Part shown: one piece after another, positions 1 through 64,000 of the stretch | How positions within the stretch are numbered: the first letter of the stretch is position 1 | How the letters are laid out: the number at the start of each line of letters is the position of its first letter | NCBI GenBank assembly: GCA_027605045.1 | Contig: JAQFWX010000012.1 | Span: forward strand, 694,930 to 758,929 | Source: Phallus indusiatus | Taxonomy: Eukaryota; Basidiomycota; Agaricomycetes; Phallales; Phallaceae | DNA length: 64,000 nt | Direction of reading: 5' to 3' | Made by a program: the position numbers and the translations under genes | The notes under the pieces: model-generated | Database searches by the model: none | Told to the model about the DNA's origin: nothing | What the model saw: only the letters and a program-made list of their open reading frames with translations

Positions 1-272
1 GATATGCGTGTCAAGTCGGTTTTTCTCCTGACGGTAAATGGATAAGTAGTGGCGATAGTACTGGTAATATTGTATTTTGGGATTGGAAGACTGGTCGGAT
101 CAAGAGCCGGCTTAAAGCTCACTCAAAGGTGGTCATCGCTCACGAATGGCTTCCTCACGAGACTGTAGGTGTACTATCTTATTGGTATGTAGAAGACCAC
201 TCAACCAATTTTATAGTCAAAAGTTGTGACAGCGAGCTGGGATGGATTAATAAAGCTTTGGGTGTGTCTTGA
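1..272 (+). CDS. PRP17: Pre-mRNA splicing factor PRP17/CDC40, C-terminal end (partial)
   Basis: Only the last WD40 blades are in the window; the 5' part lies upstream of base 1. The first complete codon starts at base 3. The reading gives a blade with FSPDGKW, then SGDSTGNIVFWDWKTG, then KAHSKVV and LPHETSKVVTASWDGLIKLW before the stop at 270-272. An intron at 165-216 (GTAGGT...TTATAG) is needed to join PHET to SKVVTASWDG. The GD.NG..FWDWKT...AHDK...WHPHETSKV pattern is the typical C-terminus of Prp17/CDC40, a spliceosomal WD40 protein acting in the second catalytic step of splicing in the nucleus. The assignment is from motif memory and could be confused only with a close WD40 relative. The next gene starts 217 bp downstream on the same strand. 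Confidence 0.85.
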   Translation, partial: YACQVGFSPDGKWISSGDSTGNIVFWDWKTGRIKSRLKAHSKVVIAHEWLPHETVGVLSYWYVEDHSTNFIVKSCDSELGWINKALGVS

Positions 273-403
273 GTATTTTTGAATCAATATATCCACTAAT
301 CAATTGTTTAGGATTAAGCATACTTTTGGCATTCTTATATGTCATAAACGTAAAACATAATGTAGAAGGGATATAATTCAAAATTTTTGTGACATTGTAC
401 ATG

Positions 404-411
404 TATAAATA
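404..411 (+). promoter_or_regulatory. TATA-like box upstream of SEC1
   Basis: TATAAATA lies 78 bp before the SEC1 start codon at 489, in the 216-bp gap between the PRP17 stop and the SEC1 start. The spacing suits a core promoter. It is a short AT-rich motif, so chance occurrence is possible. Confidence 0.4.
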
Positions 412-488
412 GCGTCATGTATATGTTTGACTTATCGTGTGATTATTGAGTTGTTTCCATCCGGCGCTTCCTTCAATTCCGTTACTAT

Positions 489-3377
489 ATGTCGTCCCTT
501 ATCACTACTGTTCGCAACCGTAAATTCTATCGTTATTATCGGTGGTTTTTGTTTATTGAAATATGTGTTATAGGATTTCTTGAAGCTATCCGATCTGTTA
601 ATCCCCCGGGAAGATGGAAAATCCTTGTAGTGGACGAGCATGCACAGAAGATACTGGGTTGCACGTTAAAACAATTTGACATCTTAGAGGAAAACGTGAC
701 CCGTACGTGTAATTTAGATGTAGATGTGATATGATATTTACAATAATGATTTTGCAAAGTCATCGAGTCCATCAGCTCACATCGTTCCCCGCAGCAATTT
801 GAGGCAGTTTATCTCCTGATGCCTACAACGCAGAACATTGATCGTATCATTGCTGACTTTTCTGGTGGACGGAAACAATATGCCGCTGCTCATATTTTCT
901 TCATGGAAGGTGATCCTGAGTCGTGCTAATGTGCCTGACAGGTCAACTGATCTGGTGCTTAGGCTTATCGGAACAATTGGTCAATCGTCTCGTCAATTCA
1001 ACCGTAGAACCTTATTTGAAAGCCTTGAAAGAGCTATATCTCAATTTTTGGCGTATGTCTTGATCTTTTCATAATCTCTTTCTAACATCATATTACTCTG
1101 TGTTAATAGCATTCGAGGCCCGGGCATTTTCTGTTAATACGCCGAGTATGTTCTATAGTCTTTTCAGTCCTCCTCGTAGCTCTGCCACCCTCAAGAATGC
1201 CAGAATTGCAGCAGAAGAAGACCTTAGATTTTTGGCACGTTGTATTCTGAATGTTTGCGTTGCTCTGGAAGAATATCCCCTTGTTCGATACTACCTCCCT
1301 TCGCACCACAAGCCGCTTGGTCCGTTTGCTCCACCCCCGGAGACACAAGCACCCCCGGATGTTAGTAGTCGGTGGCGAACAACATTAGCAAGAGGGGATG
1401 TTGGACGTGCCGAATCTGAGGCAAATTCAGCACATCCTACGAAACTCCTTGCTTATATGGTACAGCAGGAGTTAGACGATTATAAAAAGGCGACTCCAGA
1501 TTTTCCGGTATTTAGCTTCACGTTATGTTCACTATTTTCTTCCGCTCATGCTATGCAGAGATCTGATGCTGGACGACCACGAGGTGTTTTATTTATTACA
1601 GATCGCACACTGGATACTTTAGCACCGCTCTTGCATGAATTCACCTATCAAGCCATGTGCAATGACCTTTTGCCAATAGAAGATGGCACAAGATATCGGT
1701 ATCTACTTTTTCATTGCTTGGTTTCTAGATTATGATGCCTGCTAGCTATAAATTCGAGACGGCCTTAGGAGAATATGAAGATAAGGTTGCTACGCTTTCA
1801 GATGCTGACAATGTATGGACTGAAGTTCGTCACATGCATATGCGAGAAGCTATCGACAAGCTCATGGCGGATTTCAATAAATTCATTCAAGAAAATGCCG
1901 GCTTCAAGGGGTTAGTACTATATTATTTGTATCATATGAATTATTGATGGTTTTGAAAGCAACGGCGTTACATCCTTGAATGACATGAAAGATCTATTAG
2001 CAAACCTCCCTCAATATCAAGAGCAACGTGAAAAGGTCTAATGGAACGCTACTTGTTTTCATTTAACTGATGGATGTTGTTAGTTCTCATTGCATCTCAA
2101 CATGGCTCAAGAGTGTATGTCTATTTTCGAGAAAAATAGACTCCCAGCAATTGCGGCAGTAGAGCAGGTAAAGCCCATCAGATTTTTACATCGTTTAGTC
2201 AATTGATTTGATATACACAGGACTGCGCCACCGGTGTGACTGCAGAAGGAAAGACTCCGAAACATATTGTGGAAGAAATGGTCCCACTCCTGGATAGTCA
2301 CGAAATCAGGTAGGTTTGGTGTTTTTCTTTTGGATTTTTACTCAACTCTACTTCTAGTAATGCAATGAAGGTCCGCATCATTGCTTTGTATATTCAATAC
2401 CGGGAAGGAGTTCCAGACGAAGACCGTCGACGCCTTTTTCAGCATGCCCGACTATCACGAGCAGATCAAGACGCAATCAACAATCTTGCTTATCTTGGCG
2501 TTCGAATCACTCGAGTACGCATTGATTGCATAATTTAAAGATATTGACGCGAATGAAGCTTCAGCTACCGGGTGATAAAGATGTTAGAAAGAAATCCAAG
2601 TCCAAAGCTAACAATAGCGAATATGAACTGTCTCGGTACAAACCGGCGCTGGCCTCAATGCTTGAGGTACATATTTCGCTCGACTTATTTTTCGATATTC
2701 ATTTATGTTCGCAGGACCATGTTACTAACAAGCTTGATCCAAGTATGTTCCCATATGTACGAGAGCCGGCAACCTCAGTCGTGGCGACGAGTAGCGTCAG
2801 CAGCTTAAGATCTACAACCCCTGCTCCTCCAGGCTCATTGCGTAGTGCTAAGCCCAGCTGGCACCGTGCACCTCAGAGAAACCAGGCTGTAGATACAAAG
2901 CAACGCTACATTGTGTTCGTCGCCGGTGGTATGACGTATTCGGAAATGCGCGAGGTATATCAAGTCTCGACCTCGTCTGGAAAGGATATTTTCATTGGTA
3001 CGGTGAATTACCCCGGATATTGGATCTATTATCTGACTGCTTGAATTCCGGGACATGTAGGTTCCACTCACGTGACGTCTCCTGTAACTTTCATGGACGA
3101 CATGCGAGCTCTTGAATTAGGCGGCGTTGGCTCTCGTGCTTTACCAAATGGACTTCGCGAGAGATCGCCAGAGACACGGCCATTTCAAGCGTATTACGAC
3201 GAAAAGTATTACATTAAAGATCCGCCACCCTTGGCACCCACTCCCGCTCCCTCAGTCTCTGGGAAGTCATTAAAAACTCGCCCATCCCCCTCTCCGCTAC
3301 CTTCCCCCGCACCGTCTTCAATATCATTGCCTAAAGAAGACAAAGAAAAGAAAAAGAAAGGACTATTCCGCTTCTAG
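489..3377 (+). CDS. SEC1: Sec1/Munc18-family exocytosis protein
   Basis: SM-family protein that binds syntaxin/SNARE complexes to promote fusion of secretory vesicles at the plasma membrane. Splicing out 13 short introns (520-573, 703-759, 910-962, 1053-1109, 1508-1558, 1699-1745, 1911-1959, 2036-2083, 2168-2220, 2310-2357, 2515-2558, 2667-2714, 2998-3060) leaves 2217 coding bases, a 738-residue protein, a usual length for fungal Sec1. The N-terminus (FLEAIRSVNPPGRWKILVVD, then QFDILEENVT and YLLMPTTQNIDRII) is diagnostic. The middle has LFITDRTLDTLAPLLHEFTYQAM, the conserved SM core segment. A long Pro/Ser-rich and Lys-rich tail (PSPSPLPSPAPSS...EKKKKGLFRF) ends the protein and is typical of fungal orthologues. 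Start 489 is chosen because it reads MSSLITTVRNR into the conserved block after the first intron. The splice sites are read by eye; phases are consistent across all exons. The gene appears intact. Confidence 0.9.
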
Positions 3378-3548
3378 AATGCGTCAATCAAGTTTTTATG
3401 ATGTCTTATTACCACTCTATCAGTACTAGTCCTACACGATTAGCACATTACTTTGTATCGTTTATAATTTGCAGAATTTGAAAACTGCAACACTGAATAA
3501 ATATTTATGTTTTACATGCTCGACTTTAGTCTTTTTCGTCTGACGAGT

Positions 3549-4982
3549 ATGGTCAAATCGGTGCGACAGTCACGAAGTCACACCGGTATGTCAATTTTTT
3601 CATGGTTTTCTCCTCCGTCGGTCGTTCGAAAGCCCTCCCGCAATTAAGATGGCTTTCCAATCTTCCCAGTAGATCACATAGACATATCAAGTTCATCACT
3701 GTTACGAGGTCTGGTATGCATAGTTCTTTGCTTTGTGTGCTGGCGTACAAGTAAAAGTGTGTCTCGTTTAAAGCCAGTGTCAATAGCTCGAGAAACCCTG
3801 TAAGCTCTCCAGATTATCCTTTAAAATATCTTATTGATTTCAGCAGTCGCAACAGTCCCCTTCATCTAATCAACCTTTCCCCTCTCCATATCAACAAAAT
3901 AAAACCCAGTCCACTTATGGTCATCCTTCTGGAATTTTAGCTTGGATCCTCAAATCTCCTTCTCGGAAATCCGCCTTCTTGCGAATAGGCGATTTCCTAG
4001 GATACGGATCACCTAAGCAGGTTGCCGGTCGACGTGCGCATATGATATATGCTCGGTGCAGTGAAGTGGCTTCAGGGCCGGAATCCGCGTTTTGGCACGA
4101 TTGTCAGATAGGGTTCGCCCTTCCCTGCGGTTACTTCTTATGTTGATTATTGAATCTAGCTCTTTCTTTACCACCCACCTTTCAGTCGTGGTTTACTATC
4201 ACAAATCTTCATGTTTGGATGGCAACTGTGCGATTACGCGCGTTACCTTCATCTCATGGGAGAATATTCATCCAAGCACTAATTGATCACTTTTTTCTCG
4301 ACGCTGAAAGTCGTCTTCGTGCCATTATGGGGAAGAAAGCCCCGAAATGCTTGTATCTCGACAAATGAAGGTGCGTTTTAACGCAGTTTCTGGTGACGCG
4401 GAGAGCCTAGTCTTCCTTGTAGATTCTGAGAGAGCAGTGGAATGGTTTGAACCTATCTTGCGATATAGCTTTTATTTCAGGTGACAAAGAGATGGCAAGT
4501 ACAATGTGGAGGAACTTCTTGGGTGCTCGGGGGGCGGAAGGAATAAGATATACAGATTCTTCAGCTTTAGCTGACGAACAGCAGTATATTGACTCAGTTC
4601 AAAACCGTATCAATGATCCATCTACAGGCGGTGTAGTTGATTTTGAAGGTAAATTTATCCACATGTGGATGGTGATATTTCATCTTCATTGTTAACATAC
4701 ATATCCTCAGGTTCATCCATCGACAAATACGTGCACTACCCGCAATTAGCACTACTTTTGACGAGTTATGTCCGAAGAGAGATTGCGCGTCTAGAGACCG
4801 TTAGCGATCGAGTTATATTAGGGGGTGAGGGTCTGGGTTTACGTGAAACAATTGAAGAACTTGAAAAAGTACACCCTGGTGAGGTACAATTAGAGGAGAT
4901 TTTTGGGTTTGGTAGCGTTAAGGCGGTCGGAGAAGACATTAAAGTGAATAACTACCTTTTTGACTTCATTGCACATGGGTAG
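3549..4982 (+). CDS. CBP3: Ubiquinol-cytochrome c chaperone, CBP3/UQCC1-like
   Basis: Mitochondrial assembly factor for cytochrome b and respiratory complex III. Exon 1 starts at 3549 and joins exon 2 at 3633 (intron 3586-3632), giving an Arg/Ser-rich N-terminus (KSVRQSRSHTALPQLRW) that fits a mitochondrial targeting peptide. The core is unmistakable: WFTITNLHVWMATVRLRAL, then LIDHFFLDAESRLRA, then an exon starting ILREQWNGLNLSCDIAFISG, then MWRNFLGARG and VHYPQLALLLTSYVRREI. These match the CBP3 domain (NLHVW, IDHFF, W.GL, WRNLLGARG). At least six introns are required; the junction near 4105-4158, between FWHD and LSLPPTFQSW, has a weak donor and is uncertain. The stop is at 4980-4982. It lies 171 bp downstream of SEC1 on the same strand. 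The protein appears intact. Confidence 0.85.
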
Positions 4983-5376
4983 TAAAATAGTTACAATCAA
5001 GATCAGTACACATATGTGAATGATACTTCTGACTAGAGCCATCTCGAGCGGCAAATCCCTTGCACAGAGAGGTGACGAGCCCAGACCAAAAAGTTAGTTA
5101 GTCACCACAGTGAAGTAAAATAAAGAATGGGCAGAAACTATTTTACACAACATCTCAATAAAAAACAAGTCGTAATTATAAAGCTAAAATGCCACCTCAA
5201 TCGCCAGCCGCACTTTCTACTCTTTGATTGATTCCACCCCTACCAGGACTGTCAACATTTCAACACATCACCTCTTTCTTCTCCACTGAAACTCACACAG
5301 GATGGACACAGATTACAAACATGACATTGTTATATTCGGCAAACGAACCCAGATAAAAAAACATACAAGACAAGGT
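4983..5376. other. Intergenic tail of CBP3, start of repeat-rich DNA
   Basis: About 390 bp with no convincing gene. It probably holds the CBP3 3' UTR. On the minus strand a short reading (PGRGGINQRVESAAGD then stop, about 5190-5240) preceded by an acceptor-like TTGACAG could be the last exon of a gene truncated by the TE insertion at 5379, but this is weak. From 5379 on, the sequence is transposon-derived. Confidence 0.3.
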
Positions 5377-5378
5377 TA

Positions 5379-5450
5379 CTGCTGTTATAGCATTGTAAGG
5401 CACGAGCATTTTTGAACATAAAAAAAATCATTCCAATAAAGTTGTCATAT
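5379..5450 (+). mobile_element. Partial foldback MITE, family N (left end only)
   Basis: Starts CTGCTGTTATAGCATTG after a TA at 5377-5378 and matches the left arm of the complete palindromic copy at 42070-42456. It is cut at 5450 by element E1; the matching right arm is not next to E1's other end. Confidence 0.7.
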
Positions 5451-6638
5451 CACTGGAGACATTGTAGGGTTTAGCCAAAAAAAGGATCTCGAGAAAATTA
5501 TAGTTCAAGGTATAGACTATTGATGATTTACCAAATTGTGCAATCATATTATAACTAATACTGTAACGTTTCGTTACGGTTTACGAGTAGCCCGATTCTT
5601 ATGGACTCACAATTAACAGTGTAAAGCTGTATATTTGCAAGTGCAGGTAAGAAAGGCTGCCGGCGCCTTTACCGTTACGCGGTATTTACAGGTGTGACGG
5701 CGCCTATGTACATTACATAATACTAGGTACTTGGGCAGACGACGATCGTCTGCATATAAATGTATATACGAATATTTACTATGATTAATAGTAGTCTGCT
5801 GCTCATAGCGGAACCGTTACAAATACTCAGATTAAGGGATTCTGGCTTGGAAAAGTTCGAGATATAGGCATATGACAATTCACTAAGTTGTAATATTATA
5901 TTATAACTAATACTCAGATTAAGGGATTCTGACTTGAAAAATTGTCAGTATGTTGCTATTTTTATCTTAGTTAAATTCTGTAATAATTTTTACTTATATA
6001 ATACTATCAATCACTTTTTCTATTCAATCAAACAGTATACAAAGTAAAATATATATTATTATTAACCATAGCAGAAAATTATATAATAAAGTTAATATAA
6101 TTACTTATCAATACAAGTTTTTATCATAATTTTGAGGGAGTGGGAAATACTGAGTTTCTATGTAATTAAAACTTAAAGTCACAGTATGTGACATTAGAGT
6201 TTTCTCAAGATTTTCCAGAAATCCATGTATTATTAAGGTTTTCCCAGGAAAACTCTGATATTACACAGTGTAATCTCATGCTTAAAATTAAGGTTTTTCC
6301 ATGCATCTGAATTATAATAGAAATATATTTTCACAATAAATATAAAAAACATTTTAAGAACATTCTTCAATATGGATGATGATAATGTAAGTTTCATTCT
6401 ATTCATTATTTCACTGAATGGATAACATTGATCATAGGCTTATATGATAAAGAATTATTACATAATTTAACCAAGATAATTATAGCAGTATACTGACAAT
6501 TTTCCAAACCAGAATCTCTTGACCTGAGTATTAATCATAATATGATTTTGCAATTTGGTAAATTGTCAATAGCCTATGCCTCGAACCATAATTTTGTTAA
6601 GATCCTTTTTTTGGCTAAACCCTACAATGTCTCCAGTG
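5451..6638. mobile_element. CACTG-type element, family E, copy 1 (chimeric)
   Basis: Non-coding AT-rich element with terminal inverted repeats (TIRs) CACTGGAGACATTGTAGGGT at 5451 and its reverse complement ending at 6638. Related copies lie at 55591-56426 (complete, TSD CCT) and, in pieces, at 36757-49830 (TSD CAT). Here the flanks differ (TAT left, CCT right). The first ~110 bases of the family recur in degenerate form after base 5850, so two copies appear to be joined. A solo LTR (J) is inserted at 5562-5821. No transposase is present. The CACTG start with 3-bp TSDs fits a CACTA-superfamily non-autonomous element (inference). Confidence 0.75.
5562..5821. repeat. Solo LTR, family J (260 bp)
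   Basis: TGTAACGTTTCG...CCGTTACA flanked by the 5-bp TSD AATAC (5557-5561 and 5822-5826), inserted into element E1. No internal retrotransposon sequence remains, so it is the product of LTR-LTR recombination. Only copy seen in the window. Confidence 0.85.
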
Positions 6639-6784
6639 CCTGGATCTGCAGGTGTTGAACTCACGGGTATTGTGACCTGCAGATATCAATACCCAGGTAC
6701 CCGGATGGGTTACCTGTTTTTTACCAAACCTGTGGCCATGCTTAGTCTTCGTACTGGGCTTTGATCCCACTGTTAGTGGGGATC
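6639..6784. other. Fragment with CCTGCAG/GGTACC-type repeats
   Basis: A short stretch between element E1 and solo LTR A1 with motifs such as TGACCTGCAG and CCCAGGTACCCGG. These resemble the internal repeats of the hAT-like MITE family G; it is probably a degenerate G or D fragment. No gene is seen. Confidence 0.35.
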
Positions 6785-6789
6785 ATTCT

Positions 6790-7119
6790 TGTCAGGGTAT
6801 GCTACCATCGTCCCTCATTTTTCCTTATTTATTATCATCGGTATATATTTATTTCTATCTCATTCATATTTCCCATGCATTATATTCATCTTCCATTTAT
6901 TTGTTCTCTCTCTATTTCACTTTCTTTACTTGCACGTGTTGCATGCTCGTACCCGACGTGATGCCCGTGACATCACGTCGCTTAGGTTCAGTTTGGGTAC
7001 CTGGCACTTAGTTGTGTCAGGGCTGCACACCACGTCGTTGTTTATGTATATAGTAGCTAGGTGATCAATATGATCTCTTAGGATCCCCTCCCTCTAGCCT
7101 GAGCTGAGTAGCCCTAACA
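6790..7119 (+). repeat. Solo LTR, family A, copy A1
   Basis: Begins TGTCAGGGTATGCTACC and ends GTAGCCCTAACA, with 5-bp TSD ATTCT (6785-6789 and 7120-7124). It is shorter than other A copies because of a deletion after the TATATAG box near 7050. No internal region, so a solo LTR. Confidence 0.9.
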
Positions 7120-7199
7120 ATTCTCTGGTGCCTGGCGCCCCCAACCTCACTGCATGGTATAATACCTGCAGCCTCGACACATCATTGTTTAAGGGTCTC

Positions 7200-7506
7200 A
7201 ACAGGTATCAGGTATGGGAGGTATTACCTACAGGTACCTGCAGGTAAGGGTACAAGGGTTTGACATACCTTCAGATCTCAAACCTCTTCAGGTATGGTTT
7301 CAAGAATCAATATTGTCAAACCTGCAGGTATACCCCTAAAAAAACGTGCAAACCCATGGCAATACCTGCAAACCTGTATACCTGCAGGTTACCTGTGTAC
7401 CTGCAGGTACAGGGATCACTCAAATTGAAATTTGCAAAACCTGTGGCAGGTATGGTTCAGCTGTGTGCATGATCATACCCACAGGTATAACCCATTGAGA
7501 TCCTTA
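7200..7506. mobile_element. hAT-like MITE, family G, copy G1 (307 bp)
   Basis: Starts TAAGGGTCTCAACAGG and ends TTGAGATCCTTA. The flanks TCATTGTT (7192-7199) and CCATTGTT (7507-7514) form an 8-bp TSD with one mismatch. The interior is packed with CCTGCAGGTA/TACCTGCAGG units in both orientations. It is non-coding. The 8-bp TSD points to mobilisation by a hAT transposase. Confidence 0.8.
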
Positions 7507-7628
7507 CCATTGTTCATTGAGATTGGAACCCAGGTTTGGACTGACCCCCTGGTGTTCACATATCCCGACAATAGAGGGATTCACATGCGTATTTCATATG
7601 CATGAACTCGCTGGCGCAAGTTCATGAC

Positions 7629-7980
7629 TGTTAGGGCGACTCAGGGCACACACCTAGAGGAGGGAAAACCTAAGATCTATTGAGGGACAACAACTAACTA
7701 CTCACCTAGAGGAGGGAAAACCTAAGAGAACAAGCTTAGGTATCCCCCTCTAGGGAAAACGCATATAAGTACCGAATACAAGGCGCCCGACTGATCTCCA
7801 TGGGATCCAAGGAGATACAAACAGAAATCGAAAGAGATCAAAGAAATCGAGAAAACGGAAAACGACGAAAAATAGTGGAAATGGCAAAGTATGGGAAATG
7901 AAGGAAATCGTAACACAAAATGAAACCGAAAGAAATCAAAAAGATCGAATAATCGGGCGAGGCACTAGCATACCGTAACA
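7629..7980 (-). repeat. Solo LTR, family F, copy F1 (352 bp)
   Basis: On the plus strand it reads TGTTAGGGCGACTCAGGGC...GCATACCGTAACA, with TSD ATGAC (7624-7628 and 7981-7985). It is called minus to match family A, with which its end is homologous (CCTAAGCTTGTTCTCTTAGG module). It interrupts a degenerate coding-like stretch. Confidence 0.9.
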
Positions 7981-8131
7981 ATGACTGATAGCCAAGGCTG
8001 AAGCAATTGAGGCTGCAGCCCCCCGTTCACAGGTGGCTGTCATCTCCAGGGAATTAATCCACACCGAAATCAAGTACCTAGTCAGTACTTCGAATATGGA
8101 CCCTAGCCAGGTCCCCCCTTCTGTCTGACTA

Positions 8132-8413
8132 ATGTCAGATGAATCCCTCAATCCTCAGGACATTGAGGTATTCACTTGGATCACAAGCGAAGTATGTGTC
8201 AGATTCCTTGAGAAGGCAGCTGAGTGTCTTCTCAATCCTGCACTCACCATGTGGGAGGAAATTCTCGGTGGAAAGGGTAACTCCTCTACCCACCTACCTT
8301 TCACGTTGATGGAAGGGTACACTCATGTGTTCGAGTGTAAATCCCCCTCCTCAATCACCCTAGAGGAGGTGGTGTGCTCCATGCATGCCAATGGACAATA
8401 TAGCCAAGAGTAA
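8132..8413 (+). pseudogene. Unidentified ORF fragment (93 codons)
   Basis: Reads MSDESLNPQDIEVFTWITSE...EEILGGKGNSST and ends before GQYSQE-stop. Upstream in-frame-like sequence on both sides of solo LTR F1 (CATGAACTCGC...TGATAGCCAAGGCTGAAGC) suggests that it is the remnant of a longer gene broken by that insertion. No domain is recognised and the composition is unremarkable. It may be part of a retroelement gag. Confidence 0.3.
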
Positions 8414-8490
8414 TGAAGGAAAAAGCTGAAGAAGCTGCAGAAGCCCAATGCACTGACAAGACTGTCTACATGGACTCTCTCAAAACCTGG

Positions 8491-8956
8491 GTTCTATGAT
8501 ATAAATAGAATACTTTCTACTTTCTTTGTGATTCTAATGAACCCTCAAGTACTATTATGTACTTTCCGAATTAGTACATTCTTTGTACTTGACCCTGCAT
8601 TACTTTGGAGTATTTAAACTCGCTGTAAATACTATACAAAGTTGTCTTGAAATCAAACTTTGATTCAATTCAATATATTTTATTGTATTCAAACCTATTT
8701 GAATTACAACTTGCCTCTTTATCTCGAAAACCTTGTTTTACCCATTTTCTCAATTTTCTTGTTTTCTCACCCCAAAGTCTTTGTTATCTGTGGGTGTTTC
8801 TTGTTATGAGTACTGATTCATGATGATCCAAATTGAAGAATACTCTCAAGCCTTTGGAGTGGGTGCAACACATAAGTTGAAGCCAAGTTCTTCATCCCTC
8901 AATCTCTCGATCCTCAATTCCTTGATCTGGCAATCTCAAACAGTCTTGGATCTCAT
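8491..8956 (+). repeat. LTR-like repeat, family I, copy 1
   Basis: Closely matches 51956-52466. Both begin near GGTTCTATGATATAAATAGAA (a TATA-like stretch) and run through a shared GTATTTAAACTCGCTGTAAA block to GGGTGCAACACATAAGTTGA. This looks like the 3' portion of an LTR; no TG...CA ends or TSD are found for this copy. Confidence 0.6.
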
Positions 8957-9126
8957 ACACAGAAAGCTGATATATCTTCTCACCTTATGATAACCTCAGG
9001 TCAATTTAAGGTAAATAATGTTAACTCTGTACCAAAATGTTAAATTCACACTAAACTGCTCAAGGCTATAGTCACCAGTCATAATCTGTTGTATGAGCTC
9101 AACTTATTTATTGCACCAAAACTTAT
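8957..9126. other. No gene recognised
   Basis: AT-rich sequence between repeat I and the LTR K fragment. I see no coding signal or repeat here. Confidence 0.3.
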
Positions 9127-9340
9127 TATTAGAATTGGTATAGAGATGATGTTATATTATCCTCAACAACACTGGAGACAGATGGTGAATACTCTGTATA
9201 TCTTATTTCATGAATTATGAACATGCCTGGAGACAGATGGTGAATACTCTGTATAAAGAGTATTTTATCACTCCAGGCTCACCTATACCACCTATTAGGT
9301 GTCCATAGTGCTGGTATAATCTAATCTACTTGAGAGATGT
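9127..9340 (-). repeat. Truncated LTR, family K
   Basis: Matches the complete solo LTR at 20335-20578: TATTAGAATTGGTATAGAGA at the left and two direct copies of GGAGACAGATGGTGAATACT. It stops short of the terminal TATTCTAACA at the right (reads ATCATAATAGCC), so one end is missing. No TSD. Confidence 0.7.
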
Positions 9341-9972
9341 ACAGATCATAATAGCCGTTACCAAGAAGAATCAGGTATAGCAAAGAATATACCTGAGATG
9401 AGGGTTGGGATTGAGCATCAGTGGCTGTAGTTTTTGGTTTATAATGATTGATCCATTCATTGCGTGCAATGGTTATGGCCATTTGTATCCACAACTCTGG
9501 TCACTTCACTGCATGGAAATACACAATTTTTCTCCTAGGGTGCATGACTACAGGGACATCAGTCCCAGTCAAAGGTCTGTGTGACCAAATCAGACATTTT
9601 CAGATAAAATCTGCCATAAGTAAACCTCACCGATGACACCGGCTTAACACGCATTTTGAGACTATTTCATGTTTGAAACTGTCCTCAAACTGCTTTAAAC
9701 GGAACATTGCTGAGTCCAAGCAATTTTGTCTGGCTCATTTGCAACTGTTCCGCCCTGTTCAAATTGGTCTGTTTCTGTCATACAAACCACTGATCAAAAT
9801 AATAAAAATTGTTTATTTCAGTTCTATTCTGCTTGACTACAACTCCGCACTACCCTTCAATTCGACTCTACAATCCTTCCTTGCCACAGCTTCGGAAGTC
9901 ATTGAGAAGAGCATAGAAGGTGAAAGAAATAAGGGAAAAGTGGTGGTAAAAGGAAAGCAGTGACAAGGGGAA
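9341..9972. other. Degenerate unassigned stretch
   Basis: About 630 bp. A 96-codon open frame at 9673-9963 (plus) ends in a Lys-rich segment (GERNKGKVVVKGKQ), but no family is recognised and it may be chance or TE-derived. Nothing else is seen. Confidence 0.25.
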
Positions 9973-10253
9973 TGTTACGGTACACTAGCGCCTCACCCGA
10001 TTATTCGATCTTTTCGATTTCTTTTGGTTTCATTTTGTGTTACGATTTCCTTCATTTCCCGTACTTTGCCGTTTCCACTATTTTTCGTCATTCTCCGTTT
10101 TCTCGATTTCTTTGATCTCTTTCGATTTCTGTTTGTATATACCTAAGCTTGTTCTCTTAGGTTTTCCCTCCTCTAGGTGAGTAGTTAGTTGTTGTCCCTC
10201 AATAGATCTTAGGTTTTCCCTCCTCTAGGTGTGTGCCCTGAGTCGCCCTAACA
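9973..10253 (+). repeat. Solo LTR, family F, copy F2 (281 bp)
   Basis: TGTTACGGTACACTAGCGCC...GAGTCGCCCTAACA with TSD GGGAA (9968-9972 and 10254-10258). Internally deleted relative to F1. No internal retrotransposon. Confidence 0.88.
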
Positions 10254-12589
10254 GGGAAGAGGCAATGAAAGAAAAGAGTTGATGAAAGCAATGAATGGAT
10301 TATGGAATGCTGCAACAATGCTAAGTAATGTTTGGAGGTCAGGATGTGGCATTACTTACATTTATTGTTTCCAGCCCTTTCATATTTCTTTACATGCTGC
10401 CTTGTATACCTTTAAAAAAGTTAGTATCCTTTATTCAACAAAAGACATGACTTACTTCTTTTACTGAAGCAGGAAGTGAGTTGAACACATTCACAAGATC
10501 TGCACATGTTGGTACAACACAATAAGGGTGTGTTCATATATATTCTTTGCCAAAAAGGTTACTGAAAATTGGTGAGTGTCGGAATACTGGTAATTATGTC
10601 ACATTTACTCACATTTCAGAGCACATCTTTGGGCTTACTATAAAACCCTTTCTGGCTGAAGTGTGATTTCGGAGCTAGGAATCAATGTAATAACAAAGGC
10701 AAAGGAATAACTGATTATTTTACTCACATTGGAGGAAATTAGAATCTGAGTGAACATGAGTACAATCAATGACACATTTTGTTTTACTTAGCTCACCGGA
10801 TGTACTAGCAGTTAGGGTTGTAGCAGTGGGTTCAATAGGAGTATTGGAAGTACCTGAATAAAAGCAAAGCTGATGAGCCTGGCACATGAAATTGTGATGA
10901 TAAGAGAAATACCAGAGTCTGTCCCAGGTCTTCCAGATTACACTAAAAACATTGAGTAGACAATAGAACATCCTTACAACAGATCTTGCAAGGATGGCTA
11001 TAGTAGGTAAATTAGCAAGCTTCTGTCACTTCTTAAATGTGAAGTAACACACCATAGTGACAGCACTGAATCCAGCAGGTTCAGTCAAGCTTGAAGTATT
11101 CACAGCTGATTGTTTCACAACTCGGGCACTGTGTGCTGGCCATGAAAGACCATTCAAAATAAGACTCCCAGTCATCATTCACATCAGACAACCCAACACC
11201 ATCACTGTTGATGGGTTTGAAATGTATGATGAGGGTTGACAGATGGCAGCAATATGTCAAGAAGCCCACAAGATGCCACACAGAATGTGTTTATGGGTGC
11301 ATTTGTCTTGGTTGCCTGATCCACCATGATTTGCCGACTCGAATGTGAACATGGGGACATAACAGACGTTTTCCGGTTTTTCATAGGGAACATCCAAGCC
11401 ATGAAGCTTCTGGGCCATAAAATTACCCATGTGATCCTTGGGACAACAAAAAGTCAAATGTTTGTGTGTGATGAAGCCAACATAAAACACAAATGCCATT
11501 CAACTGCATCAAAGCATTGTATATCCTTTGCTTATAATCATTTTTTCGAGCCTGTTCTTGTTCAGTATGTTTCTTTTGAATGTTCATCTGAATGGATGGC
11601 AGTTTGTTCAAGCTGGATAAGCGGGGTTGTGGTGACATGGGTATGCAACAGGATAAGGATGAAGATTGCAAAGTAGTGATTCAGGGTAAGCCCAATAGAT
11701 GATGGAGAAGTGTTAGAAACAAACATACACATCATGGTTCTGTAACGGATGTTTTCCTTTGTAACTGAGAGAGCGAGACATACTTGTATATTGTTTGTTA
11801 TAACCAGATTGTATCGACAGTTTGTCATATGACATGCTATGTGCCATAATGACAAATAAGTAAACAATTCAAGTGACATGGAAGAACTGACTGCAGAGCA
11901 TTATCCAATACTTGTTCTTCATTTGAAGTGTGACCATTCAAGCCTTGACTCTTTATAGCAGTATCACATATGTTGCACAAAGGTAAAGATGTGGCTGTTA
12001 GCGTGAGAAAATGCAGTTGATCAGCTTATAGGATAATAGTATGGTGAGATACGATTAGAGTGGAAGACGTGAGGATTTCTACTCTAATACTGGTAGTTCG
12101 TTTATAAAGGTTTAGCAGTGTAATTAATCTCTATAACCTGATGAGGGAACTACGACTACAAGAGGTGAGATTATATACATGATAGTAGATGATCTGTGCG
12201 TATTAGACTCGGACTGTTACTTGACACAGGCGCTTACATCATTTAACAAGAATCATCTAACATCCTTAAAGGACACCAGAACTACTACGCATAAGAAAAT
12301 ATACAAACAAGCATGACACAATGATTACTATATAGAATGACCGTAATAGTTGATTACCGTATTCTAACAGTGGTGCAGGATACCACCACACCATCGATAA
12401 ACTTGCTTATAGCTTATGACACTGCTTGTCATTGTATGCCAACTCAATGAGAGCCTGACATCCACACAAGTCTGGTTCCGGGGTGTGTAAATTGCAATTG
12501 TTTTCAACAAGTAGTGTGGCCATACCTCCGCATCCATCACAACCAAGTTGACCAATGTTTTAAACATATGTAACAGCATCATATGGAAG
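10254..12589. other. Decayed sequence, probably the 3' remains of the helicase fossil
   Basis: About 2.3 kb with no intact gene. Short minus-strand readings occur (for example NVFSVIWKTWDRLWYFSYHH near 10.9 kb), and the interval lies directly downstream (minus sense) of the RecQ-like helicase fossil, so it may contain its C-terminal half or flanking decayed TEs. Frames are broken and I cannot assign it confidently. Confidence 0.3.
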
Positions 12590-15500
12590 ACTGCAATGAC
12601 TGAGGAACTTGATCTGCTTCAAGTCGATACCTATCATCATTCATGCAACTGGTCGTCCCGATCAGGACTCATTGTTGTCGTTCAAGACAGATTTCTTATT
12701 GGAAGTATCAAGTCCTCCGTAATACATGTGGAAACTGAGCTTAGTAGCAAGTAGCTTTGCTTGAGCAACAGTTTTACAGATGACAAGACCAAGTTGATTG
12801 TTGGCTTCGAGATGAGGGACATACTTGTGCCATCAAGTTGACAATGCCTTGACTGTCGTTGACTCGCTTGACTGTAATCTTGATTCAACAGTAATTGCTC
12901 AGCTTCCGAAAGACTTGTACTTGACTCAATTAGAGATGTGTTTTGAAAGTGGGTAGAGTAGAAGGCAGCATGATTGCAGTTAGTCCTAGAACCAAGGTAC
13001 CAATGCCAAACTAGTACTTGAGCTCTCCAAGATGGGGTCAATAGAAAAGAGTGGTCAAAAGCTCATGGACTTCATCAATTACAATCAGTCTGAGAAGTTG
13101 CTTGTGCTTCAGATTTCGGATATACACTTGGAAGGATGATGTTGCAGCTTGTTCGGGTGATACGAAAACAATGCTACAGTGGCTCGAGTGTCTGGCATCC
13201 ACTTCCATTGGAATATGAAATCTGATATCATTGACATCACTCCTCGCAGTCAAACCGAAGTGCCACAAATGGCAAGACAACAGTTTGGCTGGCAACATCC
13301 ACAAGATTGTTTTACCCCTACCAGTTGGGAGAATTGCTAAACAGTGGTCCTTTTATCAAACAACACAGCTAAGGGCTTGGGCTTGTGATTCAGAGCAGAA
13401 ATGGGTATAAGTGGAATCGAATTGATAGAGATATGTCAATAATGTAACATCAGGTGTGAATTCGGAATAATGATGATACTTGTTCGCCAATCTGTTTCAG
13501 TAAGAGTTGACCAACTTCAGCACACGAGTCTTGGATGCATGCTTCTAGGGTTTCACTGAGTTGGTGTAGACATGATTTCATAGTCACTTCAACTTGTTCG
13601 AGTACAGTAGTCGTGAACATGTGGACTTCTTCTCGGAAAAGATCATAAAGAATTGATGTGTCAAACATGGTGTCCACAGTTGGTATCTTGCACTGTTCAA
13701 CATGACTAGCAACTGATCCAACATTATTATTTACATCAAAATGAACACCCCAGAGTTTATGGACATTGTGTGAATACTATAACAAGAAAGAAAATATGAG
13801 AAAAACAAAGAAAAGCATCAAAAAAGAAAAACAGTCTTACCAATCATAGTGCATTAAGAGTGGTCATGGATACACTGTTCATGTCCCGTGCCTCAAGTCC
13901 ACTGTGGTTGGCCTGAAGATCACCGACTTCCTCTAAAATAAGATTGATAGGTGACTTGGCTTCACTCTCTGAGAACTGAGAGTTACAAAGGTGGTGGTAG
14001 ATGGCGATGAGGATTTGGTGTAATGAAGATATGGACATAGCTGAACCTGGACTGAGGTGTTGCATCATGGTGTGACACAACAGATTGCTGAAGAACTCGC
14101 TTGTCCAACAACCCCTAGGTGCAACAAAAAGATAATGAGAATATTCATATACGAGTGAACTGGATAACAATGACTGGGTTATAATGATTTCCAACAGTTG
14201 AACTATCAGAAGATATCTCCACAGTTGCACAGTACTTCGTCTGCAGAAAAAGTGCAGAGATACAGTACATTGGTGTGTCATACTTTCAGTTTTCTTGATA
14301 TGAATGGTATTGAGCCCTTCATCACCATTGAAAACAATGGATTGGGGGAGATTTGTCGTGGTTGTCATCACAAATTCCGTGCCATGAGTAGGTTGCCTGT
14401 GCGTCATATGGCTGGTGATAGTGAACAACTCTAAAAATAATTGACAGGACTGGAGCCATTCATGACAATGACTGGTGTTCCAAACCCACTGCCTGTCAAT
14501 CATTTCCCCAAAATAATTATTCAATCCTTGTATCTCTGACCCATAAAATTGTCATCTGGATTATGGTAGTTGTTGCAAGGGTCGTTTAGAAGAGAATAAC
14601 TGGTTGGATGTGTCATCATGGACAAATGTAAATAAACTGTCCAGATCACTGAAATCTAATCTGAGTCACACTGAGCAAGAAAGACTTATTGTTAGGGCTA
14701 CTCAGCTCAGACTAGAGGGAGGGGATCCTAAGATATATGTATTGGGAAAAAACTAACTACTCACCTAGAGGGAGGGGATCCTAAGAGAACAAGCTTAGGG
14801 ACCCTCACTCTAGGTACAGCTACTATATACATAAAACAACGACATGGCGTGCGGCCCTGACACAGCTAAGTGCCAGGCGCCTAAAACAAACCTAAGTGAC
14901 GTGATGTCACAGGCATCATGCCGGGTACGAGCGCGCAACGCACTCGTGCGAGTAAAGAAGGTGAAATATAGACAAGGGGAATAAACGGAAGGTGGAAGTA
15001 ATGTATGGGGAATATAAGTGGAATATAAATGAATATATACCAATGATAATAAATAAGGAAAAACGAGGGGACGCGGTAGTGTACCCTGACACTTATATCA
15101 GTAACAAGAGAGAGAAGGATGAATGAATAGTACATACCATGATCCCGCATCACTACATCTGCTTGTTCGAAACAAGCATGTATTAATGTTGATCCATGGT
15201 AAATGAATGCAAATCTCTTCAGCTAAAGTTGGGGATACTGTCCTGACCAAGAGATGTAATGCTTGCATGGAGATTGCCAAGTGGCGTTGGTTGATGTATG
15301 TTAGACCATGAATGCATGTATTTCATTCAATTTACTTAACAGACATGAGTAAGAATACTTTGCAACATGAAAGAAAAAGAAGATGCTTACTCATGATATA
15401 AAATGGGCTCTTTTGACTTATACCTGGATGACCACAGTACTCCCAGCTATAAACTGAACGGCAGTGTAATCTTGTGTGACCTTGTCAGGTTTCGAAAAGG

Positions 15501-16371
15501 ATCTGTTGTGCTTCCAATTATTCCAAATGATAAACATGAATACTGGGTCGCAGTCCAAATCAGCTTGATCGGGTCCAAATTGATATAGTAATAGTAACAC
15601 AAGGGTCTTGTGGAGGATTTTCATCACTTGCTGTTCGTCCTCTCCTGAAGATTCATCTAACATTGTATCAACCAGATGGGCGATAAATGTTATTGACATT
15701 TGTTAAGAATGTTGTCCCATGGGGGAGGGGAAGACATTGATGTGGCAATCAAATAGTGTGTTATGATGCTCCATAGTCAGTGAGGGATTGTTCGTTTTGT
15801 ACAGGTTTGAATAGATAGCCTACTAGGAGTATCACTAGGAATTCATCAAAACATGTATCATGAACAATATAGAGGCCCCCAAACTCACTCTTTAATAGTT
15901 CTTAGTTTTTGGCACACTTGTAACAGCATCTTGACCAATGTTTTCATCGCATTCTTGAGATAGGCAATGATGTGGGACCTGAGCTGCATACACAGTGATT
16001 CTTCTTTGATGGACAAGAAGAATCTGTAAAAGACCTGGGCATCATGACCTTTGAAAAGTTGATGCCACTCAAGATCTTTAACTCATGGTGGTAGTGGGCA
16101 TAATGGTGGGCTCAGGTTCTTTGGCCTGTAGAACCCATGAATGATGCCATAACTTCATGGTGTCTGTAGCTATGGCAGTCTCCAAGGGTTGACGGACACC
16201 TTTCCAGATGGATAGCTGCGATGTGAAGAAAAAAAATTGAGCTATACCTGTCTGGATTAAACTCCTGCCTGATGTCCACCAGTTGAATCCATTGTGTGTG
16301 TCATGGTGATGATGGCTACAGAGCAATGCCTTGGTAGATGCAGCATGAGGGCATTTGCCACATATAAACAT
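12590..16371 (-). pseudogene. RecQ-like DNA helicase gene, decayed
   Basis: Minus-strand fossil of a multi-domain helicase family common in basidiomycete genomes. Reading 5' to 3': a Cys/His segment CGKCPHAASTKALLCSHHHH (16370-16300), then KDLEWHQLFKGHDAQVFYRF (about 16075-16015), DEFLVILLVGYLFKPVQNE (about 15840-15785) and KPDKVTQDYTAVQFIAGS (about 15500-15440). After solo LTR A2 comes a long stretch at 14524-13844 including SSLHQILIAIYHHLCN, then a Walker A AILPTGRGKT (about 13338-13305) and a DEVH box LIVIDEVHEL (about 13090-13059), then fragments of motif IV (FHMYYGGLD near 12.73 kb). Frames change several times and stops intervene, so it is not functional. The PTGRGKT and DEVH motifs follow SF2/RecQ helicases; a link to telomere-linked helicases is inference. 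Confidence 0.6.
14690..15091 (-). repeat. Solo LTR, family A, copy A2 (402 bp)
   Basis: On the plus strand TGTTAGGGCTACTCAGC...GTGTACCCTGACA with TSD CTTAT (14685-14689 and 15092-15096). Inserted within the helicase fossil. No internal region. Confidence 0.92.
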
Positions 16372-16576
16372 TTTTGGTTCTTATGCCTTTCAATGTGATC
16401 ATAAAGTCCTCGTCATCATCTCCAGGATAAGGATCTGAACAGGTTATACCTGCGGGTATGGGCTACACAAAGGTACAATCATCATCAATCTCCACTTCTA
16501 TCCGCAAACATTCACTATCCCTATACTTGGCAATAAAGGGTTTCAAGCTCATTAGATGGTGAGTTGAAGGCAACTT
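16372..16576. other. No gene recognised
   Basis: Sequence between the helicase fossil start and LTR K. It may include upstream sequence of the fossil; nothing can be supported. Confidence 0.25.
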
Positions 16577-16820
16577 TGTTAGAATATGATCTGTACATCT
16601 CTCTAAGTAGATTAGATTATACCAGCGCCATGGGCGCCTAATAGGCGCCCAGACGCGGTATAGGTAAGCCTGGAGTGATGGGAATACTCTTTATACAGAG
16701 TATTCACCATCTGTCTCCAGGTATGTTCATAATTCATAAAATAATATATACAGAGTATTCACCATCTGTCTCCAGTGTTGTTGAGGTTAATATAACATCG
16801 TCTCTATACCAATTCTAATA
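16577..16820 (+). repeat. LTR, family K (244 bp), no TSD
   Basis: TGTTAGAATATGATCTGTAC...ATACCAATTCTAATA, the same length as the copy at 20335-20578. It includes a GCGCC...GGCGCC-rich inverted segment. Flanks AACTT and CTGTC do not match, so it is not a simple solo LTR; recombination or decay of the TSD is possible. Confidence 0.7.
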
Positions 16821-18146
16821 CTGTCCCAATTCAAATCACACACCAAGGAGAACTGTGATCTCGTTCATTACAAGTTAACTATGGTGAGGATGATTGACAA
16901 AAATGTACAACAATCATAATGACTTTGTTTTGTCAACAAGAATGACATGTCTGCTCTCAACTTGGGCTCTTTTGTTATGACATTGGTACTTCAGTTCACT
17001 ATTGCATTCTCAATGTTTATTTGCTTTCATAGATACATGAAGCAGGACACTGAACAGCTCATGATGGATAATCTAAGCAAGGTATGTACCCAATATCATT
17101 ATCTCTTTTGTGTTGTTTTGACATTATCATATCATGCCCATTGTAATCAAAACTTTATCAATCGTGAGAAGTACCCTGTTTGTGGTGAGATCAGATAAGA
17201 TATATCAACATGAATGCTCGTCTATTTTGTGCTCCATTGGACAAGAAGTTGGCATCTTGATGGCCAAATATTCATTACAAGGTATATGAACACAACTATC
17301 CTTGTATCCTATATATAAGTATTGACAACACTTTCTCTTTCATAGGTCCATAACATTGCTATGATCAACCCAATGTTTTTATCATAGGTTTGAATGTACA
17401 CCTGGAAATCCCATTGTCTTTGTGCCATTGCACTGATATCAATGTTTAGAAACTCATCAAACTGACGCAAACCCTCATCATCTATCATCGACAACAGCAT
17501 TAACCATGTCAAACAACAAGTGTTTAAAGATTAGCCCCACTGTCAGTAAAAACAACCTCTGATTAGTTCTCAGGTATTGTGGTGAGGTGACATTATTGCC
17601 AGATAAATAGTCTCTCATAATACCTTTTTCACATCAGTTTGTGACCATCACTCAATCCCTCGATTAGCGCATTACCTCGTATTACCAGAGATGGCACTTT
17701 CTGGACATCGAGTAGGCTGGTCTTTTTTCTTTTGCATCTGCTGCACAGTCTTGAACGACTCGATGGTCCTTTGGAATCGATAAGCTCGTAATACTACTGA
17801 TACATTTTATTGTCCTGACCTTATAACAATAATTAATATGGAGGATACATACATCATCATGTATACATACAACACTCAATACCTATCTAACTTCCTCCTT
17901 TTTGCAACATCAACTGGATGACAAAAGGCTCAGTTGGTATCACCAAATGAAACCAGAACTATACAAGGCATTTGATACAGATGGTCTGGTTGGGCATCTC
18001 CTGAAGGATGATGGAGCAATATTTGTCCTTGTTGAAACTTGTAAAGTGTGTTGTGCTTTTCTATCATAATAAACACTAATGCTATTCTAGTTATTGAGCA
18101 ACTATCTGACATAGCTGAACTACTCACTACAGGACACTCTTGGCCC
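16821..18146. other. Unassigned degenerate region
   Basis: About 1.3 kb. Scattered short open frames (plus 16947-17198, minus 17309-17512) give sequences I do not recognise, with no consistent frame. Probably old TE or pseudogene remnant. Confidence 0.25.
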
Positions 18147-18481
18147 TAGTGTTGCCATGGTCCAGTTTGAACCCCAAACCGAACTGAACTGAACTGAAAA
18201 ATCACTAAACTGGTTCAGGACTAGTTCACGTATTGCCATATAACTAGGTGGAAATGGTGAATTTCATCATGATTTTTTTTTTTCAATTTTAAAAGCTCAA
18301 AACTTACTTGGAAATAAAAAAATATGCCAAAAATATTTTTTAAATATCTACAAGATAAGTTGGGCACCTAACCTAAGCATCCATATTACATAAGCAGAAA
18401 ATCATCTAAAATCGCAGTATTTTTTTGAACCAGTTCGAACTGCTGAACCGAACCAGACCAAACTGGACTTCAGCATCACTA
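18147..18481. mobile_element. hAT-like MITE, family B, copy B3 (diverged)
   Basis: Starts TAGTGTTGCCATGGTCCAG and ends ATCACTA, with GAACCGAACTGAAC-type repeats, as in the copies at 31348-31925 and 50977-51482. Its 8-bp flanks (CTTGGCCC and CTCGATTC) no longer match. Non-coding and older than the other copies. Confidence 0.65.
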
Positions 18482-19260
18482 CTCGATTCTTCTACTCTCT
18501 CTCTTGTCACATATGTACCACCTTTTTCATTTTGTATATCTCTTATATATCTCTCTAATAGTTATAACTATGGCCACTAAAGATTGCGGAGTGTCCGGCT
18601 ATTCATGCACCGACCGGTGTTCAAAATGGAATGTCTTCTCAACTGCCACTCAATATCCATACATGTCCTTTTTTTTCCAGCTGTTTGTATACATGTCTTT
18701 GCTTATTCTTTACACATCTCTCCATCTCTCTCTGTCACTCAATTGCCACTCTGTTTAACACTCCAGGTGAGTTATTTTGCATTCGCTTCTTTTGGCTTAC
18801 CATGCCATATTGACAATCTTATCATTAGAATGTCATCTCCTCTCTCCCCCTTTTTCTCACATAGCAGGAATATTTCAAGCTCACATGGCAATACTATTCA
18901 TTGGGAAAGCATTTACGTTAGTGTTGATGGAAAGGGAATCATAGTGCAGAAGGGTGTGAAGAATGTAGGCTGGAAGAAGAGGATGACCAAGAGGAAGATG
19001 TGGACAAGGAGGAAGATGAAGGTGAAGAGGAAGACAATGAAGAAATGGAAGATCAGGCCAAAGAAGACCAGCAAAATGAAGACAATTGCTCTGAGGATGA
19101 GGACACAGATGAAGATGCAACTTTGGATCTGGATTCTGGACGATATCACTTTCCATGAGTCTCAGGAATCCATCAACACTGTCAAAGACAATCTCTACAT
19201 CAATGACCAGCTCACACATATGAACCACCATTAATGAATTCCAGCAATTCCTTCCTGGAG
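18482..19260 (+). pseudogene. Acidic-tail gene remnant
   Basis: Between 18950 and 19160 one frame reads an uninterrupted Asp/Glu-rich stretch (LEEEDDQEEDVDKEEDEG, later NEEMEDQAKEDQQNEDN) ending near DLDSGRYHFP-stop. Such acidic tails occur in many TE-encoded and nuclear proteins; no family can be named. The rest of the interval is CT-rich and non-coding. Confidence 0.3.
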
Positions 19261-19580
19261 TAAGGGTCTCAACAGGTATCAGGTATGGGAGGTATTACCC
19301 ACAGGCACCCATACCCACAGGTAAGGGTGCAAGGGTTTGACATACCTTCAGATCTCAAAACCTCTTCAGGTATGGTTTCAATATTGTCAAACCTACAGGT
19401 ATACCTCTATTTATACCTGTGGGTATACCCCTAAAAAAACCTGCAAACCCATGGGAATACCTGTATACCTGCAGGTACAGGGATCACACAAATTGAAATT
19501 TGCAAAACCTGTGGCAGGTATGGTTCAGCTGTGTGCACGGTCATACCTGCAGGTACAGGTACCCTTTTTAATAGTCAACT
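19261..19580. mobile_element. hAT-like MITE, family G, copy G2 (right end truncated)
   Basis: Starts TAAGGGTCTCAACAGGTATC like G1, with the same CCTGCAGGTA-rich interior, but lacks the terminal TTGAGATCCTTA at the right and shows no TSD. Confidence 0.65.
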
Positions 19581-20334
19581 CTTTTCTTATTTCTCATTAT
19601 TCTAGCAAAACATTTGATGCCAAATGGCCTTGAGGACCAATTCAATTATCTTATTTTTTGCCACTTCAGGTTCATTTCTTCAAATAACTTCCTCATATAT
19701 TGACGTAGCATTTCTATATCATGGAGGACTTGAGACAAGCTTTAACACTTTTGGATATAATTAACAATGCCAAGCTCGATGATGAAGGTGTGAAGATACA
19801 TATAATTGATGGTAGACTGCTTACATGAAAGGAGATAATTCATTCTAGAAATGGAAGATTATATTTGAACTTTTTGTTTGTTACAAACTTGTTTCTCATT
19901 TCCTCTCCTTATTAGTGGTTACAGCACCAGCTAACCTATTCAGGAGATGGGATGTTCTGGACAACTTACTGTCACACCAGCTTTGGCTTTATACAAACAT
20001 TGTATTTACAAGAAAAAAAAAGCACCTTCAATTTAGAAGGTATGACCCAACGTCACATCAACCATAATATGGTAAACAATTGACATCTATTAAATATACC
20101 GAGTCTACAACATTCAAAGTTGGGAATTGTCAAAATCATGATCACTATGTTCAATGTTAAAATAATATGTATCAATGAATGAATAAAACATTGACATTGT
20201 CAAAAGAAAGAGTATCCTGAAACTGTAAGACAGGTCGTAAACACAGCAACTACTATGAATAGATGTAAATAACTTACCATGATTATCATCCAACAAATTC
20301 CCCTCATTATCGTTATCCTGCATTATACAATGTC
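19581..20334. other. No gene recognised
   Basis: About 750 bp of AT-rich sequence with no frame I can support. Confidence 0.25.
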
Positions 20335-20578
20335 TATTAGAATTGGTATAGAGACGATGTTATATTAACCTCAACAACACTGGAGACAGATGGTGAATAC
20401 TCTGTATATATTATTTCATGAATTATGAACATACCTGGAGACAGATGGTGAATGCTCTGTATAAAGAGTATTCCCATCACTCCAGGCTTACCTATACTGC
20501 GTCTGGGCGCCTATTAGGCGCCCATGGCGCTGGTATAATCTAATCTACTTAGAGAGTTGTACAGATCATATTCTAACA
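20335..20578 (-). repeat. Solo LTR, family K (244 bp)
   Basis: On the plus strand TATTAGAATTGGTATAG...ATCATATTCTAACA with a perfect TSD ATGTC (20330-20334 and 20579-20583). In sense orientation it starts TGTTAG and ends CTAATA, i.e. TG...TA rather than the usual TG...CA. Contains two tandem GGAGACAGATGGTGAAT units. Confidence 0.88.
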
Positions 20579-22235
20579 ATGTCTGATGGTTAAAACCCTG
20601 TGATGTTTTTTTGATTTAGCTATAAAGATGTTGAAGGCAGAAGCATACCGTAGTGTTTCCAAATGACTAATAAACAGTGTCATCATTAAGATGACATGGA
20701 CATTACTTGATATTTTGCAAGAATTTGTACAGTTTGATGGCTAGCTAGTGGCCAAACAATAATTAAAACCTGATAGATGGAAGATAGAGTACTTGGTAAA
20801 CTCACACTAGAGTACAGGGTTTAATGAGATGGGTTGTAAGACTGCTTTAATGAAAATGAAATATGTGATCAGATAATATTATATGAAAGAAGAGAAATAT
20901 AATTTATATGCACTTTTTAATAAAAACCCAAATGGCTTGCTCCATCATATGTGCGTAGTTATTGGCTGTCACTATACAGAATCGAGCTGACTATTATAAA
21001 AAAAAAAGAAAGCGAGCAGTTAGACATAATGCTAGATAAGATAAAAAATGAAATACTTACCAAGAACAAATGGGTAATGGGTTGGGTTAAACCAGCATCA
21101 GTAGGGCATTCCATGTCATATTAAATGACATCTACAGATGAATTTAATCCATTATATGTTATAACGTGAGATCAGAAAGAAAATCTCACAATAGCTTGTG
21201 AAACCTGAGCTAGTCGTGCATGTACCGAACAGATATAAAGATGGCGATGGTATAAAAGGAGACGATGACCAGAATAATAATAAGTCTATATAGAACTGTA
21301 TAAGGCGAGTACGTTAACATCTACTGGCATACCCAGTGTCCAGTGATGGCCGTTTTTGGGAATCACTGATAAATAATGATTTTTTTTGTAAATTAATAAT
21401 AAATGAAATCCATTTTTAGTTTGAGTCCTCGGAGGCTTCGGATTCCAGTGGAGTTCAGTGATATCCGGTGAAGTCCAGTAAAGGTCAATATATTAAAGTG
21501 AGACATGGCTGTAAAGCATTGTCAAATGCCCCCATAACTTCAGTGAATGTTCTACTCTTATGGCTCCTAAATGTCCTTCCCATTCTGCTCAAGCCCAGTC
21601 AAGTGTGTTACCTTCAGCTCCTGCAGCAAATAAAAAGAAAAATAGTCGAGAGAAGGCAGCTGAAGACCTTCATCAAGCTGTTCTTACTAGGGATTAAGAA
21701 CCAACTGGGTAAGTGTGAATTTCATGGCATATATTCTCTATCTTCAATATTAAGTAAACACAAATATTATTTTCTTAGTGCATTGAAAACCATTATTGAT
21801 CAAGGAATTAGCCCCTCACCTCCCAGAATCACCTTATCAGGTCAAATCAGTGTTAATGTTATTAGAATTGCCAATGTATAGAGACAATGTTACATACTTC
21901 TTCAGTGATGAATTGATCAACCGACTGCTAGCTTACCTTGATGTCTTCCATTACCAACGTCTTCGACAAGCCTTCTCTTCCTTTTTCGACTTCTTTGACT
22001 CTGCCTTCAGTTTCCAGCACTCCTACCCTTCAACCCGCATGATTTTCAACTTCCGACATACCTGAGACAAGCCTCAGTGACACCGACATTCCGACATTCC
22101 GTTTCATCAGATGCAAAGTGGGATGGTTAGACCTGAGCAGGCAGTGTGGGATAGAAGGAGATATGGGAGGAGGAATGGTGAAGGGTTTAGGGTTTTGACC
22201 CCAGCATCCGAGGACAGAAACCCTGAAAGGGGACT
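20579..22235. other. Unassigned AT-rich region before the Gypsy fossil
   Basis: About 1.65 kb. A 137-codon plus frame at 21468-21881 has low-complexity hydrophobic content and no recognisable domain. If the Gypsy fossil that follows had a 5' LTR it would lie here, but nothing matching the LTR at 29395 is visible. Confidence 0.25.
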
Positions 22236-25200
22236 ATGACTCTGGGTGGCGATGTTGAAGTGAGACAAGAGAGCTTGAGTGGGACAGGAATGGATGATAG
22301 CGAGACTAGTCAGGTGGCTTTGGAGTCTGTACAAGGCAACGAGCCATCTGGTGAAATTGCAATGGCGCCAGATTTGGAATTGTTGAGGGATGAGAATAAT
22401 GAGATGAAGCAGGAGATAGCTCGTCTTAATAGTGAAATAGTTGGAATGCATTTAGTTAGACAAAACATTGAGCAAATGACTAGGGACACTATAGCTAGAG
22501 AGGTGGCTGCCGCTAGAGAAGCGGAGGCCAGAGAAGCTTCTGCTAGAGGAACTATAGCTAGAGAGGTGGGAATTAGTCAAAGTAGTGATGAGAATAGTCA
22601 GTTCATCTCACCGAGTAATACAGTGCAAGCCCGAGACACTTCTGTGCCCAATGTTGACATGGAGCAAAGATACTTTGGCGATTGATTTGAGGACGCTATC
22701 ACTGAGGACAACACGAACCAACAGAGTGTTGAAGCCATCGTGCAAGCTGAGCCGACTGTGGATACAATGGTCAATGTCCCAGTAGAATCTGCGGAAGTGG
22801 ATGGGATACCTGCTGAGAATAGGACAGTTAATACTAGAATAGATGTTGTTCATGAGGAGGCGACACCTAAGATTGAACCTTCTAGTCCTAATGTTGTGCC
22901 TAAAGACAGTCATAAGTCTAAGGCCAAGAAAGTGAAAGAGAAGAAGAAGAAGAAGAAATCACCTAAGTCTGGCAAGTCTTCTTCGCAATATGCAAGAGAT
23001 AAGTCAGAAGTGCCAGAAGGTGGTTACTTTGCTAAAGTGGCTAGTTACACCGATGTAGATTCTTCGGATTCTTCAAACGATGATTCTTCCAGTAGTTCTT
23101 CTAGTAGTCCAAGTGGTGGAGGTGATGACGGTGATTCTGATTCATCCTCGTCGACATCTTCATCGGACTTGGAGTCTAGTTCATCGGACTTGGAGTCTAG
23201 TTCGTCAGACTCAGGAGATGATGCTGGAGTCAATAAAAAGATATTGAGGAAAGTGTTGTCTTCTATGAAGATTGACAACCCACCTGTCTACAAGGGTAAT
23301 CCGAACTTGGATGAGTTTGACCACTGGATCTTTGCTGTGCATGTCTGGGTGAAAAGAATGGGTTTATCCAATAAGTGGGCCATTCGTCTTTTGGTGAATT
23401 TTGTGAAGGAACAAGCTAGTGTTTTCTACATGAAACATGTTGCGCTGAAGCCAAAGAAATGGACCTTACGGAAAATATTCAATGCGCTTTTTGATTATTG
23501 TTTTCTGCCAGACTATAAACTTCAGCTAAGATGACGACTCATGAGGTCATATCAAGGAACCGCTTACTTTAGGGATTTTGCTAGAGATGTGCAGACATTG
23601 GCAAAACGGTTTCCTGATGTGAATAAGCGTCAGCAAGTGCAAATTATTTGGGATGGTGCATTACAATACATATGTCTTGAATGGATGAAGGCTGGTTGTA
23701 GTCCTGAGAGCACTTCTTTACGAGAGCTCATAAAGCACGCTATTCATTTCGAGGCTACAGTGTTAACTCAGTGAAAGGAGAATTCTGGCTATGCAGCAAC
23801 ACAGGTTTTATGCGAGTTGTACTACCACGACTTGGTTCAGACACTCGCATTCCAAGAAGTAATATCCTTATTGCTGGGAAAAGTCCGATAGGATTGGTTC
23901 CTCCAATTAGTTCCCCTAATAACAATAAGTCGCTTGTTCCAGCAGTAAAAAGCGACTTACCAAGGCTGAATTAAATGAGCTGCGTGCTCAAGGGAAATGC
24001 TTTAATTGCAAGCAAGTTGGACATGATGCTAGGAATTGCCCATTGAGGCATAATACTCCTGCACTGCGAATTACTTCAAGTGCTGTTAATTTTTCGAAGT
24101 TAGATGAATTGGAGAAAGCACGGGATGTTGTGGAGTGTAATTCACTTATAGTTTCGATGGTCGAAATGATTTCTGGGAAGAGAAAGAAGAATAAGGAGAC
24201 GTCAGAAGCTGTAGTGGAACACACGTCAATGAAAGTGAAAGACTTCACCCAACAATTGCCGAAACCTGTGGTTGTTGAGGTTTTCATCAATGGGAAGCCA
24301 GCGCGAGCCTTGTTGGATAGTGGTTCCATGGCAGATTTTATGTCTACTACTTTGGCTGATCAGCTTAATGTGCAAAAGGATCAGTTAAAGACACCACTTA
24401 CACTTCAGATGGCCATGCAAGGCTCACGCTCAAAGTTGAATTGGAGTACTTCTGTAAACTTCCAATATCAGAACATCAATACAACACGGTGTTTTGATAT
24501 TGCTAACCTCAAGAATTATGATCTGATACTCGGGACTCTATTCATTTTCCAACACAAAGTCTTGAATCCTACACATGTTATAATAGGGAGTGACGCTGCG
24601 GAAACTGTTGCAGGGGATGACATCTTCATAATACAGTCTGCTGTGACTGAGGTTTTTGAGGATGAGTTGGATAAGGTTAGGGAGATGCTGCGAACTGAGG
24701 CAATGGACCTATGTCAAACTGCAGAGACATCAGAATTACTGCCGCTGTGCAAAATCAATCACATGATACCTTTAATTGATGAGAATATTCTTGGCAGCCG
24801 AGTCGATGTCCAGAAGTGTTGCTATCAGTTTGGCAAGCTAAAAAGAATGCATATTTAAAGAGTGGTAGATGGCGTTTGGCGATGGGAACTAATACATTAC
24901 CTTTGCTTATTTTGTCTAAACCCAATAAAGGTGAACTGGTTCCATTAATCTGCACTGTTGTGGACAAGCATGAGCAAAATAAGAACACTTTGAAGCTGAA
25001 AACACCCTTACCTGACATGGCTGTCATCCTGCGCAATGTCATTCGTTTCAAATATTGCAGTCTTTTGGACAGGAAGGATGCCTATGAACAAATTAGAGTG
25101 GTGCCAGAACATGTTAATCGAACATTATTTACAACTCCTGATGGGACTATGGAGAGTTTAGTGATGCAACAAGGGGATTGTAATGCACCAGCTACATACC

Positions 25201-27948
25201 AAACACTGATGAATTACATCTTCGCGCCATATATTGGAGTGTTCATGGATGTTTACCTGGATGATATTGTTATTTATTCAGATACAATTCATGACCATGT
25301 GAAGCATATATGTATCGTTTTTGATACTCTACATAAGGAGCAACTGTTTTTGGCACTGAAAAAAATGCAGTTCTTTGCGCCAGTATTACTTAAAGCTATT
25401 AGGACATGTAATAGATGAGAAGGGAATCAGAATGGATCCAAATAAAGTTGACAAAATTGAGAAGTGGAAGGTACCTACAAATAAAGAGCTTCTATTGAGC
25501 TTTTTAGGTACGGTAGAATATCTTGCTGCGAATTGCAAGGACATTCACATTCCTATGGCTGTTTTGACAGCAAGGACTGGGTCGACGAAACCTTAGAAGT
25601 GGGGACCAACAGAACAGCGTGCCTTTGAAAATGTTAAAAGCTTAGTTCAAGCACACCGGGATACACATAGAGTCACAATTGACTACTCACCCTGGTAACA
25701 GACTCTTGCTTGACTGGGGCTAGTGGAGTTTTGATGCAGGGAAATGATTTTTCAAAAGCTGCTGTAATAGAATTCTGGTCAGGAAAATTCAATGTTGCGC
25801 AGCAAAATTACCCTGTGCACGAACAGGAACTGTTGGCTATTGTTGAATCTCTTAAATGGTTCCGTTCCCAGTTGTTAGGTGTGAAGTTTCGAATCTATAC
25901 TGATCATAAGGGTTTGGAATATATCATGACACAGAAACATCTCTCACCTTGACAACATCAATGGGTTGATGTTCTCAATCAGTTTGATTTCACTATTGAG
26001 CATATATCAGGAAAGACAAATCGATTAGCCGACGCTCTATCCTAGATGTATAGTGACGAACCTTTGGGGACTGTTTGTGCAGAGAGTGAATATATCACAG
26101 AGAATTTGGAGGATGAGGATGTGAAGGAAAATGTTGGGGAATTTGCTGCAATTATGCGTTCAGTATCTTCACCGGTATATACGGGTGGTGCTGCAGTCTT
26201 ACTGGTTCGACGTTCTTTGCGCTTGAAGGACAAAGACCAGTCACGCTTTCAACAGTTAATTGATTCTGTGAAACGCAAGGTTAAGACGAATAAATTGAAC
26301 ATTAAGTCGAAGAAGACCGCTTTACCTGAAACAGCAATGGAGATTACTGTTGGCAAGGACACAGAAATAGAGGGGATGGAGGACATGGCAGGGGATAGGT
26401 TACCTGCTAGTATTGAGGTTGTGCGCCAGCTTGAAGAACATGGTTCAGTGATTGAGTTGGTTGGAGAAGGTGAATTGGGTTATAACATACCTGGTTTAAT
26501 TACCAGCAAATACATACATGATAAGTTCATGAATCATGGTGCAGGTGGTGGCAAAGCCTAAACATTTCAAGGACTTCACATTCCAGGATGGTTTGTTGTA
26601 TTTGATGGCAGGTGATAATGTGCACTGTATACCTGATATTTTTATTGAGAGAGATTATTATCACTCATGAACATTCGTTGTTGGCATACTTAAATGCATG
26701 AAAGACTTTTCAATTCTTGTGTGAGCAGGTCTGGTGGTCAAAAATGTTGGATGACATCGAAGCCTATGTCAATGCATGTCAGGTTTGCGCTTGGTTTAAA
26801 TGAGTAATCAGTCACCAATGGGATTACTTCATCCGTTAGAAGTACCTAGCAGACCATGGCAAGCTATTGGCATTGATTTTGTCAGACCGTTGCCTCTTGC
26901 CAAGAACTGGCATGGCGAGTTTGACAGTTGTGCGTCATTATTGACCATCTTACATCGATGGTGCACTTGGTACTGACACGTATAACATACATGGCTAAAG
27001 ACATGGCTGAGGTTATTTTTGATGTTATATACAAACAACATGGCTTACCTAGTCGCATTATTAGCAATAGAGACACGTTGTTCATGAGTGCGTTTTGGGA
27101 TGCGCTTCATAAGCTGTTGAACACAGAATTGCAGATGTCATCATCATTTCATCCTCAAACGGACAGAATGACGGAGCGTGCGAATAGGACTATAGTACAG
27201 ATGGTTCGTCAGTGTGTGATGAAGGATCAAAAGGACTGGGTGAAAAAGCTACCTGGGATTGAGTATGTGCTGAATTGTGCACGATCGGATACAACGGGAT
27301 TTTCTCCATTCTACTTGAATTATGGTCAGATGCCACGACCATTGATTTGGGATAGTGCTTCAGAATATCCAGGTGTTACAGAGTTTGCTGAAAGAATAAA
27401 GGACGCAATTATGATGGCACACGATAATATAATTGAGGCTCATGTTTGACAAACATTCTATGCAAATAAGATGAGAGGCTCCATTCATGCTGGGTGATCT
27501 AGTTTATTTATCAACTAAGAACTTGCGTCTACCAAAGAATCATGCACGCAAACTCATACCTAAATTCATAGGGCTGTTCAAGATAACACAGGTGATGGAA
27601 CTGGGTTCAAGTTATAGGCTGGAGCTGTCAGACAATCTGAAGCGACGAGGTGTTCATCCTGTATTCCATGCTAGTTTGCTTAGAATACACGTACCTAATG
27701 ATGACCGTCGCTTTCCGGGTCGTCAGTTTGTGCAGATTCCAAGTTTAGGTGGAAAAGCAAAGGAATGGGTGTTAGACCAGATCTTATCTCATGCCAGTAA
27801 AGGTGTAGATGTAATGTTCGAGGTTTTGTGGAAGTCCGGGGATAAAACATGGTTAACATTTGATGAAGTTAAAGGATTGGCAGCTTTGCAAACTTACACA
27901 GAGGCAATGGGGGCGACAAGTCCGAGGAACTTGCCTTGCCCGCAGTGA
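22236..27948 (+). pseudogene. Ty3/Gypsy gag-pol fossil
   Basis: Ordered but broken coding region. Gag N-terminus at 22236 (stop at 22683), Gag continuing at 22740-23534 with a Lys-rich and a Ser/Asp-rich linker (23050-23215) and a capsid-like part. A zinc knuckle CFNCKQVGHDARNC lies at about 24000. Aspartic protease (ARALLDSGSMADF) is near 24310, reverse transcriptase with YLDDIVIYSD near 25255, RNase H/TDH.GL near 25900, integrase with GIDFVRPLP near 26870, SNRD near 27065 and TERANRTI near 27170. The C-terminal part (27487-27948) has GPY-like RRGVHPVFHASLLR and a chromo-like FEVLWKSGDKTWLTFDEV. At least seven stops or frame changes interrupt it. Catalytic motifs are still readable, so decay is moderate. 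Distinct in sequence from the intact element at 53-63 kb. Confidence 0.85.
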
Positions 27949-28049
27949 AACAAAGTGTTGCAGATCGGCCACTATCATTGGCATCTGTAAATCTTCAAGA
28001 TTGTGGGTGCGGACTATGAAATACTGTTTTTTGCAAGTATAAAAGCACT

Positions 28050-29364
28050 GTGAAAAACAAAAGTACCCCAGATTCTTCCCCCATTATCCACTGCGCTGCT
28101 ATCATGCCTATGCTCCCTTCCGAACACAATGTGAATGATTCAGGTATTCATTTCACTAATGGTGGGTTCGCTAACTTCGTGAAGGTGATGATGACGGAAA
28201 TGCGTACCTGTTACCAAGTCGGTGGCGAAATCAGACAATGTGAAATCATGGATTCCACTCAAAGTTGGGGTGTCCTGTTGCCTTTGCTGGCTCAGATCTC
28301 TAGTCCAAGGGGCGTCAATGTTCCTACTGCTCCTCGTGCAATGCTCACGCTGGATTCCCATGGTCATCAGTCGACCTCTCATTCTCAACCAAAATCAAAA
28401 CTCACTGAACGAGTCGAAGGCCATGGATTTGTCCCGAATTTCCAGCAGGGCCGTTCCAGTCATCAATCCAAGCAGGGTCATTCAAACAGGGATCTCAAAT
28501 GGAAAGATTCACCAAAGACACCTAAAAACACTGTTAAGCATCAGAAATGACAGTGTCAGGGTACGTCCCAGGTTCATGGTCATTCTAGTATATTAGTGTA
28601 GTATAGTATAACCTACTTAGATGCCTACGTGCTCTATATCGGTCATACGGTACCCGGTATACCGGTCCGTATTTATCCTTGCGTATTCTTCCGAACATCT
28701 CCCGTTTCTCCGTTCGCTCCATTCTATCACATCTCCCTCCTTCTCTATGTCGTCCGTATGCCCTTGACTGCCGACTCTTCCTATTGGCAGATAATGCACC
28801 TGATAGCTATTGGTTAGAGATAGCGTAATCATGTATATATACAACTGTGCGCGCAAGTGTAGTCCCTTGCGCTATTATAGACTGGGTTACTGGGTTATAG
28901 TAGCAGTCCGATCCTTAAGTCTAATCGCTGAACGGTCGTACCCTAACAGACAGGTGAAGGATGTACCAAGCACCAGTAACACTTCCCAGGCATCCAGTGC
29001 AGCTCCTTCTTTGGCAGAGAGACTTGGGGAGCAGATGTCGAGCACACCAGCAAATTCGGACTCAGCTGGATCTCACGATACAGGTGTGGGGGCAAATTTG
29101 ATCCTGGTACCCAAAATAGTTGCGGATCTGAAGCCTGCACCAGTGAATCCCTGTAATGGACTTAAAGAAGACACCTTATTCAATGAGTACGTGCATAATT
29201 ATGCAGATGACAGAAATAAGGAGATTGCTGAAAAAGAGATTGTTGAGACTTGTAGCCCAATTCCGAGCAGACTGCCTAGTCCTTGGTTGAGCAAGGAGGA
29301 TAAGAGATGGGACATGGATGACAATAAATTGGGGGTGAGTGATGGTGAAGGAGATTGGTATTAA
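28050..29364 (+). pseudogene. Third ORF of the Gypsy fossil, broken by solo LTR L
   Basis: Two open stretches, 28050-28550 and 28954-29364, lie in the same frame once the solo LTR (28554-28948) and one TSD copy are removed; a single TGA at 28548-28550 then separates them. The N-terminal half reads MKNKSTPDSSPIIHCAAIMP; the C-terminal half is Ser/Asn-rich and ends KLGVSDGEGDWY at 29364. It sits between the pol 3' end (27948) and the polypurine tract/LTR at 29385-29395, on the same strand. No domain is recognised. It could be an env-position accessory ORF or a captured gene. Confidence 0.5.
28554..28948 (+). repeat. Solo LTR, family L (395 bp)
   Basis: TGTCAGGGTACGTCCCAGG...CGTACCCTAACA with TSD GACAG (28549-28553 and 28949-28953). 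Its termini resemble family A (TGTCAGGGTACG, CCCTAACA), but the interior differs. A CATGTATATATAC box lies near 28830. Confidence 0.88.
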
Positions 29365-29383
29365 ATTGCCCGTTAGCATGCAT

Positions 29384-29845
29384 TGGAGGGCGGGTGTAAG
29401 GATTTAGACCCGAAATAATTAGCATCCATAGATCAGATGTCTTGTTTAGTTTAAATTCCTTTTAATCATTTACTTTTTATTAATAGTTTCTTTCTTTTGA
29501 TTTATAATAATTAGATAATCATTTTATTTTGTATATAAACTTGACTTGGAGCTAAAGAGCTCCTGGGCTTCTTTAACATGAAGATTTACTACACTCAGTA
29601 TTGTCTATATCTAAGTCTTATTGAAGTTCTTGTGTAAAAGTCTTCGTGTTAAAGAAGCCCAGGAGCTCTTTTAGCTCCAAGTCAAGTTTATATACAAAAA
29701 AAAATGATTATCTAATTATTATATATCAAAGAAAGAAACTATTAATAAAAAATAAACAATTAAAAGGAATCTAAACTAAGCAAGACATCCAATCTACAGA
29801 TGCTAATTATTTCAGGTCCAAACCCTTACATCTGCCCTCCAACAC
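29384..29845. repeat. Inverted LTR dimer of the Gypsy fossil
   Basis: Left arm from a polypurine tract (GGAGGGCGGG) into TGTAAGGATTTAGACC (LTR start 29395), then TATATAAACTTGACTTGGAG and GAGCTCCTGGGCTTCTTTAA. The right arm is the reverse complement, ending CCCTTACA at 29830 and including the polypurine tract to 29845. Arms are about 190 bp with few mismatches, around a 55-60 bp spacer (about 29587-29640). The left arm is in the position of the 3' LTR of the fossil at 22.2-29.4 kb. Confidence 0.7.
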
Positions 29846-30226
29846 TCGTTCACAAGTGTTCCAATATTTTACAATAACAGCAGTAATACAGCCATTGCAA
29901 AATGTACTTTTTGGATAACTCGTGTATTTTGTCAATGAGAAAATTGAGGCTGAGAAGAGCTGTGGTTATCATTTCTCCTCGAGTTTAGGTGGTCAGGGCT
30001 CAGACAAAAGAGCCAAAGAAAGAGGAAAGGAAAAGATGAATAAGGCTGTTCAAGGGTGGCACCCTAGGGTGCCTTGCAAGGTCTTTAGCCAATCAGAAGT
30101 CAAAGATTTTAAGGTTTATAGCTTCTAGGTGAGCATTATTTCATTTGCATTGTTTATAGTCTCAACATTTATAGCTACTTGGTCTCATCTGTGACAATGC
30201 AAGTAACAATAACACTTTGGTTGAGT
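29846..30226. other. Unassigned stretch
   Basis: About 380 bp. A 68-codon frame (29922-30128, plus) ends SQSEVKDFKVYSF; no family recognised. TTACAATAACAGCAGTAATA near 29870 resembles the end of an N-type foldback MITE. Confidence 0.25.
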
Positions 30227-30600
30227 CTTTAGAGATGTCACACACTGTGTGCTGGGCGTCTAGACGGAAGTCCGGAGAGTCCGGACTACGGAACAGAAGG
30301 GACTTGGCTTCAGCTTATGTACTGCGCCGACTCAATCGACCCTGGATATCCCTTAATTTCAGACTAGAAGTCCGAGACAGCCCAGACATAGTCCGGGCAG
30401 GTCCGGACAAGTACTGGGAGCGGACTTTAAACGAGATAGATAAGAGAAGATTTGATTATAAAGAGATTAACTGGGGCTAGACTCAAATAGACTTGAATAC
30501 GACTTGATATTTAGACTGGAGAGTCCCAGACTTTGTCTGGGGGCTTTAAATACAAAAAGCTAGACTATTAGAACTAAAGGAGATATAACTAAAAGGAGAC
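30227..30600. repeat. Diverged, truncated LTR related to family H
   Basis: Shares GGGACTTGGCTTCAGCTTAT...CTGCGCC and repeated GTCCGGAC/AGTCCGG motifs with the reverse complement of LTR H1 (39407-40082). It runs directly into LTR F3 at 30601, so its end is missing. Confidence 0.45.
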
Positions 30601-30952
30601 TGTTACGGTACGCTAGCGCCTCGCCCTATTATTCAATTTCTTCAATTTCTTCCGATTTCATTTCGTATTTCGATTTCCTTCATTTCCCGTGTTTTGCCGT
30701 TTCCACCATTTTCGTCGTTTCCTCGATTTCTCGATTTCTTCGATTTACTCCGATTTCTATCTGTATCTCCTCGGATCCCATGGGGATCAGTCGGGCGCCT
30801 CGTACTCTGTACTTATATGCATTTTCCCTAGAGGGAGATACCTAAGCTTGTTCTCTTAGGTTTTCCCTCCTCTAGGTGAGTAGTTAGTCGATGCCCCCCA
30901 ATAGATCTTAGGTTTTCCCTCCTCTAGGTGTGTGCCCTGAGTCACCCTAACA
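30601..30952 (+). repeat. LTR, family F, copy F3 (352 bp), mismatched flanks
   Basis: Full-length TGTTACGGTACGCTAGCG...GAGTCACCCTAACA. The 5-bp flanks are GAGAC and AATCC, so this is not a simple solo LTR; the two sides probably come from different F insertions. Confidence 0.8.
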
Positions 30953-31293
30953 AATCCAGTGCTCGACTTCCAGTATTTTTACAATGATCTGAAGCTATCC
31001 GATGAAATCAAAGTAAACGAATGCATTCATATTCCTATCATACAAACTTCGTATACTCTGATTGGGGCCCTTATATCCCATCATCCTGGAATCTTAATCT
31101 GGCATCTTATCTTCTATCGTGCTGCCCTGTTCCACAATTATGTCCTTTTCCTAGATACCCCTTTTAATGTCTTCACCGAACCCCCTCCACATCAACCCAC
31201 TGCTCCCTTGCCCAAATATGAAGAACCTGAAGAGCTTATACCTAATGCTCCTTGACTTTGCCAAAATTGAAATTGCATGTGTCCTATGATAGT
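30953..31293 (+). other. Unassigned ORF fragment
   Basis: A 98-codon plus frame (30959-31255) reads MLDFQYFYNDLKLSDEIKV and ends in a Pro-rich tail (EPPPHQPTAPLPKYEEPEEL). No family recognised; probably a remnant. It ends just before the left TSD (ATAGT, 31289-31293) of solo LTR A3. Confidence 0.25.
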
Positions 31294-31347
31294 TGTTAGG
31301 GCTACTCAGCTCACACTAGAGGGAGGGAATCCTAAGAGAGATATATT
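31294..31347 (-). repeat. Solo LTR A3, first piece (54 bp)
   Basis: TGTTAGGGCTACTCAGC... after ATAGT (31289-31293). It stops at the 8-bp GATATATT (31340-31347), where element B1 is inserted. Its continuation is at 50633-50976 in opposite orientation, ending at ACTAT, the complement of ATAGT. The two pieces add up to a full-length family A LTR (about 390 bp). Confidence 0.85.
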
Positions 31348-31925
31348 TAGTGTTGCCGTGGTTCAGTTCTGAACCGAAAAAAGACTGAACCGAACTGCAA
31401 ACTGAACTGAAAAAAACCGATTAATCAGTTCGGTTCAGTTCGGTTCAGAAATCAGTTCGGTTCGTGGTTCGGAAATATTCAGAAAATTGCTGATCCACTT
31501 CGAACTGTTTCGAACCGGTTCATGAACCAATCCACATATTGCTATATGACTGAGTGAAAATATTGAATTTTGTCGTGATTTTTTTTTTATTTTGGCTCTA
31601 GAGAGCTCAAAAATTGCCCAAAATGGAAACAAAAAAATATGCCATAATTATTTTTTAAATATCTACAAGATAAGTCAGACACCTATTTAGGCACCCGTGT
31701 TACATAAGCAAAAAATTTGTCGAAAATCATGTAAATTCAATGAAATCTAGAAAAAAAATGAATACTGTTGCAAACCGGTTCGAACCATTGAACCGAACTG
31801 AAAAAAACCGAACCGAACCGAACCATTTTACATCAGTTCGGTTCAGCGAAATCTCCCAAACCGAACCATCGGTTCGGTTTTCAGTTCGGCAAAAAGTGTC
31901 AAAAAACCGGACCATGGCAACACTA
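31348..31925. mobile_element. hAT-like element, family B, copy B1 (578 bp)
   Basis: TAGTGTTGCCGTGGTTCAG...CATGGCAACACTA. Interior rich in GAACCGAACTGAACC motifs. Flanks are GATATATT (left) and CTTACGAA (right), which do not match each other; each matches a flank of B2 (50977-51482) in reverse complement. Non-coding. Confidence 0.85.
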
Positions 31926-34577
31926 CTTACGAATCTCACAACTTGTTTACATTTCTCAAGTTCGGAATCTATTTCGAACTGAGCTAGAATTATTTATCTG
32001 ATGTGTATATAAACCCTAGTATACTCGTAGATAATTCCTCAGACTTAATATTGAATGTAGTTCGATATCTCTATAAACTCTCTCTTTCTCTTACTCTCTT
32101 CATCATTGAATGTCGAGATCATCCTTCGAGACTTGCAGCGATGGAAGTAAGGCTGTTCACGGGTGCCAACCCGCGGGTTTGGGTACCTGTTTTCGGGTAC
32201 CCTTGGTTACTCAGACCCAGACCCGCACCCTCGTGGGTTTTTCCCACAGGTACCCGTGCTTTTAAAAGCCAAACCCGCACCCTAGGGTTTTACCTCTCAA
32301 AACCTGGGTGTTTACCCGGGTTTACCCGAGGGTCTACTCAAATATGCAGGTACCCACAGGTACCTGCGGGTAAGTACCTAGTGCCCGCTTATGTAAACAA
32401 AAATTGAAAATGTAGATATCAAAAAATTATCTAATACATTTTTTTCCATTTTGGATTTGGAGCAAAATTGAGCTTTCTAGAGCAAAAATAAAAAATTTGC
32501 ACAAATGCCTCGATAATTGCTTTGGGCGTCTATCGCTTAAGTGGGTGATTATGTAAGCTAAAATCGAAAATGTACGGTGGCAAACAAAAATAATGCACGG
32601 GATATAAGGTGCAATATCCCACAGTAGAATAATCGTGTGACAGATATATGAATATGGTATTTTAGGTAACCCTTTAGGGACTTTTTTGAGCATATAAATT
32701 GATAGTTAATACTTGCAATTTAGAGAGGTGTGAATGTTTTAAGAAAAACCCCCAAAACTATCTTTTTCTAGGACATTTTTTTTAATATGAAAAAATGCTT
32801 ATATTGTACTTTAGAATGCTCTCTTTTATTTTGACTTAGCAACCATGTGTTGAATTGCACTTCCCAGAGAGGTATAAGGTCCGGAATATGGCCATTTTGG
32901 CCTAAAATGGCCTAAACTGGGCGGTTTTACCCCTTAGAGGGGTTATTAGAAGCTTTATACCTCCTTGAGAAAAAAGAATTAGGTCATGGTCCTCAGCCAA
33001 AAGTTGTAGGAAATATGTTAAGTTATAAAACTAGTTCATCCCAAAATGACAAAAAACACTCTTAAAAAATTTTAGGTAAAAATTTTTCATGAAAATCCAA
33101 TTATTTCTCTCAAACTCAAAATTCAGGCAAGGGTTTATATACTCAAAATAAGCTTTCAAACTTCCTCTACAATTTCTATTATAAGCATTTTATTGTTAGA
33201 GTAACATGGTACAAAATAAGTGGGCATGCATTATTTTTGTGCGCCACTGTAGGAAAAAATAAAATATTTAGTACATTTTTTTCCTTTTTTGATTTGGAGC
33301 AAAATTAAGCTCTCTAGAAGCAAAATAAAAAATTTGCACAAATACCTCCTCTGGTTCAAAAATAAAACCCACGGGTTTGGGTACCCGAACCCGCGGGTTT
33401 TGTGATGGGTACCTGTCACGGGTACCCGGGTATAGCTGTAATGTATTCTTAGCTGAACCCAATAGAAGCCTTCTATTAAAAAGAATAATTACAATTACTT
33501 GCTGCTGATCTTGTTTAGGGATTCTGTTTTACCACAAAAGGCCTGTTGTTGAAGGTTGAGACTTGATAATTCCACCAGTGATCTGTAAATGTTAATTTTA
33601 AAATAGAGAGTGAGAGGGAAGACCAGTTGATAAGTCTTCAGTAAAAGATATAGAGAAGAGGACAAGACTTTTAGAGAAAAAGAAAATAAAGCCTAAAGGC
33701 TGATTGGCTGTTGAAAACTAATTTATTGATTTATCTGAGTACAGGAGTGATGAGACTCTATAGGAAAATAGGCCAGTCTTTATAGACTTTTGCCTGAGAA
33801 TAGATTGTACTGATATGGAAAGAGTCCATTAGAAATCAAGGAGAAATAGATAGGAACAGATGTGGGATAACAAAAATAGAAAGTAACAGACCGCAGGGTC
33901 AATGATGCACATGTGTGATCTGGTGAGAACAGATCCAAGATCCAGGAGAAATGAATCTGGTGAGAAGATAAACCCAAGATCCTGGTAGATCTGTGAGAAA
34001 CAAGGATAAAGAATTAAGAGAAATGAGTGGAGGGAAAATAGGAATAAACAAGGAAAAGGGATTAATAATAGAAAAGAAAGTAGTGGAACAAGAACTCAAA
34101 AAGAATAGCATATAATGAGCCAAGGAAGAGTTTATTGATTTTCCAGTGTTTTTGGGTTAGGTGGCACAAGCCTTTTGAAGTGTTTTTGGCAGAGAGAGGT
34201 TGGTATAGAGCCAGGAAGGGAAGATACATGACAATAGCCATACCTGTGAACAGCCTTAGACGGAAGCCACCTGTCGTTACCGAGAGTTATATATTGAAGC
34301 TTTCTTCATTATCGTTGAGCTTGATCTCATTCAGTACGAGATACAGCTCGCGGCTCTCGAAGCTCGGAACGCACATATCAGAAACGTCCTTGACGAACTT
34401 GACGCTCGCTACGAACGTCAGGACAAATCCTAAAGAAGACTGTTGCGGCACAACCTCTTATAGGTTGAGGCCAAGTCCTGACTATCGTCAACCCATGGTG
34501 ACAGTTATTAGTGTTCTATTCAGCAACTAAAGTACATTATAGTATCTATTACCATTCCCGGATATCAGTACTTGACA
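31926..34577 (+). repeat. Solo LTR C1, first part (interrupted by element D)
   Basis: Family C LTR sequence at 31926-32147 and 34267-34577, ending ATCAGTACTTGACA with flank GATGT (34578-34582). Together 533 bp; the missing 334 bp are at 51491-51824 in the opposite orientation, followed by ACATC, the complement of GATGT. The sum equals the 866-bp length of the intact family C LTRs. Confidence 0.85.
32148..34258. mobile_element. hAT-like non-autonomous element, family D (2111 bp)
   Basis: Ends TAAGGCTGTTCACGGGT... and ...TACCTGTGAACAGCCTTA; TSD GATGGAAG/GACGGAAG (32140-32147, 34259-34266; one mismatch), inserted into LTR C1. The interior is AT-rich, with two related blocks (near 32.42-32.52 and 33.25-33.36 kb) sharing TTTGGATTTGGAGCAAAATT, and GGTACCCGNGGGT-type repeats at 32.16-32.37 and 33.37-33.43 kb. 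No transposase frame. Confidence 0.8.
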
Positions 34578-35039
34578 GATGTCACGAGAAAATCGGCTCG
34601 TGACATGTGGCTTGAATCTGTTGTTGTTGATATATCTCTACCTAGTAATGTGCTAAGCCAACTTGTCTGGAACAACATTAAATAAAGAACTCACGATGCA
34701 CTCAAGGGTTTGCCTGGCTTGTGTTATCCATGCCGCATCCCACTTCTTCTTAATATATCCCATTTTGATGCTTGGATTCAGGACTTTACTTGTGGATCAG
34801 TAAAGTTCATTGAAAGGTAAATGAATATGCAACATGGCAAACCAGGTTCACCGATGTTTTGTCAGACAACTTGTAATACTTTTGAAGTATTTTTAGTCCA
34901 CACTCCAGCCCAGGCAGGACATCGGCATAATCAGGGTGTGCAGCATATGCCTCCCACCTAGTCTGTAGATATTCCAAGATGGGTATGTTACGCCATATGG
35001 TGGGAATGGTCTCACTGGAGAACACATTTTGGGCCTCAG

Positions 35040-35368
35040 TAAGGGTCTCAATGGATAATGGGTATTACGGGTAATACCCTTGGATACCCATACCCCCACC
35101 CATGGATATTGCTACCCGTGGGTACAGGTATCCGGCGCCTATTTACCCATAAGGGTATGACTCTGAAAATGTGCAATTTTAAGGGTACCTGTTTGTATAT
35201 ATACAATAATCATATAGTAAACTAAACCATACCCGCAGGTAATACCCGTACCCGCATAAGGGTACCCGGCACTTAAAATATCCATTCGGGTATGGTATGA
35301 GATCTGTGACTGTCAATACCCGCAGATAGGGTACCCATATCTGAGTGCCATACCTGTTGAGATCCTTA
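35040..35368. mobile_element. hAT-like MITE, family G, copy G3 (329 bp)
   Basis: TAAGGGTCTCAATGGATAATG...CTGTTGAGATCCTTA with perfect 8-bp TSD GGCCTCAG (35032-35039 and 35369-35376). Interior of GGTAATACCC/GGGTACC repeats. Inserted in the hAT fossil. Confidence 0.9.
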
Positions 35369-36377
35369 GGCCTCAGCAGGATCCTAAACATCAAGTGAGA
35401 TTTTAGAAAAAAGTGAGGGTAGAAGAATTGCTTACTTGGAGAACCTTGGCAATAAGTTTGAGACAGCTCCACTCGGTCAATGTGATGGTGAACATGATGT
35501 AGGTGTGACCGCCTGTGAGTTTTGGCACTTTGCCAGACCGATCTGCATGTAAGAGAAAGAAATCTACAGCCTGTATATGCTATTATCAGAGCGCAACAGA
35601 TGAATAGGGGATTATACTTATCATTTGAAGGTCAACAAGCCTAGTAAGGAGGTCATACATCGATGACCATTGAGTCCGAACCCATTTCTTAAGCTGAAGC
35701 AGCTTCAGTGTCTTCTTCTCACAACACTCTTTGAAGAATGCACGTGCTTGCGGAGACACCTTAATCTGATACACGATGATTAGATATTAATAGAATCAAG
35801 GTAGTAGGACAGAGCGACATACCTGTTTGATTAGAGCCAGAACCTTTCCAAGCAAGTCATGGACGTCAAACTCAGTGGTTCCTGACTTCGCTTCTTCTTC
35901 TTCAACTACACCAAATGGAGTTTCTTCATCTCTAATAAGCTGATCTTCTTCGTCATCGATCTCCTCGTCATATAAGGAATGTTTGCGCTTGGTACTGCGA
36001 AGTTTCTTTTGGACAGTACTTGTAGGGGTAGGGGCAACGCCTTTGATGAAAGCTCTTGCTGCTAGATTCAGGACATGCATGGCATAACTGCAGTGATGAT
36101 AGAGTTTAGCCATATGTACATATAATACTATACATACTTACCGAACCTGTCAATCATGGAAATCAAAGTCCAAGATGTCTTCAGCAGCCATGTTTGGTTT
36201 GGTTAGGGATGACATCACGGCATCATTGACTGAAGCATTGTCAGACGTAAACTATCCTATCTGGAGGAGAATGAGTTTGGATGAATGGAGTGTGTAAGGT
36301 TATCTACACACCTTGCTTCTTAAGCCGAAGCAATCTATCATCTATGGCACATGTAATTGTCTTAGTATGAATGCTGT

Positions 36378-36510
36378 AGAATAGAATAGAATACAATAGA
36401 ATACAATAGAATACAATAGAATATAATAGAATACAATACAATATAATACAATACAATACAATACAATACAATACAATACAATACAATACAATACAATACA
36501 ATACAATATA
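36378..36510. repeat. Pentanucleotide microsatellite (AATAC/AATAG)n
   Basis: About 26 tandem 5-bp units, mostly AATAC with AATAG and AATAT variants at the left. Open frames across it are artefacts of the repeat. Confidence 0.9.
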
Positions 36511-36583
36511 ACGAACCTTGAAAGAAACCTTGAGAGTTTGAATGGCCTCCTGTGCCTTTTGGATGATCTTGATCCTAAGTTTC

Positions 36584-36756
36584 TGTTAGGGCGACTCAGG
36601 GCACACACCTAGAGGAGGGAAAACCTAAGAGCTATTGAGGGGCAGCGACTAACTACTCACCTAGAGGAGGGAAAACCTAAGAGAACAAGCTTAGGCATCC
36701 CCCTCTAGGGAAAATGCATATAAGTACAGGGTATGAAGCACCCGACTGATCTCCAT
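36584..36756 (-). repeat. Solo LTR F4, first piece
   Basis: Begins TGTTAGGGCGACTCAGGG after GTTTC (36579-36583) and stops at CAT (36754-36756), where element E2 is inserted. The rest (after a second CAT at 49831-49833) runs to 50010 and is followed by GTTTC (50011-50015). The pieces add up to 350 bp, the length of family F. Confidence 0.88.
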
Positions 36757-37467
36757 CACTGAAGACATTGTAGGGTTTGACCAAAAAAAGGATCCTAAGA
36801 AAATTATGGTTCGAGGCATAGGCATATGACAATTCACTAACTTGTAATATCATATTATAACTATTACTCAGATTAAGGGATCCTGACTTGAAAAATTGTC
36901 AGTATGTTGCTATTTTTATCTTAGTTAAATTATGTAAGAATTTTTACTTATATAACATTATCAATAACTTTTTCTATTCAATCAAACAGTATACAAAGTA
37001 AAACATATATTATTATTAACCATAGCAGAAAATTATATAATGAAGTTACAGCCGTTCCGGTTACGTAAGGTGGACGCGCTCAGACACTCGGATTTTTGCC
37101 CTCGGCCATTCCCAAAGATGAGCCCGTATCTCGACAACCACAGCGAGTTAAGGTTCAAAAATTTGTATATCATTACTTCTATATATCAGCTCTCATTTGC
37201 CCCATAAGAGATGTCTTAACAATGCCCAGAAAAAAAGTCGAAATTTCTATCTATTTAGACTCCTATGACTTCATACATGAGCTAAACATGAAGCCTGTGT
37301 ATTTAATTAAGAAAGATTTGACATTTCCACTAAGTCTTACAGCTTGCAGGACACCTAAGACATCGGAAAAAAAGGTAGGGTGTTCAGTTGATGTCACAGA
37401 ATGGAGACGCGATGCGACACAATATGATACGACATAACACAGCACAACATTGTAATTTTTCTTCATC

Positions 37468-39358
37468 ATGCGCTTAACCAGAAGCTCTGCAGGCTCTGCG
37501 TCCAAACCCACCACTACAAAAAAACCCCCAACCAAACGAAGAGGACGTAATGAGGTTGATCCAACACTTATACTTGCCACAGGCCCTCGAATTCACAAAC
37601 CAACTCATTCAGTTGGCACAGATTTGACTACTACAAAAACAGTAGTGTCAAAGAAGAAAAAGAGTCAATTGGATGCTATCATAGAGCAGGATGAGGATAC
37701 AGGATCGAGTGCAAGTGAGACTGAGAGTGAGGGTGAAAGGAGGATTGCTGTCCACAATGAGAACTATGCATCTCAGGAGGAAGAAAGTATGTTGGTAGTG
37801 GATGATGTGGGGGTGGAACATTATGACTTGGGCAATGCTTCATTTGAAGATGATCTTGAGCATATCTTGAAGGCTCCCAAGAATAAAAAGAAAGATGCTG
37901 CCAAAGGTGCAAAGAAAGTGTCTGCGAAGTCTGTTGAAAGTGACACCCTGAAAGAGCTAAAGAAGGGTATTTACATTCTTTTATTCTGCATATCCATGAT
38001 CTAATTTGCTATTCTTGAGCTATTTGTTTTGATGTTCCTTCAAATGAGGGCACTGGAACAATTATGACAAATAAGGTTATGATCCCAGTATCCAAAACCT
38101 TTGAAGAAGTGCGCACCATCATTCATTGTGAGGTCGGATGTGAAGGAGTTAAGGAAAAATATTTTCCCTCCATTCTCCTTCACTTCTCCAAGGACCTAAA
38201 GAAGAAATTGTGTCCATTCAAAACTGAGAGTTACTGGGAAGATGTGAAGAAAGAGTGGGAGCTGGAAGTGAAGAGTAAAAAAGATGCAGCATGGATTGAA
38301 GTTCATATACCTGAGAAAGTAAGTGAATAATTACTGGTTTTATTATAAGACTAAAAGTACCTAGTGGTTGAAAGAACTTGCAGCAGCAAACAAGCTACAT
38401 GCTGTTTGCTCAAAGGCAGGCATGTCACAAAATATTCCTGTCAACCCGAAGATCGGAACAAGTGCCGGAAGGACCAGTAAGGGAGCTACACGTGCACAGG
38501 TTGTTGATTTCTATGTTTCGGATGTAGAAGAAGTGACAGAGGCTGGTCCATCATTATATGATTCTGAGGTTGCAGCAAAACAGGCTGCGCTGCTTTTGGA
38601 GCTCGAAAACTGCACCAAATGCAACATGAATAAAGATCCACAGGATCGTATACCCTGTCACATTAATAAAAATGGAGTCCACAAAAGAATTAGCCATGAC
38701 ATAATGGCAGCATGGGTACTTGCTTTGGTATGTTATTTATACTTGACATTTGTAACTACTACTAAAATTGTACTAGGTGAATAACGAGCCTGGTGTTACA
38801 TTGCAGTTACCTCCTAAATGCGATCCATTTATGGAGTTTCACTATTTCATTCCTGGCATGGCATGTGGTTCTAATCTAGGCCTTCCTGATGCACCAGTTC
38901 TAAAAAAACATCAGAAGCATCGAGAATTATCTGTTGTCATTGAAGAGCTGGCACTTCCCACTCGTTCTCAATCAGTTCCTCCCCAATTCTGCTTTATGCC
39001 ATTCCCTAAAAAAGTGATGAAAGTGATGCTTGATGATTCATCTTCTCCTGAACAGCAAACTAAACGAATCCATGTCGAGCCTGCATCTGAGTCGAGTGTG
39101 GAGGAGATTGAGTACCTGATGGTGGCAGACTGGCTACAGACACTGAAAGAAGTCAAAGGTACACAACAGCAAGATTTTTCACACTTCAGTACCCGATTTG
39201 AAGAAGAAAAGTGTCTCATGTTGACAATTGATACACTACTCGAACTCCTGGAGTCATTCTGGGGCCTGCAAGCTGGTTTCAAATTCACCATTGGCGAGAT
39301 TGCATTCTTGACAAAGAACTTGCGAACTGCTGTAAAGAAGATAAAGAATAGTGCTTGA
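37468..39358 (+). CDS. Accessory gene P of element X, unknown function
   Basis: Four open stretches on the plus strand with short gaps that look like introns: 37468-about 37964 (Lys-rich start MRLTRSSAGSASKPTTTKKP, then an acidic Ser/Glu-rich middle), about 38064-38317 (MIPVSKTFEEVRTIIHCEVG), about 38365-38730 (includes CTKCNMNKDPQDRIPCHIN) and about 38777-39358 (starts near NNEPGVTLQLPPKCDPFMEF, ends KNLRTAVKKIKNSA). The repeated pattern of a basic N-terminus, an acidic patch and a Cys/His segment (C..C.....C.I.K.GVHKR) suggests a nucleic-acid-associated protein. No known family is recognised. The first junction does not splice cleanly, so the gene may be damaged. It lies between the left TIR of X and the convergent transposase. 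Confidence 0.5.
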
Positions 39359-39406
39359 AAGGCGAAAAAGGCAAGATATTAACTTTTTTAAATCACAATG
39401 CTTCAT

Positions 39407-40082
39407 TGTCACGCCCGGCGTGCCCCGTGACAATTCCCGAGCTATTACGTAAGCCACACGCCGGGACCCAAGGTTCTCTACTAAGTACGCAGCACGTACC
39501 TACCTCGTACTCCCCGTACTTGATGCACAGCCCCCCGATCCGTCCATTTCTAAATGGAGCCCATCCGTCCGACTCTCTGACTAACCAGGGGTTCGGTTAA
39601 TCCGGACTCTGCCCGTTCTGTCCGTCCTAGAAACCACCATTCCTTTCTTATCCTTTTCTCCTTTTAGTATAGTTATCTTACACTCCTGTATTTAAACCCC
39701 AGTCTCGTAGCTGGGATTCCGCAGTCAGAATATAAATCTATTCTCCTCTCTTATCTACTCCGTCTCTGTTCTTCTCCGTACTCTGCGTGCTCGTCTCATA
39801 CTTAGTTGCGGACTTGCACGTAGTTCAAGTCCCAGTCGTCGTCAGACCTCTTGGGCAATCTAAGTTCGTCGTCGTACTTGACGTCGGACCTGTGCATACT
39901 AGTTACGTACTTCTCTCGTTCTCTGAAATCGAGGGATAACTGAAGTTGGGCGAGTGGGCGCAGCATACAAGCTGAAGCCAAGTCCCTCACACCCGTACTC
40001 TCCGTACTCTCTTTATCCGCACGCACGTGTTTCGTACTAGACCGGACTTATCCGGGATAGGCTCGGAACACGGCACTTGACA
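39407..40082. repeat. Solo LTR, family H, copy H1 (676 bp)
   Basis: TGTCACGCCCGGCGTGCC...CGGCACTTGACA with perfect TSD TTCAT (39402-39406 and 40083-40087), inserted just downstream of gene P. GC-richer than its surroundings, with repeated TACTCCGTACT/CCGTACTC motifs. Confidence 0.9.
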
Positions 40083-40327
40083 TTCATTTAGACTAGCAAT
40101 CCTTTTATTTTTTTTCTTGTTTCATACATTTTATCTATCCAATACCAATTGTTTTGCTGACAAAGATTCAACTCTTTTGTTGCTGTTTGCACCTTTCTGA
40201 TTTGACTCATGTTATATAATAAAATATTTTTATTGAAGTACATAAATCATCAGGTTACAAGAAAAGTTTTTTCTAAAAAAGTCATATATCAAGACATAGC
40301 AACAGAAATATACCCCAAGTGACCCAT

Positions 40328-41889
40328 TCATCCTTTGATTTTCTCCTTAGTAATCATGGCAAGAATGCAATGTATTTCATAATAGATAGTGTTACGGTTT
40401 TTACTCTCAACGGCCGTGTGGAAGGAAGCTCCATGTCAGCATAATAAGGCCTTGAAATATGAGAACACCTCCTCAATTGGATTCAAATCAGGTGAATAGG
40501 GTGGGAGATAATATACTCTGACTCTGCTGAATAGAATTTGCATACGAGTCTCTGTGAAAACGAAAAAAAAAGAAGCTTACTGTGCCGTGCATAATGCTAA
40601 AACTTCATCTACATGATGAATAGCACAGTTATCCATCACAAGAACACTACGCTGAGCTGGCCAAGCATTCATGTGTGGAAGAAGGCATTCAATGTAGTCA
40701 AGAAAACTTGGTCCATCATACGCGCCTTCTCTGATATCAGAAAAAATGATTCCCTCACTACAAAGAGCTGGAAGTAGAGAGTACCTGCAAAAACATCAGC
40801 AATGAACCATTGCAAGAGCTAGTACTTTACCCTGTTCCTCTAAGAAATTTGGCTCTAACTCTATGTCAGGGTACACTACCGCGTCCCCTCATTTTCCTTA
40901 TTTATTATCATCGGTATATATTCATTTCTATTCCATTTACATTTCCCGTCCATTACTTTCACTTTCCGTTTCCTTGTTCCGTCTCTATTTCACTTTCTCT
41001 GCTCGCGCGCGTCGCGCGCTCGTACCCGGCATGATGCCCGTGACATCACGTCGCTTAGGCTCGGTTCGGGCGCCTGGCACTTAGCTGTGTCAGGGCCGCA
41101 CGCCGCGTTATCGTTTTTCATGTATATAGTCGCTATCCCTAGAGTGAGGGTCCCTAAGCTTGTTCTCTTAGGATCCCCTCCCTCTAGGTGAGTAGTTAGT
41201 CTTTCCTTCAATATATTTCCTTAGGATCCCCTCCCTCTAGCTTGAGCTGAGTAGCCCTAACACTCTAGCTCTTGTACCCTTATAAGACCAGCCATTCATG
41301 TGATATGATGTGTGTAAGTCTATCCGGCTCTCATCAATGAAAACTAGATGTTCGGGGGTCTCAGATCCTATCAAAAATTTGAAGCATGCTCTTGCTTCGT
41401 AATTGCGTTCCATAGCTGCATGTGAAAGCTATTTCATTTAGAGGATAAATCAGCAATCAAACTGAACAGCGCCAGATGCACTACACACCTTCTTCATTGT
41501 CAATCCCAACTCTTTCAGTGCATCCCATAATGTTAATGCCCCAACTATAACACCATGCTGCCGTGCTAGTTGTTCTTGCATTTCATCAAGGTAGATATCC
41601 AGATTTCACTCGAGCAAAGCAATAAGGAACTGACATATGGGAGGTCAGATGTGATCTCATTATCAAAATGTTAGCTGTTTAAACTCACCTCAAGCTCTTC
41701 GCAATCCATAATCCTCTTCCTTTTACCTTTCCTTCTACCCCCAGGTGATATTAGTTCACCGGTGCTTCGCCATAACTGAAGGACCCTCTCAACACTGTGC
41801 TTGGGCATGTTCAGGACATGCGAAATCTGATGTATCTTGAATTTAAGGGCAAAGCACAGGTAAATAACCCATTCCCGTAGGTCATTAGA
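40328..41889 (-). pseudogene. Tc1/mariner (DDE) transposase of element X, N-terminus displaced
   Basis: Minus strand. N-terminal helix-turn-helix: LREWVIYLCFALKFKIHQIS, then HVLNMPKHSVERVLQLWRST and a basic GGRRKGKRKRIMD. Catalytic core: VFIDESRIDLHTSYHMNGW (first D), SVLVMDNCAIHHVDEVLA (second D, about 40.64 kb) and [19 protein letters not shown] (third acidic residue, about 40.48 kb). This is the Tc1/mariner DDE_3 type common in basidiomycetes. Damage: solo LTR A4 inside the core, an in-frame TGA at 40436-40438, and loss of the first codons at 41889/41890. The missing start ATGCCAATCATT lies at 49593-49604 in the other orientation. The terminal codons end ITKEKIKG-stop at 40328. Confidence 0.8.
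40864..41262 (+). repeat. Solo LTR, family A, copy A4 (399 bp)
   Basis: TGTCAGGGTACACTACCGC...GAGTAGCCCTAACA with perfect TSD CTCTA (40859-40863 and 41263-41267), splitting the mariner-like transposase gene. Confidence 0.92.
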
Positions 41890-42069
41890 GTATATAATGA
41901 ATAGAATGAAACTTACATTATCATCATCTATATTGAAGAATGTTCTAAAAATCTTTTTAATATTTATTTTGAAATTATATTTCTATTATAATTTAGATGC
42001 ATGGAAAAACCTTAATTTTAAGCATGAGAATACTCTTCGTAATATCAGAGTTTTCCTGGGAAAACCTTA

Positions 42070-42456
42070 CTGCTGTTATAGCATTGTAAGGCACGAGCAT
42101 TTTTGAATGTAAAAAAAATCATTCCAATAAAGTTGTCATATCTCAGTCTGTGATGCATATTTTGACTTGATTTTTACTGTATCTTGTTTAGAAAAAAATC
42201 TAGTTTCATTTTTTAATAAGTATATGTATTTATTGTTGATTTCAAAATTACAGTGTAATTTTGTGTAATTTTGTGTAATTTTGAAATCAACAATAAATAC
42301 ATATACTTATTAAAAAATGAAACTAGATTTTTTTCTAAACAAGATACAGTAAAAATCAAGTCAAAATATGCATCACAGACTGAGATATGACAACTTTATT
42401 GGAATGATTTTTTTTACATTCAAAAATGCTCGTGCCTTACAATGCTATAACAGCAG
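42070..42456. mobile_element. Foldback MITE, family N (387 bp palindrome)
   Basis: Begins CTGCTGTTATAGCATTGTAA and ends with its complement; the two arms are nearly perfect inverted repeats of about 170 bp around a centre with three TTTTGTGTAA-type units (about 42250-42285). TA duplications flank it (42068-42069, 42457-42458). The uninterrupted target (AAACCTTAATAATACAGG) is present in the other E copies at 6238-6252 (reverse) and 55988-56005. Non-coding. Confidence 0.92.
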
Positions 42457-43530
42457 TAATAATACAGGGATTTTTGGAAAATCTTGAGAAAGCTCTAATG
42501 TCACATACTGTGACTTCAAGTTTTAATTATATAGAAACTCAGTATTTCTCACTCCCTCAAAATTATGATAAAAAATTATATTGATAAGTAATTATATTAC
42601 AGCCATTCTGGTTATGTAAGGCGGACATGCTCAGACACTCGGATTTTTGCCCTCAGCCGTTCCCAAAGATGAGCCCGTATCTTGACAACCATAGCGAGTT
42701 AAGGTCTCAAACTTGGAAATAAGGATGTTCATATACAACAGAATATAATGATCAATATAAATATCCTTAACTTAGAGAAATAACTGAGTCCATTTTTTTG
42801 GCTCGAGTGACATGTGACGGATGCATGACAGGTCAATAGTCCAATCTTGCACTACAAAACATGCCTCGCCAGAGCAGATTAATCTCTCCACACCTGTGAA
42901 GTTCGAGACTCCACTGAAGCGTCAAAGATATAAGACTTAAGTCACGTGAAAGATATGAGTGTTATAAGTCCTTGTAAATTCGAAGCCTGCTTCTAAACTA
43001 CTCTACACTCGCGTATTTATATTACAGCAGTTTTCATTACGTAAGGCTGGCGTTCGTTTTTTCAAAATATTCATCGAAACCTTGTGAATACGATTAAGGA
43101 TGCACACGATTCCGGATCCAGGTCAGCCGGATCCGGATCGGCAGGTCATGGTGTATACCAAAAGTCATACTTGGATCCGAACAGATCAAGGATCCGCGGA
43201 TCCGAGTCTTTCGAATCCGAGTCTTTGTGGATCCATGTCTCCCCGGGTCCAAGTCTTTACGGATCCAGGTCATCCCGGATCCAGGTCTTCACAGCTCCGG
43301 GTCCGGGTTTTAAACTATTAATCTGAATTAATTTTTCCATATTATGACAGTATATATTACAAATAAATCATTTCGAAACACCAATTTTCATTATTTATCA
43401 TTAAGAATCTGATATAACTTGTTATTTACATGAAGGAGTAATATAAAAGTAAGAGTGCCCCTTCGTGCCCCTTCTTTTCGCCCCATCTTCAATCCAACAT
43501 CTCTCTTTCTGCTAACACGGCACGGTGCCC

Positions 43531-44723
43531 ATGGCCGGTCCCGGTCCTAAGTTACCTAAGAAAAAAAAGGGAGTTAGAAGAAAGCGCGCAGAGCGACGAG
43601 AACGATACTTAAGGTTTGTTTTGTTATGTGCTCAGTGTTGTAAATCTCCTCTCAACGCTATGTTGCTAGCAACCATGAAGAAAATTTGGAGAAGCAGAAA
43701 AGGTGGCGGGAAGGGAGAAATCTTGATGATGATGATGGCGAAGTCACTGAAGTGGACCACCCGGGGCGCATTTCACGAAGCCCAATGATCGTCGAGAAGT
43801 CGCAATCTTCTCAAGAACCTGTCATTACTCGGATCCGGTCCCCCGTACCAACATTCTCCTATGAAGCAGACAGCCTCTCAGCTCGGATTTTTGAGAAGGA
43901 TTTGGCATTGTTCATCCATTTAATGGTACGTTCCGTCCTGACGCTTGTTGACAGTTCAATAAATAGTACTGATCCAATAACCTAGGAAGAGAAACTTACT
44001 GTAGCCGAGAACGAAGCAATCGACTGCGGGGAAATCTTTGATCTCGATAGATGGAACAATGATGACACACCGATCAACCACAGCTTGTGTGTCCACGCGG
44101 ATCACTTTGACACTTCTCAAGATTTCCTGGATTTTTTATTGAAAATCAGTAAGTAAATTTTATTTTTTTCCTGCAACTAATTTTCTACTTACCTTTCAGA
44201 GACCTTCGACGCGCTATGTCCCAGTTTCGAATGCAAAACATATTCCTTGACGCGATACCCTGGATGCTTCGACGAATTCATCACTTTAAGCTTCCAAAGC
44301 CGGTTTATCCTTTGTATACTGTATATTTTAGGTTGGTACGCGATCTGTGCCTGTGAAGAAGTGTTAACTCCACACGGTCTATTAAAAACAACTAACCGAG
44401 AGCGCTTGGTAAACCTGAAGCAATTTTTCGGTGTTTATCAAGCCTTATCAAACATCTGGTTGCACCGGTGTGCTCTCACGGACTTTGATAGTTTTTGTTC
44501 CTATTTGCAGGGTTTGGCTTCGCGCCACTGGGTGACTCTCCATGCCCTTGAAGGACAAGAACAACGTCCGATATTTGTTCGCTGCGGAAGTGATGAAGAA
44601 GGTGGTAAAGGTGGCTTGTTTGTTGATCTCTATGTCAAAGCCGGCAAAGGTTCTAGTAGTTCATATTTGGCGAAGTTTGCGCAGATGAGTGTAAATCCAT
44701 GGGATATGCTTATTTCGACTTAG
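43531..44723 (+). CDS. hAT accessory gene 1, unknown function
   Basis: Starts MAGPGPKLPKKKKGVRRKRA (a strong nuclear-localisation-like basic run; an upstream in-frame ATG is at 43525). Introns with good GT...AG ends join RRERYLR to SNHEENLEKQKRWREGRN (acceptor before 43672), FEKDLALFIHLM to EEKLTVAENEAIDCGEIFDL (about 43926-43984), and DFLDFLLKI to KTFDALCPSFECKTY (about 44151-44200). The C-terminal third (44247-44723) is continuous and ends KFAQMSVNPWDMLIST. It has Cys pairs (LCPSFEC, ICACEE), but no domain is recognised. It lies between the left TIR and the transposase, is intact by eye, and is likely co-mobilised cargo or a transposition helper. Confidence 0.55.
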
Positions 44724-44756
44724 TTTTTCATGTTAAAGTCAATTATATATAAAAAA

Positions 44757-45830
44757 TCAATCTTGAATTGGTAAATGAGTCGAGCGTGGCATCGAAGAAT
44801 GCTGGTTAGACTTACCTAAGATACATGAGATGTGGTCAGGCGGGAACGGAACGATGTAAAGTGTTGCCGCTACAACTTTGTACCAAAATCTAGACGTGGT
44901 GCATTTATTTCTGCTAAGATTGATCATATTCACTAAGACGGAAAGTTTACGCAATCAGTGGATATTGAGTTATACAGGAGCAACTGTGAATTTGACATAC
45001 CTTTGAAAGAAGCCGCCATAAATGTAATAAATAAATGTTTGGAAGGAAACGGTTGACATAGAGCACGGGTTTCGATGTAAATTCACTTTTTCAATCAGAT
45101 GTTCTGGTTGTTATTATGAGTGGATTTCTCAATATTGACGAGCAACCATAACCTAACGTACCCGGCAGGTCCCACGATAGTATTTTGGATTTCGCGAAAG
45201 GCCAGGAATGATTTTGTTTTGTTTTGTATCGTGATGCAGTCGATGAGACAAGAAATCGTCGTTCTATATAAGACGGCGAAACAAAATAATGAGTCAATAT
45301 CTCGTAAATATCAAGCAACAGTGAAAGTGACATACCTCTGGAAGCTTAACTGGAGGTCTATTATTGGAATCCGGGCGGACATCCATACGTACTTGGGATG
45401 AACCACCCGATCATCCAACATTTATCAAGGATATTTTCTTTAAACTTGCAAAATGGATTGACGTTTGTAATTTATAAGATAATACAATTTACTCACTCAG
45501 TGTTATGCCCTGGACCGAAAGCTTTCTTTTGAACTGAGAGAAACTTTGCTGTTTCGGCCTCGTTTTCAGGCAGTTCAGTCTAGATGTATCAACAATCAGT
45601 ACTGAGTTTTTAATTGTGCACTTCATCCTTACATAGAGCGGACTATTATTTAGTCCAAATTTGGTTGGTAGTTGCTGTAAATGGTCATTGTCCGGGACTT
45701 AGAGCTTAACACTTACCTGATTACAAATCACGATCGCGACTGTTCTTCCTGCCACCGCGACGTGTTCTTCATGCTGCCACCTGTAAGTTAATGTTCTATC
45801 CATTTTTTTTTCGTGTTCCTGATTGTTTGA
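44757..45830 (-). CDS. hAT accessory gene 2, probable, multi-exon
   Basis: Minus strand, convergent with accessory gene 1 and divergent from the transposase. Short frames bordered by good splice sites read, 5' to 3': HEEHVAVAGRTVAIVICNQ (about 45770-45715), QLPTKFGLNNSPLY (about 45675-45640), TELPENEAETAKFLSVQKKA (about 45580-45510), WMIGWFIPS (about 45405), then ILTHYFVSPSYIERRF and further exons to about 44757. Donors such as GTAAGTGTT, GTACGTTAGG and GTATGTCA recur at exon ends. The exact exon chain and ends are uncertain and no family is recognised, but the density of paired splice signals with open frames favours a real gene. Confidence 0.35.
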
Positions 45831-45848
45831 TATGTTAGTTGGTGTTTA

Positions 45849-48803
45849 ATGGCGTCGATTTTTCTTATAAACATTATCACTGACTATGGACGCTGCGCGC
45901 ACCCCTTTCCAACCTCCATGGCTCCAGCCAAAAAAAAGGCAGCCAGCACGCCTAAAAAAAAGGTTTCGAGTAATTCTATAGCACGCAAATCTCGTACCTC
46001 AATCAGTAGTCCAAAGTCTCGTCACTCCAAACGGTCAGAAAATGAAAAGCGCTTCAACCAGCGGTTCAATGTTGAAGAGCAATCCGCAGAGGAAATCTTG
46101 AGTACGTACCATTATTTTCATCATTGAGATTTCATTTATTGACTACAACGTGTAGAAGTACAAATGTCCCACTGGTCTAGTCCGTATTATAGTCATTTTA
46201 CCTTACCTCCGGACATATCCCCTCGAAAGATGAGAGACGGATCCGAGAGGATTTACTATGTGTTTCGTTGTGCCAAGTAAGCCTTACCTGATCTTGACGA
46301 TTTCCTCACTAACCCAGTATAGACATCCATCTATTGCCGTCCGACGCGAACGGATAGAGGATAGTACGTCGAACCTCAGCCGACACGCCAAAGCATGCGA
46401 GCCCCAAGAGAACACGATGACTACTGCGCTTGGAGCTTTTGCCAGAGGATCTTCCTTCAGCATTGGGAGGTTCCGTTACCTTATTGCCAAGTGGGTCTCG
46501 AAAAATTACAGACCCTACTCTATCATCGAGGACGAAGAACTCGTCGAGATCTTTCAGATGTTGGACTGCCGCGTATCCATACACAGCCGGATGACTGTAT
46601 CCAGAGATGTCATAGAAATGTTTGACGCTTGTCGGAATGAAGTTCGACTATATTTTGAGGTATGTGTCCCAGATCCCATTTCTAGCTGAAAATCTAATAT
46701 ATATTTTGTAGAACTATGCTGGGAAAGTACACATCGGCATTGACGGATGGACATCCCCCAACGTCTACTCCTTCCTTGGCATCACCGCCCACTACCAGCA
46801 CGAAGGGCAAATGAAAACGATTATTCTCGACTTTGTGAAGCTAACTCATGCACATACCGGGAAATATTTAGCGGAACGATTGCATGAATGTTTGCAAGAG
46901 TTCCATCTCGATAACAAAGTGCGTTTGCCAGTTGATACACTTCTCCTTATCCTTATCGTTGTTACACAGCTTCTCGGCCTCGTTTGCGATAACGCAAGCA
47001 ACAACGACACTCTAGTTGAAGCCTTACAAGAAAGGATTGAGAATTGGGGAGGAAGCCCATGTCGCGTGCGTTGTTTCGCGCACGTATTGAATTTGGTCGT
47101 CAAGGTACGAGTCTCACTGATGCTATGACATCAATCTTACAGTTATAATAGGCTATATTATCCGTCTTTACTGTGAAAAAGAAACGTAATGCAGCTGGAG
47201 TTCAAGTATATCAAGATCTTGAACTGGGTTCTATGTTGGAAGAACTGGGCAATGAGGATGATGAAGAGGATGATAACGCTCAACACGAAGATCAAGACGA
47301 CGGACAAGCAGCAGCCGACGACGTAGCTATTGAAGCTCTTGCTGATGAAGAAGACTATCGAGCGGAAGCTGAGGAAAACACTGATGACATTCGTCAAGGC
47401 CAAGTTACAATTGAGAAGGTAAGTTTCTCGTGCTAATGCTATTTTATAACTTGCATGATCTTAACACTGTTCATAGCTCAAAGGCCTGGCAAAAGCTGTT
47501 TTCCACTCCCCTACCATTCGCGAATCCCTTGAACAAGAATGTCGCCGCGCCGAACCGCCAATCGACTATCATGTACTTGTGCGGCCGGTTGCCACAAGGT
47601 GGAACTCCCTGACAATGACGATCAAAAGTGCCTTGAAGTTACGACCAGCATTAAGCTCTCTTGTCGACCTTTCTATCCATAACCGAATTAGAAGCACCCG
47701 ACTTCGCCGGTTTGCGTTGGACGAAGATGAATGGAACATACTGGAGCAGCTTTTACCGCTGCTAGATGTAAGTTTTATTCTTGCTCATTCATATCAACTA
47801 CTAATCACACATCATTCAAAAGCGTTTTATTGTCGTGACTGAAGTTATTTCTCGCTCGGCCTATCCATTAGTCCACTTGGTCATCCCATATATCGACCAA
47901 CTGACGGACGCAATGGAGAAATGGTCGAAAAATCAGAAGCTGCACCCAGCCGTGCGTATGGCGAGCAAGCGTGGTTGGGCCATGATGAACAAGTACTATG
48001 GCCTAACTGATGATTCAGTTATCTATAGGGTCGCAATGAGTGAGTATCTGGTTCTGTGACGGATATGTAAACTGAACGTACACTAGTTTTGCACCCCAGA
48101 CGCAAAACCACATATTTCCGTACTGCAAAGTGGCCCGAAAGTTGGATCCAAACAGCGATTGATATCGCGCGCACTGAATGGATAAGAAACTACAAGCCAA
48201 ACAATATGGTAACTGTAGTACAAGACAATGTTAATCTTTCGGAATCCCAGGTAAGTCATCGTCCATTCTGATCACTTAGTTTTGGCTTATGAGATGTAGA
48301 ACTCCTACTTTACGGACATGGACTTGGATGGCAATGAAAGTGCTGACGCATTTGAGCTGTATATCTCTAGTCCGCCTATACCGACGGTTACCTGTCCGAT
48401 CGCTTACTGGTACGCACTTGACAAAACTGGAGATCCGCTTGCAAAAATGGCCCTGCATTTTTTGACGTGCCCAGGTATGATTTGTTTCTGCTGTTCACTA
48501 GTGTTCTCAAGTACATTTCAAGCTGCGTCAACAGATGTTGAGCGCGCCTTTTCACGTGGCCGTTTGACAGTATCTCGAATGCGACACAATCTCTCGGATG
48601 AAAGCACACGTGCATCGACAGTTATGAGCTCATGGTTCAAGCAAACGTACTTGATACCTGATCAATCTCTCATCAAAGCTTTCGGTCGTAAGCAAATTCG
48701 GCCAAATAACGGTGGAGTGCAAAACACTGAAGACGTGGATGATGAGGAGACAAGCGGGGCAGAGCAGAATGAAGAGACTGATGATCAAGATGAAGCCGAG
48801 TAG
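45849..48803 (+). CDS. hAT-superfamily transposase
   Basis: Catalyses cut-and-paste transposition of the surrounding 5.9-kb element. Basic N-terminus (an alternative in-frame start at 45918 gives MAPAKKKAASTPKKK). A BED-type zinc finger follows around 46250-46400 (C..A, then TSNLSRHAKACE). Then come YRPYSIIEDEELVEIFQML, HIGIDGWTSPNVYSFLGI (first catalytic Asp, about 46735), LLGLVCDNASNNDTLVEAL (second Asp, about 46980), RCFAHVLNLVVK, VATRWNSLTMTIKSAL (about 47590), and the C-terminal dimerisation/catalytic segment STDVERAFSRGRLTVSRMRH (Glu, about 48540). It ends with an acidic tail (EDVDDEETSGAEQNEETDDQ). About 9-10 short GT-AG introns are needed (for example, one ends before AAGTACAAATG at 46156). 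All key residues are present and no disabling stop is apparent. Confidence 0.85.
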
Positions 48804-49361
48804 AATAGAAATCTGAATTACATGTACTTATAAAAATTATCTTGACACTGAAAATGCTATACCGGATCCGCTGAGATCCGTCATTTTTTAAAAAAATCTC
48901 AAATGTGAACCTGGATCCGGCAAGTCAAATAAGCGCCGGGATCCGGAACCGCGGATCCGAATCTTTATGGGTATTTTCACGGATCGAACCGGCATGACCT
49001 GCTCAAGGATCCGGAATCGTGTGCATCCTTAAATACGATAGCTCATGCAATTTTGAAGATTTCGACTTACTGTTTCTTTAAGATATGTTCATAAATATTA
49101 GATCTAGTGCACCGTATACTTCATTAAGCTTGTCAATGTGTATTTCAAATTTTGACTTTTTCCCCCAAAAAAACAACAATCAAAGGAACCTCAAATTAGC
49201 TCATAAAAATTAGATAGTGCACTAGGTATAATATTTATGGACATATCATAAAGAAACAGTAAGCCGAAATCTTCAAAAATGGACGAGCTATTGCGTTTGC
49301 AAGGTTTTGACAAATATTTTGAGAAAACGAGTGCTGGCCTTATGTAATGAAAACTGCTGTA

Positions 49362-49604
49362 ACTACTGTTATTGTAAATACCAAAAAGGAGAATAAAAGA
49401 AAACTTGATTAAAATATCGAATAAAAGAAATATAGCTCAATGAAGAGAATAAAAGAATTCGTTCTTATAATATCAAATAAAAGAAATAAGAGAACAAGAA
49501 AATACCGCATTTGGTTGAACAAGGCGGTGGTTGTGTGACGGTGTGATGATGTCTAGTAAGGGGATCACAGATCCCTTACAACACCTCCATCAATGCCAAT
49601 CATT
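49362..49604 (+). other. Remaining part of element X with displaced transposase start
   Basis: Non-coding AT-rich sequence of X between MITE Z and the inversion junction. At 49593-49604 lies ATGCCAATCATT, which, placed before base 41889 on the opposite strand, gives an in-frame start MPIISNDLREW for the mariner-like transposase. From 49605 the sequence is element E2. Confidence 0.6.
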
Positions 49605-49830
49605 ACTGAATGGATAACATTAATCATAGCCTTATATGATGAAGAATTATTACATAATTTGACTAAGATAATTATAGCAGTATACTGACAATTTTGCAAA
49701 CCAGAATCTCTTGATCTGAGTATTAGTTATAATATGATTTTGCAATTTGGTAAATTGTCAATAGCCTATGCCTTGAACTATAATTTTCTTAGGATCCTGT
49801 TTTTGGCTAAACCCTACAATGTCTCCAGTG

Positions 49831-50010
49831 CATGGGATCCGAGGGGATACAACAGAAATCGAAATAAATCGAAGAGATCAAGAGAACGAGAGAATGACAA
49901 AAATAGTGGAAATGATAAAGTACAGGAAATGAAGGAAATCGTAATACGAATGAAACTGAAAGAAATCAAAGAAATTGAATAATCAGGTGAGGCACTAGCG
50001 TACCGTAACA
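49831..50010 (-). repeat. Solo LTR F4, second piece
   Basis: Begins with the CAT duplicate and GGGATCCGAGGGGATAC and ends GCGTACCGTAACA, followed by the TSD GTTTC (50011-50015). Completes the LTR begun at 36584. Confidence 0.88.
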
Positions 50011-50015
50011 GTTTC

Positions 50016-50632
50016 GTCCTATGAGGTATGTCGTTGTCACGGGTGATGGGGCATAGGAACTTTATCAGTTCTCAGAACTCCGGCTTTTTGACAAGCCTAA
50101 ATGCCTACAAGTAAAAATAAAAACATGAGTTGCCAAGTTGGAATATTCAAAGTTCATAGCATTGGTGAGATGATCACTCATCATTCACTGGAATAACAAA
50201 CAAAAGAAATAATAAGACCAAAAAGAGAAATGAGAGGATAGGAGAATCACAAGAGAAAGAAGGGAGATACAATTACAACAAAAAGAAGAGATTTCATATT
50301 GACAGGTGAAACAATGACGGGAAAATCAAGAACAGAAAACAAAGAACAAAAGAAATACAAAAGAGAGATTGACAGGAAAAGAAGGAACTGACTCATAACA
50401 CAGCCTTGCCATAATCAACACCTGGCACTTCCCACACTGCCTCTTCCTTGAATCATACCACCATTCTCTTATTCTTCCTACTGATCAGGTATCTGTCGAT
50501 GGGTTCATCGAGTTCTTAGAATACCCTTGGCTTCTGTCAAAAAGAAGAGATCGCGATCTTGACCAATGAGTGCTATCCTTCCCTTTTTTTTTATTCTAAT
50601 ATCCTGCATTGTCTAGGTATTGAGTCAACTAT
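50016..50632 (-). other. Probable upstream part of the hAT fossil
   Basis: About 600 bp of degenerate, purine-rich sequence directly contiguous (after removal of LTR F4) with the hAT fossil at 34.6-36.6 kb. It should hold its 5' part, but no transposase motif is legible. Confidence 0.3.
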
Positions 50633-50976
50633 TGTCAGGGTACGCTACCACGTCCCCTCATTTTTCCTTATTTATTATCATCAGTATATATTCCCTTCTA
50701 TTTTATTTATATTTCCCATGTATTATTTCCACCCTCCGTTTACTTCCCCTGTCTCTATTCCTCTTTCTCTACTTGCGCGCTTGTACCCGGCATGACACCG
50801 TAGGCGTCACGTCGCTTATGTTCGGTTCGGGTGTCTGGCACTTAGCTGTGCCAGGGCCGCACGCCGTGCTATCGTTTTTCATGTATATAGTCGCTGTCCC
50901 TAGAGTGAGGGTCCCTAAGCTTGTTCTCTTAGGATCCCCTCCCTCTAGGTGAGTAGTTAGTTCTCCCTAATATATC
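50633..50976 (+). repeat. Solo LTR A3, second piece (344 bp)
   Basis: TGTCAGGGTACGCTACCACG... after ACTAT (50628-50632), ending at AATATATC (50969-50976), where B2 begins. Complement of the flank of the first piece at 31294-31347. Confidence 0.85.
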
Positions 50977-51482
50977 TAGTGTTGCCACAGTCCGGTTTGG
51001 TTCGTTTTTTTTCAGTTCGGTTCAGTTCAGTTTTTTTCAGTTTGGTTCAATGGTTCGAACCGGTTCACAACAGTATTCATTTTTTTTCTAGATTTCATTG
51101 AATTTACATGATTTTCGACAAATTTTTTGCTTATGGCGCCTAAATAGGCATCCGACTTATCTTGTAGATATTTAAAAAATAATTATGGCATATTTTTTTG
51201 TTTCCATTTTGGGCAATTTTTGAGCTCTCTAGAGCCAAAATAAAAAAAAAATCACGACAAAATTCAATATTTTCACTCAGTCATATAGCAATATGTGGAT
51301 CGGTTCATGAACCGATTCGAAACGGTTCGAAATGGATCAGCAATTTTCTGAATATTTCTGAACCACGAACCGAACTGATTTCTGAACCGAACTGAACCGA
51401 ACTGATTAATCGGTTTTTTTCAGTTCAGTTTGCAGTTCGGTTCAGTCTTTTTTCGGTTCAGAACCGAACTGCGGCAACACTA
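50977..51482. mobile_element. hAT-like element, family B, copy B2 (506 bp)
   Basis: TAGTGTTGCCACAGTCCGG...CTGCGGCAACACTA, inverted relative to B1. Flanks AATATATC and TTCATAAG do not match each other; they pair with the flanks of B1 (GATATATT; CTTACGAA) in reverse complement. Confidence 0.85.
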
Positions 51483-51824
51483 TTCATAAGTAACATCAAT
51501 ATATGCAGGGTATGATGTCTCATGTGATGACCATGAGATGCGCAGGGATAATAGCTGTGCATACATGGACCTACATTTGTCATCTATGATCTCATAACTG
51601 GAACGTGTGTGGAATATTCTAGAAAGGGCTTTCCACAGGTGTTCCAGGAGTTAAGAGAGATGGGTGCGTCTCTATTCGAGTTGCGAAGGTGTTTGAGATG
51701 ACTGAACGCGAAGGTCTTATCGTGAGTGACGTAAGCGAGATAAGATTACGGAGATGAATGGTAAGTGATCGGATATGGATTACGTAACATTACCGGAAGT
51801 GATGTCATGAATCGGATCATGACA
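51483..51824 (-). repeat. Solo LTR C1, second part
   Basis: Starts with the 8-bp duplicate TTCATAAG, then TAACATCAATATATGCAGGG, and runs to GGATCATGACA, followed by the TSD ACATC (51825-51829). Completes the LTR at 31926-34577. Confidence 0.85.
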
Positions 51825-51955
51825 ACATCAATTTAATGATTTAATTCAATTTTTCATTCTTTATCGAACTCGAACAAACAAACCTTATAGAGATCGCACT
51901 CTATGCGATCTCTCGAATTACTGATTACTGATTTATTCACTTTGACGATCGGTGA

Positions 51956-52466
51956 GGTTCTATGATATAAATAGAATACTTTCTATTTCTTTCTCTATGT
52001 TTCTAACGAACCTCACGACTTCCTCAAGTACTATTATGTACTTATCCGAATTAGTACTTTCTTTGTACTTGACCCTGCATAACTTTGTAGTATTTAAACT
52101 CGCTGTAAATACCATACAAAGTCGTCTTGAAATCAAACTCTGATTCGATTCAAATATATTTCATTGTATTTCAAACCTCCTTGAATTACAACTTGTCTCT
52201 TTATCTCGAAACTTTGTTTTTTCGATTTCCTCGATCTCTTGCCTTTGGCGACTCTGTCGCCAAAGTCTTCGTTATCTCCGGTTGTTCTTCGTTGTGAGTG
52301 CTGATTCGTCACGATCCAAATTGAGGAATACTCTCAGGCCTTTGGAGCGGGTGCAACACATAAGTTGAAGCCAAGTTCCTCATCCCTCGATCTCTCGATT
52401 CTCAATTCCTCGATCTCTCGATTCTCAATTCCTCGATCTCGCGATCTCGAACGGTCTCAGATCTTG
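51956..52466 (+). repeat. LTR-like repeat, family I, copy 2
   Basis: Better preserved copy of 8491-8956: GGTTCTATGATATAAATAG, CTCGCTGTAAATACCATAC, GGGTGCAACACATAAGTTGA, tandem CTCGATCTCTCGATTCTCAA units. It ends near AGATCTTGACA. No second LTR or TSD identified. The bases between solo LTR C1 and this repeat (51830-51955) hold no recognisable gene. Confidence 0.6.
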
Positions 52467-52505
52467 ACACCACACCAGTCAAAAAAACACCAGGTAAGGG
52501 GAAAA

Positions 52506-52894
52506 TGTCAGGGTACGCTACCGCCGTCTCTCATTTTCTTATTTATTATCATCGGCATCGTTTCTTTTCTATTTTATTTATCCTTTCCATATTTTACTTT
52601 CACTCTCCGTTTCCTTGTTCTGTCTCTATTTCACTTTCTCTACTCGCGCGTCGCGCTCACCCGGCGTGATGTCCGTGACATCACGTCGCTAGGTTCGGCT
52701 TGGGCGCCTGGCACTTAGTTGTGTCAGGGCCGCACGCCGCGTCGTCGTTTTATGTATATAGTAGCTGTACCTAGAGTGAGGGTCCCTAAGCTTGTTCTCT
52801 TAGGATCCCCTCCCTCTAGGTGAGTAGTTAGTTTCCCTTCCAATATATTCTCTTAGGATCCCCTCCCTCTAGTGTGAGCTGAGTAGCCCTAACA
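52506..52894 (+). repeat. Solo LTR, family A, copy A5 (389 bp)
   Basis: TGTCAGGGTACGCTACCGCC...GAGTAGCCCTAACA with perfect TSD GAAAA (52501-52505 and 52895-52899). Confidence 0.92.
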
Positions 52895-53155
52895 GAAAAA
52901 ACTACATAAGTGGTTTCTTATATGACTTATTCCATCTTACAGAACCACTGAAAGAAGAAGAGATTCGAAGCATGGGAGGATTTGCATCAGCATGGATGCT
53001 TGAAACTATCTGACAAACCTTGGCAGCACTGCTGTCAACCAATCTGAACTGGAGAGCTATTTGAACAGTCCACCGGAGCCAGCGGTCACTGATATTTTAG
53101 TTTGGTGGAGTGTAAGTCTGACTTTAGCTATGACTTTGCAACCAGTTTGACCTTG
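52895..53155 (+). pseudogene. hAT transposase fossil, C-terminal segment
   Basis: Plus-strand reading ESYLNSPPEPAVTDILVWW (about 53043-53110), the hAT C-terminal dimerisation motif (E.YL......DIL.WW). Truncated by the LTR retrotransposon at 53156. It is the expected continuation of the minus-strand fossil at 34.6-36.6 kb if the intervening ~19 kb is re-inverted. Confidence 0.65.
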
Positions 53156-54020
53156 TGTCAAGTACCGATATCCGGGAACGGTAACAGATACTATAATGTA
53201 TTTTAGTCGCTGAATAGAATATCAATAACCGTCACCGTTGATCGACGGCAGTCAGGACTTGGCCTCAATCTATAAGAGATTGTGCCACGACAGTCTTCTT
53301 CAGGATTTGTCCTGACGTTCGTCACGAGCGTCGAGTTCGTCAAGGACGTTACGGATATGTGCGTTCCGAGCTTCAAGAGCCGCGAGCTGTATCTCGTATT
53401 GAATGATATCAAGCTCGACAATAATGAAGAAAGCTTTGAGATGTAACTCTCGGCAACGACGGATGGCTTCCGTCGCTGCAAGTCTCGAGAACGATCTCGA
53501 CGTTCAATGATGAATAGAATAGAGAAGGAGAGTTGTTATAGAGATATCGAACTACGTTCGATATTAAGTCTGAAGAACTATCTACGTGTATGCTAGGGTT
53601 TATATACACGTCAGATAAATAATTCTAGCTCAGTTCGAAATAGATTCCGAACTAGAGAAATACAAACAAGTCGTGAGATTCGTAAGTTACATCAATATAT
53701 GCAGGGTATGATGTCTCATGTGATGAACATGAGGTGTGCAGGGATGAGAGCTGTGCATACATGGACCTACGTTCGTCATCTATGATCTCATAACCGGAAC
53801 GTGCGTGGAATATTCTAGAAAGGCCTTTCCGCGGATGTTCCAGGAGTTAAGAGAGACGGGTGCGTCTCTATTCGAGTTGTAAGGTTGATGGAGATGACTG
53901 AACGCGAAGGTCTTATCGTGAGTGACGTAAGCGAGATAAGATTACGGAGATGAACGGTAAATGATCGGATATGGATTACGTAACGTTACCGGAAGTGATG
54001 TCATGAATCGGATCATGACA
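53156..54020 (-). repeat. 3' LTR of the chromovirus (865 bp)
   Basis: In sense orientation it begins TGTCATGATCCGATTCATGA and ends GGTACTTGACA. It carries a TATATAAA box (minus) near 53604, which in this LTR would follow the polyadenylated transcript. Confidence 0.93.
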
Positions 54021-54021
54021 G

Positions 54022-54033
54022 TATCCCCTCTTT
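54022..54033 (-). other. Polypurine tract
   Basis: Minus-strand AAAGAGGGGAT immediately 5' of the 3' LTR (two bases from its edge), the usual primer site for plus-strand DNA synthesis in LTR retrotransposons. Confidence 0.75.
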
Positions 54034-54315
54034 AGGGACGAGCCCCCGAGTCCATTACGTAGTTCCGAGTTTAAACGAGTGATCACGTGAGTGTAAACAC
54101 GTGACGGATAAAAATATTGTGATCACGTGTGTTGACGCGTGATAAATTTAGATTAGTGACGCGTTACGCGAGACGCGAGTTATCGGTCACGGGTGACTGT
54201 GACAATAAGTGACAACCTGAAACGCACTTGGTGAAAAAGTGCGGTCTTCTTCTTTTCACGACCACAACCCAGTCCTATCCTCTTATCTGTAACGACTTTT
54301 GTCTTTATCCTACCC

Positions 54316-56546
54316 ATGTCTTCCTCCCGCGACTTTTCGATCGATCCCAACGTCTTGAGCGATATCCCCAAAAACTTCGAGGAACGAGTCCAATGGGCGC
54401 TCAAGAATAAGCGTCTGTATACTTTGCCTGAGCAAGAAGAAGTTCAGGCGCGCGTTCGTCATGTTGAGGACGACGCTGACTTGGAGATTGTGGAGATGTT
54501 GCAGAAGAAGTACGAGAAAGAGTACGAGGAAAAGCGAGCTGCTTTAGCGGCGGAGCGTTTGAAGAAACAGAGGGAAGAAGAGGAGCGGAAGCGTCGCGAA
54601 GCAGAGGAACTGAGAAGGAAAGAGGAAGAAAAGAAGAGAGTTGAGGCAGAGAAGCAGAAGGAAATAGAGCGTGTCCGCGCCAAAATGATGGAGAAGTACA
54701 GGAAGGAGAATCCTGACAAGGCTAAGGTGAGTTTCGTTTAGGTTTTTGATTTCTCGTGATCTGACTGTCAATAGTCAGTTTCGTCGGTGGGTAAATCGGC
54801 CCTAGCGTCATCCAAACGTCCGCGGGAACTTTTTGAAGATGACGAGGACGAGCAATCCGACGATGACGACGACGCTCAGGTGATCCCACCACCTTCGAAG
54901 AAGCCCAAAACGTCGGTCCCCTCGTCCACTTCTCGCGACGGAGGCATCGCCATCATGGGTCTCATTCGTGACCCCCCTTGCGAGACTTGTCGCCATAAGG
55001 AAAAGCCCTGCCATAACCAGGTTGGGCTTTCCATCGAGCACTCGGTCTGTTACGAGTGCAAGGTTGGCAAGATCGCTTGCCCGGATAAGGCGTCGCGAAA
55101 GGCCGAAGAGGAGCGACAAAAACAAAAGGAGCAGGCCTCCAAACCCAAGCCGAAACGTGTCCCAAAATCCAAGGCACGGAAAACATCGTCCCAGCCAGTA
55201 TTGGTCGATTCCGGCGACGAAAACGAGGGGTCGATCGCCCAGGCCATCCTGGAGGGGTCGAAGATATTGGCCAGCGCGATCGAGAAGGCAGGACGGAATT
55301 GCCGCGATGGACTGTCATCCATCGCAAATGAAATCGCTATCATCGCACGCAATATGCCGTCGCACGATGCGACTCCTCAGCCCGAGTACAAGTCGCCAAC
55401 GCCCATGAGGTGGTCCCCATCGTTGGAGGGCCTTCCAGGACCCAAGACCCTGCAAGTCCATCCAGACGATTCGGATCGGTACGTGGCGTACCATTTCGAG
55501 AAGGCGCGAATTAGGGACGAGAAGGCGCGATTGGCGAGGGAGGCTCAGGAGTCGGTAAGAGATGGTGACGAAATCGACGAGGACATGCCTCACTGGAGAC
55601 ATTGTAGGGTTTAGCCAAAAAAAGGATCCTAAGAAAATCATGGTTCGAGGCATAGGCTATTGACACTTTACTAAATTGTAAAATCATATTATAACTAATA
55701 CTCAGGTCAAGGGATTCTGGCTTGCAAAATTGTCAGTATATTGCTATAATTATCTTGGCCAAATTATGTAATAATTCTTTATCATATAAGTCCATGATCA
55801 ATGTTATCCATTCAGTAAAATAATGAATAAAATGAAACTTACATTATCATCATCTATATTGAAGAATGTTCTAAAAATCTTTTTTATATTTATTGTGAAA
55901 ATATATTTCTATTATAATTTAGATGCATGGAAAAACCTTAATTTTAAGCATGAGATTACACTCTGTAATATCAGAGTTTTCCTAGGAAAACCTTAATAAT
56001 ACAGGGATTTCTAGAAAATCTTGAGAAAACTCTAATGTCACATACTGTGACTTCAAGTTTTAATTACATAGAAACTCAGTATCTCCCACTCCCTCAAAAT
56101 TATGATAAAAAATTGTATTGATAAGTAATTATATCAACTTCATTATATAATTTTCCACTATGGTTAATAATAATATATGTTTTACTTTGTATACTATTTG
56201 ATTGAATAGAAAAAGTGATTGATAGTGTTATATAAGTAAAAATTCTTACATGATTTAACTAAGATAAAAATAGCAACATACTCACAATTTTTCAAGTCAG
56301 AATCTCTTAATCTGAGTGTTAATTATAATATAATATTACAAGTTAGTGAATTGTCATATGCCTATATCTCGAACCATAATTTTATTAGGATCCTTTTTTT
56401 GGTCAAACCCTACAATGTCTCCAGTGCCTGGGGGTCGCGTCGTTGATAAGGGTAAGGGAAAGGCAGTGGAAGAAGATGGAGAAAACGAAGGAGAAGGGTC
56501 CGGAGTAGAGGGAGATGAAGCAGGAGAAGAGGATCCGAAAGTATAA
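54316..56546 (+). CDS. Antisense accessory gene of the chromovirus: coiled coil plus Zn2Cys6-like cluster
   Basis: Runs opposite to gag-pol. Exon 1 (54316-54726) starts MSSSRDFSIDPNVLSDIPKN and continues into a long charged coiled coil (54480-54720, Glu/Arg/Lys heptads). An intron at 54727-54774 (GTGAGT...AATAG) keeps the frame. Exon 2 has an acidic patch (DDEDEQSDDDDD), a PPSKKPK basic signal, and six cysteines in the order C-X2-C-X6-C-X12-C-X2-C-X6-C (CETCRHKEKPC, then CYECKVGKIAC, about 54980-55080). That spacing matches the fungal Zn2Cys6 binuclear cluster. MITE E3 (55591-56426) is inserted after DEDMP; removing it with one CCT joins directly to GGRVVDKGKGKAVEEDGENE and the stop at 56544-56546, so the frame was intact before insertion. 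As it stands, translation ends at 55612-55614. A role in regulating the element is inference. Confidence 0.75.
55591..56426. mobile_element. CACTG-type MITE, family E, copy E3 (836 bp, complete)
   Basis: CACTGGAGACATTGTAGGGT...CTACAATGTCTCCAGTG with 3-bp TSD CCT (55588-55590 and 56427-56429). Terminal repeats extend for more than 60 bp (CCAAAAAAAGGATCCTAAGA...). AT-rich, non-coding. Sits in exon 2 of the antisense gene of a very young retrotransposon, so this family has moved recently. Confidence 0.9.
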
Positions 56547-56825
56547 CGGACCAAAAGTAGGGTAGAAAATGGACAAGATCTAGTTAATAGTTTGTATGTA
56601 GAATGACCGTTGTAACTTAGCCAAAATTTGGCTGTATCAATATAATGTAATTTTGTTTTGTTTTAAATTTTGACGCGAAGTAACGGAGAATGCAAAGCAT
56701 AATGAAAGGAAGATATTCCGCGAGAGAAAGAGGGAGAAAGAAAAGAAACGAAGTTGAAATCATGAAAACGGTGAAAGAACGAGCGTTGGAGAGCAAACAA
56801 TCAATACCATAACGTATCATACCAA

Positions 56826-59800
56826 TTATGTACGGCTTATGACATTCCAATTAGGACCTGGTTTATCCGGATATTTTCTGTGAAAGTCTTCGACTAGTTC
56901 GCTAGCATTTTCGAGTTCTGTAGCGATGAGCCAAGAAGACTCTTCATCAGTTCCGTCATAACCTAGCCATTTTACCAAATACAGTAACGGTACTGCACGA
57001 CGTCGATCGATTTTAGAATCAAGTATCGACTCTATTTCATATTCGAGGTCGCCTTCAATCTCGACAGGAGCTGGAGGGTCTTGAACACGTCCAGGGATAG
57101 TGTTCTCTGTATGCGGCTCGAGCATCGACAAATGAAACACTGGATGAACTGAACGATAATCGTTAGGCAATCTAAGTGTTCTAGTAACGTCATTAGGCTT
57201 AGCGATGATTTCGAATGGGCCTAAATATTTTGCTGCGAGCTTTTTAGAAGGTCTTGTTGTCGAGAAGAATTCGGCTTTGACGTAGGCTTTGGTCCCAATA
57301 TTGAAAGGAGGTGGTTTAGAACGACGTTCGTCTGCTGGTCCTTGATAGCGTTTCTGAGCTAGTTTGATTTGTTCCTTAAGTTCTTCGTGAATTTCTTCGA
57401 GCTTATTGACAAACGACTCTGCTCGAGAAGATGTTAGTTCAACGTTGTCGCGTATCGTGAGACTAGGGTGATATCCTTTGTTAGCAAAGAATGGAGATAT
57501 ACCCGTAGTAGCACTAGCTGCGTTGTTGAATGCAAATTCTGCAAGAGGAAGCAAATCGGACCAATCGTCTTGCTGGTAGTTGCAATATATGCGGATGTAT
57601 TGCTCCAATGTCTGATTAGTTCTTTCCGTTTGTCCATCACCTTCGGGGTGATATCCAGAAGTGAAATGAAGGTTCATATTTAGGGCTTTGCCAAGAGAAC
57701 GAAAGAAATGAGAGACAAACTCTGAACCTCTATCTGACGTTACATGGGATGGGACACCATGCTTCGAAAAGACATGTAAAACAAAGAGGCTGGCGAGTTG
57801 TTGCGATGAAATGGTATCGTGAGTGGGAATGAAAATAGCGTATTTCGTTAGCCGGTCAACAACGACAAGAATTGAAGTATAACCACTGGAAGCAGGTAAA
57901 TGCTCTATGAAGTCCATAGAGATCGAATCCCAAGGACGTATAGGTACGGGAAGTTGTTTAAGAAATCCGTATGGTTTATGCCGTTGTGATTTACCACGAG
58001 GACAGTCGATACAAGAGCTACAAAACTCTTTAACCATATCACGAAGGTTTGGCCAGACGTATTCGCGACGTATAAGTTCAAGGGTCTTGGTCTGTCCGAA
58101 ATGTCCAGATACGGGATGATCATGTTTATACTGAAGGACACGAAGTCTGAGGTCTTCAGCTGCCGGAACGAAGATACGACCATCACATCTAAGGAATCCG
58201 CGATCATCCACAGTCCAACGAGGATTGGAACGATCGTGTAAATGAAGTTGCGCGACTGGGTCATGAGGAAGCGCAGTGAGAATGTCGTCATGAAGCTTGT
58301 TAATGTCCATGATAATAGCGCTACGGAGAATAGGAGCGTGAAGAATGGTAGCATTTAACGACACCTTTAATTGTTCTGAAGTGAAAATCGGCTTCAAATT
58401 TTGTGGGTTAACGTCGGCGTAGTCGCTTATCCCCTCTTTAAGGTAGACGTCCCATCGTCTAGTGAGAGAATCAGGTTTAGTACCCAAGCGACCAGGACGG
58501 AAATTAATATTAAGGTTAAATTGAGATAAAAATTCGGACCATCTCGCTTGACGGCGAGTAAGTGTTTTTGTTGTAGAGAAATAAGTGAGGTTTTTGTGGT
58601 CCGTGAAGACGTCAACAGGAAAAGTAGATCCTTCAAGGTAATGACGCCATTTTTGAAAAGCTTCAAATATCGCGAGTAATTCTTTGTCGTGAACATCGTA
58701 ATTGAGTTCTGGAGGTGAAAATGTACGGGAATGAAAAGCGATTGGGTGTAATTCGTTTGTCGCATCGTATTGAGATAATATAGCTGCGAGAGCATAGTCA
58801 GACGCGTCCGTCTCGACTATAATAGGCCGGTCTGGTACCCAGTGAGCTAACACTGGTGCAGTTGTAAAAGACTTTTTCAAAGTGTCGAATGCGCGTTGGC
58901 AATCGTCGGTCCAGTTCCAAGGTGCACCTTTACGCGTAAGTCGAGTGAGAGGTATGGTTATATGCGAGTATTGATCAATAAAACGACGATAGAAGTTTGC
59001 AAATCCAAGAAATGATTGAATATCCTTAACTTTGCGCGGAATGGGCCAGTCAATGATCTGTTTAACTTTGCCGGTATCCATCGCAAGTCCAGACGAATCC
59101 AAAACATATCCAAGAAACTCTACACGATCCTTATGAAATTCGCATTTCTTCGGCGACGCATATAGGTTGTGTTGCCGGAGACGTTTGAGAACTTCTTTGA
59201 CGTGTTGTTTATGCGAGGAAATGTCGTCTGAGTAAATGAGGATATCATCGAGATAAACGACGACGCAATGATCGAGTAGGTCGCCTAAAATATCGTTCAT
59301 GAAGCGTTGGAAAGCAGCGGGAGCGTTGGATAATCCAAACGGCATGACAAGCCATTCAAAAGATCCATAACGGGTTCTAAATGCTGTCTTCCATTCATCA
59401 CCTTCCGCGATACGCACAAGGTGATATGCGTGCTTCAAATCGATCTTGGTATATATGCGGGCTTTTCGAGGAGCGTCTAGTAAATCCGAGATAAGTGGTA
59501 ACGGATACTTATCCTTTTTACTAATTTTGTTGAGTCCGCGAAAATCCACACAAAGACGTAAGGAACCGTCTTTCTTTTTGACGAATAAGACTGGAGCGCC
59601 ATGAGGAGAATTGGAATGACGAATAAATCCAGTCTTCAAATTATCATCGATAAATTCTCGGAGAGATTCTAATTCAAGGGGTGAAAGAGAATAGATGGGT
59701 CCTAGGGGAGGAGTTTTGCCATCTTCGAGTTCAATCTTCAAATCGTATGAACGATGTGGCGCCAGAGTGTCGGCTTTGACACCACTAAATACGTCTGCAA

Positions 59801-60422
59801 ATTCTCGGTAGTCTTCAGGTATAGACATCTCGTTAAAGTCGGGATCCACAGCTGCGGAATAAGACTTGACTTTTGGATCGGTAACTGCTAACCGAAAAAC
59901 AACAGAGCCAGAAGCATTGGCTGCGTGAAGAAAAGCTGCGGCGTTAACAAGAGATACTGAAGGACGAGAAGTGGCGGTTGGAATAGCTGAGGCATTTCGC
60001 GTGTTTGATTGAGTAGCGGAAAAGGACGATTCGGCCTTGTCAGAAGATAATCGTATGTTGTCTGGGAATTTGATACTGCCCAATACCCAGTTAATCGACG
60101 GATTATAGCGGGTGAGCCAGTCGTATCCTAAGACGAAATCACAATTAGCTTCCAACTTCGTAACGAGAAAAGAAATCGATAAAGTGTCACTACTAGGAAA
60201 AGTTACATTTAAAACTATCTTCCGAGTGATAAAAGAATTTGTAGTCCCATCAATAAGAAATAAAGGAATAGGGTCGATGGTCTGAAATGGAAGGGCATAT
60301 TTATCTACTATTTTTTCATTTATAAAACAGTGCGTCGATCCCGAGTCGACCATGCACTTAAAAGGAGAAGGAGAAAAAGGAACAGAAAGGGAAATCATAA
60401 AAGAATCAGAAAAAACAGGCAT
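56826..60422 (-). CDS. pol: Chromovirus Pol polyprotein (1198 aa)
   Basis: Reverse transcription and integration enzymes of the element. By residue: aspartic protease MVDSGST (D26); reverse transcriptase from about 250, with YLDDILIYSD (390-399); RNase H with VETDASDYALA (D539) and the D-H-K of DVFTDHKNLTY; integrase with an HHCC zinc-binding region (H767/H774, C801/C804), D837 (SMDFIEHLP), D897 (TSDRGSEF) and E933 (DGQTERTN), giving DD35E spacing; GPY-like RSVHPVFHLSMLEPH; and a C-terminal chromodomain (YEIESILDSKIDRR...YLVKWLGYDGTDEESSW). No internal stop, so the protein looks functional. The first ATG is at 60422, but the frame is open back to about 60505 and overlaps the end of gag in the -1 frame. 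Pol and the antisense gene are convergent, with 279 bp between their stops. Confidence 0.95.
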   Translation of the reverse strand: MPVFSDSFMISLSVPFSPSPFKCMVDSGSTHCFINEKIVDKYALPFQTIDPIPLFLIDGTTNSFITRKIVLNVTFPSSDTLSISFLVTKLEANCDFVLGYDWLTRYNPSINWVLGSIKFPDNIRLSSDKAESSFSATQSNTRNASAIPTATSRPSVSLVNAAAFLHAANASGSVVFRLAVTDPKVKSYSAAVDPDFNEMSIPEDYREFADVFSGVKADTLAPHRSYDLKIELEDGKTPPLGPIYSLSPLELESLREFIDDNLKTGFIRHSNSPHGAPVLFVKKKDGSLRLCVDFRGLNKISKKDKYPLPLISDLLDAPRKARIYTKIDLKHAYHLVRIAEGDEWKTAFRTRYGSFEWLVMPFGLSNAPAAFQRFMNDILGDLLDHCVVVYLDDILIYSDDISSHKQHVKEVLKRLRQHNLYASPKKCEFHKDRVEFLGYVLDSSGLAMDTGKVKQIIDWPIPRKVKDIQSFLGFANFYRRFIDQYSHITIPLTRLTRKGAPWNWTDDCQRAFDTLKKSFTTAPVLAHWVPDRPIIVETDASDYALAAILSQYDATNELHPIAFHSRTFSPPELNYDVHDKELLAIFEAFQKWRHYLEGSTFPVDVFTDHKNLTYFSTTKTLTRRQARWSEFLSQFNLNINFRPGRLGTKPDSLTRRWDVYLKEGISDYADVNPQNLKPIFTSEQLKVSLNATILHAPILRSAIIMDINKLHDDILTALPHDPVAQLHLHDRSNPRWTVDDRGFLRCDGRIFVPAAEDLRLRVLQYKHDHPVSGHFGQTKTLELIRREYVWPNLRDMVKEFCSSCIDCPRGKSQRHKPYGFLKQLPVPIRPWDSISMDFIEHLPASSGYTSILVVVDRLTKYAIFIPTHDTISSQQLASLFVLHVFSKHGVPSHVTSDRGSEFVSHFFRSLGKALNMNLHFTSGYHPEGDGQTERTNQTLEQYIRIYCNYQQDDWSDLLPLAEFAFNNAASATTGISPFFANKGYHPSLTIRDNVELTSSRAESFVNKLEEIHEELKEQIKLAQKRYQGPADERRSKPPPFNIGTKAYVKAEFFSTTRPSKKLAAKYLGPFEIIAKPNDVTRTLRLPNDYRSVHPVFHLSMLEPHTENTIPGRVQDPPAPVEIEGDLEYEIESILDSKIDRRRAVPLLYLVKWLGYDGTDEESSWLIATELENASELVEDFHRKYPDKPGPNWNVISRT

Positions 60423-60496
60423 AGACCGTAAAACTACTTTACTAGTACCACCGACTACGGCTACGTTGGCGCGTACTGAACCTTCCCGACTAACAT

Positions 60497-62461
60497 CTAG
60501 TTCTTGGATGCACTAGACCCAGGTTGAGCTGAGTCAGTGACTGTAGGTTGGGACTTAGAGTCCACAGGGGTACGTACGACGGGAGGTGCACTTCGAGAGG
60601 TGTTGTTACTGTTCCGACCTCCGCCGTTGTTGAAGGTTCGACGACCACGAGGTTGGTTTGCAGCAGTCGTAGCTGGAGGATTAGTTCGACGGTTTCTAGG
60701 GCATTCGCGAGACATATGGCCACGTTGACCACAGATAAAGCATAGTTGTTGATCAAGACGACGTTGTCGTTCGGCAGCAGACAAGGGAGTCAAACCGGAG
60801 TTCCTATTGTTGGAGTTGTTGCTGTTAGAGGTACGACTATTGTTACCGAAACGACTAGGGATGGGAGCCCGATCAGGCCTATAATTTCTAAAGTTCGTGC
60901 CACGCCAAATGTTTCCACGTATCGGACGATTGTTCTGGGAGTTCCGATGGTTGTTGTTTGAGTTGGAGCTCGACGACGAATTGTTGTTACGGGAACGATT
61001 GTCGGAAGAGGACGATGACGACTGTTGGGACTTTTTCCGACCTTCATATTCCCAATAATGTGCGTCAAACTCTTGGACTGCTATCCTCAACGCTGCATAA
61101 GTAGACGTGTCGCGATCCGAGTTATATATGCGGTCGACAAGACGTCTAGGCAGTTTCTCCCATAAAATCCGACGGAGAGAACTGGCGTTGAAGTTAGTGC
61201 GCGTAGCATATTTGGTGAACTGAACAAAGAAATTGGACGCTTTCATGCTATCGGAAAACGTCAGACGCATTAACGCCTTTTCAGCATCATCCTCAGGAGA
61301 GAACGAGCCGAAGGCCTGAGTGAGGGTTTCGATAAAGGATTCCCAGTTAGTAAAGAATGGGTAGTCTTGAAGATCTTCATCACCAGACTCAAGGAATGGT
61401 TGAAAGAAGCTTAGAGCAGTGCCACGAAGAAAAGAAAGAGCATAGAAGATACGTTGCCAGTCCAAACTAAAGTCAGCTGGACGAGCACGAAAGACGAGAT
61501 GACATTGAGTGAAAAAGTTAGCAATTTTGTCCGGGTCCGTTCCGTCAAACGTTTCTGGTTCCTTGACGGTTGCACGGGAACGAGAGACGTTGAGTTGAGC
61601 CGTCTGAATCGACTGTTGACTGGAGAGGAGAGCGGCGATGTTACGAAATACTTCACGAATTTCGTCCATGGAGATGGTGTTGCGACGACGCGGATCAGGA
61701 ATGAAATCACCTTCGTCGTCGTTGTCGTCACCAAAATCATCAGGAGGACCACCACCTGGGGGTCCACCATCACCACCACCACCAATACCACCACCACCGG
61801 GACCTGCAGAAGGAATGCCAGGGACAGAGGCATCATGCGGACCATCAGAGTCATGGTTGTCCGGATCTCCATCGCCTGGAGGGTCTCCACCGTTTCCGCC
61901 AGAACCAGATGCTTGCGGCAAAGGAGTACGAGGAGGTTCTTCGTCTTTAACTTCCTCGATCTTGGGCATCTGAGAAGTTTGACGACGAACAGGAGGAGGA
62001 GGGTTCTGGACAGGGTTGGCGCTAGGAGGAGGTGTGGCCAACACCGTAGGAGTAGGAGACGCTGAGATGCGAGGTCGGATAGGAGGGGGAGGTAAGGAAG
62101 AAGAACGAGTCGGACCATAGTACGTAGGAATATTGAGATCAGTAGCAAACGTTTCGATAGGATAAGGCAAGTTAATAATACCGGGAACGTGTGCGCCAGA
62201 CCTTGCGCCCATTTCACGTTCGTAAGACAACGAACGTTGACGCTGAGTCGGCATCAAACTGCGCAGAGGAGAGGTTATCACAGAGGAATTGACGATCTCT
62301 GCGAGTTGGTTGAGCTGGGCAGTTCGATTAAGTTGACGACGTTCATTCCGGGATTGCCTGTCGCGACGTTGATCTTCAATAACCGATTCGCGAGTAGCTG
62401 GAGACAGCGAGGTTAAACGCTGCGCATATACTCGACTGTGAGATTGTTGTGTAGAAGACAT
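60497..62461 (-). CDS. gag: Chromovirus Gag (654 aa)
   Basis: Structural protein packaging the element RNA. N-terminal Arg/Gln-rich segment, then a Pro-rich and a Gly/Asp/Pro-rich linker (residues about 130-250). A capsid-like region follows (KEPETFDGTDPDKIANFFTQ to RLVDRIYN), typical of Ty3/Gypsy retrotrans_gag domains. Next are a Ser/Asn-rich stretch and a single zinc knuckle CFICGQRGHMSREC (574-587). It ends GSSASKN at 60497. The start at 62461 lies 78 bp inside the 5' LTR boundary. Strong opposite-strand open frames here are shadows of the Gly/Pro-rich codons. Confidence 0.93.
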   Translation of the reverse strand: MSSTQQSHSRVYAQRLTSLSPATRESVIEDQRRDRQSRNERRQLNRTAQLNQLAEIVNSSVITSPLRSLMPTQRQRSLSYEREMGARSGAHVPGIINLPYPIETFATDLNIPTYYGPTRSSSLPPPPIRPRISASPTPTVLATPPPSANPVQNPPPPVRRQTSQMPKIEEVKDEEPPRTPLPQASGSGGNGGDPPGDGDPDNHDSDGPHDASVPGIPSAGPGGGGIGGGGDGGPPGGGPPDDFGDDNDDEGDFIPDPRRRNTISMDEIREVFRNIAALLSSQQSIQTAQLNVSRSRATVKEPETFDGTDPDKIANFFTQCHLVFRARPADFSLDWQRIFYALSFLRGTALSFFQPFLESGDEDLQDYPFFTNWESFIETLTQAFGSFSPEDDAEKALMRLTFSDSMKASNFFVQFTKYATRTNFNASSLRRILWEKLPRRLVDRIYNSDRDTSTYAALRIAVQEFDAHYWEYEGRKKSQQSSSSSSDNRSRNNNSSSSSNSNNNHRNSQNNRPIRGNIWRGTNFRNYRPDRAPIPSRFGNNSRTSNSNNSNNRNSGLTPLSAAERQRRLDQQLCFICGQRGHMSRECPRNRRTNPPATTAANQPRGRRTFNNGGGRNSNNTSRSAPPVVRTPVDSKSQPTVTDSAQPGSSASKN

Positions 62462-62539
62462 GATGAAAGAAAGAAGAGATATAACCGAGACGTAGAGTGT
62501 GCGATAAAAAGAAGAGCTGCCGGGTCAGACTTAATATAC

Positions 62540-63405
62540 TGTCAAGTACCGATATCCGGGAACGGTAACAGATACTATAATGTATTTTAGTCGCTGAATA
62601 GAATATCAATAACCGTCACCGTTGATCGACGGCAGTCAGGACTTGGCCTCAATCTATAAGAGATTGTGCCACGACAGTCTTCTTCAGGATTTGTCCTGAC
62701 GTTCGTCACGAGCGTCGAGTTCGTCAAGGACGTTACGGATATGTGCGTTCCGAGCTTCAAGAGCCGCGAGCTGTATCTCGTATTGAATGATATCAAGCTC
62801 GACAATAATGAAGAAAGCTTTGAGATGTAACTCTCGGCAACGACGGATGGCTTCCGTCGCTGCAAGTCTCGAGGAACGATCTCGACGTTCAATGATGAAT
62901 AGAATAGAGAAGGAGAGTTGTTATAGAGATATCGAACTACGTTCGATATTAAGTCTGAAGAACTATCTACGTGTATGCTAGGGTTTATATACACGTCAGA
63001 TAAATAATTCTAGCTCAGTTCGAAATAGATTCCGAACTAGAGAAATACAAACAAGTCGTGAGATTCGTAAGTTACATCAATATATGCAGGGTATGATGTC
63101 TCATGTGATGAACATGAGGTGTGCAGGGATGAGAGCTGTGCATACATGGACCTACGTTCGTCATCTATGATCTCATAACCGGAACGTGCGTGGAATATTC
63201 TAGAAAGGCCTTTCCGCGGATGTTCCAGGAGTTAAGAGAGACGGGTGCGTCTCTATTCGAGTTGTAAGGTTGATGGAGATGACTGAACGCGAAGGTCTTA
63301 TCGTGAGTGACGTAAGCGAGATAAGATTACGGAGATGAACGGTAAATGATCGGATATGGATTACGTAACGTTACCGGAAGTGATGTCATGAATCGGATCA
63401 TGACA
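62540..63405 (-). repeat. 5' LTR of the chromovirus (866 bp)
   Basis: Near-identical to 53156-54020. Sense (minus) start TGTCATGATCC at 63405, end ACTTGACA at 62540. Confidence 0.93.
62984..62991 (-). promoter_or_regulatory. TATA box of the chromovirus 5' LTR
   Basis: Minus-strand TATATAAA inside GTGTATATAAACCCTAGC; the only strong TATA motif in the LTR and about 520 bp upstream of the gag start. Conserved in all family C LTR copies in the window. Confidence 0.55.
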
Positions 63406-63425
63406 CCTTGTATATATAGCACCAT

Positions 63426-64000
63426 TGTCAAGTACCGATATCCGGGAACGGTAATAGATACTGTAATGTATTTTAGTCGCTGAATATAATACCAATAACT
63501 GTCACCGTTGGTTGACAACAGTCAGGACTTGGCCTCAATCTATAAGAGATTGTGCCACGACAGTCTTCTTCAGGATTTGCCCTGACGTTCGTCACGAGCG
63601 TCGAGTTCGTCAAGGACGTTTCTGATATGTGCGTTCCGAGCTTCGAGAGCCGCGAGCTGTATCTCGTATTGAATGATATCAAGCTCGACAATAATGAAGA
63701 AAGCTTCAAGATGTAGCTCTCGGCAACGACGGATGGCTTCCGTCGCTGCAAGTCTCGAAGAGTGATCTCGACGTTCAATGATGAATAGAATAGAGAAGGA
63801 GAGTTGTTATAGAGATATCGAACTACGTTCGATATTAAGTCTGAAGAACTATCTACGTGTATGCTAGGGTTTATATACATGTCAGATAAATAATTCTAGC
63901 TCAGTTCGAAATAGATTCCGAACTTGAGAAATACAAACAAGTCGTGAGATTCGTAAGTTACATCAATATATGCAGGGTATGATGTCTCATGTGATGAACA
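63426..64000 (-). repeat. Another family C LTR, truncated by the window end
   Basis: Starts TGTCAAGTACCGATATCC 20 bp after the preceding element and follows the family C LTR to the end of the window, with scattered substitutions (for example ATAATACCAATAACTGTC). It may be a solo LTR or the end of a second element beyond the window. Confidence 0.85.

Follow-up and report, generated by a model that had tools for sequence, protein, structure and literature searches.

A window of 64,000 bp from the basidiomycete Phallus indusiatus (C24:694930-758929 of its own assembly, 67.2 Mb in 206 contigs), by which we mean the whole stretch of DNA analysed here, contains a 19-kb interval that is inverted between two oppositely oriented copies of a transposable element, B. 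We consider it likely that the window represents the derived, inverted haplotype, and that the inversion arose by ectopic recombination between the two inverted B copies. The flanks of these copies cross-match, the pieces of two broken LTRs (A and C) complement each other, and a second contig, C4, carries LTR C in the un-inverted order.

Results

The first copy, B1 (31348..31925, plus strand), is a hAT-type non-autonomous element of 578 bp with the ends TAGTGTTGCC...GGCAACACTA. The second, B2 (50977..51482, minus strand), measures 506 bp and aligns to B1 on the opposite strand with 94.7% identity over 476 bp. Neither copy has an 8-bp duplication of its own; the flanks cross-match between the copies. 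To the left of B1, GATATATT (31340-31347) is the exact reverse complement of AATATATC to the left of B2 (50969-50976), and to the right of B1, CTTACGAA (31926-31933) pairs with TTCATAAG to the right of B2 (51483-51490) with one mismatch. Alignment of the B1 and B2 junctions reveals no new duplication and no loss of sequence.

The same exchange is seen in two solo LTRs, each a single LTR with TG...CA ends and a 5-bp duplication. The 3' piece of LTR A (31294..31347, minus strand; 31347-31294 aligns to A 348-400) ends in the B duplication GATATATT and is flanked by ATAGT (31289-31293), and the 5' piece (50633..50976, plus strand; 50633-50975 aligns to A 2-354) ends in AATATATC and is flanked by ACTAT (50628-50632). 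LTR C is found in three pieces. One adjoins B1 and starts with CTTACGAA (31926..32147, minus strand; 32147-31925 aligns to C 312-532), the 5' end lies further inside (34259..34577, minus strand; 34577-34259 aligns to C 1-319) with the flank GATGT (34578-34582), and the 3' piece (51483..51824, plus strand; 51482-51824 aligns to C 523-865) starts with TTCATAAG and is followed by ACATC (51825-51829). Thus, ATAGT pairs with ACTAT for LTR A and GATGT with ACATC for LTR C, and at the B copies the LTR pieces overlap by roughly the 8-bp duplication. When the inverted interval (31926..50976; 19,051 bp) is turned round, LTR A and LTR C both become whole, with their 5-bp duplications. The two left-hand pieces of LTR C are separated by D (32148..34258), a later insertion of 2.1 kb whose 8-bp duplication, GATGGAAG / GACGGAAG, has one mismatch between its two copies; the corresponding LTR C site on C4 is without D.

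These results bear out the first-pass annotation of this DNA, which had placed B1 and B2 correctly as inverted copies without matching flanks, had cross-paired their flanks and the 5-bp flanks of the LTRs, and had reckoned that the pieces add up to complete LTRs. Its proposal to turn the interval in silico was also sound, as the broken elements then become contiguous with direct duplications and the order becomes collinear with C4. It had missed insertion D, as well as older rearrangements that are also present within the inverted interval.

The flanks of other B copies provided a control. We searched the genome with B1, B2 and another B copy, and scored the best 40 of 144 to 154 candidates each time, so the number of B copies is given as a minimum. 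Copies were read with their flanks at the loci of the first of these searches and in 20 further stretches, and both ends were found in 25. Not counted among these 25 are B1, B2, the B in C4's LTR C, L004 (whose flanks are those of L003), L025 and L028 (in which paired ends were not found), and incomplete copies, for example at C189:90.9 kb and on C140. Among these 25 other copies (from the best 40 of 144 to 154 candidates), an exact 8-bp duplication of their own was present in 22, and in 24 when one mismatch was allowed. Hence, unmatched own flanks are rare among B copies. The single copy without a duplication lies on C204 (L023 1835-2417); a search of the genome for its swap partner gave one match, with 2 mismatches, and no partner was recognised. 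Only 2 of 1,200 flank cross-comparisons between different B copies matched at one mismatch or fewer. As both came from the pair L019/L020, which has identical flanks on two contigs and looks like one insertion represented twice, cross-matching between separate B insertions was not seen in these comparisons. The short terminal inverted repeats of B (ends TAGTGTTGCC or TAGTGTGGCC with the matching reverse complements, in a search allowing 2 mismatches), together with the 8-bp target duplications, place B among the hAT-type elements. The hAT dimerisation domain has 34 matches in the genome, which are not linked to B ends.

Contig C4 comprises 127,838 bases, of which we read 50001-127838. In a genome search, window 34579-35020 had its best match at C4:88749-89190 (98%), followed by two other loci at 92-93%. 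Overall, C4 60.6-92.0 kb corresponds to window 8.0-52.2 kb, with insertions, an inverted block (12864-14847) and one missing block. Window 1000-3100, inside which lies a Sec1 frame, has two matches in the genome, C24 itself and C4:35637-37737. Moreover, C24:794640-797158 aligns in the same orientation to the far end of C4 at 98%, and C24 to the right of the window agrees with C4 93.1-100.7 kb at 97-99%. Because of these three results, and by its collinearity, we take C4 to be the other haplotype, that is, the allele of the window region. In ten blocks compared between C24 and C4, all of them outside LTR C, the divergence is 0.8-2.8% and consists mostly of transitions. C145, too, matches the end of C4, at 100%, and perhaps continues the C4 haplotype.

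On C4, LTR C reads ACATC, C-left, TTCGTAAG, B, TTCATA, C-right, ACATC, with both copies of ACATC direct. It is preceded by window about 34.5-42.4 kb, reversed, and followed by window 51.8-52.2 kb; identity beside it is 96.7% for window 34.5-36.4 kb (reversed) and 96.2% for window 51.7-52.2 kb. A deletion of about 25 bp on C4 cuts the right B duplication in LTR C, which is why an 8-base comparison of the flanks of C4's B gives 3 mismatches. Three further insertions are present in LTR C of C4: an LTR A, a second B, flanked by a duplication of its own, and about 110 bp of sequence, 68 bp of which resemble D. A genome-wide search for the 18-bp junction between C-left and B gave two exact matches, one on C4 and one in the window; with 2 mismatches there are 8 more matches, versus 9 for a control.

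Turning 31926-50976 round by coordinates placed 11 of the 14 blocks of C4 73.9-92.0 kb in one monotonic order on one strand. The three blocks left out are repeat insertions on C4 (the copy of LTR A, the 68 bp resembling D, and the second B), and two of the blocks were trimmed of B. With the interval turned back, the window and C4 are collinear over 16.8-52.2 kb, and a single contiguous stretch of about 15 kb, made up of 25401-31293, the A-B-A site and 50632-42465, is then missing from C4, the gap being joined at a palindromic element. We also looked for the un-inverted A side elsewhere in the genome. A 1,971-bp probe from the 15-kb block gave 14 matches, the sole full-length one being the window itself, and the flank to the right of LTR A (50011-50627) is a repeat with 43 matches; no second A-side locus was found in these searches. 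Because the C side is un-inverted on C4 and the two contigs are collinear after turning, the comparison indicates that the standard order is ancestral, that the window order is derived, and that the B in LTR C predates the inversion; here the C side was compared on C4 and the A side was seen in the window alone. The inversion is very probably heterozygous in this genome.

B is repetitive, two haplotypes are present in the assembly here, and our judgement is made on assembled contigs. An assembler that crossed between B copies could have flipped the interval, although we regard this as highly improbable. B spans only about 0.5 kb and its copies are 4-5% apart, the contig is 1.28 Mb long, and the window contains no N. 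In addition, the LTR C pieces of C24 and C4 differ by 2.3% on the left and by 5.0% and 5.5% on the right, and the left piece carries D, so the C24 junctions do not result from a switch into C4. The first-pass annotation had named an assembly error at B as able to refute its reading; the differences between C24 and C4, insertion D and the size of B make it unlikely.

Within the interval, a Pfam scan of six frames of at least 150 codons (34.6-50.7 kb) gave no match at 0.001. The fragment at 41262-41893, read by eye from its motif, is presumably a broken Tc1-type transposase. No gene is known to be altered by the inversion.

We then compared B1, B2 and the B in C4's LTR C. Over 372 shared columns, B1 and B2 differ at 15 positions from each other, and at 13 and 14, respectively, from C4's B; private sites number 7 in B1, 8 in B2 and 6 in C4's B. 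The private changes of B1 and B2 are scattered along the element, and no chimera pattern is visible with C4's B as the reference. About 64 bp near one end are missing from B2, present in B1 and present in part in C4's B; a second alignment, which included this poorly aligned end, gave 32/506 differences between B1 and B2, 14/447 between B1 and C4's B, and 22/401 between B2 and C4's B. As the three copies are about equally different, we lean toward two separate, older B insertions followed by recombination. B also contains an identical run of 147 bp (17 differences in 467 columns; P 0.025 by simulation), which would fit a conversion tract.

The same comparisons bear on hybrid-element insertion, a single-step aberrant transposition in which ends of the LTR C B, taken from two sister copies, would enter LTR A by means of a hAT transposase. 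The inversion and the second B would then arise at once, with junctions almost as after recombination and with B copies identical at birth. This model is described in PMC2775673, according to which the copies are left identical and the outcome is strikingly similar to that of recombination, and related events, namely reversed-ends and sister-chromatid transposition, are made by the hAT element Ac in maize (PMC8225341). The 34 matches to the hAT dimerisation domain speak for such an event, as does the relationship between B1 and B2, which form one subgroup and are mutually the nearest full-length relatives (next copy at 87%, among the matches listed). At two adjacent sites (339-340 of B1), B1 and B2 also share states in which they differ from C4's B and from 6 of 7 outgroup copies. 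On the other hand, site 424 groups B1 with C4's B; gene conversion and a single-step origin would each fit these conflicting sites. Had B1 and B2 been identical at birth, and born after the two haplotypes separated, they would be expected to be closer to each other than to C4's B. However, at 15/372 they are no closer than either is to C4's B (13 and 14), small counts that give a lean only, and they differ in structure (578 versus 506 bp). Taken together, we judge hybrid-element insertion to be unlikely, and the specific claim that a hAT transposase made this inversion in one step, from LTR C into LTR A, to be quite improbable. If true, an inversion segregating between two haplotypes would be a direct product of aberrant hAT transposition.

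Discussion

The results of our study are best explained by recombination between two inverted B insertions. A solo LTR C (duplication ACATC) would have received B (duplication TTCGTAAG), and another B, oriented the other way (duplication AATATATC), would have entered a solo LTR A (duplication ATAGT) about 19 kb off. Ectopic homologous recombination, as a crossover between these two copies, would then have flipped the intervening 19 kb and left each B with one flank from each site. The B on the A side was presumably present before the event, and the joining presumably occurred by homologous recombination. We find one B copy at each breakpoint, the two oppositely oriented, exchanged duplications and no new one, and the ancestral order on C4 at the C side, the A-side block being absent from that contig. 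Recombination makes no new duplication and leaves inverted, usually non-identical flanks (PMC8225341); flipped, non-identical flanks without a new duplication are described as the mark of recombination between inverted copies (PMC8225341, PMC2775673). The first-pass annotation had offered the same account, a B in LTR A recombining with a B in LTR C, as the simplest one, and had called the inversion proven by the swapped duplications. The un-inverted C side on C4 bears this inference out, but 'proven' is somewhat strong, because the A side is absent from C4, aberrant transposition would give nearly the same junctions, and the evidence comes from assembled sequence.

This kind of event is already known, and the window adds a clean new example, very probably in the heterozygous state: a transposon-mediated inversion resolved to the base, with four exchanged duplication pairs. 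Since a second contig gives the ancestral order at one end, its polarity is observed rather than assumed. The un-inverted contig C4, moreover, keeps the parental B insertion at one of the two sites. Phased assemblies can be searched for this signature, broken LTRs that complement each other together with exchanged duplications. Our data also illustrate the extent to which sequence order can diverge between two haplotypes of an individual where transposons are abundant.

The 2z3 inversion of Drosophila buzzatii is reportedly far larger than the 19 kb described here. It is likewise a natural polymorphic inversion that was compared with non-inverted chromosomes, and it has inverted copies of a DNA transposon, Galileo, at its breakpoints, with exchanged target duplications (PMC2775673). 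Galileo belongs to the P superfamily and makes 7-bp duplications, whereas B is hAT-type and makes 8-bp ones. Both Galileo copies at 2z3 are chimeric, while the private changes of B1 and B2 are scattered; the non-inverted chromosomes have single target copies at the breakpoints, whereas C4 keeps a B in LTR C (PMC2775673). In addition, the broken solo LTRs of our window add a second set of exchanged duplications to the pattern described for 2z3 (PMC2775673).

Inversions made by reversed-ends transposition of maize Ac/fAc also involve hAT elements and 8-bp duplications at the breakpoints, but a new duplication is made there and none is found here (PMC8225341). Reversed-ends transposition was rejected for the window, given its two exchanged duplication pairs. 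Finally, hAT-type MITEs lie at inversion breakpoints in Atlantic cod, where ectopic recombination is held responsible, as we propose here (PMC12368964). In cod, the MITEs form tandem accumulations and the inversions are large-scale, whereas single B copies bound an interval of 19 kb in P. indusiatus.

Rearrangements in and around the inverted interval

Inside the 19-kb inverted interval (31926-50976), which is bounded by inverted copies of the non-autonomous hAT-type element B, we found a foldback-like element, E, in four fragments (36757-37047, 41894-42069, 42457-42597 and 49603-49830), with its middle part in opposite orientation to the ends. At 41893/41894 a TA-flanked Tc1-like element is interrupted, and a further copy of E lies at 55591-56426. 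The rearrangement of E and the Tc1-like element looks older, because two of the E pieces, 36757-37047 and 41894-42069, fall in the region shared with C4, the contig taken by collinearity as the other haplotype, and are arranged there as in the window. The segment 34579-36365 has relatives near hAT dimerisation domains on C4 and four other contigs (C1, C123, C133 and C144), and is probably a remnant of another hAT element. Elsewhere in the assembly, a B copy with unmatched flanks lies within LTR C, one of the solo-LTR families broken at B in the window (contig C204, fetched stretch L023, 1835-2417). Neither the end of the surrounding LTR, looked for next to this B copy, nor a partner for the copy was found.

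C4 also differs from the window by another inversion. The block 12864-14847 is inverted on C4, with breakpoints at a 5-bp TCGCT and within an LTR A copy; comparison of C4:65573-70985 (L056 and L051) with 12864-14850 revealed no repeat pair at its ends. Moreover, a block of about 15 kb has no counterpart on C4, where the two sides meet at a TA-flanked palindromic element about 393 bp long (C4:82188-82577, compared with 25400 and 42464 in the window). This join possibly arose when a pair of these palindromes recombined. At another place, about 1.1 kb on C4 faces a 14.5-kb stretch of the window's contig; this stretch contains an LTR retrotransposon with a chromodomain (53156-63405) whose LTRs are 99.9% alike.

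Over the 16,851 columns of the six blocks common to the window and C4, we counted 284 transitions and 23 transversions. CpG sites account for 142 of the transitions, which fits the decay expected of methylated DNA.
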